DNA of 45,794 nucleotides, from contig JAFUAY010000008.1 in the NCBI GenBank assembly GCA_017460515.1, forward strand, positions 1-45,794. Direction: 5' to 3'. The notes beneath the pieces are model-generated. The model saw nothing but the letters and a program-made list of their open reading frames with translations, was not told the origin of the DNA and made no database searches. Positions 1 to 45,794 of the stretch are shown in pieces. Source of the stretch: Prevotella sp. Lineage in GTDB: Bacteria; Bacteroidota; Bacteroidia; Bacteroidales; Bacteroidaceae. The translations under genes were made by a program, and so were the position numbers. The stretch's first letter is position 1, and every line of letters begins with the position of its first letter.

Positions 1-1
1 A

Positions 2-658
2 TTGGCAGAGAACAACCCGATGCTGGGTCACCGTGGTTGCCGTCTGGGTATCACCTTCCCTGAGATCACCGCTATGCAGACCAAGGCTATCCTCGGTGCC
101 GCTTGCGAGCTGAAGAAGGAAGGCAAGAATCCTATGCCAGAGATCATGGTTCCGCTGATTGGTACGCTCTATGAGCTGAAGCAGCAGAAGGAAGTGATCC
201 AGAGCGCTGCCAAGGAAGTATTTGCTGCCGAAGGTGTTGAGGTAGAGTTCGAGATTGGTACGATGATTGAGATTCCTCGTGCTGCTCTGACTGCCGACCG
301 CATCGCTACTGAGGCTCAGTACTTCTCATTCGGTACTAACGACCTCACTCAGATGACCTTCGGTTACAGCCGTGACGATATCGCTTCGTTCCTGCCTGTA
401 TACCTCGACAAGAAGATCCTGAAGGTTGACCCATTCCAGGTGCTCGATCAGAAGGGTGTTGGTAAGCTCATCAAGTATGCTGTGAAGGCTGGTCGTGAGG
501 TTCGTCCTGAGCTCCGCTGCGGTATCTGCGGTGAGCACGGTGGTGAGCCCAGCTCAGTGAAGTTCTGTGCTAAGATTGGCATGAACTATGCTTCTTGTTC
601 TCCTTTCCGCGTGCCCATCGCACGTCTTGCCGCCGCGCAGGCTGCTGTCGAGGAATAA
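2..658 (+). CDS. ppdK: Pyruvate, phosphate dikinase, C-terminal part (5' end outside window)
   Basis: Converts pyruvate, ATP and phosphate to phosphoenolpyruvate, AMP and pyrophosphate (reversible) in the cytoplasm. The visible 218 residues are the end of the PEP/pyruvate-binding TIM barrel. They hold the GHRGCRLG segment, the [13 protein letters not shown] strand, the [12 protein letters not shown] motif and the CGICGEHGG loop with the catalytic cysteine near the C-terminus, then the closing [16 protein letters not shown] helix. The frame is open at base 1, so the apparent TTG start at 2 is not a real start and roughly three quarters of the gene lies upstream. Two hairpins follow the stop. 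Family assignment is very secure; the symbol rests on the family. Confidence 0.97.
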
Positions 659-689
659 ACGGAAATACTGAAAATTTGAGAATATAGAA

Positions 690-716
690 CCCAGACGAAG
701 TTGTAGAACGTCTGGG
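690..716 (+). other. Hairpin downstream of ppdK
   Basis: A perfect 8-bp inverted repeat (CCCAGACG / CGTCTGGG) with an 11-nt loop, lying between the ppdK stop and the T-tailed hairpin at 731-757. It has no T-run of its own, so it may protect the 3' end of the transcript or be part of a double terminator. Confidence 0.5.
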
Positions 717-730
717 AGACTAAACGAAAG

Positions 731-757
731 GCCCTCTGAACATTCAGGGGGCTTTTC
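731..757 (+). terminator. Rho-independent terminator of ppdK
   Basis: Arms GCCCTCTGAA (731-740) and TTCAGGGGGC (743-752) pair over about 10 bp with one G-T pair, followed by TTTTC. It sits about 75 nt after the ppdK stop and before the alcohol dehydrogenase promoter. Confidence 0.75.
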
Positions 758-850
758 ATATCCTGGCGTCCGTGATCAGAAAAACGGAGAATCCGCAAAA
801 ATGGTAAGTGTTTCTGCAATATGGTTAACCGTTATATCGAGAAATATTCG

Positions 851-858
851 TATCTTTG
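851..858 (+). promoter_or_regulatory. Probable -7 element of the alcohol dehydrogenase promoter
   Basis: TATCTTTG matches the Bacteroidetes -7 consensus TAnnTTTG, 47 nt before the ATG at 906. No convincing TTTG element was seen about 20 nt upstream, so this is a partial match. Confidence 0.5.
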
Positions 859-905
859 CAGCGTGATTCGAACAATTTAAAAATGGTACATAAAACAATA
901 CTACT

Positions 906-2078
906 ATGCAAGGAAACTTTTCTTATTACAATCCCACCAAGCTGTATTTTGGTGATGAGTCGCTCGACTATCTCAAGGACGAACTCGCGAACTATGGTCC
1001 CGTCGTACTGTTGAATTACGGCAGCGGTAGTGTAAAACGTAATGGCATCTACGACCAGGTGGTGGCTATCCTGAAGGAGGCGGGCAAGACCATCGTGGAG
1101 AATCCCGGCGTGATGTCGAATCCTACGCTTGAGAAGCTGCATGAGGGCGTGAAGATTGCCCGCGAAAACAACGTCGATATGATTCTGGCACTTGGTGGCG
1201 GTAGCGTCTGCGATTACTCGAAAGGTGTGGCAGCATCCGTCTTCTACGAGGGCGACTACTGGAATCTGTTCTGGCTCCAGCAGCAGAATCCACCTGCAGG
1301 TCAGAAGATTCTTCCTGTGGGCTGTATCCTGACGATGGCGGGTACTGGCTCAGAGATGAACGGCGGCTGCGTGATTACCGATGCCGAGAAGAACTTCAAG
1401 GTGGGCCATGTGTTCGATGACCGCCTGATGCCAAAGTTCTCCATCCTGAATCCGAAGTTCACAATGACCGTGCCCGACAACCAGATGAAAGCCGGCATCT
1501 ACGACATCATGAACCACATCATGGAGCAGTACTTCAGCGACTTCGATGACAACACCAGCGACTACCTCTCTGAGGGCTTGATGCGTAGTCTTATCACGGC
1601 ATCACGCATCGCCGTGAAGAATCCACAGGACTACGAGGCCCGCTCCAACATCATGTGGACGGCTACGTGGGCACTCAACACCCTCATCGGCCTTGGTAAG
1701 CATCAGGACTGGATGGTACACATGATTGGTCACAGCGTAGGTGCCTGGACGCACGCCCCTCACGGCTATGCTCTTGCCGCCGTCTCGATGGCCTACTATC
1801 GTCGCGCCATGCAGCCAGGTCTCCCCAAATTCGTACGCTTGGCCAAGAACGTGTGGGATATCTGTCCCGACGGAAAGACCGACCAGCAGGTAGCCGAGGA
1901 AGGTCTCACAGCCCTGAAAGCCTGGATGCAGGAAATCGGTCTGCCGCTCACCATCAGCGAGATTGGTGCTACAGCTGATATGATTCCCGGCATTACCGAA
2001 GGCACCATCTGCTATCCCGCAGGCTATATGGACCTGAAGTCTGAGGACATCACGGAGATACTAAAGGAAAGTCTGTAA
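906..2078 (+). CDS. Iron-containing alcohol dehydrogenase (YqhD/butanol dehydrogenase type)
   Basis: NAD(P)H-dependent group III alcohol dehydrogenase/aldehyde reductase, cytoplasmic, 390 aa, the usual length for the family. The N-terminal nucleotide domain carries the GGGS signature (ALGGGSVCDYSKG) and the AGTGSEMN segment. The metal-binding helical domain shows the conserved aspartate and histidine of YDIMNH, and two further histidines in MIGHSVGAWTHAPHG. The pattern (FYNPTKLYFG start, W-rich IMWTATWALN segment) is closest to YqhD/BDH-like enzymes. The substrate is not readable from sequence; aldehyde detoxification or fermentative alcohol formation are both reasonable. It is monocistronic, between the ppdK terminator and a polymerase gene in the same direction. 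Confidence 0.93.
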   Translation: MQGNFSYYNPTKLYFGDESLDYLKDELANYGPVVLLNYGSGSVKRNGIYDQVVAILKEAGKTIVENPGVMSNPTLEKLHEGVKIARENNVDMILALGGGSVCDYSKGVAASVFYEGDYWNLFWLQQQNPPAGQKILPVGCILTMAGTGSEMNGGCVITDAEKNFKVGHVFDDRLMPKFSILNPKFTMTVPDNQMKAGIYDIMNHIMEQYFSDFDDNTSDYLSEGLMRSLITASRIAVKNPQDYEARSNIMWTATWALNTLIGLGKHQDWMVHMIGHSVGAWTHAPHGYALAAVSMAYYRRAMQPGLPKFVRLAKNVWDICPDGKTDQQVAEEGLTALKAWMQEIGLPLTISEIGATADMIPGITEGTICYPAGYMDLKSEDITEILKESL

Positions 2079-2214
2079 GGAAGAGTCAATGAAAAGGAGT
2101 CAGCTTGGCGATGCCTACATGCAGCCTCAAGGACGTGTTACGATAGTTGATGATTAAAAAGAATGGAGACCTCTATACGATAGTCACAAACAAGGAAGTT
2201 GAGAAGCTTTTTCA

Positions 2215-3315
2215 ATGCCAGAGCAGCAGCGGACATACATTGCCATCGACCTGAAGTCGTTCTACGCTTCAGTGGAGTGTGTGGACAGGGGACTTGACCC
2301 ACTGACCACAAACCTCGTTGTGGCAGATGTAAGCCGGACGGAGAAAACAATCTGTCTGGCCGTTTCTCCATCGCTGAAGGCATACGGAATAGGTGGACGT
2401 GCTCGACTGTTCGAGGTGGTTCAGAAAGCGCGCGAGATTGGATTCGACTATATCGCAGCACCGCCACGCATGGCCCACTACATAGAGGTGAGTACCAAGG
2501 TTTATCAGACCTATCTGAAATATATTGCTCCTGAAGACATACACGTCTATAGCATCGACGAGGTGTTTATGGATGTGACGTCCTATCTGAGTACATACAA
2601 GCTGACTGCTCACGAACTGGCCATGAAGATGATCCGTGACGTGCTGGCCACTACAGGCATCACGGCTACGGCTGGCATCGGCACAAACATGTATCTGGCA
2701 AAGGTGGCAATGGATATTCAGGCAAAAAAAATGTCTGCAGACAAAGATGGTGTGCGTATCGCTGAATTGGATGAGATGTCGTATCGACGGGAACTTTGGG
2801 ACTACCGTCCTCTGACTAAGTTCTGGCGTGTAGGGCGAGGCATAGCGGAAAAACTGGCCGTCTACGGCATTGATACGATGGGCAAGATTGCCCGAATGTC
2901 AGTACAGAACGAGGGACTGCTTTACAGGCTATTTGGCGTGAATGCCGAACTGCTGATAGACCATGCCTGGGGATGGGAACCGTGTACGATGGAGGCTGTG
3001 AAGGCATACCGTCCGGAGACGAATAGTTTCAGTAGCGGACAGGTATTACAGGAGCCATACACCTTCAAGAAAGCCCGTGTAGTCATACAGGAAATGGCTG
3101 AGGGAATGGCACTCGACCTTTTCATCGACTATGAAGCATTGGAAAAGCAGCGTCAGGAAGAGCAGGCCAAACTCGACAAAGAACGCCGTATGCAGGAGGC
3201 ACAGTTGAAAATCAAACAGCGCTTCGGCAAGAACGCCATCCTTAGAGGACTGAACTTCGAGGAAGGGGCCACAGCCAAGGAGCGCAACAAACAGATAGGA
3301 GGACACAAGGCTTAG
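2215..3315 (+). CDS. Y-family DNA polymerase (UmuC/DinB-like), apparently lacking the little-finger domain
   Basis: Translesion polymerase-like protein, 366 aa. The N-terminal catalytic part is intact: AIDLKSFYASVEC (metal-binding Asp and steric-gate region), the YSIDEVFMDVT motif with the catalytic Asp-Glu pair, TAGIGTNMYLAK, and a helix-hairpin thumb (FWRVGRGIAEKL). After EMAEGMALDL the sequence passes straight into LFIDYEALEKQRQEE and the usual charged C-terminal tail ending GATAKERNKQIGGHKA. As I recall the relatives, they carry roughly 100 further residues at this point (little finger), closed by a clamp-binding QLDLF-like motif; here only ALDLF remains. The reading frame is preserved. 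A truncated YolD-like ORF follows. The start is the ATG giving MPEQQRTYIAIDLKSF. Confidence 0.88.
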   Translation: MPEQQRTYIAIDLKSFYASVECVDRGLDPLTTNLVVADVSRTEKTICLAVSPSLKAYGIGGRARLFEVVQKAREIGFDYIAAPPRMAHYIEVSTKVYQTYLKYIAPEDIHVYSIDEVFMDVTSYLSTYKLTAHELAMKMIRDVLATTGITATAGIGTNMYLAKVAMDIQAKKMSADKDGVRIAELDEMSYRRELWDYRPLTKFWRVGRGIAEKLAVYGIDTMGKIARMSVQNEGLLYRLFGVNAELLIDHAWGWEPCTMEAVKAYRPETNSFSSGQVLQEPYTFKKARVVIQEMAEGMALDLFIDYEALEKQRQEEQAKLDKERRMQEAQLKIKQRFGKNAILRGLNFEEGATAKERNKQIGGHKA

Positions 3316-3342
3316 TTAAGAATTAAGAATTAAGAGTTAAGA

Positions 3343-3510
3343 ATGATGAGTGATTACGACGATATTATCAATCTGCCACATTACGAGCCGAAGCATCATC
3401 CGAGGATGTCGATGTGGAACCGAGCAGCCCAGTTTGCGCCCTTTGCCGCATTGACAGGCTATGATGCTGCCATTCGAGAAGCCACAACTCAATCCATCAA
3501 TTCAATATGA
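3343..3510 (+). pseudogene. YolD-like protein, truncated
   Basis: A 55-aa ORF that starts MMSDYDDIINLPHYEP and contains RMSMWNRAAQFAPFAALTGYDAA, the typical N-terminal half of the small YolD-like proteins encoded just after UmuC-type polymerases. The relatives I recall are about twice as long; here homology fades after TGYDAAIREA and a stop follows within a few codons. It is 27 nt after the polymerase stop and ends 10 nt before the next gene. It is probably a deletion remnant; a functional short variant cannot be excluded. Confidence 0.72.
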
Positions 3511-3520
3511 TAACGTGCAT

Positions 3521-4237
3521 ATGCGACAGGATAGAAAAGCAATAGTGATAGGTGCATCATCGGGCATAGGACTCGAAGTGGCTAAGCTGCTCGTCAAGGA
3601 AGGCTGGCAGGTGGGTGTGGCTGCCAGACGGGTGGAACTGATGCAGGGTATAGGGGCTGTAGCAGTAGAACGGATAGATGTGACAGCTGACGATGCTACT
3701 GAGGCCTTGCAGCGGCTTATCAGCAAGACGGGCGGCATGGACTTGTTCTTCTATGCTTCCGGTATTGGCAAGCAGAATCGTGAACTTTCAGCAGATATCG
3801 AACTGGCTACGCTGCAAACCAATGGCGTGGGCTTTACGCGGATGATAGGCGAGGCATACCGTTATTTTGCAGGGCAGGGTAGGGGTCATATTGCAGCCAT
3901 CACGTCGATAGCAGGCACGAAGGGATTAGGTCCGGCACCGTCGTATTCTGCCACGAAAGCCATGCAGAACGTATACCTGCAGGCATTAGAGCAACAGGCG
4001 CATGCTCGTGGATTGCACATTCGTTTTACCGACATCCGCCCTGGGTTCGTTGATACGGCTCTGCTGAGTGGCGATTTCCATTACCCGATGATGCTAAAAC
4101 CGAAGAAGGTGGCAAAGGAGATCGTCTATGCCATCAATCATCATCAGCATATTCGTGTCATCGACTGGCGCTACCGCATCCTGACAGCCGTTTGGCGCAG
4201 AATACCACGCTTCCTGTGGCGCAGACTCAAGCTGTGA
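3521..4237 (+). CDS. Short-chain dehydrogenase/reductase
   Basis: Classical SDR oxidoreductase, 238 aa, NAD(P)-dependent, cytoplasmic. A Rossmann fold starts at the N-terminus (IVIGASSGIG, the TGxxxGxG-type motif). YASGIG stands where NAG is usual, the catalytic serine is in AITSIAG, and the catalytic YxxxK is YSATK. RPGFVDT follows the active site. A C-terminal basic stretch (WRRIPRFLWRRLKL) could be amphipathic or membrane-associating. The start is taken as the ATG at 3521 (MRQDRKAIVIG); an upstream ATG at 3461 would overlap the YolD-like ORF and adds residues unlike the family. The substrate is unknown. Confidence 0.9.
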   Translation: MRQDRKAIVIGASSGIGLEVAKLLVKEGWQVGVAARRVELMQGIGAVAVERIDVTADDATEALQRLISKTGGMDLFFYASGIGKQNRELSADIELATLQTNGVGFTRMIGEAYRYFAGQGRGHIAAITSIAGTKGLGPAPSYSATKAMQNVYLQALEQQAHARGLHIRFTDIRPGFVDTALLSGDFHYPMMLKPKKVAKEIVYAINHHQHIRVIDWRYRILTAVWRRIPRFLWRRLKL

Positions 4238-4254
4238 TTCCCCACAAAAATTCG

Positions 4255-4262
4255 TACTTTTG
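4255..4262 (+). promoter_or_regulatory. Probable -7 element before the YgjP-like gene
   Basis: TACTTTTG matches TAnnTTTG, 65 nt before the ATG at 4328. No clear -33 element was seen. The leader would contain a short ATG-initiated ORF (MRQNTAMLL) at about 4289. Confidence 0.45.
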
Positions 4263-4327
4263 TAGCAGATTTTGAGATTTATTTGCATATGCGACAGAAT
4301 ACTGCTATGCTTCTATGACAAATTGAA

Positions 4328-4903
4328 ATGGCAATACAAGTAACATACAGGAGAACCAGTCGACTGTCAATGCGCATCGTGAAGAATGGCGATGTACATG
4401 TGTCGGCACCCATCGGTATGCCTAAGAAAGAGGTAGAACGGTTCATTGAGGAACACCGCGACTGGATAACGGAGGCACGGAAGCGCACCTGCGAAAACCA
4501 AAAGCGCAGGACTGCTTTCTACAATCAGTTACCGCTACAAACAAAGGCACAGGCCGACGATGCCCTGCGACGACTGAAAGCGCTGATAGAACCGATGGTG
4601 GAACGACACTCCAAAGAAATGGGGGTAAAGCCATCCATCGTCTATTTCAAAGCGATGATCTCCCGATGGGGTGTCTGTAATGTCAAGGATAGGTCCATCT
4701 GCTTTTCTGCCTATCTGCTGCTGTTGCCTGAATGGTGCGTCGAACATGTGGTGGTTCATGAACTGTGCCATCTGCTGGAACCCAGTCACAATGCCCGTTT
4801 CCATGCATTGATGGACAAGTTCTTCCCCCGTTGGAAGGAAGCCCGCCGAGAAACACGGCAAATCTGTAAGATGGAAGAGGATGAAGATAGCTGCAGGCAA
4901 TGA
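4328..4903 (+). CDS. YgjP-like zinc metallopeptidase (DUF45/M48-like)
   Basis: A 191-aa protein of the YgjP/DUF45 family of small SprT/wss1-like zinc metallopeptidases. The C-terminal third carries the zinc motif HELCH in VVVHELCHLLEPSHNARFHALMDKFFPRW, with the downstream SHNARFH histidines that normally complete the site. The WGVCNVKDRSICFS segment and the N-terminal RRTSRLSMRIVKNGDVHVSAP strands are also family-typical. The biological substrate of the family is uncertain. It is convergent with the island gene at 5013 and separated from it by a strong bidirectional terminator. Confidence 0.9.
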   Translation: MAIQVTYRRTSRLSMRIVKNGDVHVSAPIGMPKKEVERFIEEHRDWITEARKRTCENQKRRTAFYNQLPLQTKAQADDALRRLKALIEPMVERHSKEMGVKPSIVYFKAMISRWGVCNVKDRSICFSAYLLLLPEWCVEHVVVHELCHLLEPSHNARFHALMDKFFPRWKEARRETRQICKMEEDEDSCRQ

Positions 4904-4961
4904 CAGAGAAATACTTTCTCTCTTGACGGATATTATTACGGATTCTGCTGTGAAGATATAA

Positions 4962-5000
4962 AAAAAATCCTCCATATCGCGGTGATATGGAGGATTTTTT
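4962..5000. terminator. Bidirectional Rho-independent terminator
   Basis: A perfect 17-bp inverted repeat: the left arm (4962-4978) begins with six A and the right arm (4984-5000) ends in six T, with a 5-nt GCGGT loop. It can therefore act on both strands. It separates the convergent genes ending at 4903 (+) and 5013 (-) and marks the left edge of the accessory island. Confidence 0.92.
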
Positions 5001-5012
5001 GTGATTTATTAA

Positions 5013-5438
5013 TCATACATCATTTCTGCAAAGCTGCCATCCGCGAAGCATCGAGAAGACGTCCAGTCCGTCCCATCCGCATTCCTGGATAGCCATTGCC
5101 ATGCCTACTGCCATCCAGCGGCTGGGTTTGTCTGATGGGATGCCTATCGGCTCGTCAGGGTCGATGCCGGTGAGACGAGAGACGTTCTCCACATACCGCT
5201 CCGTGTTATTCTCCGAGGGCGGTGCCCAACGCGAGATGATGCCTCGGATGGTGTAGAGACGGTACTTGTGGTAGTACGTGCGGGTGAGTAGATAGAAGGC
5301 TGCACGCCAGCCATACTCCATGGATTTGAACTGGCAGAATGCTCTATCGTTCTGAGCTTCTGCAAGACCTTTCCACTGGTCCTTACTCCGCCTGATGTTC
5401 AGTGGGTTATTATTACGAATTCCTCTTGGTATTGCCAT
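5013..5438 (-). CDS. P5-like structural/lysozyme-related protein
   Basis: A 141-aa protein beginning MAIPRGIRNNNPLNIRRS. The GIRNNNPLNIR motif is typical of proteins annotated as 'structural protein P5', found in phages and in Bacteroidetes mobile regions and related in name to the PRD1 P5 group. The rest is rich in Trp and Tyr (GWRAAFYLLTRTYY, RYVENVSRLTGI, AIQECGWDG) and resembles the peptidoglycan-hydrolase-like fold suggested for these proteins, but no catalytic residue can be assigned by eye. The start is set at 5438, at MAIPRG; 19 upstream codons in the open frame look non-coding. It is a mobile-element cargo gene of uncertain role. Confidence 0.75.
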   Translation of the reverse strand: MAIPRGIRNNNPLNIRRSKDQWKGLAEAQNDRAFCQFKSMEYGWRAAFYLLTRTYYHKYRLYTIRGIISRWAPPSENNTERYVENVSRLTGIDPDEPIGIPSDKPSRWMAVGMAMAIQECGWDGLDVFSMLRGWQLCRNDV

Positions 5439-5509
5439 AATTCTCAAATTCTTTAATTCTTGATTGTTTTTAACTGCAACACTGCAACGCTGCAACAGCG
5501 AGAGCAGAA

Positions 5510-5875
5510 CTATCTCTTTTTCTTATTCACATTCAGCGGTGTACTCTTCGGAAACGCGATGCTATAGGCAGCATCGAGAGCTTTCAGGTCAATCTTGTAA
5601 TAGCTGATGCCTAACTTTACGCTAACGATGGCCCTGAGCAGTTCGCGATGCTTGCGCGGGTAGAGCGACGGCAATGGAATCTCGTTCCAGCCTTCTTGAT
5701 CGCAGCGGTTGCACACCTCCCAGATGAAGTTGTCGTTGGCCTCAAAGCCGAACCATGTTTTCAGCACGCGACGGATGCAGAAGCGCTTGTACTGCCCCTG
5801 GAGGAGGCGCCTCGTGCGCTCCAGCCGAAGCCAGAGCTGCACAAAGCATTCTTGGGTATTCTGAATATCAATCAT
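5510..5875 (-). CDS. Hypothetical protein, island gene next to the VirE-like gene
   Basis: 121 aa if started at MIDIQNTQE; the frame is open to a GTG at 5902. No recognised domain. It is basic and aromatic-rich (FVQLWLRLERTRRLLQGQYKRFCIRRVLKTW) with one CNRC pair, so zinc binding is conceivable but unsupported. It lies downstream of the VirE-N/DUF3987 gene on the same strand, between it and the P5-like gene. Confidence 0.6.
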   Translation of the reverse strand: MIDIQNTQECFVQLWLRLERTRRLLQGQYKRFCIRRVLKTWFGFEANDNFIWEVCNRCDQEGWNEIPLPSLYPRKHRELLRAIVSVKLGISYYKIDLKALDAAYSIAFPKSTPLNVNKKKR

Positions 5876-5887
5876 AGCGGTAGCAAA

Positions 5888-5932
5888 TTTTTCACTTTTC
5901 ACTATTCACTTTTCACTTTCTTAATGACACTC
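5888..5932 (+). repeat. Short tandem TTTTCACT-type repeat with a TTAATGACACTC motif
   Basis: Between the VirE-like stop and the next gene there are about four imperfect copies of TTTTCACT, then CTTAATGACACTC (5920-5932). The latter 13-mer recurs at 15171-15183 and, inverted, at 15069-15081. Confidence 0.6.
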
Positions 5933-5946
5933 ATGACATCTTGACC

Positions 5947-8409
5947 TTAATGACACACCTTGCGATATCGTCCTGCCTCCGTCTGCACGATGAGGCCCTG
6001 TTTCTTCCAGTTCTTCAGCATCTGACGAACGGTGTTGCGCGACACGTTGGCACCCTTCACGCTGACGCTGTGCTGGAAGGCTCCCTCGAAGCCGAACTCC
6101 ACGTCCAGCCGCTCAAAGATAGAGTCGTTCCGTCCCATGCGCTGGCGGTCGGTCGTTCCTGCATAGTCGCGGCTCTGAAAAGCCGCCTCTATGCGGTCGC
6201 GGAAGAAGTAGAGCGCCGTCTCCATCAGATAGTCGGCCACTACATCGTAGGCCTCCAACAGCTGCGGTGTCTGCGTCTTCTGCAGCATCGTCTGCCATAG
6301 GTCAGGCTTCTGCTTCAACAACTTCTCGGCACCACTCAACCCGTGTTTCTGGATGAGTGTTTCGGCCACCTTGCAGAGCATCAGGCAACAGGTCATGCGC
6401 TGTGCCGTTACGCAGATGCGGAAGCGTTGGCGGGCACGCACCTTATCATCGTTCTTCATCGTCTCCAGACGCTCTCGTTCCACCCACTCGCGACCTTTCG
6501 CTTCTAACTTGGGCAACTCCACCGTGCCCTGTATCAGCGGCAGCAAGTGGGCAATCTGCTGGATGCGTTCCTGCTGGCGGTCGGTCAGCACGTAGGGCTT
6601 GTCCTCCAACTTTGCAAACGTGTTGTCGGGTGTGCGAGCCACAGCGATACGGCTCTGAAAACCATCGGTATAGTTCGACACCACGCGATAGAGGGCATCG
6701 GGTGTGCCACACATGCAGACATTCCACAACAGGTGCTCGATATGAACGTTCACGGCATCAGCAGATCGGGCCTCACGGTCGTACTTCGAACCGTCGTAGC
6801 TCTGACGCAGCATGACGGAAAAGTCGCTCATGGCCGACTTCCATTTCTGCGCCACCGTATCGGCTTCGGGGGTAAACGAGAAGGCGTGCTTGCCCTCCGT
6901 GTTGGCCAGTCGCTCAGCCAGGTTGGCCACCGTGTTGTTCAGTGGCAGACAACGCACCGGCAACTTCGGCTCTTCGGGTTGTTCCTTCTTGTTCTTGGCG
7001 GCACGTTTCTTGCGGCGCCAATCCTCCTCCTGCTGCTGATACATCATGTCCAGCGCCTTCACCTCGCCCAGCCAGGCATCAATCACGGGGTCAATCGAAC
7101 CCTTTCCGCTGGCGAAGTCACCGGCGATGTAGCTGATGAGGTTGAGCCCCTTCTTCTGGCCGTGAACATCGAGCGTTACACCCGTTGCCAGCATACCGAT
7201 GGCCGGACAGATGGCCGTCACCACAGGCATCGACAGCGAAGGACCTACGGCCTCTATCGACTCCCTGACACCTTGCGGCATCTTGGGCAGACGGTTGTAA
7301 TAGAAACGTTCATCCTCCTGAACAGCTTCATCAAGGCAAGTGTAATCACTCCCCTCGCCACTCGGAGAGGGGTTGGGGGTGAGGCTATTCATGCGGTCAC
7401 GTCGCACCTCGAAGAGCACATCCTTCAGTCGCTTTGGCATCTGTGTGCGCTTCTCCGACAGAGCCGAGTCGATGCACTTCATCTTCTGCGTCTCAGAAAA
7501 GCCGTCGTAGCAGGGGATGACGGCGTCCATCAGTTCGCGGTCGAAACCGCAGATGTGGCGCAGGTTCACCGCTAGTTCGAAGGTCAGCACGTCGCGGTTC
7601 GTCTTGATGGGTTCCTTGCCCTCGTTGTAGAGTTCCCACCACTTGCGGATAATGTCCGAATACGGAAGACCGTTGTAGTCTTTCTCTGAACACGAATTGC
7701 TCGAATTGCACGAATTTTCTTTGTCTGAACACGGATTGTTCGGATCTGACGGATTCGTGTGATTAGTTAGATTCGTGTTCGTCTTAACAGCCTTATCCGT
7801 TATATCCGTGAGATCCGTGTTCGTTATCTCCGTGTTCGAAATACATTCAGTGGTTTCAAAGATGGAATCATCAAGATACAAGAGGTCATCCTCCGAATCC
7901 GATGTCGTAAAGAACACGCGGGTGATGTCCTTAGCCTTGTCATCAAACTTCACGCCGAGCAATTCGCTTGCCCACTTGAGGTTCTCCTCTTGCGACAATT
8001 CCGGGCGGCGACGGAACACCAAGTGGTAACCCTTCGTAGCCGAACGCTCCAGCATCTGCAAGCCCAGTTCATCCTTCTTGCTCAGCACCATTTCAGGAAC
8101 ACCCGCCATCTGCTTGGCCAACCACTTGGCGCTCTCTTCTGCCGGGAGTTCATCGGGAGCCTTGAAGTCGATGTCCATACCTACGCTGCTGCTCATGCGT
8201 GTACTGCCTTTCAGCGAGCCATCCTCATTGGGCTGGCACGAGTAGTTCATCTGCACGAGGCGGTGTTTCTGATTCTCGTCACCCTTGCGTACGACCTTTA
8301 AGATAGCCTGTTGCTTGCTGCTTCCGCGCAGTGCCATATACTCTTCTCTCGTGAGGACGGGGCGCATCATCTTCGCCCCATCCTGATAAAATATTGTATA
8401 TATGCTCAT
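5947..8409 (-). CDS. VirE N-terminal domain / DUF3987 protein
   Basis: An 820-aa protein common in Bacteroidales accessory regions. Residues about 1-190 match the VirE N-terminal (BT4734-like) primase-associated domain (SSSVGMDIDF, KGYHLVFRR, RVFFTT). A low-complexity Asn/Thr/Ser linker follows at about 187-250. The DUF3987 helicase/primase-like part runs from about 360, with a P-loop-like AGDFASGKGS. The last 60 residues look like a small winged-helix segment (ISxNTVRQMLKNWKKQGLI type). At residues about 341-356 the protein contains LTPNPSPSGEGS, encoded by a copy of a palindromic repeat that recurs just upstream of the gene (8432-8476). Molecular role unproven; likely DNA handling by a mobile element. 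Confidence 0.88.
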   Translation of the reverse strand: MSIYTIFYQDGAKMMRPVLTREEYMALRGSSKQQAILKVVRKGDENQKHRLVQMNYSCQPNEDGSLKGSTRMSSSVGMDIDFKAPDELPAEESAKWLAKQMAGVPEMVLSKKDELGLQMLERSATKGYHLVFRRRPELSQEENLKWASELLGVKFDDKAKDITRVFFTTSDSEDDLLYLDDSIFETTECISNTEITNTDLTDITDKAVKTNTNLTNHTNPSDPNNPCSDKENSCNSSNSCSEKDYNGLPYSDIIRKWWELYNEGKEPIKTNRDVLTFELAVNLRHICGFDRELMDAVIPCYDGFSETQKMKCIDSALSEKRTQMPKRLKDVLFEVRRDRMNSLTPNPSPSGEGSDYTCLDEAVQEDERFYYNRLPKMPQGVRESIEAVGPSLSMPVVTAICPAIGMLATGVTLDVHGQKKGLNLISYIAGDFASGKGSIDPVIDAWLGEVKALDMMYQQQEEDWRRKKRAAKNKKEQPEEPKLPVRCLPLNNTVANLAERLANTEGKHAFSFTPEADTVAQKWKSAMSDFSVMLRQSYDGSKYDREARSADAVNVHIEHLLWNVCMCGTPDALYRVVSNYTDGFQSRIAVARTPDNTFAKLEDKPYVLTDRQQERIQQIAHLLPLIQGTVELPKLEAKGREWVERERLETMKNDDKVRARQRFRICVTAQRMTCCLMLCKVAETLIQKHGLSGAEKLLKQKPDLWQTMLQKTQTPQLLEAYDVVADYLMETALYFFRDRIEAAFQSRDYAGTTDRQRMGRNDSIFERLDVEFGFEGAFQHSVSVKGANVSRNTVRQMLKNWKKQGLIVQTEAGRYRKVCH
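7342..7386 (+). repeat. REP-like palindromic repeat, copy inside the VirE/DUF3987 gene
   Basis: A 45-bp element with CCCCTC/GAGGGG arms that differs from the copy at 8432-8476 at about four positions. It lies in frame in the coding sequence and adds an LTPNPSPSGEGS-type peptide between the two main domains. Confidence 0.8.
7685..7845 (-). repeat. Low-complexity repeats encoding the Asn/Thr-rich linker
   Basis: Degenerate repeats of an ATCCGTGTTCG-like unit (plus strand) encode the linker of the VirE/DUF3987 protein (runs such as NTNLTNHTNPSDPNNP). The repetitiveness is at DNA level, so length variation between strains is likely. Confidence 0.6.
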
Positions 8410-8431
8410 AATAATACTCTTTATCTACTTG

Positions 8432-8476
8432 GTAATCACTCCCCTCGCCCTTTGGAGAGGGGTCGGGGGTGAGGCT
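8432..8476 (+). repeat. REP-like palindromic repeat, intergenic copy
   Basis: The second copy of the 45-bp element, same orientation, filling most of the gap between the VirE-like start (8409) and the next gene's stop (8477). Inner arms are CCCCTC and GAGGGG; outer TCAC and GTGA also pair, so it can form a hairpin. Confidence 0.8.
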
Positions 8477-8863
8477 TTACCATTTCGTTTCCTCCTGTCT
8501 TGTCTTGATAAACGCTGCCTGCTCGTCCGTCTCTTCGCGATAGAGCGATTCGATGAGCGCCTTGCCCATCCGCTTGGGGAAGCGCAGCTGGAAGATGACA
8601 TTCTCCAGCGTCTCCTTCACCTCGCCGTGAGCCGTGCGGAAGAGCGTGTTGTAGCGGCTGCCGCTGTCCTTGGCGTAGGCACGGAAGTGGCTTGTGCCAT
8701 CATCCTCCGTTACCATGCGACCCTTCTGACTGGCACGGTCGCCACCGCTCACGATGTGCTGTCCCATCTCAAACCCGCAAGGGTAAATGTTGATGTTACC
8801 GTTCTGATTGAACACTGTCTGTGTCTCCATCTGGAGATTGTTGACAAAAACTTTCTTAATCAT
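8477..8863 (-). CDS. Hypothetical protein upstream of the VirE-like gene
   Basis: 128 aa from the ATG at 8863 (MIKKVFVNNLQME). The ORF can be extended to 8926, but the extension reads like non-coding sequence. No recognised domain. It has a beta-rich N-terminal half (NGNINIYPCGFEMGQHIV) and a helical, charged C-terminus. It is in the minus-strand run with the OB-like gene and the VirE-like gene, which suggests a mobile-element DNA-processing module. The function is not readable. Confidence 0.65.
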   Translation of the reverse strand: MIKKVFVNNLQMETQTVFNQNGNINIYPCGFEMGQHIVSGGDRASQKGRMVTEDDGTSHFRAYAKDSGSRYNTLFRTAHGEVKETLENVIFQLRFPKRMGKALIESLYREETDEQAAFIKTRQEETKW

Positions 8864-8958
8864 AATTGAGTTGAAATTGCGAGAGAAGTTTTCGAGAAAG
8901 GCGCCTACATCATTGCTGATGCTCAATTGATTCCCTCGACCTCAACTCAGGTTAGAAA

Positions 8959-9243
8959 TTATCTGTTTAGTTTCACGATGTCAGTTGCTAAGATTTCCTG
9001 ATACGTCTGCCCCTGAAAATCGTGCGTAGAGAAACGAAGGGTTGCTATGACAACGTCACCCTCGTAGAACCTGCACCCCGCCAGATTGCCCAGCATCGTG
9101 CATACAAACTCGTTCTCAAACTTTGAGCCGCCCAACTCACGCAACACGATGTTGCACTTGCTGATCTGTCCCGACTCCTGTTTTGAACTCTGTACGCTGA
9201 AGGCCTCGCCCTGGCGTACTACCTTTAAGATTTTTGTTTCCAT
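8959..9243 (-). CDS. Small OB-fold-like protein (DUF3127/SSB-like pattern)
   Basis: 94 aa from METKILKVVRQGEAF. The pattern CNIVLRELGGSKFENEFVCTMLGNLAGCRFYEGDVVIATLRFSTHD, given here in two halves (CNIVLRELGG..., then ...LLGN-type AGCRFYEGDVV), resembles small Bacteroidetes proteins of the DUF3127/single-strand-binding-like OB group. The ending GQTYQEILATDIVKL is typical of that group. A nucleic-acid binding role would suit its place one gene from the VirE/DUF3987 protein. The start is chosen at METK because upstream codons overlap a leader hairpin and a -7 element at 9319. Confidence 0.6.
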   Translation of the reverse strand: METKILKVVRQGEAFSVQSSKQESGQISKCNIVLRELGGSKFENEFVCTMLGNLAGCRFYEGDVVIATLRFSTHDFQGQTYQEILATDIVKLNR

Positions 9244-9318
9244 TTTGTATGTATGTATAAATTTTTGCAAGCAGGCAATACGAAGAAAGCCCACAGACTT
9301 CATTTTGAAATCCGTGGG

Positions 9319-9326
9319 CAAAGGTA
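9319..9326 (-). promoter_or_regulatory. Probable -7 element for the OB-like gene
   Basis: The minus strand reads TACCTTTG (TAnnTTTG consensus) 76 nt before the ATG at 9243. No clear -33 element was seen. The leader holds a GCCCAC/GTGGGC inverted repeat. Confidence 0.45.
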
Positions 9327-9344
9327 ATGGCACTGTAGTGGGTA

Positions 9345-9367
9345 TGTAGTACTACACGGGTACTACA
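9345..9367. promoter_or_regulatory. Palindromic site, candidate operator
   Basis: A perfect 12-bp palindrome TGTAGTACTACA (9345-9356) followed 4 nt later by a third half-site TACTACA. It lies just upstream of the -7 element at 9319-9326 on the minus strand. A repressor site is plausible; no cognate regulator is evident. Confidence 0.4.
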
Positions 9368-9374
9368 AAGTGCA

Positions 9375-10232
9375 TTATTCTATAAGATTTTTCATTTTTT
9401 GTGCCAAAGAAGCGTCGATTGGCTCCAAAAGCTGAGCTAACAAATTTACGTCATTATGAACGTCCTCAATTTCATAATCCACGCCATCCCTGATTTTTTG
9501 TCTGATACTACCTTCCGAACGTCCCGATACGCGAGAAAGTAATGTGGCCAAGGCTTTTTGGTTACAGTAATCGGTTGAGAATCCTTTATTAAGAAAGAGA
9601 TCGAAGAGAATCATGAGTTGACGGTTTGTCAGTTGGGGCGCTTTTGCAGTATTTTCTTCTTTAGCTTCAGGCAAGCCGAGTGACATGTTTGGTGTGTTTT
9701 CAAGCACCTCTTCTATTTCCTCCGAAAGCCACTCATCGTCACTCTCCATATAGGCTTGAATGGCTATCTTGAACCTTTCCGTTCCAATACGTGCAATATT
9801 ATTTGCTACTGCAGCCTCCATCTTTTGCGACAATCCACCCTCAGCAGCCAATTGACTGGCTAAGTCTAAAGCCATTGTCCTGTAAAGCGGCTCATCTGTG
9901 CATGCCAAGCATACCTGTACGGCAAAAACCGTCAGAGCAGCAAACACTCTGACGCTTTCATCGTTTTCGTCATTCGACAGGTCGCGATAGTCAACGTAGA
10001 TGTCGTTCCATAAACGGCGCACGTCCTGTAAAGCCTCTTCCTGGTGCTCCTTGATGTTGTCAAGCACGACAATTAACTGCCAGAACACCTCTTCAGGTGA
10101 TAACCGAAAGCCCTTTGCTTCGGCTTCAAATGCCCGAACAGGTGTCTGAAATGCCTTGAAAAGCGGCTGACCATCAAGCAACCTGCTTCTTAGACTTTCT
10201 TTTTCGTTTCTTCTTAGTAGGCGTAACATCAC
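9375..10232 (-). CDS. Unknown protein, second gene of an overlapping pair
   Basis: 285 aa, mostly helical, acidic in the middle (ESDDEWLSEEIEEVLE). A C-terminal segment (LTNRQLMILFDLFLNKGFSTDYCNQKALATLL, residues about 200-230, then RSEGSIRQKI) looks like a helical DNA- or protein-binding module seen in several Bacteroides proteins. I do not recognise the family. The start overlaps the 3' end of the preceding gene by 59 nt, which is long; a later start would remove much of the N-terminal helix, so the overlap is kept. The pair is likely cotranscribed and translationally coupled. Confidence 0.6.
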   Translation of the reverse strand: MMLRLLRRNEKESLRSRLLDGQPLFKAFQTPVRAFEAEAKGFRLSPEEVFWQLIVVLDNIKEHQEEALQDVRRLWNDIYVDYRDLSNDENDESVRVFAALTVFAVQVCLACTDEPLYRTMALDLASQLAAEGGLSQKMEAAVANNIARIGTERFKIAIQAYMESDDEWLSEEIEEVLENTPNMSLGLPEAKEENTAKAPQLTNRQLMILFDLFLNKGFSTDYCNQKALATLLSRVSGRSEGSIRQKIRDGVDYEIEDVHNDVNLLAQLLEPIDASLAQKMKNLIE

Positions 10233-11166
10233 GGTAATCTTCGTACATTCTTCGCATATTATCGAGCCACAGGTGCAATCCCCATGCTCCGTTTCCCTCT
10301 CTGTCGGTAGTGGGTCGCTCGTGGATAAAGTCGTCCATCACCTGATCGTCCAACTGAGCAAACGCCCTTTCCTCTCGACCATAGCGGTAAACGCCGTAGT
10401 AGCGGAAACCAACGCTGATGTCGTAGGCATTAGTAGAGCAATAGTGTATAACCTGAGCCATGTCTTCTTCTGTCTGGTCGATGTGCAGCGTACCCGCCTC
10501 GCTGGCATTATACATATACTGCCCCTTCTCGGCACCCATGATTCTTCCTAATCGGTTCAAACCACTAATCATGGCTTTCACATCTTCAGAGGCATCAATA
10601 CCGGCACCTTCCTCAGGCACACCGAAGTTGAACTTTATCCACTTCACGCGGTCTTCGTGTTCCACCGTCTGCTTATGAATGACCTCCCAGAACGGAGCCT
10701 CGCGCACCTTACCTCGTATCTCTATCTTCAACTGATAGGCAGCCAACTTGTCGTTGATGGCTTGCTGTAGCAACTGACACACCTTGTCGGGGTCGCTCTG
10801 AAACGATGACGACCGCTCAATGGCCATTTGTGCAATGCCCTCACGATTGTCTATGATGACGTAGCAGCCAGGATGCGAAATCAGTTCGCGCTCATCACGC
10901 TTCTCTATGTATTTATGCTTTTTCTCGTTACACACCAGCAAGATGGTCACACGGTCGCGCTTACAGGTAATCTCGTTGTCAAGCGGTATAATCACCTTCT
11001 CTTTGTTCTCCTTGGTGATATTCAGCGGGCGCACACCATGAAAGAGACCGTCGAAGACCTCCTGCGCCAATGATAGCGGCGTTTCTTTCGACCCGTCGCA
11101 GATAGTCATTGCTTCCAGAGCACTTATTTGTGATAGTTCGTATTTATAAATCGAATATACTGCCAT
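10174..11166 (-). CDS. Unknown protein, first gene of an overlapping pair
   Basis: 330 aa, start ATG giving MAVYSIYKYELSQI. I do not recognise a family. It shows a mixed alpha/beta N-terminal half (KVIIPLDNEITCKRDRVTILLVC, HPGCYVIIDN), a middle part with EAPFWEVIH and WIKFNFG, and a strongly basic C-terminal tail (TKKKRKRKSKKQVA) that could bind nucleic acid. It sits in the accessory island between a broken AlbA-type regulator and a second unknown gene that overlaps its end. A defence or mobile-element function is a guess from context only. Confidence 0.6.
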   Translation of the reverse strand: MAVYSIYKYELSQISALEAMTICDGSKETPLSLAQEVFDGLFHGVRPLNITKENKEKVIIPLDNEITCKRDRVTILLVCNEKKHKYIEKRDERELISHPGCYVIIDNREGIAQMAIERSSSFQSDPDKVCQLLQQAINDKLAAYQLKIEIRGKVREAPFWEVIHKQTVEHEDRVKWIKFNFGVPEEGAGIDASEDVKAMISGLNRLGRIMGAEKGQYMYNASEAGTLHIDQTEEDMAQVIHYCSTNAYDISVGFRYYGVYRYGREERAFAQLDDQVMDDFIHERPTTDREGNGAWGLHLWLDNMRRMYEDYRDVTPTKKKRKRKSKKQVA

Positions 11167-11214
11167 AAATTATCTTTTCGTTATTACTTCTCTTTCGTTC
11201 TCGTTAGATGAGTT

Positions 11215-12024
11215 CTACTTCAACAACTGCCACTCACCCTTAACCTTCGAATGTTCAGGGTCGATATATCTGAGTTCCTTCAAATCTGCAATAGCACGTT
11301 TGATGGTAGCTTCGCTGACACCAAGATTATCCTGAAGCCATGAGTACTTGGCTTTGCGATTCAACTTGATGGCCTTGTACACATCTTCCACAATCTTTGA
11401 GGGAAACTCTGGAATCTTGAATTTTGGCTGTTCTTCATCAGAAATGGTCACATCTGACCTTTTCCCGTGACCATTTTTTTGACCATTTTTTTGACCATTT
11501 TCTGTTATGCTCGACCCTTTTTCTGACCTTTTTTGCAAATCGGCTTCCGTCAGGAATCCATTCGCAATCGCCTCAGCCGTAGCCCGTTCCCCTCGTGGCG
11601 ACTTCATTTCCGTCACCATCACAGCCGTCTGGTAACTGAAATCATATACCGCCTCGCCGTTCTCGTTGGCCTTCAAGTCCTTTTGCACCCTCAACACACC
11701 ACGACTATGACGGTTCACAAAGCCCAACACCTTCATAGCCTCAGCCACCACGATGTTACGGTAGTCGTTCACCTTGGGGAAGTTCTGCTCGTTGGCGCGG
11801 CCATACAATCCGCCGTGGTTCATCATCTCGATGCGGTCGTCATACTGGTAGAACTGTATCGGCCCGTTGCTCGTGTAGTCGCGATGGCAGATGGCATTCA
11901 TCAGCAACTCACGAGTGGCCCAATAGGGATAATCCACAAATGGATCTTCACGCGTCGAGCTGACAGGTATCGGACGGCGGTTGGCAATCGTTGTTTCCAC
12001 AAACGTGTCAAGCTCCTGAAGCCA
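11215..12024 (-). pseudogene. AlbA_2/RecG-like ATP-binding transcriptional regulator, 5'-truncated
   Basis: The C-terminal part of an AlbA_2-type (Schlafen AlbA plus HATPase_c_4) regulator. The readable part begins at about LQELDTFVETTIANRRPIP, includes the conserved DYPYWATRELLMNAICHRDY block, DDRIEMMNHGGLYG and NFPKVNDYRNIVVAEAMKVLGFVNR, then an Asn/Gln/Lys linker (ENGQKNGQKNGHGK) and a C-terminal winged helix. The AlbA DNA-binding domain and the normal start are missing. Upstream, the sequence runs into the 3' end of a cytosine methylase gene at about 12020, where the two frames overlap. A GTG at 12000 could start a short product, but loss of the N-terminal domain makes normal function unlikely. 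Confidence 0.8.
11467..11504 (+). repeat. 12-bp tandem repeat with T7 runs in the AlbA-type remnant
   Basis: About three copies of GACCATTTTTTT encode the repeated NGQK linker. The unit is a multiple of three, but the T runs could slip. Confidence 0.6.
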
Positions 12025-12956
12025 AGTTCTGAATATGTCTGATTAGCAGGATACTTGATTTCACGTCCACGCTTATCGATTCTGAAGCCCATCAAGCGAT
12101 AGTGCTCATCAATGGTCAGCTTACGGAAACGTTCCTGACCATTTACCATTGGTTCCACAATGCGAACCACATTGTGTTGTGGAGGCGTGACAGTCATACA
12201 AATGCCGTCTGTCCTGATCTTGCGATTGTAGTAGTCGTAGCATAGCGGCTCTGGCACATCGAACACATCATTATGGTGAATCTCGTGAATATGGGCCATC
12301 TGCTGAGGACTACGATACAGGCTTTCGTCAGGATGCTCATCAAGCATATCCTTCAGTTTGCGATATAGTTTCTTCTTAGGCGGAGTCAGTTCAAAGCCTT
12401 TAGGAAGGGTACCACGTACCCCAAAAATCCACAAACGTAAACGATTTTGAGGAATGCCGTAGTCCTTGGAATTGAGCAAGCGCCATTGACAATCATAGCC
12501 AATTCGCTTAAGTTCAGACATGATCTTATCAAAGGTAGGACGCAACTTGCCACTTGTCAATCCCTGCACATTCTCCAGAAAGATATACTTAGGTTTCTTG
12601 ACTTCGCAGATTCTGATAATCTCGCCAAAAAGCGTTCCTCTGTCATCCTCTTCACCCTCTCTGCTACCAGCTGTTGAGAACGGCTGGCAGGGAAAGCCGC
12701 CAGTGAACAGATTGAAGTCTGGCAACTTCTCAACCTTTATCTTCGTGATGTCGCCAAGGCTCTTTACTCTGGGGAAGTTCGTTTTATACAACTCAATGGC
12801 TTTTGGGTCTGTTTCAGAAAAGCCAATAGTCTTGTAGTCAAGGAATCCTTTACGCTTCAAACGTCGCAATGCAAAGGAAGCACCACCATAGCCTGCAAAG
12901 CCCTCAAAGACTCGCAAACTCACGCGTACCTTATTATCTATAACCCCTTTGTTCAT
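11901..12956 (-). pseudogene. DNA (cytosine-5) methyltransferase with replaced C-terminus
   Basis: An m5C methylase with motif I (FEGFAGYGGAS), motif IV with the catalytic cysteine (GGFPCQPFS), motif VI (ENVQGL), motif VIII (PQNRLRLWIFG) and motif IX (RKLTIDEHYRLMGF). After YPANQTYSELGF it should continue to the AGNGW-type motif X and a final helix. Instead the frame enters unrelated sequence (RSLTRLWKQRLP...) that is the AlbA-type gene read in another frame, and stops at 11901. Motif X is therefore missing and activity is doubtful. It lies 106 nt downstream of a truncated restriction-enzyme-like ORF. A -7 element lies only 9 nt before the ATG. Confidence 0.82.
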
Positions 12957-12964
12957 TGCGGGTG

Positions 12965-12972
12965 CAAAGATA
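12965..12972 (-). promoter_or_regulatory. Probable -7 element of the methylase gene, very close to its ATG
   Basis: The minus strand reads TATCTTTG, ending 8 nt before the ATG at 12956. If used, the mRNA would be nearly leaderless. No good -33 TTTG was seen. Confidence 0.45.
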
Positions 12973-13062
12973 CAAAATAATTAGGAATTGACAGTAGATT
13001 AAAACGTATTTTAATAAAATTAAAGCCCCTTTTTTGTCTAATGGCAACGCCAATATGCTATT

Positions 13063-13374
13063 TCAAGCTTCTTCTGCGAACAATCGTTCACTCTCGAAAG
13101 CCAGTTTGTCAAGATTTCCCCAAAACTCACGCCATATTGGCTCCTCTGCCATACTACCATGTCCCAAACCTACGATGTCTTTATCTTTCAATGTAGGGTC
13201 CAGACGGCCAAAGTTACCAATCTTCATTTTTAGTGCAGTAGGTGTCCTGCCTATCAACGGAGCATATTTCTGGATAAGGGGATGCTTCTCCTTCACATCC
13301 TTGAACGGTATCTTGAAATACACATTCAAGGCCATAATCATCTCCTCGTGAGTCCAAGCGTCAGCCCGTGTCAT
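13063..13374 (-). pseudogene. N-terminal fragment of an HNH-type restriction endonuclease
   Basis: 103 aa resembling the N-terminal domain of putative HNH restriction enzymes: WTHEEMIMALNVYFKIPF, HPLIQKYAPLIGRTPTALKMKIGNFGRLDP, then GLGHGSMAEEPIWREFWGNLDKLAFE. The HNH nuclease domain expected after this region is absent; the ORF ends at RLFAEEA and is followed by the methylase gene. Together with that broken methylase it looks like the remains of a type II restriction-modification pair. A stand-alone small protein is possible but less likely. Confidence 0.65.
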
Positions 13375-13378
13375 TATA

Positions 13379-14248
13379 TTATTCTTGTAATAACCTTTTC
13401 ACATCATCAATGCTCATGTTGGTACCTTGGGCTATTTGCTCAATAGTCAGTCCCATAGCCATAAGACGGTGAACAGTTTCTTCCTTCTCTTTTAAGACTC
13501 CCTTCACCTCGCCCTTGCGTTCTGCTGTTTCCAACGTACTCGTATAATCCCAATATTCCTTCTGGCTGGCTTCATACTGACGACGCTCGGCATCAGAATA
13601 CTTGGCTATTTCTGCCTGATCAAACAGCTTCTGGAAAACTCTGTCTTGTAAAGCCTTGGGGCGCTCCAACAGGCGGGAAAGGTTGCGAAGCACAAACATC
13701 CACTTCTCAAACATTGAGTTCAACTCATCCTCCGTCTTGTTGAATTTGGGCATTTCAAGATAAACGAAAGTCAGTTTGTCGTAGAATACATGGTGGTCAT
13801 CCACGTCTTCGAGCTTGATTTCATGGCGATAACGGTCAGCAGGATACTCGTTGTTGGGGAATTCAAAATTCAGGATACCAACAGTATATACTTCCTCCAG
13901 ATGATAATCCCACTTTCCTTTAGGAGCTTGTTGACGAATAGGTGTAGTGGCATAATAGACGCTACGATCCTTGAAATAAGTCTGTTCTGCCTTCTGCATC
14001 TCCACAATGAAACGGCTGCCATCCTTTGCCATACAATACACATCGAAGATGGAGCGGCGGTCACCGTAGCCATCGCCCAGGTTCTCACCATTGAGATACT
14101 GCACATCTTCAATTTCCTTTTTGCTCCCATTGAAAAGAGCATTGAGAAAACTGATGAGTAAATCCTTGTTCATCTCAGTACCGAACAACTTCTTGAAACC
14201 GAAGTCAGTATACGGATTGATAAATCTCTCTTTCGTATCGTCTGCCAT
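13379..14248 (-). CDS. Rpn family PD-(D/E)XK nuclease / putative transposase
   Basis: 289 aa. The start FINPYTDFGFKKLFGTEMNKDLLISFLN is the hallmark of the Rpn/PDDEXK_2 family (recombination-promoting nucleases, often annotated as transposase). The nuclease core is visible as FDVYCMAKDGSRFIVEMQ, with the metal-binding Asp and the E-x-Q that replaces E-x-K. The C-terminus carries a repeat-like helical tail (RLMAMGLTIEQIAQGTNMSIDDVKRLL) also typical of the family. It is probably intact. A -7 element (TAAATTTG) lies 21 nt before the ATG. It ends 4 nt before the restriction-enzyme-like fragment, so the two may be cotranscribed. Confidence 0.88.
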   Translation of the reverse strand: MADDTKERFINPYTDFGFKKLFGTEMNKDLLISFLNALFNGSKKEIEDVQYLNGENLGDGYGDRRSIFDVYCMAKDGSRFIVEMQKAEQTYFKDRSVYYATTPIRQQAPKGKWDYHLEEVYTVGILNFEFPNNEYPADRYRHEIKLEDVDDHHVFYDKLTFVYLEMPKFNKTEDELNSMFEKWMFVLRNLSRLLERPKALQDRVFQKLFDQAEIAKYSDAERRQYEASQKEYWDYTSTLETAERKGEVKGVLKEKEETVHRLMAMGLTIEQIAQGTNMSIDDVKRLLQE

Positions 14249-14268
14249 AATCGTCTTTTTTACTGTTG

Positions 14269-14276
14269 CAAATTTA
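14269..14276 (-). promoter_or_regulatory. Probable -7 element of the Rpn nuclease gene
   Basis: The minus strand reads TAAATTTG (TAnnTTTG), 20 nt before the ATG at 14248. No convincing -33 element was seen. Confidence 0.45.
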
Positions 14277-14325
14277 CGAAGAATATCTGAAAGTTAGCTC
14301 TTTATTTATTAAAAACTTGAAAAAA

Positions 14326-14820
14326 TTAACAGAAGTGTCCAAATGGCATATCGCCAAAGTTTGAGAAATATGTTTTCTGTGAATAGGCATTCCATTCAGA
14401 AGAGAACACACACTTTCCACCTGGGGCTTGCATTGCCAAACGGAACCCGCCCATACCAGCAAACAAATCGATAAAAGTAAACTTTGGATTCTGGGGTGCA
14501 GGGAAAGGTACATTGAAGAAGTCGGCAAACAAATCAGATTCCAATGGACTTTCTGCCGCCATTGTCACCACCTCGTCGCTGACATCCTCCCACATGGGAT
14601 TCTTCTTGTCCTGCTGGCGTTTGTACTCAACGAAGTCACGAATTACATCCATGATTTCATCTCGTTTTTCGCCAGATGCTATATCGTGTTTGCCCTTAAG
14701 AGTATGCAGATACTGACTCAGTATGGCAACCTGCGTCTCGTATGATGCAGAGCCATATATCTTGAGTCCATCTTCTGTCACCTCTTCAGGTATCTCTGAT
14801 AGTTTTATATCAATTGCCAT
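14326..14820 (-). pseudogene. Second DNA (cytosine-5) methyltransferase, N-terminal fragment
   Basis: 164 aa from MAIDIKLSEIPEEVTEDG. It contains an N-terminal helical extension and motif I (FTFIDLFAGMGGFRLAM), then SSEWNAYSQKTYFSNFGDMPFG. The sequence breaks off after this strand (HFC, stop) before the PCQ motif, so catalysis is impossible. It is not the missing half of the methylase at 12956, which has its own motif I. The open frame reaches 14895, but the added residues are membrane-like read-through of an AT-rich promoter region. A -7 element TACCTTTG is at 14844-14851. Confidence 0.82.
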
Positions 14821-14843
14821 ATTTGTATTTTCACTTTGGGGGA

Positions 14844-14851
14844 CAAAGGTA
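14844..14851 (-). promoter_or_regulatory. Probable -7 element of the truncated methylase
   Basis: The minus strand reads TACCTTTG, 23 nt before the ATG at 14820. It is typical of a Bacteroidetes promoter; the -33 element is unclear in the T-rich upstream sequence. Confidence 0.5.
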
Positions 14852-15039
14852 CAAAAAAAATGTGAGAATAATGGCGAAAAAACAAAAAACCACATTATTC
14901 ATGCACGAGACGAAACCATTTTTAACAAAATGACACTTCAGGGTGGTATTGCATATTCTTTCATGACATTCTTTTGTGGCATCCATATTCGCCCAACTCC
15001 GTACTTACATGGTTCCTTACTTGGTTACTCACTTTGACC

Positions 15040-15205
15040 AATATGTGTCATTAAGGTCATTAGGTCAAGAGTGTCATTAAGGATTTTGAGTAGAGAGGGG
15101 GATTTCCAGCTCATAATAAATATAAATTTTATTTATATATTATTATGCGGACTTTTCGCACTCCGAAATGCTTAATGACACTCGTGACACATGACACTCG
15201 TGACC
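15040..15205. repeat. Inverted and direct copies of a TTAATGACACTC motif around an AT-rich core
   Basis: GAGTGTCATTAAG (15069-15081) and CTTAATGACACTC (15171-15183) form a perfect 13-bp inverted repeat around about 90 bp that includes an AT-rich stretch at 15115-15145. ATGACACTCGTGAC copies follow at 15186-15204, and ATTAGGTCA/ATTAAGGTCA repeats precede. The 13-mer also occurs at 5920-5932, after the VirE-like gene. I saw no credible gene at 14900-15435. Confidence 0.6.
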
Positions 15206-15305
15206 ACTCTTGAAAAAAACGACCCAATAAGGTTGACTACTTTCACTGAAGTGGTTGACTCTTTTCCTAAAAACGTAGACTTCCGAGACAAAAGCCAATT
15301 TCACG

Positions 15306-15352
15306 GGGAGCGAAAGCCAAGAACGCGAGGTGCGAAATTAGCTTTCGCTCCC
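15306..15352. repeat. Long inverted repeat in the intergenic region
   Basis: GGGAGCGAAAGC (15306-15317) pairs perfectly with GCTTTCGCTCCC (15341-15352) around a 23-nt loop. A second small inverted repeat, TTCAAG/CTTGAA (15364-15380), follows, then A-rich sequence. It could be a terminator-like or recombination-associated structure. Confidence 0.55.
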
Positions 15353-15397
15353 TCCAAAAAATATTCAAGAAAAACTTGAAAAAAAGTTGTGGAAATA

Positions 15398-15429
15398 TTT
15401 GGTAGATTGGAAATTATTTCGTAACTTTG
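15398..15429 (+). promoter_or_regulatory. Bacteroidetes-type promoter of the HU-like remnant
   Basis: TTTG at 15398-15401, a 20-nt spacer and TAACTTTG at 15422-15429. This is a full match to the Bacteroidetes -33/-7 architecture. Transcription would start about 15435, giving a leader of about 255 nt. Confidence 0.75.
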
Positions 15430-15435
15430 CCGTTG

Positions 15436-15691
15436 CAATGAAGATGCAAACGGCGACTGCGGGCTGCGGCTCAGCGAAGGCCAAGCGAGCTTGCCTCCGC
15501 GTTCACCTTGCACCGCAGTTGCACAAAGGAGATACCAGGAAAATCACACAGCAGAATCCCAAGAGGCGCCCTTCGGACTGCAAAACTTCGGAACTCCTGA
15601 GAACAATTAACTGAGTATTAACCGGAGGAAAAGAACGCTTGTTCAGACCTCCACCCCCTGAATCAGGGGACAAAACACACACACAAACATT
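15436..15691 (+). ncRNA. Long structured 5' leader (candidate regulatory RNA) before the HU-like remnant
   Basis: About 255 nt between the promoter and the ATG at 15692. It contains a long-range stem (15453-15462 with 15513-15522, GCGACTGCGG with CCGCAGTTGC, one G-T pair), a GGAGG/CCTCC stem at about 15624-15652, and a CCCCTG/CAGGGG hairpin at 15655-15669. An ORF (about 58 codons from 15438) runs through it but has unnatural composition (Ala/Lys/Arg-rich) and is not credited as a gene. The class is unknown to me. Confidence 0.45.
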
Positions 15692-15814
15692 ATGGCAACA
15701 CTGTTTATTAAGAAGTATCAGATGAAGAACCGCAAGAATGCGGCAGTTCACAACAAGTGGTTCGGACGCATCAGTTTGGTTGTCAAAAACGGGGGAGCTA
15801 TACGAATCGCCTGA
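15692..15814 (+). pseudogene. HU-like DNA-binding protein, 3'-truncated
   Basis: Starts MATLFIKKYQMKNRKNAAVHNKWFGR, the typical N-terminus of Bacteroidales HU/IHF-like proteins found beside VirE modules; such proteins are usually well over 100 aa. After NKWFGR the frame reads [14 protein letters not shown] and stops, overlapping the 3' end of the UDP-glucuronate decarboxylase gene on the other strand. The 40-aa remnant marks a deletion joint between island and core DNA at about 15770. The promoter and leader are still intact. Confidence 0.75.
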
Positions 15815-16730
15815 AGTAGTCGATGGTGAGCTGAAGACCCTCGTCGAGCTTGACCTTGGGCTCCCATTCGAGTCTGGACTTTGCCAGCGAGATGTCGGGA
15901 CGGCGCATCTTGGGGTCGTCCTGCGGTAAGGGCTCAAACACGATCTTGCTCTTGGAACCCGTGAAACGAATGACTTTCTCTGCCAGTTCGAGCATGGTGA
16001 ACTCGCCAGGATTACCGATATTCACTGGACCGGTGAAGTCATCGCCAGAGGCCATCATGCGGATCATGCCCTCAACGAGGTCGCTGACGTACTGGAAAGA
16101 GCGGGTCTGCTGTCCGTCGCCATAGATGGTGATATCCTCTCCGCGCAGGGCTTGCATGATGAAGTTCGACACTACCCTACCGTCGTGCTGAGCCATACGA
16201 GGACCGTAGGTGTTGAAGATGCGGATCACCTTGATGCGCACATGGTGGAGACGATGATAGTCGAAGAACATGGTCTCGGCACAGCGCTTGCCCTCATCAT
16301 AGCAGGAACGGATGCCTATCGGGTTGACATTGCCCCAATAGCTCTCCGGCTGGGGATGAACGGCAGGATCGCCATAGACCTCGCTGGTAGACGACTGGAG
16401 GATCTTGCACTTCGTGCGGCGGGCCAGTCCCAGCATGTAGTAGGCGCCGAAGATGCTGGTCTTCGTGGTCTGGATGGGGTCATGCTGGTAATGGATGGGT
16501 GAGGCGGGACACGCCAGGTTGTAGATCTCGTCGACCTCGGCCCAATAGGGCTGGCAGACGTCATGACGCACAATCTCGAAATTGGGCTTGCCAAGAAGAT
16601 GCCACACGTTTTCCTTACTACCGGTATAGAAATTATCCAGACAGATAACGTCATTACCTTCATTGACCAATCGCTCACAAAGGTGGGAACCAATAAAGCC
16701 CGCACCGCCGGTTACAAGTATTCTTTTCAT
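15798..16730 (-). CDS. uxs: UDP-glucuronate decarboxylase (UDP-xylose synthase)
   Basis: A 310-aa NAD-dependent SDR-type decarboxylase converting UDP-glucuronate to UDP-xylose for surface glycans. The N-terminal Rossmann motif is [27 protein letters not shown] follows, with [10 protein letters not shown] carrying the catalytic Thr/Ser, Tyr-x3-Lys in SCYDEGKR, and the hallmark [10 protein letters not shown] and [17 protein letters not shown] motifs. Length and motifs fit bacterial UXS well. It has its own promoter, divergent from trpS. Its 3' end overlaps the truncated HU-like ORF at the island border. Confidence 0.93.
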
Positions 16731-16752
16731 AGTCAGTTTGTTTTTATGTGGA

Positions 16753-16784
16753 CAAAATTAAGGAAAAAACAAGAATATGCCAAA
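16753..16784 (-). promoter_or_regulatory. Promoter of the UDP-glucuronate decarboxylase gene
   Basis: On the minus strand TTTG (16781-16784), a 20-nt spacer and TAATTTTG (16753-16760). The -7 element is 22 nt before the ATG at 16730. It is back-to-back with the trpS promoter. Confidence 0.75.
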
Positions 16785-16799
16785 TAAAAAACGTTTTAT

Positions 16800-16830
16800 T
16801 TTGTATTGTTCTCGTTTATTCGTACCTTTG
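16800..16830 (+). promoter_or_regulatory. Promoter of trpS
   Basis: TTTG (16800-16803), a 19-nt spacer and TACCTTTG (16823-16830), 47 nt before the ATG. Confidence 0.75.
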
Positions 16831-16871
16831 CACCTGAAAAAGAGAGTATACATATTTTTTATAATCAATAG

Positions 16872-17969
<1,098 letters not shown>

Positions 17970-17972
17970 CAT

Positions 17973-18008
17973 AAAAAAATGTTTCCCAAATCTGGGAAAC
18001 ATTTTTTT
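17973..18008. terminator. Terminator downstream of trpS (bidirectional)
   Basis: A perfect 16-bp inverted repeat with arms 17973-17988 and 17993-18008 around an AATC loop, A7 on the left and T7 on the right. It can also terminate the rpiB transcript from the opposite strand. Confidence 0.92.
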
Positions 18009-18015
18009 ATTTACA

Positions 18016-18096
18016 GAAGTTATCGCTTCGCTCGAAGTTATCGAAGTTATCGAAGTTATCGAAGTTTTCGAAGTTATCGAAGTTAACGGAGTTATT
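18016..18096. repeat. Nine-unit, 9-bp tandem repeat
   Basis: Nine consecutive 9-mers based on GAAGTTATC: units 1, 3, 4, 5 and 7 are exact, units 6, 8 and 9 vary by one to two bases, and unit 2 (GCTTCGCTC) is divergent. The array lies between the trpS terminator and rpiB and runs a few bases into the rpiB stop codon. Confidence 0.85.
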
Positions 18097-18532
18097 TAAC
18101 CGGTATTTTATCAATGCGCTTCTGATGGCGCCCACCTTCAAACTCGGTAGTGAAGTACTCGTCCATGATCTGACGGGCGGTATCCTCTGAGATGAAGCGT
18201 CCGGGCATCACCAGCACGTTGGCATTGTTGTGCTGACGAATGAGATGGGCAATCTCAGGAATCCAGCAGAGTCCGGCACGGATGGACTGGTGCTTGTTGA
18301 GCGTCATGTTGATGCCCTCACCAGAGCCACAGATGGCAATACCGGGAAACACCTCGCCCTGCTCAATACCCTCTGCCAAAGCATGACCGAAGTCGGAGTA
18401 GTCACAGGAATCCTCTGTATAGGTACCGTAGTCCTTATACGCGTATCCCTTCTCCTCCAGATACTTCTTCACAAACTGTTTTAAGGCAAAGCCAGCGTGA
18501 TCACTGGCTATGCCTACTGTCTTGACTTCCAT
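18092..18532 (-). CDS. rpiB: Ribose-5-phosphate isomerase B
   Basis: Interconverts ribose 5-phosphate and ribulose 5-phosphate in the pentose phosphate pathway; 146 aa. It starts with the LacAB_rpiB signature (GIASDHAGFALK), has the DYSDFGHALAEGI segment, the active-site cysteine in ICGSGEGINMTLNKH, and the ending NNANVLVMPGRFI. The start codon overlaps the tkt stop (TAATG, 1 nt shared), so it is translationally coupled to transketolase, its pathway partner. A 9-bp repeat array abuts its stop. Confidence 0.95.
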   Translation of the reverse strand: MEVKTVGIASDHAGFALKQFVKKYLEEKGYAYKDYGTYTEDSCDYSDFGHALAEGIEQGEVFPGIAICGSGEGINMTLNKHQSIRAGLCWIPEIAHLIRQHNNANVLVMPGRFISEDTARQIMDEYFTTEFEGGRHQKRIDKIPVK

Positions 18533-20544
18533 TATGCCAACAGCTTCTTTACCTGGTTGTAAACATTCTCTCCAGTATAGCCGAGCTTCTCGTCGAGCAC
18601 CTTGTAAGGAGCAGAGAAGCCGAAGCTCTCAAGACCCCATACAGTACCGTCGGCACCTACCAGACCCTCAAGGTTGACAGGCAGACCGGCTGTGAGACCG
18701 AACTTCTTCTTACCTGCGGGCAGCACGCTCTGCTGATACTCCTTAGACTGGCTGCGGAACAGACCCTCGGAAGGAACGCTGACAACACGTGTCTTGATAC
18801 CATCGGCAGCAAGCAGCTTAGCACCTGCCTCAAGGGTAGACACCTCAGAACCGGAAGCCAACAGGATGACATCATAGTCAGGATCGGAACCTGCTACAAC
18901 ATAAGCACCCTTTGTGGCCTGGCTGTAGTCATTGCCTGCAGGCAGCATCTCGATGTTCTGACGGGAGAAGATAAGTGCTGTAGGCGTATCAACGTTCTCC
19001 ATTGCCATGCGCCAGCATACGGTGGTCTCCTCAGCATCGGCAGGACGAACAACGAGTACGGAGTTCTTGCCGTGGTGGTTCTTCAGCTTCTCCATCAGGC
19101 GGATCTGTGCCTCCTGCTCTACGGGCTCGTGGGTAGGTCCGTCCTCACCTACGCGGAATGCGTCGTGGGTCCAGATGAACTTCACGGGAAGCTCCATCAG
19201 GGCTGCCATACGAACGGCAGGCTTCATATAGTCAGAGAATACGAAGAAGGTACCGCAAGCGGGGATCACACCTCCGTGGAGAGCCATACCGATACAGCAG
19301 CAAGCCATAGTCAGCTCAGCAACACCTGCCTCGAAGAATGCGCCAGAGAAGTCGCCGCGAACCATGTCGTGGGTCTTCTTCAGGAAGCCGTTAGTATTAT
19401 CAGAGTTAGAGAGGTCGGCAGAAGCACAAATCATGTTGGGTACCTGCTCAGCCAGTACGCCGAGGACAGCTGCAGAAGCACTACGGGTAGCGCTGCCTGC
19501 CTTCTGCTCAACCTTGCTCCAGTCAATCTTCGGAGCCTTACCGCTGAACCACTCCTCCAGCTGCTTAGCCTGCTCAGGATGACCCTTGGCCCACTCAGCC
19601 TTCTCAGCATAGCGCTGGGCAACAATCTTCTTCAGCTCTTCAGCACGCTTAGCATACATCTCCTTCACCTCCGGGAAAATCTGGAATGGATTCTCAGGAT
19701 CGCCACCGAGGTTCTTGATGGTATTGATGAAGGCATCGCCACCGAGAGGAGCACCGTGGGTAGCGCAGTTGCTCTCGTAAGAAGAGCCGTCAGCCTTACG
19801 GGCACCCTTACCCATGACGCAGTGTCCGATGATGAGTGAAGGACGCTCCTTCTCAGCCTGTGCCTTCTTGATGGCCTCACGAATCTGATCGACATCATTG
19901 CCATCAATCTTCTGTACGTACCAGCCCCAAGACTCATATTTCATAGCGGTATCCTCAGTGGTAACCACCTCTGTACGGGTAGACAGCTGGATATCGTTGG
20001 CATCATAGAACATAATGAGGTTGTCGAGACCCAGGTTACCAGCAATACGACCAGCACCCTGAGAGATTTCCTCCTGAACGCCACCATCAGAGATGTAGGC
20101 ATAGATGGTCTGATTCATCACATTGCCCAGACGAGCCTTCAGGAACTTGGCTGCGATAGCGGCACCAACGGCAAAGGTATGGCCCTGCCCCAGAGGACCA
20201 GAGGTGTTCTCAATGCCACGAGCCAACTCGCGCTCAGGGTGACCCGGAGTCACACTACCCCACTGGCGAAGCTGCTGCAGATCCTCAAGTGTGAACTTGC
20301 CAATCAGACAGAGCTGGCTATAGAGCATAGGAGCCATGTGGCCTGGATCGAGGAAGAAACGGTCACGTCCCTCCCACTCAGGATTTTCAGGATCATAAAC
20401 AAGGAATTCGCTGTAGAGCGTGTTGATAAAATCTGCTCCACCCATTGCACCACCGGGGTGGCCTGACTTAGCTTTTTCAACCATTGAGGCAGCCAGAATA
20501 CGGATATTGTCCGCTGCCTTGTACATCACTTTGTTGTCGTTCAT
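18532..20544 (-). CDS. tkt: Transketolase
   Basis: A thiamine-diphosphate enzyme of the pentose phosphate pathway, 670 aa, full length. The N-terminal TPP domain shows SGHPGGAMGGAD, TPGHPE, and ISDGGVQEEISQGAGRIAGN (the usual GDG of the cofactor motif reads SDG, as I recall for Bacteroidetes enzymes). The pyrimidine domain has EAGVAELTMACCCIGMALHGG and THDAFRVGEDGPTHEPVEQ. The C-terminal domain is complete. It has a full promoter at 20593-20624 and is followed by rpiB with a 1-nt overlap, so the pair forms an operon. Confidence 0.97.
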   Translation of the reverse strand: MNDNKVMYKAADNIRILAASMVEKAKSGHPGGAMGGADFINTLYSEFLVYDPENPEWEGRDRFFLDPGHMAPMLYSQLCLIGKFTLEDLQQLRQWGSVTPGHPERELARGIENTSGPLGQGHTFAVGAAIAAKFLKARLGNVMNQTIYAYISDGGVQEEISQGAGRIAGNLGLDNLIMFYDANDIQLSTRTEVVTTEDTAMKYESWGWYVQKIDGNDVDQIREAIKKAQAEKERPSLIIGHCVMGKGARKADGSSYESNCATHGAPLGGDAFINTIKNLGGDPENPFQIFPEVKEMYAKRAEELKKIVAQRYAEKAEWAKGHPEQAKQLEEWFSGKAPKIDWSKVEQKAGSATRSASAAVLGVLAEQVPNMICASADLSNSDNTNGFLKKTHDMVRGDFSGAFFEAGVAELTMACCCIGMALHGGVIPACGTFFVFSDYMKPAVRMAALMELPVKFIWTHDAFRVGEDGPTHEPVEQEAQIRLMEKLKNHHGKNSVLVVRPADAEETTVCWRMAMENVDTPTALIFSRQNIEMLPAGNDYSQATKGAYVVAGSDPDYDVILLASGSEVSTLEAGAKLLAADGIKTRVVSVPSEGLFRSQSKEYQQSVLPAGKKKFGLTAGLPVNLEGLVGADGTVWGLESFGFSAPYKVLDEKLGYTGENVYNQVKKLLA

Positions 20545-20592
20545 AATTAGTTATTTTTGATAAATAGGTTTTGTTATTTGCTTAAATCGCAG

Positions 20593-20624
20593 CAAAGATA
20601 CATAAAATAATCTGAAACTACAAA
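20593..20624 (-). promoter_or_regulatory. Promoter of the tkt-rpiB operon
   Basis: On the minus strand TTTG (20621-20624), a 20-nt spacer and TATCTTTG (20593-20600), about 48 nt before the ATG. Confidence 0.8.
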
Positions 20625-20645
20625 ATATTCTAACATTTATTATGT

Positions 20646-22874
20646 TTAGAATGGAAGGCCCACCGCAAAATGGAAGGCATAGTCGCGGCTGAAACGCGGG
20701 TGAATGATGGGATAATGCTCTGAATCGTCAGTGCGGAAAGAGGGGTTGACAGCCTTCATACCCAGGTCGAAACGCAGGATGAAATAGTCGAAATTAAAAC
20801 GCAGTCCCACTCCGTAGCTGGCAGCCAACTGCTTGTAGAACTCATTGAAGCGGAACAGTCCGCCCTCCTGTCCGTTCTCACGAAGGGTCCATATATTTCC
20901 GGCATCGACAAACAGCGCTCCGCCTAACTTCCAGAACAGATGGGTGCGATACTCCGCATTGAGGTCGAGTTTCATATCGCCCGTCTGACTGATGAAGTTG
21001 ATGCGTCCGTCTTTCTCCTTGAAACTGCCAGGACCCAGTGAGCGCACACTCCATCCGCGCACACTGTTGGCACCGCCTGAGAAGTAGCGCTTCTCAAAGG
21101 GCAGCACCGTGCTGTTGCCGTAGGGATAGGCAATGCCCACGCCCAGGTGGAAAACCAACTGGTTGTTGCGGTCTATCTGAAACGAACGGGTGAGGTCGAA
21201 ATCGCCTTTGGCATACTGGGCGAAAGCGATATTGAACACCTTATACTGGTCCAGGTTATCCTTAGCCAGGCCTGCGGTGTGGGCCAGGAGCGACAGCACG
21301 TTGCCTGACGTCTCGACATTGGTCTTCAGGGCATAGCTCTGGTTGTTGTAAGAATAGCTGAAGCCTATCTTCGTGATAAACAGGTCTTCATAGTTGTAGC
21401 GCAGCACGGCATTGCGGGTGTTCTCACTCTCCAGATACTCTTTCTTGAACGTCGTTGATATCCAGGGCATGAAGACATAGTCCAGGTCGAGCAGGTCCAG
21501 CTGATAGCGAGAGCGATGCTGGGGGAAGCTCCAACGGAAGCGCAAGGCGCCAGAGACCACCTGGCGCTGGAACTCCGGACGGCTCTGGATATCATAGAGC
21601 AATGATACCTCGCTGGTGGCATCCATGCTGCGGCGATACTTCTTGGAGAAGAACGGAATGATGAATCGGGGGAACGTCAGCTTTGCCTCAGTGGAATACT
21701 CTACGAAGTCTTCATTGGCAGCATAGCCCTCCAAGCCCTTGATAGCCTCATAGGCACCGCGGAACTCGATGCTCAGCACCTCACTGCCCCTGAACAGGTT
21801 GCGGTTCTGATAGGTCACTGAGACAGCTGCTCCCAGATCGCCTGCCGTGTTAGTGCCTTCTGGCTGGAAACTGATGGTTGAGGGCTTGTTGGTCAGCAGG
21901 GTGACATTGCAATCCAGCAATGACGTATCGGGCACCTGGCGCATGGCAATATTGGTGTACTTCACCGCCTGCAGGCGTCCGAAGTGGTTGTAGGTGTTCT
22001 GAAGCTTCGTACCCGAATAGGGCTGTCCCTCATTCAGGTAGGTACATTCCTCCAACACACGGCGACGCAGGTGCATCCTGTCATCGTCAGCATCACCATT
22101 CTGATAGCTGATGCTGCGGATGGTATACTTCGTATGAAGGGTGTCGGGCATGTTGTTGCGCTGATAGGGTCTCAGCAACAGCGTCAGGTCTACCAGCTGA
22201 CTGCCACGAACACTGTCGGCCCGATAGGTGATAAACTCCTTATGGAAACGGTAATAGCCATTGTCGGTGAGGAAGGTGGTGATTCGCTTGCGCTCAGCAT
22301 CCAACAGGGACACATCAAACTTCATGCCCACACTGAGCAGACGGCGCAGGCTGTCGCCAGAAGCTGTCAGCAGGTTAGCAATACAGGAGTCGGCTATCAC
22401 GTAATTCAGGCTGCTGACATAGAAGGGGGTGCCAGGCTGCAGGTGATAGCTCACACTGGCCTTTTTGCCCCGACGCTTCACATCATAGGTAACACGGGCT
22501 CGCATATATCCGCGATTACGCAACTCCTGCTGCAGATCGGCACAGGAGCGAAGGGTCTGCAGACTATCGAAAATGACGGGAGCCTCACCAAAGGAACGGA
22601 GCGTACGATTGATCCATTTAGAGGAATCGCGTCCGGAGAGTGAATAGGTTCTCAGAGGCAGCTTGATCAGTCCGAAGAGGCGCGAGTTAGGATTCTGGCG
22701 CACGTAGGCCTTCATCTGAGAAAGGTTGACTTCCTTTCGTTCGGACTTGTCAACCTTCAGACTGACGTCGCTCAGCAAGTACTGTCCTTCGGGAACGAAG
22801 CGTGTAGTGGAGCACGATGACAACAAAGCCACCGCAATCATCAAGAACAAGCTCCATCCTAACGCTCTCTGCAT
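20646..22874 (-). CDS. TamL-type outer-membrane lipoprotein (BamA/TamA family)
   Basis: An Omp85-family protein, 742 aa, lipidated as in the Bacteroidetes TamL group that works with TamB-like proteins in outer-membrane assembly. The start ATG at 22874 gives MQRALGWSLFLMIAVALLSSCS, a lipoprotein signal with lipobox LSSC. POTRA-like segments follow to about residue 330 (GYMRARVTYDV, VDLTLLLRPYQ, YTIRSISY), then a 16-strand-type barrel with the RGW/GGANSVRGW loop-6 motif and a terminal strand ending DYAFHFAVGLPF. An upstream TTG is not used as start because it lies inside the -7 element. No tamB gene is in the window. Confidence 0.9.
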   Translation of the reverse strand: MQRALGWSLFLMIAVALLSSCSTTRFVPEGQYLLSDVSLKVDKSERKEVNLSQMKAYVRQNPNSRLFGLIKLPLRTYSLSGRDSSKWINRTLRSFGEAPVIFDSLQTLRSCADLQQELRNRGYMRARVTYDVKRRGKKASVSYHLQPGTPFYVSSLNYVIADSCIANLLTASGDSLRRLLSVGMKFDVSLLDAERKRITTFLTDNGYYRFHKEFITYRADSVRGSQLVDLTLLLRPYQRNNMPDTLHTKYTIRSISYQNGDADDDRMHLRRRVLEECTYLNEGQPYSGTKLQNTYNHFGRLQAVKYTNIAMRQVPDTSLLDCNVTLLTNKPSTISFQPEGTNTAGDLGAAVSVTYQNRNLFRGSEVLSIEFRGAYEAIKGLEGYAANEDFVEYSTEAKLTFPRFIIPFFSKKYRRSMDATSEVSLLYDIQSRPEFQRQVVSGALRFRWSFPQHRSRYQLDLLDLDYVFMPWISTTFKKEYLESENTRNAVLRYNYEDLFITKIGFSYSYNNQSYALKTNVETSGNVLSLLAHTAGLAKDNLDQYKVFNIAFAQYAKGDFDLTRSFQIDRNNQLVFHLGVGIAYPYGNSTVLPFEKRYFSGGANSVRGWSVRSLGPGSFKEKDGRINFISQTGDMKLDLNAEYRTHLFWKLGGALFVDAGNIWTLRENGQEGGLFRFNEFYKQLAASYGVGLRFNFDYFILRFDLGMKAVNPSFRTDDSEHYPIIHPRFSRDYAFHFAVGLPF

Positions 22875-22883
22875 AATTGCTTG

Positions 22884-22915
22884 CAAAGGTACAAAGAAGC
22901 TATCGAAAATGCAAA
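22884..22915 (-). promoter_or_regulatory. Promoter of the tamL-like gene, nearly leaderless
   Basis: On the minus strand TTTG (22912-22915), a 20-nt spacer and TACCTTTG (22884-22891). The -7 element ends only 9 nt before the ATG at 22874, so the transcript would have a leader of a few nucleotides. Confidence 0.75.
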
Positions 22916-22926
22916 TTTTTCCCTAA

Positions 22927-23280
22927 CTAATCGTTTTCCTCAAACAAATTGAGCGACAGATCCTGTCTGACAGGAGTCTCCTGGACTTCGAGAGTCTCGT
23001 CGGGCTCATCCTGGAACATCAGCATCAGTTGTCGGGCATCAGCAGAATTGCCGGTATTCAGTCGGTAGTAGCCTCGTCGCTCACAATGCTCTATCAGTGA
23101 CTGGGCAGACTTTGAGTTATTGATCAGATAGCGCTGAACGATGGTTTTTACCTCTTGCAAATCAGGTTGTACGAACAGGGTGCGATTCAGGTTACAAATA
23201 TGAATGGCAAGAGCCGACACGCTAATGCCGCGCTCCCCTACCGAGGTCAGAATCTTAAGAATTTGCTGTTCGTAAGCCAA
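22927..23280 (-). CDS. Conserved-looking hypothetical protein with a TTG start
   Basis: 117 aa if started at the TTG at 23280 (LAYEQQILKILTSVGERGISVSALAIHICN...). No ATG is available in the N-terminal region, and the open frame upstream runs through a terminator hairpin, so a TTG start is the best choice. The N-terminal half looks like a small winged-helix domain (ISVSALAIHICNLNRTLF, then VQRYLINNSKSAQSLIEHCERRGYYRL) with an acidic C-terminal tail. I recall similar small Bacteroidales proteins but no assigned function. It lies downstream of the winged-helix gene and upstream of tamL. Confidence 0.6.
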   Translation of the reverse strand: MAYEQQILKILTSVGERGISVSALAIHICNLNRTLFVQPDLQEVKTIVQRYLINNSKSAQSLIEHCERRGYYRLNTGNSADARQLMLMFQDEPDETLEVQETPVRQDLSLNLFEEND

Positions 23281-23290
23281 TGGGATAAAA

Positions 23291-23354
23291 ACAAAAAAAT
23301 GACAGTTGATAGTCAGAATGTTGCAAGATGCAACCGCCAACTGTCAACTGTCAT
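23291..23354 (-). terminator. Terminator of the winged-helix gene
   Basis: On the minus strand ATGACAGTTGA pairs perfectly with TCAACTGTCAT (arms 23344-23354 and 23299-23309), with a small GTTGCA/TGCAAC hairpin inside the loop, and is followed by T7 and more T. It lies between the stop at 23378 and the TTG start at 23280. Confidence 0.7.
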
Positions 23355-23377
23355 ATCTAGTGATTTACTTCACAATC

Positions 23378-23674
23378 TTAAGCGAGAACAACCTTGTTGT
23401 CGTCAGCGCTCAGAAGCTTGCCCTCCTTGAAGAGCCAGCCCAGACCCAGCATAGTCTCCTCAACAGAGATCTTTGCCTTCTTTGCAATCTCCTCTACGCT
23501 GAGAGCCTTCTCAGCAGCTGCGAGAGTCTGATATACGTCACCAGCCTTGAAACCGATGTTCTCTGAGTTGATAGCAACTACTGCCTTAGCAGCCTTCTTG
23601 GTTGAGGTCTTCTTGGCTGCAGTCTCCTTAACTTCTGCAGCAGCCTTCTTTGTTGTAGCTTTCTTTTCTGCCAT
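23378..23674 (-). CDS. Winged-helix DNA-binding protein with Lys/Ala-rich tail
   Basis: 98 aa. The first 35 residues are Lys/Ala/Thr-rich (KKATTKKAAAEVKETAAKKTS), like a histone H1 or bacterial nucleoid-protein tail. The rest is a compact winged helix (AGDVYQTLAAAEKALSVEEIAKKAKISVEETMLGLGWLFKEGKL) typical of small winged-helix proteins abundant in Prevotella and Bacteroides. It probably binds DNA non-specifically; targets are not known from sequence. A -7 element TAATTTTG lies at 23728-23735. Confidence 0.85.
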   Translation of the reverse strand: MAEKKATTKKAAAEVKETAAKKTSTKKAAKAVVAINSENIGFKAGDVYQTLAAAEKALSVEEIAKKAKISVEETMLGLGWLFKEGKLLSADDNKVVLA

Positions 23675-23727
23675 AATAGTTTTAAAAAAATTAATTCACA
23701 ATTATTCAGTGATTATCTTTTCAGCTG

Positions 23728-23735
23728 CAAAATTA
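23728..23735 (-). promoter_or_regulatory. Probable -7 element of the winged-helix gene
   Basis: The minus strand reads TAATTTTG, 53 nt before the ATG at 23674; the -33 element is unclear. Confidence 0.4.
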
Positions 23736-23807
23736 CTACTTTTTTCCTTCCAAGTGACTGATTAATAAGTGTTTTTTTGCCCTTCAACCAACTATTCTTG
23801 ACGTAGG

Positions 23808-25571
23808 TCAATCATTTTCACGCAAGTCTACCTTCAACTGCAACTCTTCCAGTTGTTTAGGATCGAGTTCGCCTGGAGCATCCAGCATCACATCGCGTCC
23901 GCTGTTGTTCTTCGGGAAGGCGATGCAGTCACGGATAGAATCCAAGCCTGCCATCAGGCTCACGAAGCGATCTAATCCGAAGGCAAGACCAGCGTGAGGA
24001 GGTGCTCCATACTTGAAGGCGTTGATGAGGAAGCCGAACTGAGCCATAGCACGCTCTGGCGTGAAGCCCAGAATCTGGAACATCTTCTCCTGCAGTTTGC
24101 CATCATGAATACGCAGTGAACCACCGCCTACCTCAACACCGTTGCATACGAAGTCGTAGGCCACGGCACGCACCTTGGCAGGATCTGTATCCAGCAAGGG
24201 GATATCGTCAGGATTAGGCATCGTGAACGGATGGTGGGTAGCCATCAGGCGCTGCTCCTCATCGCTCCACTCGAACAGGGGGAAGTCAACAATCCACAGA
24301 CATACGAACTTATCCTTGTCGCGCAATCCCAGACGATCGCCCATCTCCAGGCGGAGTGTGCAGAGCTGAACACGGGTCTTATTGGCATTATCGCCAGAGA
24401 GAATCAGTACGAGGTCGCCATCCTTGGCACCCATTGCCTCTTTCACCTTCTGCCATACCTCAGGCTCGTAGAACTTATCGATGGATGACTTCACAGTGCC
24501 ATCGGTATTGAACTTCACATAGACAAGTCCCTTGGCACCCACCTGCGGACGCTTAACGAAGTCAGTCAGCTGATCCAACTGCTTGCGGGTATAGTCGGCA
24601 CAGCCAGGCACACAGATACCGCCAATATAGTTGGCCTCATTGAATACAGGGAACGAACCGGTACCTTTCAGCACATCCATCAGCTCGACAAACTCCATAC
24701 CGAAGCGGAGATCGGGCTTGTCAGAACCGAAACGACGCATTGCCTCATGCCACGTCATACGCTGGAGGGCAGGAAGTTCCACACCGCGTACCTCTTTAAA
24801 TAGATGGCGGGCCAAATCCTCGAATATCTGCAGCACATCCTCCTGCTCTACGAACGACATCTCACAGTCAATCTGGGTGAACTCCGGCTGACGATCAGCA
24901 CGCAGGTCCTCATCACGGAAGCACTTCGCAATCTGGAAATAGCGGTCGAATCCGCTCACCATCAGCAGCTGCTTCAGGGTCTGAGGCGACTGTGGCAGTG
25001 CATAGAACTGACCCGGATTCATACGTGAAGGAACAACGAAGTCGCGTGCACCCTCAGGAGTAGAACCAATCAGGATAGGCGTCTCTACTTCGATGAACTG
25101 ACGTGCATCCAGGAAGTTACGAATTAGGATGGTCATACGGTGACGCAGTTCCAGGTTCTTGCGAACGGCAGAACGGCGCAGGTCCAGATAACGGTACTTC
25201 ATACGGATATCGTCACCGCCATCTGTATTGTCTTCAATCGTAAAGGGAGGCGTCAGACTCTCACTCAGGATATTCAACTGGCTAACCAGAATCTCGATAT
25301 CGCCAGTAGGCATCTTGGCATTCTTCGACTCGCGCTCGCTGACCTTACCCACTACCTGGATACAGAATTCACGACCCAACTTGTTGGCACGCTCACAGAG
25401 AGCAGCATCGGTATCCTCAATGAATACCAACTGTGTGATGCCATAACGGTCACGGAGGTCGACAAACGTCATTCCGCCCATCTTACGAGTGCGCTGCACC
25501 CATCCTGCCAGCTTGACTTCCTGGCCCACATCGGTGAGACGCAACTCACCACATGTTTTTGTTCTATACAT
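23808..25571 (-). CDS. aspS: Aspartyl-tRNA synthetase
   Basis: A class II synthetase of the bacterial type with a GAD insertion, 587 aa from [10 protein letters not shown]. The N-terminal OB anticodon-binding domain is [22 protein letters not shown]. Motif 2 region: [18 protein letters not shown] (class II) and IDCEMSFVE. Motif 3 is [15 protein letters not shown]. The long insertion between motifs 2 and 3 contains the GAD domain. The open frame reaches 25652, but the earlier codons are AT-rich leader; the ATG at 25571 matches the family start. Divergent from the DUF5686 gene. Confidence 0.96.
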
Positions 25572-25615
25572 GATGATTCTTGTATTAATTTTGTTTATGT
25601 TTTCAAATTTAGCTG

Positions 25616-25623
25616 CAAAATTA
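25616..25623 (-). promoter_or_regulatory. Probable -7 element of aspS
   Basis: The minus strand reads TAATTTTG, 44 nt before the ATG at 25571. The best upstream element (TTG at 25646-25648) is 22 nt away, slightly longer than usual. Confidence 0.45.
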
Positions 25624-25674
25624 ATGATAATTATCGAAACAAAAGCAATCAATAGTCATTTTATTCAAAAAATA

Positions 25675-25706
25675 TTGACCTGTTCAGATTTTTTTTTGTA
25701 ATTTTG
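25675..25706 (+). promoter_or_regulatory. Promoter of the DUF5686-addA-addB operon, nearly leaderless
   Basis: TTG (25675-25677), a 21-nt spacer and TAATTTTG (25699-25706). The most likely start codon, a GTG at 25713, is only 6 nt beyond the -7 element, so the mRNA would be leaderless or nearly so. Confidence 0.65.
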
Positions 25707-25712
25707 GCACCC

Positions 25713-27737
25713 GTGAAGCGTAATTTCATCATAAGCCTGCTGTTGCTGCTGATAGCGGCAAACGTCAATGCCAAGGAAAAGACCAGTTCCCTGGTGTTGA
25801 ATCGTATGTTCTCGTTTCAGGAGAAATACAACCCTAAGGTGAAGGGACAGAGCATGCAGGTCTACACCAAACATTACTATCAGACCTACCGCAGGAACTT
25901 CGCACTCTGGCTGATTCCCAACATGCACAGCATGGCTAACGGACAGCGTAAGTTCATGAGTGAGGAATACGACCTGTATACCATCAAGAACAGTCACGAA
26001 TATGATGTTCGCCAGCAGGTGTATTACACTACCATTCCGCGTAACAGGAAGGTGATGTCCGTGCTTGACAATTTCGCCAGACCTAACCTCTACAGCCCTA
26101 CCCTATACGGCAACCATATCCTCTCGCCTGTCTGCAGGGAGAACCGCCTCTTCTACAGATATAAGGTGACGATGCAGCGCAACGGACGCGCAAGGGTTGA
26201 CTTCCGTCCCAGAGCAGGCGACAACACCCAGCTGGTGGAAGGAACGGCTATCCTCATTGCCAAGACAGGACGTATCGTGGATATCGTCATCAAGGGTGAG
26301 TATGACATGATTGACTTCAAGACCACCTATAACGAGCGCTACAACGAGAAAGACTCGATGGCGTCGCCTCGCTCTTGCAAGACCGACATTGACTTCAAGT
26401 TCCTGGGCAACCATATTGCCTCCTCATTCACATCGGTGTTCAACTGTCCGAAACGCCTGCCAGACACAACGGATGTCACAGGCGACAGGAAGCTGATATC
26501 TGCACTTCGTCCTATCAGTCTGACACGTGAGGAACGGAAGGTGTATAAACAGTTCGACTCACTCATGAATGTGAAGACAGACACCGTACCGCATACAGAG
26601 GCAGAAAAGAACAGTGCGCTGAAGGCTCTTGGCGACTTCGGATGGGATGTGGGTGGAGAACTGCTGAGCAGTCACGGCACTACCAACGACAAATACAAGA
26701 TCAGACTCTCGCCTATCATCGAACCGCAATACTTCAGCTATAGCCCCAGCCGAGGCCTTTCCTACAAGATGAGGTTTGCTGCTGAATATTACTTCGACAA
26801 GAACACCGGGCTCTACTTCAATCCCACGTTGGGCTATAACTTCAAGATCAAGAAGTTCTTTGCCTACATGCCCCTTCGCTACATCTACGATAAGAAGCAG
26901 GACAACTACCTGGAATTATCGCTCGAAGCAGGCAACCGTATTGGTAACTCATCGGTACTGGACGAGTTGAAGAACGAGTTAGGCGAACTGCCTGAACTGG
27001 AGAATATCACCCTCGACGAGTTTGACGACTATCAGGCAAGAATCATCAACAGCACGAAGCTCAACAGCTGGCTGCGTGGCGACATTGGTCTGGTATACCA
27101 CCGACGTACCGCTGTCAACAAGGATGATATGGAGAAATACGGCAAGCCCACCGTCTACAGGAGTGTGGCTCCGACGATTGGCGTGCATCTCAGCCCCTGG
27201 AAAGAGGGTCCCTCGCTCAGCGTGAACTATGAACGAGGTATAGACCATAAGGATCTGGACTTGAGCTATGAGCGATGGGAGGCCAGTGCTTCAAAGGTGT
27301 TCCGACTGCCCAGTACACGTATGATCAACCTGCAAGTGGGAGGCGGACTCTACACCAAGCGCTCGAAGAACTACTTCATGGACTTCGCCAACTTCAGTAT
27401 GAACAACCTGCCTGGCGGATGGGATGATGACTGGTCGGGCGACTTCCAACTGCTTGACTCGCGTCTTTACAATATGTCGCACTATTACCTGAGCAGCAAC
27501 ATCTGCTACGATACGCCTCTCTCCGCCATGTCGCTGATTCCGCTGTTAGGACGATACGTGGAACGCGAGCGATTCTACTGGAGCGGACTGCTCATTGAAT
27601 ACAGTCGCCCCTATCAGGAACTGGGCTATGGCTTCAGCACGCGTTTCTTCTCAGTAGGACTGTTTGCCAGTTTCCATAACCTGGAGTTTCAGAAGATTGG
27701 TACTAAATTCACCTTTGAGTTATTTCGCCGATGGTAA
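25713..27737 (+). CDS. DUF5686-type outer-membrane beta-barrel protein
   Basis: 674 aa from a GTG start (MKRNFIISLLLLLIAANVNA, a clear signal peptide). The body resembles the DUF5686 family of Bacteroidetes outer-membrane proteins: an N-terminal periplasmic part (MFSFQEKYNPKVKGQSMQVY, FRPRAGDNTQLVEGTAILIAKTGRI), then a C-terminal barrel with many alternating aromatic strands and a final strand IGTKFTFELFRRW. The usual carboxypeptidase-regulatory N-terminal domain is absent. An upstream TTG at 25704 lies inside the -7 element and is not used. Its last 7 nt overlap the start of the addA-like gene. Role: surface or envelope, otherwise unknown. Confidence 0.8.
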   Translation: MKRNFIISLLLLLIAANVNAKEKTSSLVLNRMFSFQEKYNPKVKGQSMQVYTKHYYQTYRRNFALWLIPNMHSMANGQRKFMSEEYDLYTIKNSHEYDVRQQVYYTTIPRNRKVMSVLDNFARPNLYSPTLYGNHILSPVCRENRLFYRYKVTMQRNGRARVDFRPRAGDNTQLVEGTAILIAKTGRIVDIVIKGEYDMIDFKTTYNERYNEKDSMASPRSCKTDIDFKFLGNHIASSFTSVFNCPKRLPDTTDVTGDRKLISALRPISLTREERKVYKQFDSLMNVKTDTVPHTEAEKNSALKALGDFGWDVGGELLSSHGTTNDKYKIRLSPIIEPQYFSYSPSRGLSYKMRFAAEYYFDKNTGLYFNPTLGYNFKIKKFFAYMPLRYIYDKKQDNYLELSLEAGNRIGNSSVLDELKNELGELPELENITLDEFDDYQARIINSTKLNSWLRGDIGLVYHRRTAVNKDDMEKYGKPTVYRSVAPTIGVHLSPWKEGPSLSVNYERGIDHKDLDLSYERWEASASKVFRLPSTRMINLQVGGGLYTKRSKNYFMDFANFSMNNLPGGWDDDWSGDFQLLDSRLYNMSHYYLSSNICYDTPLSAMSLIPLLGRYVERERFYWSGLLIEYSRPYQELGYGFSTRFFSVGLFASFHNLEFQKIGTKFTFELFRRW

Positions 27738-30700
27738 CTACACCTCTTATTATATATAAGGCAAGTGCAGGCAGCGGAAAAACATTCACGCTGGCCACTG
27801 AATATATCAAGCTTGTAGTCAAGAATCCACAGGCTTATCGCAAGATTCTGGCAGTAACCTTCACCAACAAGGCTACTGAAGAGATGAAGATGCGAATACT
27901 GAGTCAGCTGTATGGCATCTGGAAGCAGTTGCCTTCGTCAAAAGACTATACCGAAGCTGTCTGCAAGAGTCTGGACGCCTCGCCTGAGTTCGTTGCAAAA
28001 CAGGCAGGACTGGCACTCTCAAACCTCTTGCACAACTACAGCTATTTCCGTATAGATACGATAGACTCGTTCTTCCAGACCGTGCTGCGCAACCTGGCTC
28101 GCGAAGTCGAACTGACTGCCAACCTGCGTGTAGGACTGAATGATATACAGGTAGAGGAGATGGCTGTCGATGAACTCATTGACAACCTGACATCGAAAGA
28201 CGCGATGCTGCAATGGATTCTGAAGTATGTGCTGGAAAGCATCAGCGATGATCACTCGTGGAATGTCATCAAACAGGTGAAAGAGTTCGGACGCACCATC
28301 TTCAAAGACTACTACAAGGCTGAGAGCAAGAAGCTCTACGAAGCACTTGACGAGCCCAAGTTTTTTGAGAACTATACAGAAGAGTTGCGCAAGAAGCGTG
28401 CAAACGCCAAGAAGCGGATGACGGAGATTGGCGATGAATTCTTCCGACTGACTACCGAGGCTGGCGTTGGCGTCGACGACTTCTCCTACGGTAAGGGAGG
28501 CATCTTCAATTTCTTCCAGAAACTGCATGACGGAACGTTCGACAACGGTATCATCGGACCACGTATTCAAAGCTGTGCTGAAGACCCTGAGAACTGGGTC
28601 AAGAAGAAAGGCGAAAAGGCAGAAACCGTCCGTGCATTAGCCAACGGCCCCTTAGGTCGACTGCTGGACGAAGCCCTGCACGAACAACCTCAGCAATGGA
28701 AGGTCTACCAGTCTGCTGAACTGACCCTGCGCCATCTGAACCAGCTGCGACTGCTGAAAAGCATCGAGCTGAAAGTGAGAGAACTCAACACGGATGCCAA
28801 CCGCTTCCTGCTGAGCGATACGCAGAAGATGCTGCATGACCTCATAGACAACAGCGACTCACCCTTTATCTACGAGAAGATTGGCACACAACTGGAACAT
28901 ATCATGATCGATGAGTTCCAAGACACATCGACCGTACAATGGAAGAACTTCAAGGTGCTGCTGCAAGAGACGATGAGTCATGAGGATACTGAGAACCTCA
29001 TTGTGGGTGACGTGAAACAGAGCATCTACCGCTGGCGTAGTGGCGACTGGCGACTGCTGGGAAACATCACGAAAGAATTCGACAGGCCTAAAGAGCAGTT
29101 GGATATTCGCACCCTCGATACGAACTACCGTTCATCGCGTCGGGTCATCGACTTCAACAACGCATTCTTCATCAAAGCCACTGAGAACACCATCAGCGCC
29201 TATGATGATGTGAAGCAGAAAGTGCCCGCCAAGCGCGACAACGAAGGTATCGTCGACATCACCCTGCTGCCATCTGAGGATTATCAGGAGATGACGCTGA
29301 GCCACCTCGTAGAATGCGTCAGGCAGTTGACAGCCCAGGGCGTATCATCCAATCAGATTGCAATCCTGGTGAGAACCAATAAGTTCATCCCCCTGATTGC
29401 AGACTATTTCATAGCCAAGATGCCTGAAGTGACCATTGTCAGCGACGAGGCTTTCCGACTGGATGCATCGTCTGCCGTACTGGTAATCATCCAGGCACTG
29501 CAACTACTCACCCACCCTGACGATATGATAGCCCAGGCTTTCCTGGCAAAGGCATACGCTAAGAAACCGCTACACGCTGGCAATCCCGAAGAGATGTTGC
29601 CGGAAGCCTTCTCAAAGCATCGCGAAGAGCTGCTCCGACTGCCACTCTACGAACTGACGGAGCGTCTCTACTCCATCTTCCGTCTGAACGAGATGGAAGG
29701 ACAAAGTGCCTACCTCTGTGCGTTCTATGACCAGGTGACCAACTACGTCAACGAACAGATGGCTGATATCCACACCTTCCTCAAGGAATGGAATGAGACC
29801 CTCTGCTCAAAGACCATTCAGAGTCCCGACGTCAATGGCATCCGACTCATCAGTATCCATAAGTCAAAGGGACTGGAGTTCCCCTACGTGCTCATCCCCT
29901 TCTGCGACTGGAAACTGGAGCTGGGCAACATCCTCTGGTGTCATCCTAAGGAAGAGCCCTTCAACCAATTGCCTATCGTGCCCATCGACTACAGCAAGAG
30001 CGGAATGGAGGGCACCGTCTACGAAGACGACTACAACGAAGAGAACCAGCAGAACTTGGTTGACAACATGAATCTGCTCTACGTGGCTTTCACCCGTGCC
30101 TCACAAGGACTCTACGTATGGGGCAAGCGAGGCGGAAGCGGACATCGTTCCAACATCATTGAAACAGTCCTTCCCTCGCTGAAAGAGGATCTGAAAGATA
30201 TGTTCATCGAAGGCGTGGAGAACAAGAAAGGTCCCCTTCACTTTGAATACGGAAGCGTTTCAGTGGAACGCCAGGAGAGAACGACTGAAACGCAGGGAGA
30301 GAACGACGGGAACGCTCCCGGCAAACCAGTGGAACGCAACGTGTTCCTTCAGAAGGCGACTCCCCTACCCCTTGACATCCAGGTCTATGACCAGAAGGTC
30401 AGCTTCAAGCAGAGCAACAAGAGTCGCGAGTTTGCTGCTACCGATGATGAACAGCAGGAGACCAACTATATCCAGTTGGGTAGCATTCTCCACAACGTGT
30501 TCTCAACCATCCTTACCAAGACAGACGTTGATGCCGCCCTGCAACAGATGGAGTTCGAAGGCATCATCTACGACAAGCACCTGACGCGTGAACGCATCGA
30601 GAATTTGATTCGTAAGCGACTGAACCACCCCAGCGTGGCAGAATGGTACGATGAGAAGTGGACACTCTTCAACGAGTGTACCATCCTGAACGTCGACCCC

Positions 30701-30910
30701 AAGACGGGCGTTGTCTACGAACGGCGCCCTGACCGCGTGATGACTGACGGTAAGGAGATGATTGTCGTGGACTTCAAGTTCGGACGAAAGCGTGATGAAT
30801 ACAAAGACCAAGTCAGAGAGTACATGCAACTGCTCCTATCGATGGGCTATCCCAACGTGAGAGGATACTTGTGGTACGTTTATTCCAACATAATCGAAGA
30901 AGTAAAATGA
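27731..30910 (+). CDS. addA: AddA-like helicase-nuclease (UvrD/RecB family)
   Basis: 1059 aa, the AddA/RecB-type motor and nuclease of the double-strand-break repair complex. Walker A is KASAGSGKTFTLA. AVTFTNKATEEM (motif Ia) and the UvrD-type IDEFQDTSTVQW (motif II) follow, with GDVKQSIYRWRSGD (III), TNYRSS (IV), SIHKSKGLEFP (V) and LLYVAFTRASQGLYV (VI). The C-terminal RecB-type nuclease shows RPDRVM, then VVDFKFG (D-x-K), with Q-x3-Y in DQVREYMQLL. It starts inside the preceding gene (ATGGTAA, 7-nt overlap) and its TGA overlaps the ATG of the next gene (ATGA), as expected for an AddA-AddB pair made in fixed ratio. Confidence 0.93.
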   Translation: MVTTPLIIYKASAGSGKTFTLATEYIKLVVKNPQAYRKILAVTFTNKATEEMKMRILSQLYGIWKQLPSSKDYTEAVCKSLDASPEFVAKQAGLALSNLLHNYSYFRIDTIDSFFQTVLRNLAREVELTANLRVGLNDIQVEEMAVDELIDNLTSKDAMLQWILKYVLESISDDHSWNVIKQVKEFGRTIFKDYYKAESKKLYEALDEPKFFENYTEELRKKRANAKKRMTEIGDEFFRLTTEAGVGVDDFSYGKGGIFNFFQKLHDGTFDNGIIGPRIQSCAEDPENWVKKKGEKAETVRALANGPLGRLLDEALHEQPQQWKVYQSAELTLRHLNQLRLLKSIELKVRELNTDANRFLLSDTQKMLHDLIDNSDSPFIYEKIGTQLEHIMIDEFQDTSTVQWKNFKVLLQETMSHEDTENLIVGDVKQSIYRWRSGDWRLLGNITKEFDRPKEQLDIRTLDTNYRSSRRVIDFNNAFFIKATENTISAYDDVKQKVPAKRDNEGIVDITLLPSEDYQEMTLSHLVECVRQLTAQGVSSNQIAILVRTNKFIPLIADYFIAKMPEVTIVSDEAFRLDASSAVLVIIQALQLLTHPDDMIAQAFLAKAYAKKPLHAGNPEEMLPEAFSKHREELLRLPLYELTERLYSIFRLNEMEGQSAYLCAFYDQVTNYVNEQMADIHTFLKEWNETLCSKTIQSPDVNGIRLISIHKSKGLEFPYVLIPFCDWKLELGNILWCHPKEEPFNQLPIVPIDYSKSGMEGTVYEDDYNEENQQNLVDNMNLLYVAFTRASQGLYVWGKRGGSGHRSNIIETVLPSLKEDLKDMFIEGVENKKGPLHFEYGSVSVERQERTTETQGENDGNAPGKPVERNVFLQKATPLPLDIQVYDQKVSFKQSNKSREFAATDDEQQETNYIQLGSILHNVFSTILTKTDVDAALQQMEFEGIIYDKHLTRERIENLIRKRLNHPSVAEWYDEKWTLFNECTILNVDPKTGVVYERRPDRVMTDGKEMIVVDFKFGRKRDEYKDQVREYMQLLLSMGYPNVRGYLWYVYSNIIEEVK

Positions 30911-33900
30911 AAACGTTTCTACAATACGTAGCAGAGGACCTTATCAGGAAGTACGGCACCAATCTGTCACGGACTGCCGTCGTCTTCCCCAACAAGCGTG
31001 CTGCTCTCTTCCTGAACGAGCATCTGGCACGCCTGGCAGGACAACCCATCTGGAGTCCGGCTACCATCACCATCAGCGAAATGTTTCGTCATCACTGTGA
31101 CCTGCAAGTGGCCGACCCCATCAAGCAGGTGTGTGACTTGCATCACTGCTTCACCGAGGTGACGGGCTTCGACGAGACACTCGACCACTTCTATAGCTGG
31201 GGACAACTGCTGCTGGCCGACTTCGATGATATAGACAAGAATATGGCAGATGCCGATCAGGTGTTTGCCAACCTGCGCGACATCCACGAACTGGACGATG
31301 TGTCGTACCTCAGCGATGAACAGAAGAAGATCATCCAGCAGTTCTTCAGCAACTTCAGCGAGGATCATAACACCGAACTGAAAAAGCGCTTCCTGCAGCT
31401 CTGGACGCGAATGGGCGATATCTACCACACCTTCAACGACTACCTGGCTGAACAGGGACTCGCCTATGAAGGTGCGCTCTACAGGAAGGTGGCTGAACAA
31501 GAGGATATTGACTTCGAATACGATCGATATATCTTCGTAGGATTCAACCTCCTGCAACGCGTCGAACAGCGACTGTTCAAGATGCTGAAACAACAGCAAC
31601 GCGCCTTCTTCTACTGGGACTTCGATCATTACTACATGCCCTCGCAACAGAAGGGAAACAGCAATAACGAAGCTGGATACTATATCGCACAGTATCTCGC
31701 TGACTTCCCCAACGAACTGGACATCCACGATGACGACATCTATAATCAGTTCCAGCAGAAACGCGAGATCACCTATATCTCAGCCCCCACAGAGAACGCA
31801 CAGGCTCGGTATATCTCCACCTGGCTGAACGAGCGGGCTGAGCATTGCCAGAATCCGCGTACAGCCATCGTACTATGTAACGAAGGACTCCTTCAGACAG
31901 TCATCCACTGCCTGCCTGACGGAGTGGAGAAAGTGAATATCACCACAGGATTCCCACTCATCCAGTCGCCCATAGCATCACTCGTCAGCCAAATGCTGAT
32001 GCTACAGACTACGGGCTACTCCGCGTTGCGCGAACGCTTCCGACAGACTCAGGCAAATGCGGTGCTCTCACATCCGTATGTCAAATACCTGCCTGAAGGC
32101 GAAGAGCGCACGCTGCTGCTGAAACACTTCGATGACAACAAGTCGCTGCTCAGCTGGCTCTGTGAAGTGATGCAACTGATAGCTACAGGCATCGAACAGA
32201 CCTCCGCCTCCGACAGCGAACTGCCACTGATGCAGGAATCAGTATTCCGCATGTTTACGCTGCTGAACCGCTTATACGGTCTGGTGGAAAGCGGAAAACT
32301 GAGTGTCGATATCATCACCCTGCAACGACTCATCAACCAACTGGTGTCTTCAGCCAGCATTCCCTTCCACGGAGAACCTGTTGAAGGCATGCAGGTGATG
32401 GGCGTATTGGAGACGCGCAACCTGGACTTCGATCGTTTGCTGATTCTTTCCTGCAACGAAGGAAACATGCCCAAGGGAGTCAACGACACCTCGTTCATCC
32501 CCTACAGCATCCGTAAGGCATACGGACTCACCACCATCGACCATAAGGTAGCCATCTATTCCTATTATTTCCATCGGCTCCTGCAGCGCGCTGGCGATAT
32601 CACCATCGTATACAACAATGCCACTTCCGACGGACACACCTCTGAGAAGTCGCGATTCATGTTGCAGCTCATGGTTGAGAGCCAGCATGAATTCAGGTTC
32701 CAGACGCTCCAGGCAGGACAGCATTTCACGCCCTTCCAGCCTCAGCCCGTCAAAAAGACCAACGAGATTATGCAGCGTCTGCTGAACCGCTTCTCACTCT
32801 CACATCAGAAGAACCGGGACGCCAGCATCTATCCCTTGATGACACCTACTGCCATCAATCGCTACATGCGCTGTCCGCTGAGTTTCTATTACATCTATGC
32901 CTGCGGTATCCGTGAGGCAGATGAGACTGAAGACGATGTCATCGACGGACGTCTCTTTGGCAACATCTTCCACCAGGCGGCCCAAACGCTCTATGAGAAA
33001 ATGATGGAGAAGAGCAAGACCATTCAGAAGAGTGACATCGAGGCGCTGCTGAAATCGAAGGTTGCCATCGAACAGGCTGTCGATACCGCCCTGAAAGCAG
33101 AACTATTTCATGTTTCTGCCGATACGCCACTGGAGGGGAAATACGAACTCAACGGATTGCAAATCATCAATCGCCAAGTCATTATCCACTACCTGAGACG
33201 ACTGTTGGAACTCGACCATCGTACGGCTCCGTTCACCATGATTGGACTTGAACAGTCTGTCCTGGCACGCATCGATACGCCTTACCTCACTACAACGATT
33301 GGCGGACGCATCGATCGACTCGATCAGGTCTGTGATAAAGACCCGGAGACGCAAAAGCCTGTAGAACGCATTCGCATCGTTGACTATAAGACAGGCAGTT
33401 CCCGTCTGACGCCACTTAACGATGTGGAAGCAGTCTTCAAACAGGAGAACCTTTCCAAGCATAGCGATTATTACCTGCAGACGCTGCTCTACTCCTGCAT
33501 TGTCAGGACATCCAAGGAATACAATCCCCAGCAGTTGCCTGCCAGTCCTGCCCTGCTCTTCATCCAGCATGCAGGAGCATCCGACTATGATCCCACACTC
33601 TCCTTTGGCAAGAACAGGATCAATGATGTTGAGGACTATCGCGCACCCTTCGGACAACAGCTCACGGAGACTGTCAGCGACATGTTTAATCCCGACATTG
33701 ACTTCACCCCAACAGAAGACAGGCAGAGATGCAGCAGTTGTCCGTATCAGCTGCTGTGCAAACTCACGCTGACGCTACTCATCTGTCTCTCCACCATCTT
33801 CTCGTATGCCAAGCATACAGTACTTTCGCCCAATATCAAGTCACTTCAGGTGGTTGCCAATACCAAATGGACCTCGATGCCCATCATGACACTTGGAGCG

Positions 33901-35001
33901 GATGATGTGCTCCACATTGCCTTCGACGAGCTGTCGCACGACTATCACCGCTACGTGGCTCATCTGGAACATTGCGAGGCAGACTGGACGCCCTCAACCG
34001 ATATCTTCGATACCGACTGGCTCGAAGGCTTCAACGATATCCCCATCGACGACTACGAGAAATCCATCAATACCACCGTTCTCTTCACCCATTATCAATA
34101 CACCATCCCCAACAGCCAGTGCCGACTCAGGATGAGCGGCAATTACCGCCTGCACATTCTGGATGAGGACAATGGAAACGAAGAGGTGCTGGTGGCTGAG
34201 TTCAGGGTGGTTGAACCCATTGTCGACGTCGGACTTGGTGTCACCACAAATACCGACTGGGGACTGAACGGGCGCTTCCAGCAAGTATCTATGACAGTCA
34301 ACTACAAAGGTCTTCGTGTCACCCGTCCTGATGAGGAGTTCCATATCGTGCTCATGCAGAACGCACGTGAAGACAATATGAAGGAAAACGTCAAGCCCAA
34401 CTACCTCACTCCGCAGGGAATGAAATGGGAGCATAACAGGAGCCTCATCTACGAAGCCGGCAACGAGTATCACAAGTTTGAAGTACTCGATCCCTCACAT
34501 ATCACGATGGGACTCGAACGCGTATGGTGGGACGAGTCGGAACGCTATTACCACGCAGTTCCGTTCCTCTGCGAGCCCCAGCGCAACTATCTCTATACTG
34601 AGGATGCCAACGGCGCCTTCTATATCCGAAACAGCAATAACATTGAGAACGACCTGGCCAGCGATTATGTCTATGTGCACTATAAACTGATGCCTGCAGA
34701 CGAATATGCTGACGCACAAGTCTTCATTGACGGAAAGTGGACAACGGGAAATCCACAAGACTACCTGATGTACTATGACAGTAGCGACCGCTCCTACAAC
34801 GCCACGATCCTACAGAAAATGGGCTACTACAACTATCAGCTGATGATGATGGATGCCGACGGAAACACGCATCTGCTACCAGAGGAAGGCTCTTTCTATC
34901 AAACGGAAAACACCTATCAGGCATTGGTATACTATAAAGCCACCAGTGACCGCAGCTGGCGACTGGTGGGCTATCGCGAAATAACTTTCAATGCTGACTG
35001 A
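30907..35001 (+). CDS. AddB-like nuclease fused in frame to a type IX secretion plug (DUF5103) domain
   Basis: A 1364-aa ORF from MKTFLQYVAEDLIRKYG. Residues 1-951 are an AddB-type protein: degenerate helicase-like N-terminus (VVFPNKRAALFLNEHLA), then a PD-(D/E)XK nuclease with GGRIDRLD and RIVDYKTGSS. Four cysteines fit the AddB iron-sulfur site: one in RYMRCPLSFYY and three in RCSSCPYQLLC. Directly after the last cysteine (codon 951, 33757-33759) comes KLTLTLLICLSTIFSYAKHTVLS, which looks like a signal peptide, and then about 400 residues of DUF5103, the type IX secretion plug family, ending SWRLVGYREITFN. In relatives I would expect two separate genes. No ATG, GTG or TTG is available near the junction, so either the fusion is real, a CTG is used, or a base is wrong. 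Confidence 0.88.
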   Translation: MKTFLQYVAEDLIRKYGTNLSRTAVVFPNKRAALFLNEHLARLAGQPIWSPATITISEMFRHHCDLQVADPIKQVCDLHHCFTEVTGFDETLDHFYSWGQLLLADFDDIDKNMADADQVFANLRDIHELDDVSYLSDEQKKIIQQFFSNFSEDHNTELKKRFLQLWTRMGDIYHTFNDYLAEQGLAYEGALYRKVAEQEDIDFEYDRYIFVGFNLLQRVEQRLFKMLKQQQRAFFYWDFDHYYMPSQQKGNSNNEAGYYIAQYLADFPNELDIHDDDIYNQFQQKREITYISAPTENAQARYISTWLNERAEHCQNPRTAIVLCNEGLLQTVIHCLPDGVEKVNITTGFPLIQSPIASLVSQMLMLQTTGYSALRERFRQTQANAVLSHPYVKYLPEGEERTLLLKHFDDNKSLLSWLCEVMQLIATGIEQTSASDSELPLMQESVFRMFTLLNRLYGLVESGKLSVDIITLQRLINQLVSSASIPFHGEPVEGMQVMGVLETRNLDFDRLLILSCNEGNMPKGVNDTSFIPYSIRKAYGLTTIDHKVAIYSYYFHRLLQRAGDITIVYNNATSDGHTSEKSRFMLQLMVESQHEFRFQTLQAGQHFTPFQPQPVKKTNEIMQRLLNRFSLSHQKNRDASIYPLMTPTAINRYMRCPLSFYYIYACGIREADETEDDVIDGRLFGNIFHQAAQTLYEKMMEKSKTIQKSDIEALLKSKVAIEQAVDTALKAELFHVSADTPLEGKYELNGLQIINRQVIIHYLRRLLELDHRTAPFTMIGLEQSVLARIDTPYLTTTIGGRIDRLDQVCDKDPETQKPVERIRIVDYKTGSSRLTPLNDVEAVFKQENLSKHSDYYLQTLLYSCIVRTSKEYNPQQLPASPALLFIQHAGASDYDPTLSFGKNRINDVEDYRAPFGQQLTETVSDMFNPDIDFTPTEDRQRCSSCPYQLLCKLTLTLLICLSTIFSYAKHTVLSPNIKSLQVVANTKWTSMPIMTLGADDVLHIAFDELSHDYHRYVAHLEHCEADWTPSTDIFDTDWLEGFNDIPIDDYEKSINTTVLFTHYQYTIPNSQCRLRMSGNYRLHILDEDNGNEEVLVAEFRVVEPIVDVGLGVTTNTDWGLNGRFQQVSMTVNYKGLRVTRPDEEFHIVLMQNAREDNMKENVKPNYLTPQGMKWEHNRSLIYEAGNEYHKFEVLDPSHITMGLERVWWDESERYYHAVPFLCEPQRNYLYTEDANGAFYIRNSNNIENDLASDYVYVHYKLMPADEYADAQVFIDGKWTTGNPQDYLMYYDSSDRSYNATILQKMGYYNYQLMMMDADGNTHLLPEEGSFYQTENTYQALVYYKATSDRSWRLVGYREITFNAD

Positions 35002-35005
35002 CTGC

Positions 35006-35039
35006 GGAAGGCCTGCCGCTGACAGGCTTTCCAATCTTT
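35006..35039. terminator. Terminator between convergent operons
   Basis: Arms GGAAGGCCTG (35006-35015) and CAGGCTTTCC (35023-35032) pair over 10 bp with one G-T pair, followed on the plus strand by AATCTTTT. It sits 5 nt after the addB-plug stop and before the convergent regulator gene. Confidence 0.7.
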
Positions 35040-35047
35040 TACTACGG

Positions 35048-37507
35048 TTACTTCCTGTATTCAGCCTGATACTCACGTGTGGTGAGCTTATACCTGTGGA
35101 AGAAGCAACCCATGAAATAGTTGGGCGTATGGAATCCGCATTCTGTGGAAATCTGATCTGCACTCTTGTCAGTGGTAAGCAGCATCTCAGCAGCTCGCTC
35201 TAGTCGGAACTGACAGGCCAGTGCCTTCGGACTCTTATGCATATTGTCCGTCATCATGTTGTGCAGTTCAACAATCGTCATTCCTGCCACCTCACTCAAC
35301 TGACTCATCGTCAGCTGGTCCTTCGTGTTATGGATAAAGGGAATCAGCTTCATCATCTTCTCCACAAACTCGGCAGACAGCTTCACCTCGTCACTGTTTC
35401 CCAGCTCACCATGCAGCTCTTCCGGTCCTGGTGCCAATATCTCCGTGCTGAACGAGTCACAGCGCTCCACAAACGACATAATCTTCCTGATCATATCGCT
35501 CTCCTCAAGGTTCCGGCGTGCTTTCATACGCGTGTTCCTGTTATAGATAACAACGTTCACTATCACCAACGCGAGGATAATCACGAAGAAAATCATGTAT
35601 GAAGCACGAGCCTGCCACCAAGGCTGGTGAACACGCAAGGTCCATACGTAAGGCTCAATGCCGTCCCAGATATCAGGGAACATCGATGCCTGAACTTCAA
35701 TATGGTATTCACCGGGCTTTACACCCACCAGCGGCAGATGCAGCATACCGGTCTTGTCAACAAGATTCGTGCCGTTGAAGTAAGAGTACAAGCGCCACTC
35801 ATTGTCAATCTCAGGGATCCTCACACGATAGAACGTCTGCAACGGACGGAAATAGTTCAGCGAAGAGAACGTCAGCGACAGTGCATTCTGATTTGCACCT
35901 ACATTGATTTCCTTCACACGCGTAATAGCACGGTCTATAATAACCCTACCGTCAATAATCTCATTCGGTTGAACAAAGAAGCCGTTCACCATCAGCCTCA
36001 CCAGTTTGGGATATAGGCGGATAGGACGTCGCGTATTCGCAATCTTGAAACTATCAGGATGGAACTTCAGCACATGGTCTATCGACTGCATGATGATCGT
36101 ACCGTCATGTAAGCACAGAGCCTTGCAGTTTATAAACGACTCATTAGGTACATCGTCTATCTTTGTGAAGTTATTCACAAACACAATCTCACCATTCTCA
36201 AACAACACGTGCGCTATACCACATGACGTACTTGCCCAGATATTATGGTGCTTGTCCTCCACGATGGCATGAACCACGTTGTTCAGCAGTCCGTTCTTTC
36301 GGTCAAAGATCTCAGCTTCTGAATGCGGCTTCCGGTAAAGATACAGGCCAGTCATCGTTCCCACCCAGGTCCAGTTTCTGCTGTCCACAAACATACAGTT
36401 GGCACGCATTCCCTTAAACTCGGTGATGTTCTGATCCAGATTCTCCATCAACGGCAGCAACTCCTTTGCCTTCGGATGATCAATCTCGTAACAGTGGATA
36501 GGAGTCACCCTCGGACGTCCGTACAGCACGCCTCTCTTGTTGGTGCCCAGCCAGAGACCGCCCTGTTTGTCGAACGTGATGGTGTTACACTCCGTGATCA
36601 ACTCTTTGCCTCCTGCCAGTTTGATCACCTCCTCATGCCTACGTGTTCCGTCTTCCGTGTCAAAGATCCAGTATCCCCTATCAGAAGCAACGTAAAGCTG
36701 CGTGCCCGACAGTGTCATATTGTTCATCCTGTAAGGCAGCTTCACCATCGTTGTCCAGCTGTTCCGCTTCACGTTAAACGTCAACAGTATCGACTCCTGT
36801 TCACCGCTGCGTATCACGTAATACTCATCCCTGTTACGCAGTATCTTCGATTCCTTGGTGTAGCGCTGTGCATCTTCCCATTCGTAGGCCTTGCTGTGGT
36901 GAACAATCTGTCCGTTCTCCATGTCGAGGGCTATCACCTCTCCGTTGTCGTAGAACACCAGCAGTAATTTCTCAAACACGTCAATGTCTTGAATCACATG
37001 GTCACGCAAGGGCTGAAACATTCTGTGCTCCTTTGCGTCTGTGAGTCCGCTGTGGGTCAGGAACCACACGTTTCCATCATTATCGACGAATAAATCCTCC
37101 ACATCTTCCTGACACCCCATCGCCTTCACCACTTCGTCAGGTTTCTCGATAAACGTTTCGTTGGTAAGGTCCACACAGGTGGCTCCACGGCGATGCTTCA
37201 ACCAGATATGATGGAAGCTGTCGAAGTAAAGCTTGTAATCGCCATCATACTGAGGCAACGGCATTCTGTATTCCAGTTTCGTGTCAATATGGGTGAAGCT
37301 TACTCCGTCATAGAAGTTCAGGTTTCCCAAGGTCGAGATAATCATTCTGCCAGTCTTTGTGCATACTATCACCTCGACGCTATTGTCTGCCAAATCGTTG
37401 GCGGCATTGATAGTCAGAAATTCCCTGTTTATTTCATTGACTGCAAGTCCGGGCAATGCAATCAACATAAACAGTGATATATAGAGGGCTTTTAGGTTAG
37501 GTATCAT
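35048..37507 (-). CDS. Propeller/Y_Y_Y transmembrane regulator with AraC-type HTH and no kinase
   Basis: 819 aa. Signal peptide at residues 1-22. A two-component-regulator beta-propeller occupies about 30-540, with repeated Reg_prop signatures (GNVWFLTHSGL, GGLWLGTNKRGV, NWTWVGTMTGLYLY, HNIWASTSCGIAHV). A Y_Y_Y domain lies at about 545-625 (FYRVRIPEIDNEWRLYSY), a transmembrane helix at about 645-665 (FFVIILALVIVNVVIY), and a C-terminal AraC-type HTH from about 725 (LSEVAGMTIVELHNMM, ADQISTECGFHTPNYFMGCFFHRY). Relatives in the hybrid two-component group have HisKA, HATPase and receiver domains between membrane and HTH; none is present. It is therefore a membrane-anchored one-component regulator. 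Ligand and targets are unknown. Confidence 0.9.
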   Translation of the reverse strand: MIPNLKALYISLFMLIALPGLAVNEINREFLTINAANDLADNSVEVIVCTKTGRMIISTLGNLNFYDGVSFTHIDTKLEYRMPLPQYDGDYKLYFDSFHHIWLKHRRGATCVDLTNETFIEKPDEVVKAMGCQEDVEDLFVDNDGNVWFLTHSGLTDAKEHRMFQPLRDHVIQDIDVFEKLLLVFYDNGEVIALDMENGQIVHHSKAYEWEDAQRYTKESKILRNRDEYYVIRSGEQESILLTFNVKRNSWTTMVKLPYRMNNMTLSGTQLYVASDRGYWIFDTEDGTRRHEEVIKLAGGKELITECNTITFDKQGGLWLGTNKRGVLYGRPRVTPIHCYEIDHPKAKELLPLMENLDQNITEFKGMRANCMFVDSRNWTWVGTMTGLYLYRKPHSEAEIFDRKNGLLNNVVHAIVEDKHHNIWASTSCGIAHVLFENGEIVFVNNFTKIDDVPNESFINCKALCLHDGTIIMQSIDHVLKFHPDSFKIANTRRPIRLYPKLVRLMVNGFFVQPNEIIDGRVIIDRAITRVKEINVGANQNALSLTFSSLNYFRPLQTFYRVRIPEIDNEWRLYSYFNGTNLVDKTGMLHLPLVGVKPGEYHIEVQASMFPDIWDGIEPYVWTLRVHQPWWQARASYMIFFVIILALVIVNVVIYNRNTRMKARRNLEESDMIRKIMSFVERCDSFSTEILAPGPEELHGELGNSDEVKLSAEFVEKMMKLIPFIHNTKDQLTMSQLSEVAGMTIVELHNMMTDNMHKSPKALACQFRLERAAEMLLTTDKSADQISTECGFHTPNYFMGCFFHRYKLTTREYQAEYRK

Positions 37508-37535
37508 AAACTCACGTATCTATCTTTATAGGCCA

Positions 37536-37567
37536 CAAAGATATACAAAAAGTATTACTCCACCAAA
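37536..37567 (-). promoter_or_regulatory. Promoter of the propeller regulator
   Basis: On the minus strand TTTG (37564-37567), a 20-nt spacer and TATCTTTG (37536-37543), about 28 nt before the ATG at 37507. Confidence 0.75.
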
Positions 37568-37599
37568 TTTTTCTAAAAAAATCTTACATTCCGGCTTCC

Positions 37600-37657
37600 C
37601 CACTCCTCTATCTTTAGGCCTAGATGGTAGTGGATCAAAGAACCGTCCCTGTAATCC
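37600..37657 (+). repeat. Direct repeat, copy A
   Basis: 41 bp starting CCACTCCTCTATC and 12 bp ending TGTAATCC are identical to the copy at 39125-39177 and in the same orientation; copy A has 5 extra bases (AACCG, 37641-37645). The 41-bp part contains an imperfect palindrome around AGGCCT. In copy B the sequence is the 3' end of the ART-like gene. Copy A, with its frameshifting insertion, looks like the tail of a related gene: the minus strand preceding it also reads RITGT in frame. Confidence 0.85.
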
Positions 37658-37715
37658 TGCCTTTCGTCACGTTCTCAATACGCTTTGTGGGTTCATGGAG
37701 TGCAACTTCTGTTGG

Positions 37716-38123
37716 TTATGCCGCAGCCAATTCTTCTCCTAATTTATGAATGTGGTCAAGTATTTCCTGCTCACGCTCTTTCGAAGGTTTTTTGAACCCA
37801 TTAATATAATTCCGAAGCAACGTGGGATTCATACCCATCCGACGGGCGAACTCTGCCACATTGATTTCCTTATGGGTGAGGAAGAAGCGTTGCAAACCAC
37901 TTGGCTCGGCATCCTCATATCCAAAGCTCTCAAAACTGATGTCCTCATCCAATTCACGCCAATGAATACCATCGAAGCCAAATGTATATTTGCTTCGTTC
38001 TTCATCATTAGCCTGCCGCAGCCCAGGATACCACAGCAACGACTGCCTATACTCCTTTCCTTCTTCGTCTCTGCCGTAAATATAATCGGCATCAAACCAA
38101 ATCTTCTTAATCTTCATACGCAT
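37716..38123 (-). CDS. DUF2442 plus HTH protein, likely antitoxin/regulator
   Basis: 135 aa. The N-terminal part (MKIKKIWFDADYIYGRDEEGKEYRQSLLWYPGL, residues 3-35) and YTFGFDGIHWRELDEDISFESF fit the DUF2442 fold. A C-terminal XRE-like helix-turn-helix follows (VAEFARRMGMNPTLLRNYINGFKKPSKERE). It is encoded 6 nt downstream of a DUF4160 gene, the usual partner. Such DUF4160/DUF2442 pairs resemble toxin-antitoxin modules, although activity is unproven for most. Two starts, MRMK and MK, are possible. Confidence 0.82.
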   Translation of the reverse strand: MRMKIKKIWFDADYIYGRDEEGKEYRQSLLWYPGLRQANDEERSKYTFGFDGIHWRELDEDISFESFGYEDAEPSGLQRFFLTHKEINVAEFARRMGMNPTLLRNYINGFKKPSKEREQEILDHIHKLGEELAAA

Positions 38124-38129
38124 TCCTCC

Positions 38130-38369
38130 TTATTTCTCAAAATATTCTTTCCAACGCTTGACGATAATGTCGGCATTCTCGTCAATCATCTTCTTAATCT
38201 TCTTATAGTCATTCGCTTTGATTCCTTGTTTCTCAAACAGTTCGAACTCAGCACCATTCCAGATAAATTTGGCCATTCCACCATTACCTTCAACATGTAC
38301 GTGAAGCGGCTCATGTTCTTTACTGTAAAAGAAGAACGAGAATCCATAGAATCTGAATACTTCTGGCAT
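38130..38369 (-). CDS. DUF4160 protein, possible toxin of a two-gene module
   Basis: 79 aa. MPEVFRFYGFSFFFYSKEHEPLHVHVEGNGG is the DUF4160 signature (first 31 residues), followed by MAKFIWNGAEFELFEKQGI and a helical C-terminus. DUF4160 proteins are usually paired with DUF2442 proteins, as here (6-nt gap). They are suspected toxin-antitoxin partners; this one could equally be a regulatory pair. It has its own full promoter, so the module is independent of the neighbouring genes. Confidence 0.88.
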   Translation of the reverse strand: MPEVFRFYGFSFFFYSKEHEPLHVHVEGNGGMAKFIWNGAEFELFEKQGIKANDYKKIKKMIDENADIIVKRWKEYFEK

Positions 38370-38398
38370 ATTTCCTTACTTTTATTGTTTCAATGGTG

Positions 38399-38430
38399 CA
38401 AATATAGGAATTATTTTCGATACCTCCAAA
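38399..38430 (-). promoter_or_regulatory. Promoter of the DUF4160/DUF2442 pair
   Basis: On the minus strand TTTG (38427-38430), a 20-nt spacer and TATATTTG (38399-38406), 29 nt before the ATG at 38369. Confidence 0.75.
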
Positions 38431-38446
38431 TAATTGACTAACTTTT

Positions 38447-39120
38447 TTATTCTTTCCCTTCAACGATTTTGATTTCTTCATCCGTCAAATCATAGAGCTG
38501 ATAGACGAGACGGTCGATTTCGGATTCTAATGCAGAAGTATCTGTAAGAGGATTTGTTTGTTTTTCTATTAATATTTCATCTACTAATTCAACTATGTAT
38601 TGCTGTTGTTCTACGGATGGCAATGGTATCGGCAGGTTTCGAATATGATCAGGAGATTAGGAGAGCTAACATATGGAGGATTTCCTATTACTATATCAAA
38701 ACCTCCTTGTGAGAATACATCATAGAACCAAGTGTGCCAAAGCATGAATTGGTTGTTGCCAGAGAGGTCGAGGTCTCCAAAGTTGACGTTTATACCTTGT
38801 TCCTTTAGTTGTTGCTTTACGTTCTCGATAATCTTTGTTCGAAGACTTTGCTTTTTATGATGGTCTGTACAATCATAATACTCTTCAAGCATTTGGCGCA
38901 AATCAAGACGTAAAACATCTATCATGTCATCAAACATAGTTGTTTGGTATGTTCCATGCTTTTCCGTCTTTAATTCCGTTATCGTTGAGAGGTCAACACC
39001 CTTGTATTGCTCTAATAATGAATTGCCCTGCATAATCTTGAAGTCGAGATTTGGCAGAGCCTGTGGGGTTTCCTCATCAACTATCAGCGAAAGCCAGAAA
39101 CGGAGACGAGCTATATCAAC
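38447..39120 (-). pseudogene. Eco57I/type IIG-like DNA methylase, internally deleted and frameshifted
   Basis: Two pieces of one gene family lie end to end. The first (39120 to about 38655) starts at VDIARLRFWLSLIVDEE and reaches the catalytic motif IVIGNPPYV; its N-terminus is absent. The second (about 38665 to 38447), in another frame, begins DHIRNLPIPLPSVEQQQ and ends ALESEIDRLVYQLYDLTDEEI...EGKE, the classical C-terminus of these enzymes. The region after NPPY and the target-recognition domain are missing. The first piece begins exactly at the end of the ART-like gene, sharing its stop-codon bases. The gene is dead and marks an old rearrangement. Confidence 0.85.
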
Positions 39121-39865
39121 GGCACCACTCCTCTATCTTTAGGCCTAGATGGTAGTGGATCAAAGTCCCTGTAATCCCAATTTCTTTTTTCAAATCCTTA
39201 TCCACCACATCATACTCATACTGGCTTAAATCCACCGGCTTGTTGTATCGGAATTCCGTTTCGTTCAGCCAGCCGTTTCTGATATATTTTTCAATCCGCT
39301 CATTACATTCCGTCCTCAGATACTCTGGGTCAACATCTGTCAACTTATAGATAACTGGATGCGGTTCTGCTTCCGCTAGGCCAATGAGAGAGTCTGCGAT
39401 CTTTTCAAGGTTCGGCAGTTTCTCATTCAGATACCAATCCTGCAAACCTGCCACCTTCGCAGCCTTCACTAAAGCGTATGCAGAGAAAGCGAATTCACCT
39501 CCTGCAAATGCTTTTTGTGCATACATCACAGCGCTGAATCTATGCGAGGTGATATAGAAGTCACCATATTCATACTCTTCTGTTAGGCGACTACTGCTTA
39601 TGTCCAACAATGCCTCCAAAAGATTTTTAAGTATCTTGGGGTCATCCTCTGCAGGTCTTCCCAACAATGCTTTAATCCGGGTGTCGTCCTCTTCGCCAAT
39701 GGGATGGTATTCGTAAAATCTGGGATACAATGTTTCCCTAAAATACTTGCAATATTCCAGATATAGCTTCCTGAAATCTTCCGGCATAGATGAAAAAGCA
39801 AGGTCGGTGCCGTGATAGAAAACCTCTGGGTAGTTCGTTATTTGCTCCCTTAATCCTTGTTCCAT
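39116..39865 (-). CDS. Putative ADP-ribosyltransferase-like protein in a restriction operon
   Basis: 249 aa; I do not recognise a named family with certainty. Three spaced motifs resemble the H-Y-E core of ADP-ribosyltransferase-like folds (DUF3990/KptA-like pattern): YHGTD at residues 17-21 (His18), DFYITSHRFSAVMYA at 102-116 (Tyr104), and an E-x-E in LNETEF at 200-205 (Glu204). The start abuts the stop of the Res gene (TAA then ATG), so it is the fourth gene of the operon. The last 17 codons are encoded by a direct repeat that recurs at 37600-37657. An effector or accessory role in defence is inference from context. Alternative: an unrelated helical protein with chance motifs. Confidence 0.6.
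   Translation of the reverse strand: MEQGLREQITNYPEVFYHGTDLAFSSMPEDFRKLYLEYCKYFRETLYPRFYEYHPIGEEDDTRIKALLGRPAEDDPKILKNLLEALLDISSSRLTEEYEYGDFYITSHRFSAVMYAQKAFAGGEFAFSAYALVKAAKVAGLQDWYLNEKLPNLEKIADSLIGLAEAEPHPVIYKLTDVDPEYLRTECNERIEKYIRNGWLNETEFRYNKPVDLSQYEYDVVDKDLKKEIGITGTLIHYHLGLKIEEWCR
39125..39177 (+). repeat. Direct repeat, copy B (3' end of the ART-like gene)
   Basis: Identical to copy A (37600-37657) except for the 5-bp insertion in A. On the minus strand it encodes GITGTLIHYHLGLKIEEW, the C-terminus of the ART-like protein. Confidence 0.85.
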
Positions 39866-42202
39866 TTAAACGTCAGCACAATCTTTTATATCATCAAACG
39901 TTTGGCAGTCCTCAGCATCTGAATCCAGCAATAGCCAATACTCCCAAGGCTTCCCTGAAGCAATGGTCTGGGCCTTACACCACTCACGGGCTGCATTAGC
40001 CTTGATGGTAGCATCTTGATCCTCATTGCCAAAGCGGTCATCGTCCTTCAGTTCCAATAATACGTTCTTGTCTTCAAGATTTAGGAAAACAGCAAAGTCA
40101 GGCGAATAATTACCTGCCGGTGTAAGCAGGGTGATAATGCCGGGTAAATTGCGGAACCACGACTTCACTTCTTCAGCGGTGTCAATGATACAAGCAATAC
40201 GATACTCATTAGGCGTATCGAATGGCACGGCTTCATAACTACAGCGCACCCAGCCCGTAAAAGGTATCCCCTTGTGTTCTTTACTAACCCACTCAGCTAC
40301 ATTCATGTTGCGACTAAATGGGGACTCATAGGTTTCTGGAACACTAATTTGAATTGCAGAAAGGTCTATCACCTTATCTTCTGGAAGTCTCTCATAACTT
40401 ACCTTCTGTTGCTTGCTCAAATCATCAAGACACTTCTTGATATGTCCTATCACACGGGCAGAGTCAAGCTTAATCGTTTCCTCTGTAAAACGACTTGCCG
40501 TCAGGAAACGTTCTACCAGACTCCTTACCTTCTGATAGTGAGACCTAAATTTAAGATATGTGCAATGATTGATAACTTCTGAGGTAACAAAGCGGATAAA
40601 CTCGTCCCTCTCAAACTCTATGCTATTTCCAAGTCTTCTAATGGTTGTTGGGTCGTTTATGAGGAAGAAGTGAACATCCTGGGCTTTCAGCGCAGGAATG
40701 GTAATGGCATCCAAAGGCAAAGCCTCTTTGTTCATCTTGTATTGAGGAATTCTCAATACCTTTTCGCCTCGCACCACATTCAGAGAGATTTTCTTTTTGG
40801 GTACAAAGTCTGTATCTGGTTTCTCTGGGTCGACATTCTTGACCACAGTGATACCTTGTTTGTTGTTGGCACCAAAGCCTTGCTGAGTGAGTTTTGTTAC
40901 AATGTCCTGCATCGTTTCGTGGCCGAAGCAAAGTACGTCAAGTGTATCAACCTCTTCGTCACCAACCTGTTTGCCAAAAGGAAGGCGAAGACCACGACCC
41001 ATAATCTGAGTAACGTATGTGACGGAAGCAGCAGAACGCAGGGGTGCTATAACATAAATATTCGAGACATCCCATCCTTCTGTCAGCATCATCACATTTA
41101 CCACTACTTTGACAGGAGAATAAGGGTCTTCCAGCTTTTTCAATCTGGGTACATATTCATTCTCGTTCAATCCAGAGTGTACAAGTAGCACAGCATCTTT
41201 GTTTTCAAGATAGTTCTGAAGCCATTTAGTTGTTTCTTCTGCATGTGTTTTGTTTTCGCATGCAACAAGCATAGTGGCTTTTACCTTTTTGTTTACTTCA
41301 TTAACCTTGCAATAGTCATCAATATACTTTTGTTTCGTTTCTAACCGTTGCAGGGCAAAGCGCAATGTAACATGGTCGTATTCCTCGTCAGAAATCAAGT
41401 CTGATTTCTTGTCAGGCAACATCCTTACAAACTTGGTGTAAAGATGCTCATTAAGACAACGCTTCAAATCATAACTATACATGATGTTGTTCTGATTCTC
41501 AGTAACAGAAGCTGTTGTGCCGATAATCATCTTGGGATTGAGGGCATTCAATTCCTTACGCCAAACTGAATCATCTTCCTTTTCTTTGTCCAGTCCCAAG
41601 TGATGTGACTCGTCAAAGAATATTACCAAATCATCCAGAGCCTGCAAATATTCTACAGGACTGCAGCTGTCAAACTGACCCTTAAACTTCATTCTGGCAT
41701 TGTTTGCCGTGAGAGACTGGGGAGAAATAACCCAGATACGAGGTCCCTTATCAAATATCCCCGTTTGGTTAAAATCTCTGACATTTGATTCTGAGTTGAA
41801 TACCGTTGGGTAGTCCACTAGCGACGGGTCCACAAAAAGATAGTCTCTTGCACCACTGCACACATCATAGAACTTACGGATTATCTCTGTTCGTGTCGAT
41901 ACAATCATGAAGTCACGAGACTCTTTTGACAGAAATAGATAGGCAATAATTGCTCCTATCAATCGAGTCTTACCCACACCTGTTGCCATGTGGATGGTAA
42001 ACTCAGTGGAGCTATGCTCAAAAGCCCACGTAGGATTAGCCTCCTTGAAAAGCGAAGCGACCTCCTCTGCTGTCATATCTTTCAATGACAGTTCTGCCTT
42101 ATCCATTACTTGATGGAATTTCTCTAAAGCCTCCAATTGAGGAGTACGAAGACTCATAGCTCCTTTTACTCGCTCAAATGCTATATTCTTTTCGTTGTTC
42201 AT
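39866..42202 (-). CDS. Type III-like restriction subunit Res (DEAD-like helicase with C-terminal nuclease)
   Basis: 778 aa. The SF2 helicase core shows Walker A MATGVGKTRLIGAI, motif II FFDESHH, motif III-like IIGTTASV, TEGWDVSN, and motif VI QIMGRGLRLPFG. Near the C-terminus, NYSPDFAVFL (residues about 707-716) then NVLLELKDDD give the PD...(D/E)-x-K nuclease core typical of Res subunits. It is shorter than classic Res (about 900-1000 aa). The ATG shares one base with the stop of the Mod-like gene (TAATG), so the two are translationally coupled. As in type III enzymes, it should need a Mod partner to find sites. Confidence 0.9.
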   Translation of the reverse strand: MNNEKNIAFERVKGAMSLRTPQLEALEKFHQVMDKAELSLKDMTAEEVASLFKEANPTWAFEHSSTEFTIHMATGVGKTRLIGAIIAYLFLSKESRDFMIVSTRTEIIRKFYDVCSGARDYLFVDPSLVDYPTVFNSESNVRDFNQTGIFDKGPRIWVISPQSLTANNARMKFKGQFDSCSPVEYLQALDDLVIFFDESHHLGLDKEKEDDSVWRKELNALNPKMIIGTTASVTENQNNIMYSYDLKRCLNEHLYTKFVRMLPDKKSDLISDEEYDHVTLRFALQRLETKQKYIDDYCKVNEVNKKVKATMLVACENKTHAEETTKWLQNYLENKDAVLLVHSGLNENEYVPRLKKLEDPYSPVKVVVNVMMLTEGWDVSNIYVIAPLRSAASVTYVTQIMGRGLRLPFGKQVGDEEVDTLDVLCFGHETMQDIVTKLTQQGFGANNKQGITVVKNVDPEKPDTDFVPKKKISLNVVRGEKVLRIPQYKMNKEALPLDAITIPALKAQDVHFFLINDPTTIRRLGNSIEFERDEFIRFVTSEVINHCTYLKFRSHYQKVRSLVERFLTASRFTEETIKLDSARVIGHIKKCLDDLSKQQKVSYERLPEDKVIDLSAIQISVPETYESPFSRNMNVAEWVSKEHKGIPFTGWVRCSYEAVPFDTPNEYRIACIIDTAEEVKSWFRNLPGIITLLTPAGNYSPDFAVFLNLEDKNVLLELKDDDRFGNEDQDATIKANAAREWCKAQTIASGKPWEYWLLLDSDAEDCQTFDDIKDCADV

Positions 42203-44142
42203 TATATCATCAAATCAAATGGTGCTCTTTTGAGAGTAACGTTCTTCATCGACGTAAAACTCTCATCGTTCGATTCGTAAACGACTATCAATTTACCTGT
42301 TTTATATTTACTCTTGTAGCTGTCAAGAAGCACGTTGTCTAATGACTCTTCTTCTGGAACAACCACTACAATACGATTGTCGATGCCTGTATATGCATTT
42401 TGCTCTGGCAGTTGCCGATAGGCACCAGCCAATCCTGCATAGAAAGCTTCTGCATCTTCGCTATCATCAAAGAAAGGTTCAATATCTCCATTCTTTTGGT
42501 TATGCACCAAATAGGAATCAGAGAGCCGAAGGACATCAATCCTTCCAATCTTGTTCTTGGTTTCAGGTAAAGCATCATTACCTTCTATATCCTCTGTGTC
42601 AAGTCCATCGATAACACCTTTCAAACGCTTTGAACCTGTTTCCTCCCAAGTGGAAAGGTTGTCTTCAGATGCTCCTGTAATATGGATAAATGGCTTCTGT
42701 AATTTGATGGCTACTCCTGAGAAAACACAGTTGCTATCGCCCAATGCCAATACTATGTCTTTCTTAGATGGCGCAAGCAGGGAGAAAATATGTGCCAACA
42801 GTTTCTGTGGCTTAGCTGTCATGTTGATCTCCCCCTCTGTAATATGGGCATTTTTCAGAGCTTTGCAATGCTGAGTGGCATCTTGGGTATGGCCAAAATC
42901 ATACCACGGCAGGAAGTTCATTACTGCCTGAATCTTCTTTGCATCCTCTCTGCTAAAATATTTCTTGATAGACGGTAGCGCAACGCCTGTTCCTCCAAAG
43001 GAAGCTTTTGCCCTTGCTATTCCTTCTATCAAAGTTCGCAGTCCAAACTCCCAGTAACGCCCTGCTCCAGGAGAATCGCTTCGCATTGTTATAGGCTCAC
43101 CTCCCTCTGCTTTCAATACTAGCGAAAACTCTTGACCCTTTATTCCTGTCAATTGTTCTGAAGGCAAGTCCGATACCTGAAGTTGACCACCCTTTACAAT
43201 GTCATTGTCATTCTTCATAAGCCACCAGATCCTCTGGGGTAACTGATAGACATCATCAATAGAGGTTCTTTCACGCACGCTGAAGTTTATAACCTTTTCC
43301 GCAGTATTTCCATTCTTGTCTGTGGCTTTCACTTTCACAAAAAAGTCTCCTATACTATCAACAGATTCAAACCAAAGCGAGCCTAATATCCTGTCGAAAT
43401 AGTAGCGACCATCTGGCAAATTAGAATCGATGATTTCCCAATGGTAGGGCGATGTATTGATTTTAAACTTGGTTGCCTCACTACCTGAACGTGCTCCTTT
43501 ATGCCCATCAATATAGCAGCCTCTGAAATCGCCATCATCTTTCAAGTCCTTTGGAGTGACGAGAAGGCCGATTCTTGGAAGCTCCTCAACGGGGGATTTA
43601 CTGAAAACAGTTATGTAGTCCAAAACGTCTGTTGGGACGGCGTTGTCGTTTTGAGGTGCATACTGTTTCTGCCAGGCAAACGTGCCGACATAGTTGTTTT
43701 TCCCAAAGATCTCTTCCAAAACGATTCTAGCATAGTGGGCCATTTCTTCGTCAGTATGCAAAGCAAAGAAGCCCATCCTTGACATGCAGGGAATGGCTTT
43801 CATCGCAGACTGCTGTATTAGCGAAAGCCATGTAGAAGTTGAATAACCTGACTCTGAAACACTCTGGAATACAGACAGACGTGGCGCGTCAAGATACACA
43901 AGTTGTACAGAAGAAGGCACAAAAGAGTGGAGCGAATCTAGTGCAGAGATAATATCCCCCTTTATGCTATAACCCAACACGTCATTGCCTTCTCCAATCT
44001 GAGAATCAAAAATCAGAGCACGTTTTACTACCTTCTTGTTATATGGTGTCAATTGCCATTTCCCATTATTGAAATGCAACTCACAATGTTTCCCTGGCCA
44101 GTTGAACTCTATAGTTCCAGCAAAAGGATTTGTCTCATTCAT
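42202..44142 (-). CDS. Mod-like protein with destroyed catalytic motif (dead type III methylase homologue)
   Basis: 646 aa. The N-terminal third aligns by eye with type III Mod: GDIISALDSLHS (GDNLxAL in Mod), VQLVYLDAPR at 79-88 where Mod has IDPPYNT, TSTWLSLIQQ, then EEIFGKNNYVGTFAWQKQYAPQND and DYITVFSKS. Later blocks also match (PSIKKYF, FGHTQDATQHCKAL). The catalytic DPPY is DAPR, and the expected SAM-binding FAGSGTT block reads LALGDSNCVFSG, so methylation is very unlikely. A segment at about 225-290 (YHWEIIDSNLPDGRYYF, VKVKATDKNGNTAEKVINF) looks like an inserted beta-sandwich. It is one base into the Res gene and 3 nt after the cytosine methylase. Probable role: DNA recognition subunit for Res. 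Confidence 0.8.
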   Translation of the reverse strand: MNETNPFAGTIEFNWPGKHCELHFNNGKWQLTPYNKKVVKRALIFDSQIGEGNDVLGYSIKGDIISALDSLHSFVPSSVQLVYLDAPRLSVFQSVSESGYSTSTWLSLIQQSAMKAIPCMSRMGFFALHTDEEMAHYARIVLEEIFGKNNYVGTFAWQKQYAPQNDNAVPTDVLDYITVFSKSPVEELPRIGLLVTPKDLKDDGDFRGCYIDGHKGARSGSEATKFKINTSPYHWEIIDSNLPDGRYYFDRILGSLWFESVDSIGDFFVKVKATDKNGNTAEKVINFSVRERTSIDDVYQLPQRIWWLMKNDNDIVKGGQLQVSDLPSEQLTGIKGQEFSLVLKAEGGEPITMRSDSPGAGRYWEFGLRTLIEGIARAKASFGGTGVALPSIKKYFSREDAKKIQAVMNFLPWYDFGHTQDATQHCKALKNAHITEGEINMTAKPQKLLAHIFSLLAPSKKDIVLALGDSNCVFSGVAIKLQKPFIHITGASEDNLSTWEETGSKRLKGVIDGLDTEDIEGNDALPETKNKIGRIDVLRLSDSYLVHNQKNGDIEPFFDDSEDAEAFYAGLAGAYRQLPEQNAYTGIDNRIVVVVPEEESLDNVLLDSYKSKYKTGKLIVVYESNDESFTSMKNVTLKRAPFDLMI

Positions 44143-44145
44143 AGT

Positions 44146-45192
44146 TTATAAATTTTCTTCTTCTGATGCTATTTCTATTTCCAGTCGCTTCAGCGTTTCT
44201 TCTGTAGCGTTCCATTGCTTCCAAGGCTCCGTTTCAGGAATTCCTTTGAAAGCCTCTCTTAACGTTACCCAAGGCAGTTTTCCAATAGCAGGTTTCATGG
44301 GATTATGATGAGTCGCCACCTCTCCAATTTTTCTCAAAAGCCTATTGGCAAATGTATTTGACTTACCCTTTATTCCCAGCATCAGCACACGCTTTCTTGT
44401 TTGAGGTACACCATAGTCAGCAGCATTAACCACTACAACAGCAAAACCGTATTTCAAGCCCTCTTTAGGATGAGACATTCTATCAAACAAATCTGCCACA
44501 TAAGCCTGATGTTCCTTAGACATCAAAAGACCTGGAACATTTTCAAATAAGAACACCTCTGGTTCACAGGCGGCAATTGCCGTAGGTGTGAATCCCATCA
44601 CATCGCGTGGGTCGGCAGCACCTTTCTTTCTACCGCTCATAGACCAAGGCTGGCAAGGAGGGCCACCGCATAGCAGACCTACCTTACCACAATACTGCTC
44701 ATAGTCGAACTGTTGTGCATAGCCTTCTACTACGCAATCAGCAGGCCAAGGTTTGTTGGTGCGAAGTATTTTTGCCGCTACGTCCCAAAGCTCTATTTTG
44801 GCAATAGGAGTCAAATAATCAAAACCAGAGCTGAGACCGCCAATACCTGCACATATCTCTATTAGCGTCTTATTCTGGAAGTCAATGTTTTCTTTCAACA
44901 GGTCTGCCAAAACGTGTGACAAAGGGGGAGGCACAGCATTTCCTAAAACAGCTATGCGCTCACTCTCAGTAATGCCGTCAACATTCACCCATTCAGCAGG
45001 AAACCCTTGTATGGCGGCAATCTCAGCAACACTCATGCGACGGATTTTCTTACCATCCACCACATGCGCCTCCTGAGGACGACGACACCACTCCTTGCGT
45101 ACCGTCGTTGATGGCCAGTCCATCACCTGCGGCCTATGTTTGGGGTCGTTAGATACAGCGTCCGACCAAGTACTTCTCAATAATTCTGCCAT
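44146..45192 (-). CDS. Circularly permuted DNA (cytosine-5) methyltransferase
   Basis: 348 aa with every catalytic motif of m5C methylases but in rotated order. Motif IX (RRMSVAEIAAIQGFP, residues 51-65) and motif X (VLGNAVPPP, 82-90) come first. Then motif I (LIEICAGIGGL, 110-120), motif IV with the catalytic Cys180 (GGPPCQPWS), motif VI (FENVPG), and motif VIII (QTRKRVLMLG, 264-273). The segment PWVTLREAF that normally precedes the recognition domain is near the C-terminus. Only about 50 residues at the N-terminus and 75 at the C-terminus are left for target recognition. The order resembles the permuted M.BssHII. It is the first gene of the operon, with a promoter 27 nt upstream. Confidence 0.9.
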   Translation of the reverse strand: MAELLRSTWSDAVSNDPKHRPQVMDWPSTTVRKEWCRRPQEAHVVDGKKIRRMSVAEIAAIQGFPAEWVNVDGITESERIAVLGNAVPPPLSHVLADLLKENIDFQNKTLIEICAGIGGLSSGFDYLTPIAKIELWDVAAKILRTNKPWPADCVVEGYAQQFDYEQYCGKVGLLCGGPPCQPWSMSGRKKGAADPRDVMGFTPTAIAACEPEVFLFENVPGLLMSKEHQAYVADLFDRMSHPKEGLKYGFAVVVVNAADYGVPQTRKRVLMLGIKGKSNTFANRLLRKIGEVATHHNPMKPAIGKLPWVTLREAFKGIPETEPWKQWNATEETLKRLEIEIASEEENL

Positions 45193-45218
45193 TTCTTCAA
45201 TGTCATTTCTCTAGCCTG

Positions 45219-45226
45219 CAAAAATA
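45219..45226 (-). promoter_or_regulatory. -7 element of the restriction-like operon
   Basis: The minus strand reads TATTTTTG (TAnnTTTG), 26 nt before the ATG at 45192. No standard -33 TTTG was seen; a palindrome occupies the spacer instead. Confidence 0.5.
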
Positions 45227-45227
45227 C

Positions 45228-45248
45228 GAATAATCCTTGAGATTATTC
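45228..45248. promoter_or_regulatory. Palindrome next to the -7 element, candidate operator
   Basis: GAATAATC, 5-nt CTTGA, GATTATTC: a perfect 8+8 bp inverted repeat that starts 1 nt upstream of the -7 element and fills the space where the -33/-7 spacer would be. A bound protein would block the promoter. No separate controller (C) protein gene is adjacent; the methylase or the Mod-like protein could be the regulator. Confidence 0.5.
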
Positions 45249-45264
45249 ACATCCAAGCATATTT

Positions 45265-45684
45265 TTACACATTATTTAATAAAAGCACATCGTTGCGGTA
45301 CTCATACCACCATCTGGCGGCGGCGTGGAGGGCATAGACTCTCTCGCTGATAAAGTCGGGGTACTTGGGGGTGAGTTCGGCAGCATTGAAGCCGGCAATG
45401 ACGCAGATGAAAGTGGTGTTGCCCTCGATGTAGTCGCACCAATGATTCTCGCCCAGGCAGAAGCCGAGGATGTTGTCAAACTCTGCTTCGGTGCGGGGCA
45501 GTTGGACGTGGGCCACCACATGGGGCTTTGCTTGTTGGTGCAGGAGCCAGTAGTCACCGTGACCCTCTACGTGTCTAAACTCTGCCTTGAAGGCCTCGCG
45601 TTCTACATGTTCTGGTTTCAGCCCGCAATGCTGGAGCCGTGGGAACGTGACATAATTGCAATTCTCAATCTTTTTGATTTCCAT
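45265..45684 (-). CDS. Hypothetical protein upstream of the restriction-like operon
   Basis: 139 aa, MEIKKIENCNYVTFPRLQHCG start. No recognised family. Rich in Trp, His and Tyr (GHGDYWLLHQQAKPHVVAHVQLPRTEAEF, residues about 41-69; ENHWCDYIEG; AAARWWYEYRN). The alternating beta pattern suggests a small alpha/beta domain. It is on the same strand as the operon, but 72 nt and a promoter lie between, so it is probably a separate unit. Upstream (45685-45794) I saw nothing beyond possible leader sequence. Confidence 0.65.
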   Translation of the reverse strand: MEIKKIENCNYVTFPRLQHCGLKPEHVEREAFKAEFRHVEGHGDYWLLHQQAKPHVVAHVQLPRTEAEFDNILGFCLGENHWCDYIEGNTTFICVIAGFNAAELTPKYPDFISERVYALHAAARWWYEYRNDVLLLNNV

Positions 45685-45794
45685 ATCGTTTACTTTTTAG
45701 TGAATAGATCTGTCTCGTTCACTCGCATCGTTTTACCACCGTTGCCAACGATACATTTCTTCGAAATAGGTTCTTCGACAAGCGAAGCGCCTCG

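Follow-up and report, generated by a model that had tools for sequence, protein, structure and literature searches.

Organization of the locus

The window analyzed here, the whole 45,794-nucleotide stretch of Prevotella DNA, is a single contig of a 2.27-Mb genome that is 65% complete. Between positions 39116 and 45192, all four ORFs of the original prediction lie uninterrupted on the minus strand at the coordinates given there. The first encodes a C5-cytosine DNA methyltransferase (44146..45192; PF00145, 2.3e-45) that is circularly permuted and appears to be without a recognisable target-recognition domain. It is followed by a Mod-like protein (42202..44142) with an apparently dead beta-class amino-methyltransferase fold, in which DPPY is replaced by DAPR; the recognition region of this protein contains an Ig-like segment. 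Next comes a Res protein (39866..42202), an SF2 helicase/ATPase joined to a PD-(D/E)XK nuclease. The last gene encodes an ART-like protein (39116..39865), the fold of which is unproven and which probably lies next to the unit without belonging to its core.

The tight packing claimed for these genes, abutting, overlapping by 1 nt, or lying 3 nt apart, is borne out by the coordinates and by a reading of the junctions. The TAA stop of the methylase gene is followed by ACT and then by the ATG of the Mod-like gene (a 3-nt gap), the Mod-like and res genes share the sequence TAATG (a 1-nt overlap), and the TAA of res directly abuts the ATG of the fourth gene (0 nt). The G+C content of the first three genes is 0.43 to 0.46, versus 0.49 across the window. 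At 45226-45219 lies TATTTTTG, which, judged by eye, we take to resemble a Bacteroidota -7 element. Other than res, we found no nuclease gene in 39116-45684, and the endonuclease beside the C5 methylase is Res itself. Elsewhere in the window, a single 1376-aa frame (30871-35001) has halves that look like unrelated proteins.

Relatives and distribution of the unit

Ten loci were compared, namely, the window, L033, and L036 to L043. The complete three-gene content occurs at six of them: the window, plasmid pMaqPC3 of Methylobacterium aquaticum (L033), a Beijerinckiaceae metagenome-assembled genome (MAG) (L038), Microvirga sesbaniae (L040), Sphingomonas sp. H160509 (L041), and an Armatimonadetes MAG (L042). 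Co-conservation of all four genes had been predicted; it holds for the C5, Mod, and Res genes, which occur together at these six loci, and fails for the ART-like gene. Two further loci (L036 and L039) run out inside the unit, and the last two, from an uncultured bacterium (L037) and a member of the Bacteroidaceae (L043), have altered or shortened C5 genes only, without Mod or Res. These C5 remnants, either a form without ENV or a 138-aa remnant, lie ahead of other restriction genes (L037, 9977-10924; L043, 1167-1583). The window and L038 have whole frames, as does L040, where the nuclease domain is its own ORF; frames are broken at three of the six complete loci, in Mod in L033, in Mod and Res in L041, and in Res and the end of Mod, at Ns, in L042. 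The profile scan gave one TAA inside the Sphingomonas Mod.

A tblastn search of 72,556 plasmid records returned a single record covering at least 80% of Mod, pMaqPC3, in which the locus consists of vsr, dcm, a Mod-like gene in two ORFs (annotated "Ig domain-containing protein"), a helicase gene, and a separate nuclease-domain ORF. Three plasmid records reached at least 80% query coverage in the m5C search, from Methylobacterium (the only one studied), Peribacillus (27%), and Escherichia coli (24%), and the Methylobacterium record was likewise the only plasmid match to Res that was examined. With the N-terminal portion of the C5 methylase as the query, we recovered L036 in viral contigs and, out of 153 candidate stretches, 7 in genome contigs, the latter in a scan that required DPKHRPQ or a second short pattern and that members with neither would escape. 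There was no other near-full-length Mod in 399 same-family genomes, and an m5C search of 395 same-phylum genomes at 1e-30 returned the genome's own copy only. When the Mod profile was run against 397 genomes of the order of Microvirga, 246 of the order of Sphingomonas, and 250 of the phylum of the Armatimonadetes MAG, the known carrier alone was near full length in each case. The three-gene unit is rare in the sampled genomes.

The viral contigs held no relative of the window Mod, and a fixed-gap DNA pattern for the permuted methylase, which does match the window, had 0 matches there. The m5C profile gave 9 of 60 in these contigs, namely, L036 and eight weaker C5 enzymes, of which the sole one read (L065) has the ordinary motif order; a phage collection gave one N-terminal Mod match only. 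Two of 20 candidates from the Mod profile in viral contigs (L060 and L061) were set aside as ordinary DPPY Mods, as was a Jeotgalibaca plasmid match (H13), an ordinary type III locus with DPPY.

Several features of the surroundings were recorded along the way. In L036, the unit immediately follows tailed-phage genes for baseplate and tail fibre (1-6111); in L042, a phage-type replication-nicking protein (5652-6470; phrog_91, 1.4e-87) comes after Res; and in L038, a second C5 methylase, of canonical order (13283-14431), ends convergently with Res.

The C5 methylase

Reading the C5 methylase gave the motif order IX, X, I, IV, VI, VIII, which confirms the predicted permutation. The catalytic motifs PCQ, ENV, QxRxR, and GxAVPP are intact in all seven homologues, and the same seven proteins keep the sequence DPKHRPQ, which is N-terminal of motif IX and 46 to 48 residues ahead of QGF. 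The top PADLOC models for the protein, DruM (1.6e-50) and DrmMII (4e-30), reflect generic C5 homology, and no further Druantia or DISARM model matched among the six window proteins scanned with PADLOC. Over the first 212 codons, the C5 genes of the window and L037 are 80% identical in nucleotide sequence and differ at 106 codons synonymously and at 10 nonsynonymously, a ratio that speaks for past selection on the C5 protein; beyond those 212 codons, L037 is altered.

The chain begins close to motif IX. Ahead of DPKHRPQ are 15 residues in the window protein and 20 in L038, motif VIII is followed by 79 residues in the window and by 72 to 83 across the members, and the catalytic-domain fold match to M.HhaI covers residues 1 to 192 only. 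In L089, a naturally permuted Esp3I-type enzyme, 165 residues separate the adenine-methylase match from the QGF of motif IX. The C5 flanks outside the conserved motifs (about 45 N-terminal residues plus those after motif VIII) nevertheless sum to about the VIII-IX distance of M.HaeIII (98), so the argument for a missing recognition domain is one of position and conservation, not of length. Judged by position, with L089 and L090 as comparators for the N-terminal part, the C5 methylase appears to be without a target-recognition domain of its own.

Five of the seven C5 proteins also carry an N-terminal HTH-like stretch, which matches Pfam MerR at 1.1e-12 in L040 and HTH_17 under the cut-off in L042, the other HTH members being assigned by alignment. 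These five proteins have about 96 to 114 residues ahead of DPKHRPQ, which could do more than form an HTH and a linker. An HTH that could bind DNA and a leftover length comparable to the VIII-IX stretch of M.HaeIII would both suit an alternative in which the C5 methylase is self-sufficient, with short recognition elements at its two ends, and is merely accompanied by Mod-Res, an independent nuclease either blind to methylation or sensing it. The stretch ahead of motif IX, however, is nearly invariant across phyla, unlike a specificity domain, and further evidence on this alternative comes from the arrangement of the genes, which we take up below.

The Mod-like protein

The Mod-like protein matches PF01555 at 1.1e-5 with 26.0 bits, just below the curated cut-off of 26.7, and both its sequence profile and its fold match three solved type III Mods of the beta class. 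Its recognition region sits between the motif VIII and motif X regions, as in type III Mods, and its C-terminal region is common to ordinary Mods. DAPR does stand in place of DPPY in the window, as originally reported, and motif I (FxGxG) is lost too. Motif IV reads DLPR in L033, L040, and L041, DIPR in L042, and ETHR in L038, such that Arg occupies the place of the Tyr of DPPY in all six proteins. The original prediction had been staked on homologues in the same context not regularly keeping DPPY, and none of the six keeps it. Among ordinary type III Mods, DPP[YF] is kept in 58 of the 58 checked, these controls being loci from the Mod scans of the same-family genomes, of the orders of Microvirga and Sphingomonas, and of the phylum of the Armatimonadetes MAG; the frames of L019 and L058 are short, and L008 has an extra DLPR elsewhere in addition to its own DPPY. 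The comparison supports loss of catalysis as a conserved trait of the Mod-like protein.

An extra Ig-like segment is found in most members of the family, with an Ig match above the cut-off in three of the six only. In the window, it lies at approximately 43390..43630 on the minus strand (PYHWEI...LPDG...GSLW...INFSV), a placement based on aligned homologues with a match to He_PIG (PF05345); the window copy gives no Pfam match of its own. The Ig pattern applied to the ordinary Mods matched 0 of 58, and it differed from the pattern applied to the Mod-like members, five of which, the window being the exception, it would fit by reading.

A type III locus that has decayed and now has no function, next to a cytosine methylase unrelated to it, would account for the frames broken at three of the six loci and for the remnants in L037 and L043. 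We give almost no credence to this explanation, given that the frames of the window, L038, and L040 are uninterrupted, that synonymous differences exceed nonsynonymous ones (106 versus 10) between the C5 genes of the window and L037, and that all six Mods have the identical Arg substitution.

The Res protein

Res carries both the helicase and the nuclease motifs ascribed to it (ATGVGKT, FFDESHH, and PDF...LELK). The window protein matches PF04851 (3.5e-16), PF19778 (2.8e-8), and also PF00271, and the Res family profile matches the Res subunit of EcoP15I (4zcf_C) at 9.8e-11. PD...E-x-K is present in six of six Res proteins, and ATGVGKT is present in all five in which that part is visible. In L033, L040, and L041, all of them alphaproteobacterial copies with vsr, a short ORF of its own encodes the nuclease domain.

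The ART-like gene and its surroundings

Neither Pfam nor PADLOC nor NCBIfam gave a notable match for the fourth protein, and its ART-like label derives only from the motifs YHGT, DFYxTS, and GGE, which it has in common with one homologue. Its single-sequence model is unusable (pLDDT, 37.5), and a profile of the window protein and its relatives in genome G222, one row of which is a neighbouring 222-aa protein, matched no solved structure. The gene was not found in L036 to L043, in the seven carrier genomes, or in the 72,556 plasmid records. Its sole relative among 301 same-family genomes, in G222 (39% over residues 15-229), sits in a defence island (L072, 794-10225) with an HKD-Snf2 helicase (PADLOC, 3.3e-43), a type IIG enzyme (1.7e-85), and membrane-like and unknown proteins.

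Downstream of the ART-like gene, the minus strand of the window carries a broken fragment (38450-39120) of a type IIG (Eco57I-like) gene, containing IGNPPY and 75% identical to the type IIG gene of L072 over 487 aligned bases; the last codons of the ART-like gene, moreover, are similar to those that close a 222-aa gene of that island (HYHLGLKIEE). Because this broken piece of the island's type IIG gene lies downstream of it, the ART-like gene looks like the leftover of an L072-type island, and it is probably a remnant that came to lie against res by chance. The original prediction had offered the ART-like protein as a fourth component and possible effector. Its gene abuts res, which suggests cotranscription, and a true four-gene system with an abortive effector might be read from this; but with the gene not found beside any other copy of the unit, with its only relative in a different island, and with the leftover look of its surroundings, we regard such a system as highly improbable.

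Some 53 to 58 bases of the 3' end of the ART-like gene (39125-39177) are repeated (91%) 1.5 kb downstream, at 37600-37657. Both copies resemble the end of the L072 222-aa gene, and the stretch between them may mark a recombination. A small gene pair, DUF4160 and then DUF2442-HTH, lies at 37716-38369 on the minus strand.

A dead Mod as a proposed shared DNA reader

C5 and Mod are joined in one frame at three of the seven loci with a visible junction (L038, L042, and L036, in which only the start of Mod is seen) and are separate at the other four. The fused Mod comes after motif VIII, which is where the circular order would place the recognition domain. Pairwise identities of m5C, Mod, and Res correlate with one another (r of 0.91, 0.93, and 0.91 over 15 pairs from six loci), in a comparison that used pieces for broken genes and had no unrelated-gene control. 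A predicted C5-Mod model has a pTM of 0.40, too low to place C5 relative to Mod. Separate genes at four of seven loci would be in keeping with the self-sufficient C5 methylase described above, but the fusions at the remaining three and the co-variation of all three genes, added to the near invariance of the stretch ahead of motif IX, make that explanation unlikely.

The reading that we prefer, to which we assign a probability of roughly 60%, is that the unit is a restriction-modification system of type III architecture in which the dead Mod would be a shared DNA reader for the C5 methylase and Res. Recognition and methylation would be permanently split between two proteins: the Mod-like protein would read the target for its two partners, the permuted C5 methylase would mark a cytosine in self DNA, and Res would move on and cut unmarked DNA. 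In EcoP15I, two identical Mods share the work: ModA recognises DNA and touches Res, and ModB methylates (PMC4490356). In these terms, the Mod-like protein would be a permanent ModA, responsible for recognition and contact with Res, and the C5 enzyme would replace ModB in base flipping and methylation. We infer the formation of a complex, the hand-over of recognition, the role of m5C as the protective mark, and restriction itself.

A hybrid of type III and type II logic had been foreseen for this locus. What stands of it is the catalytic division, with C5 motifs present in seven of seven proteins and Mod apparently dead in six of six; recognition by Mod is a step that we infer, and the ART part falls away. 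The apparent absence of a C5 recognition domain, the C5-Mod fusion, and the Ig-like insertion together make the hand-over of recognition a more specific proposal than hybrid logic. A bolder version of the shared-reader reading is possible, though doubtful: the dead Mod pocket, with its Arg for Tyr, might sense whether the C5 site is marked and so decide between methylation and the release of Res, the Ig-like insert might be a module for reading bases or docking subunits that is new to restriction enzymes, and the place of the C5 recognition domain might have been taken by an entire foreign methyltransferase.

A vsr gene lies next to three of the six complete loci, and, from the role of Vsr, the gene is expected where a genome carries m5C. 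This fit with genomic m5C, the strict gene order, and the fusion with an active-looking C5 enzyme all weigh against a type IV-like or inverse logic, in which Mod-Res would attack DNA carrying or lacking the mark of others and the C5 enzyme and Vsr would serve elsewhere, for example, in gene control via the HTH. We consider that logic very unlikely, even though a dead methyltransferase could read modified sites and DndH has an inactive methyltransferase beside a nuclease (PMC10853773).

Comparison with known systems

The unit is like type III restriction-modification systems (EcoP15I, the Helicobacter pylori Mod 6k0w, and Mbo45V) in its Mod-like fold, its VIII-X recognition region, its helicase-nuclease Res, and its mod-res order. 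It differs from them in that Mod appears dead, with DPPY and motif I gone, and in that an added C5 enzyme is proposed to methylate; in the portion of PMC8259958 at hand, type III systems are described with m6A and m4C only and with DPPY and motif I kept. Set against type II C5 restriction-modification systems, the unit has the catalytic motifs in seven of seven proteins, whereas a recognition domain of the methylase's own and a separate type II endonuclease appear to be absent.

Naturally permuted C5 methylases (type H; M.BssHII and the Alw26I/Eco31I/Esp3I group) share the permutation in the variable region, with motifs IX and X before I to VIII, and PMC5944983 puts the number of natural permuted C5 enzymes in REBASE at 27, each with its break in the variable region. 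The Esp3I-type comparators L089 and L090 likewise have a permuted C5 enzyme joined to an amino-methyltransferase. Enzymes of this type, however, retain recognition residues ahead of motif IX, and the partner to which they are joined is an active-type gamma adenine methylase; here, the partner is a type III Mod, apparently dead, that lies on the opposite side and is followed by Res.

Seen in this company, the family looks like a natural separation of function, in which the reader lost catalysis and the writer was swapped for an enzyme of another class that lacks a reader. If the shared-reader interpretation is true, recognition, methylation, and cutting in type III systems would be separable modules, m5C would be added to m6A and m4C as a type III mark, and the exchange of one protein might change the specificity of writer and cutter together.

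DndH resembles the unit in having an inactive methyltransferase domain, its motif eroded, with a recognition domain beside a nuclease; its inactive domain, however, is of the gamma type and lies inside a HerA/FtsK protein, and no C5 partner is described in the portion of PMC10853773 at hand. A system made up of a permuted C5 methylase, a dead Mod, and Res was not found in the open-licence PMC literature, which is not proof of its absence in print. In the eukaryotic METTL3-METTL14 complex, which acts on RNA, a pseudo-methyltransferase gives recognition to an active partner, both subunits being of the same class. The partners here, unlike those of METTL3-METTL14, differ in chemistry and class. 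A parallel between METTL3-METTL14 and EcoP15I is drawn in PMC4490356, and the unit described here would, if our reading is true, add a testable case of a pseudo-methyltransferase serving as a recognition subunit.
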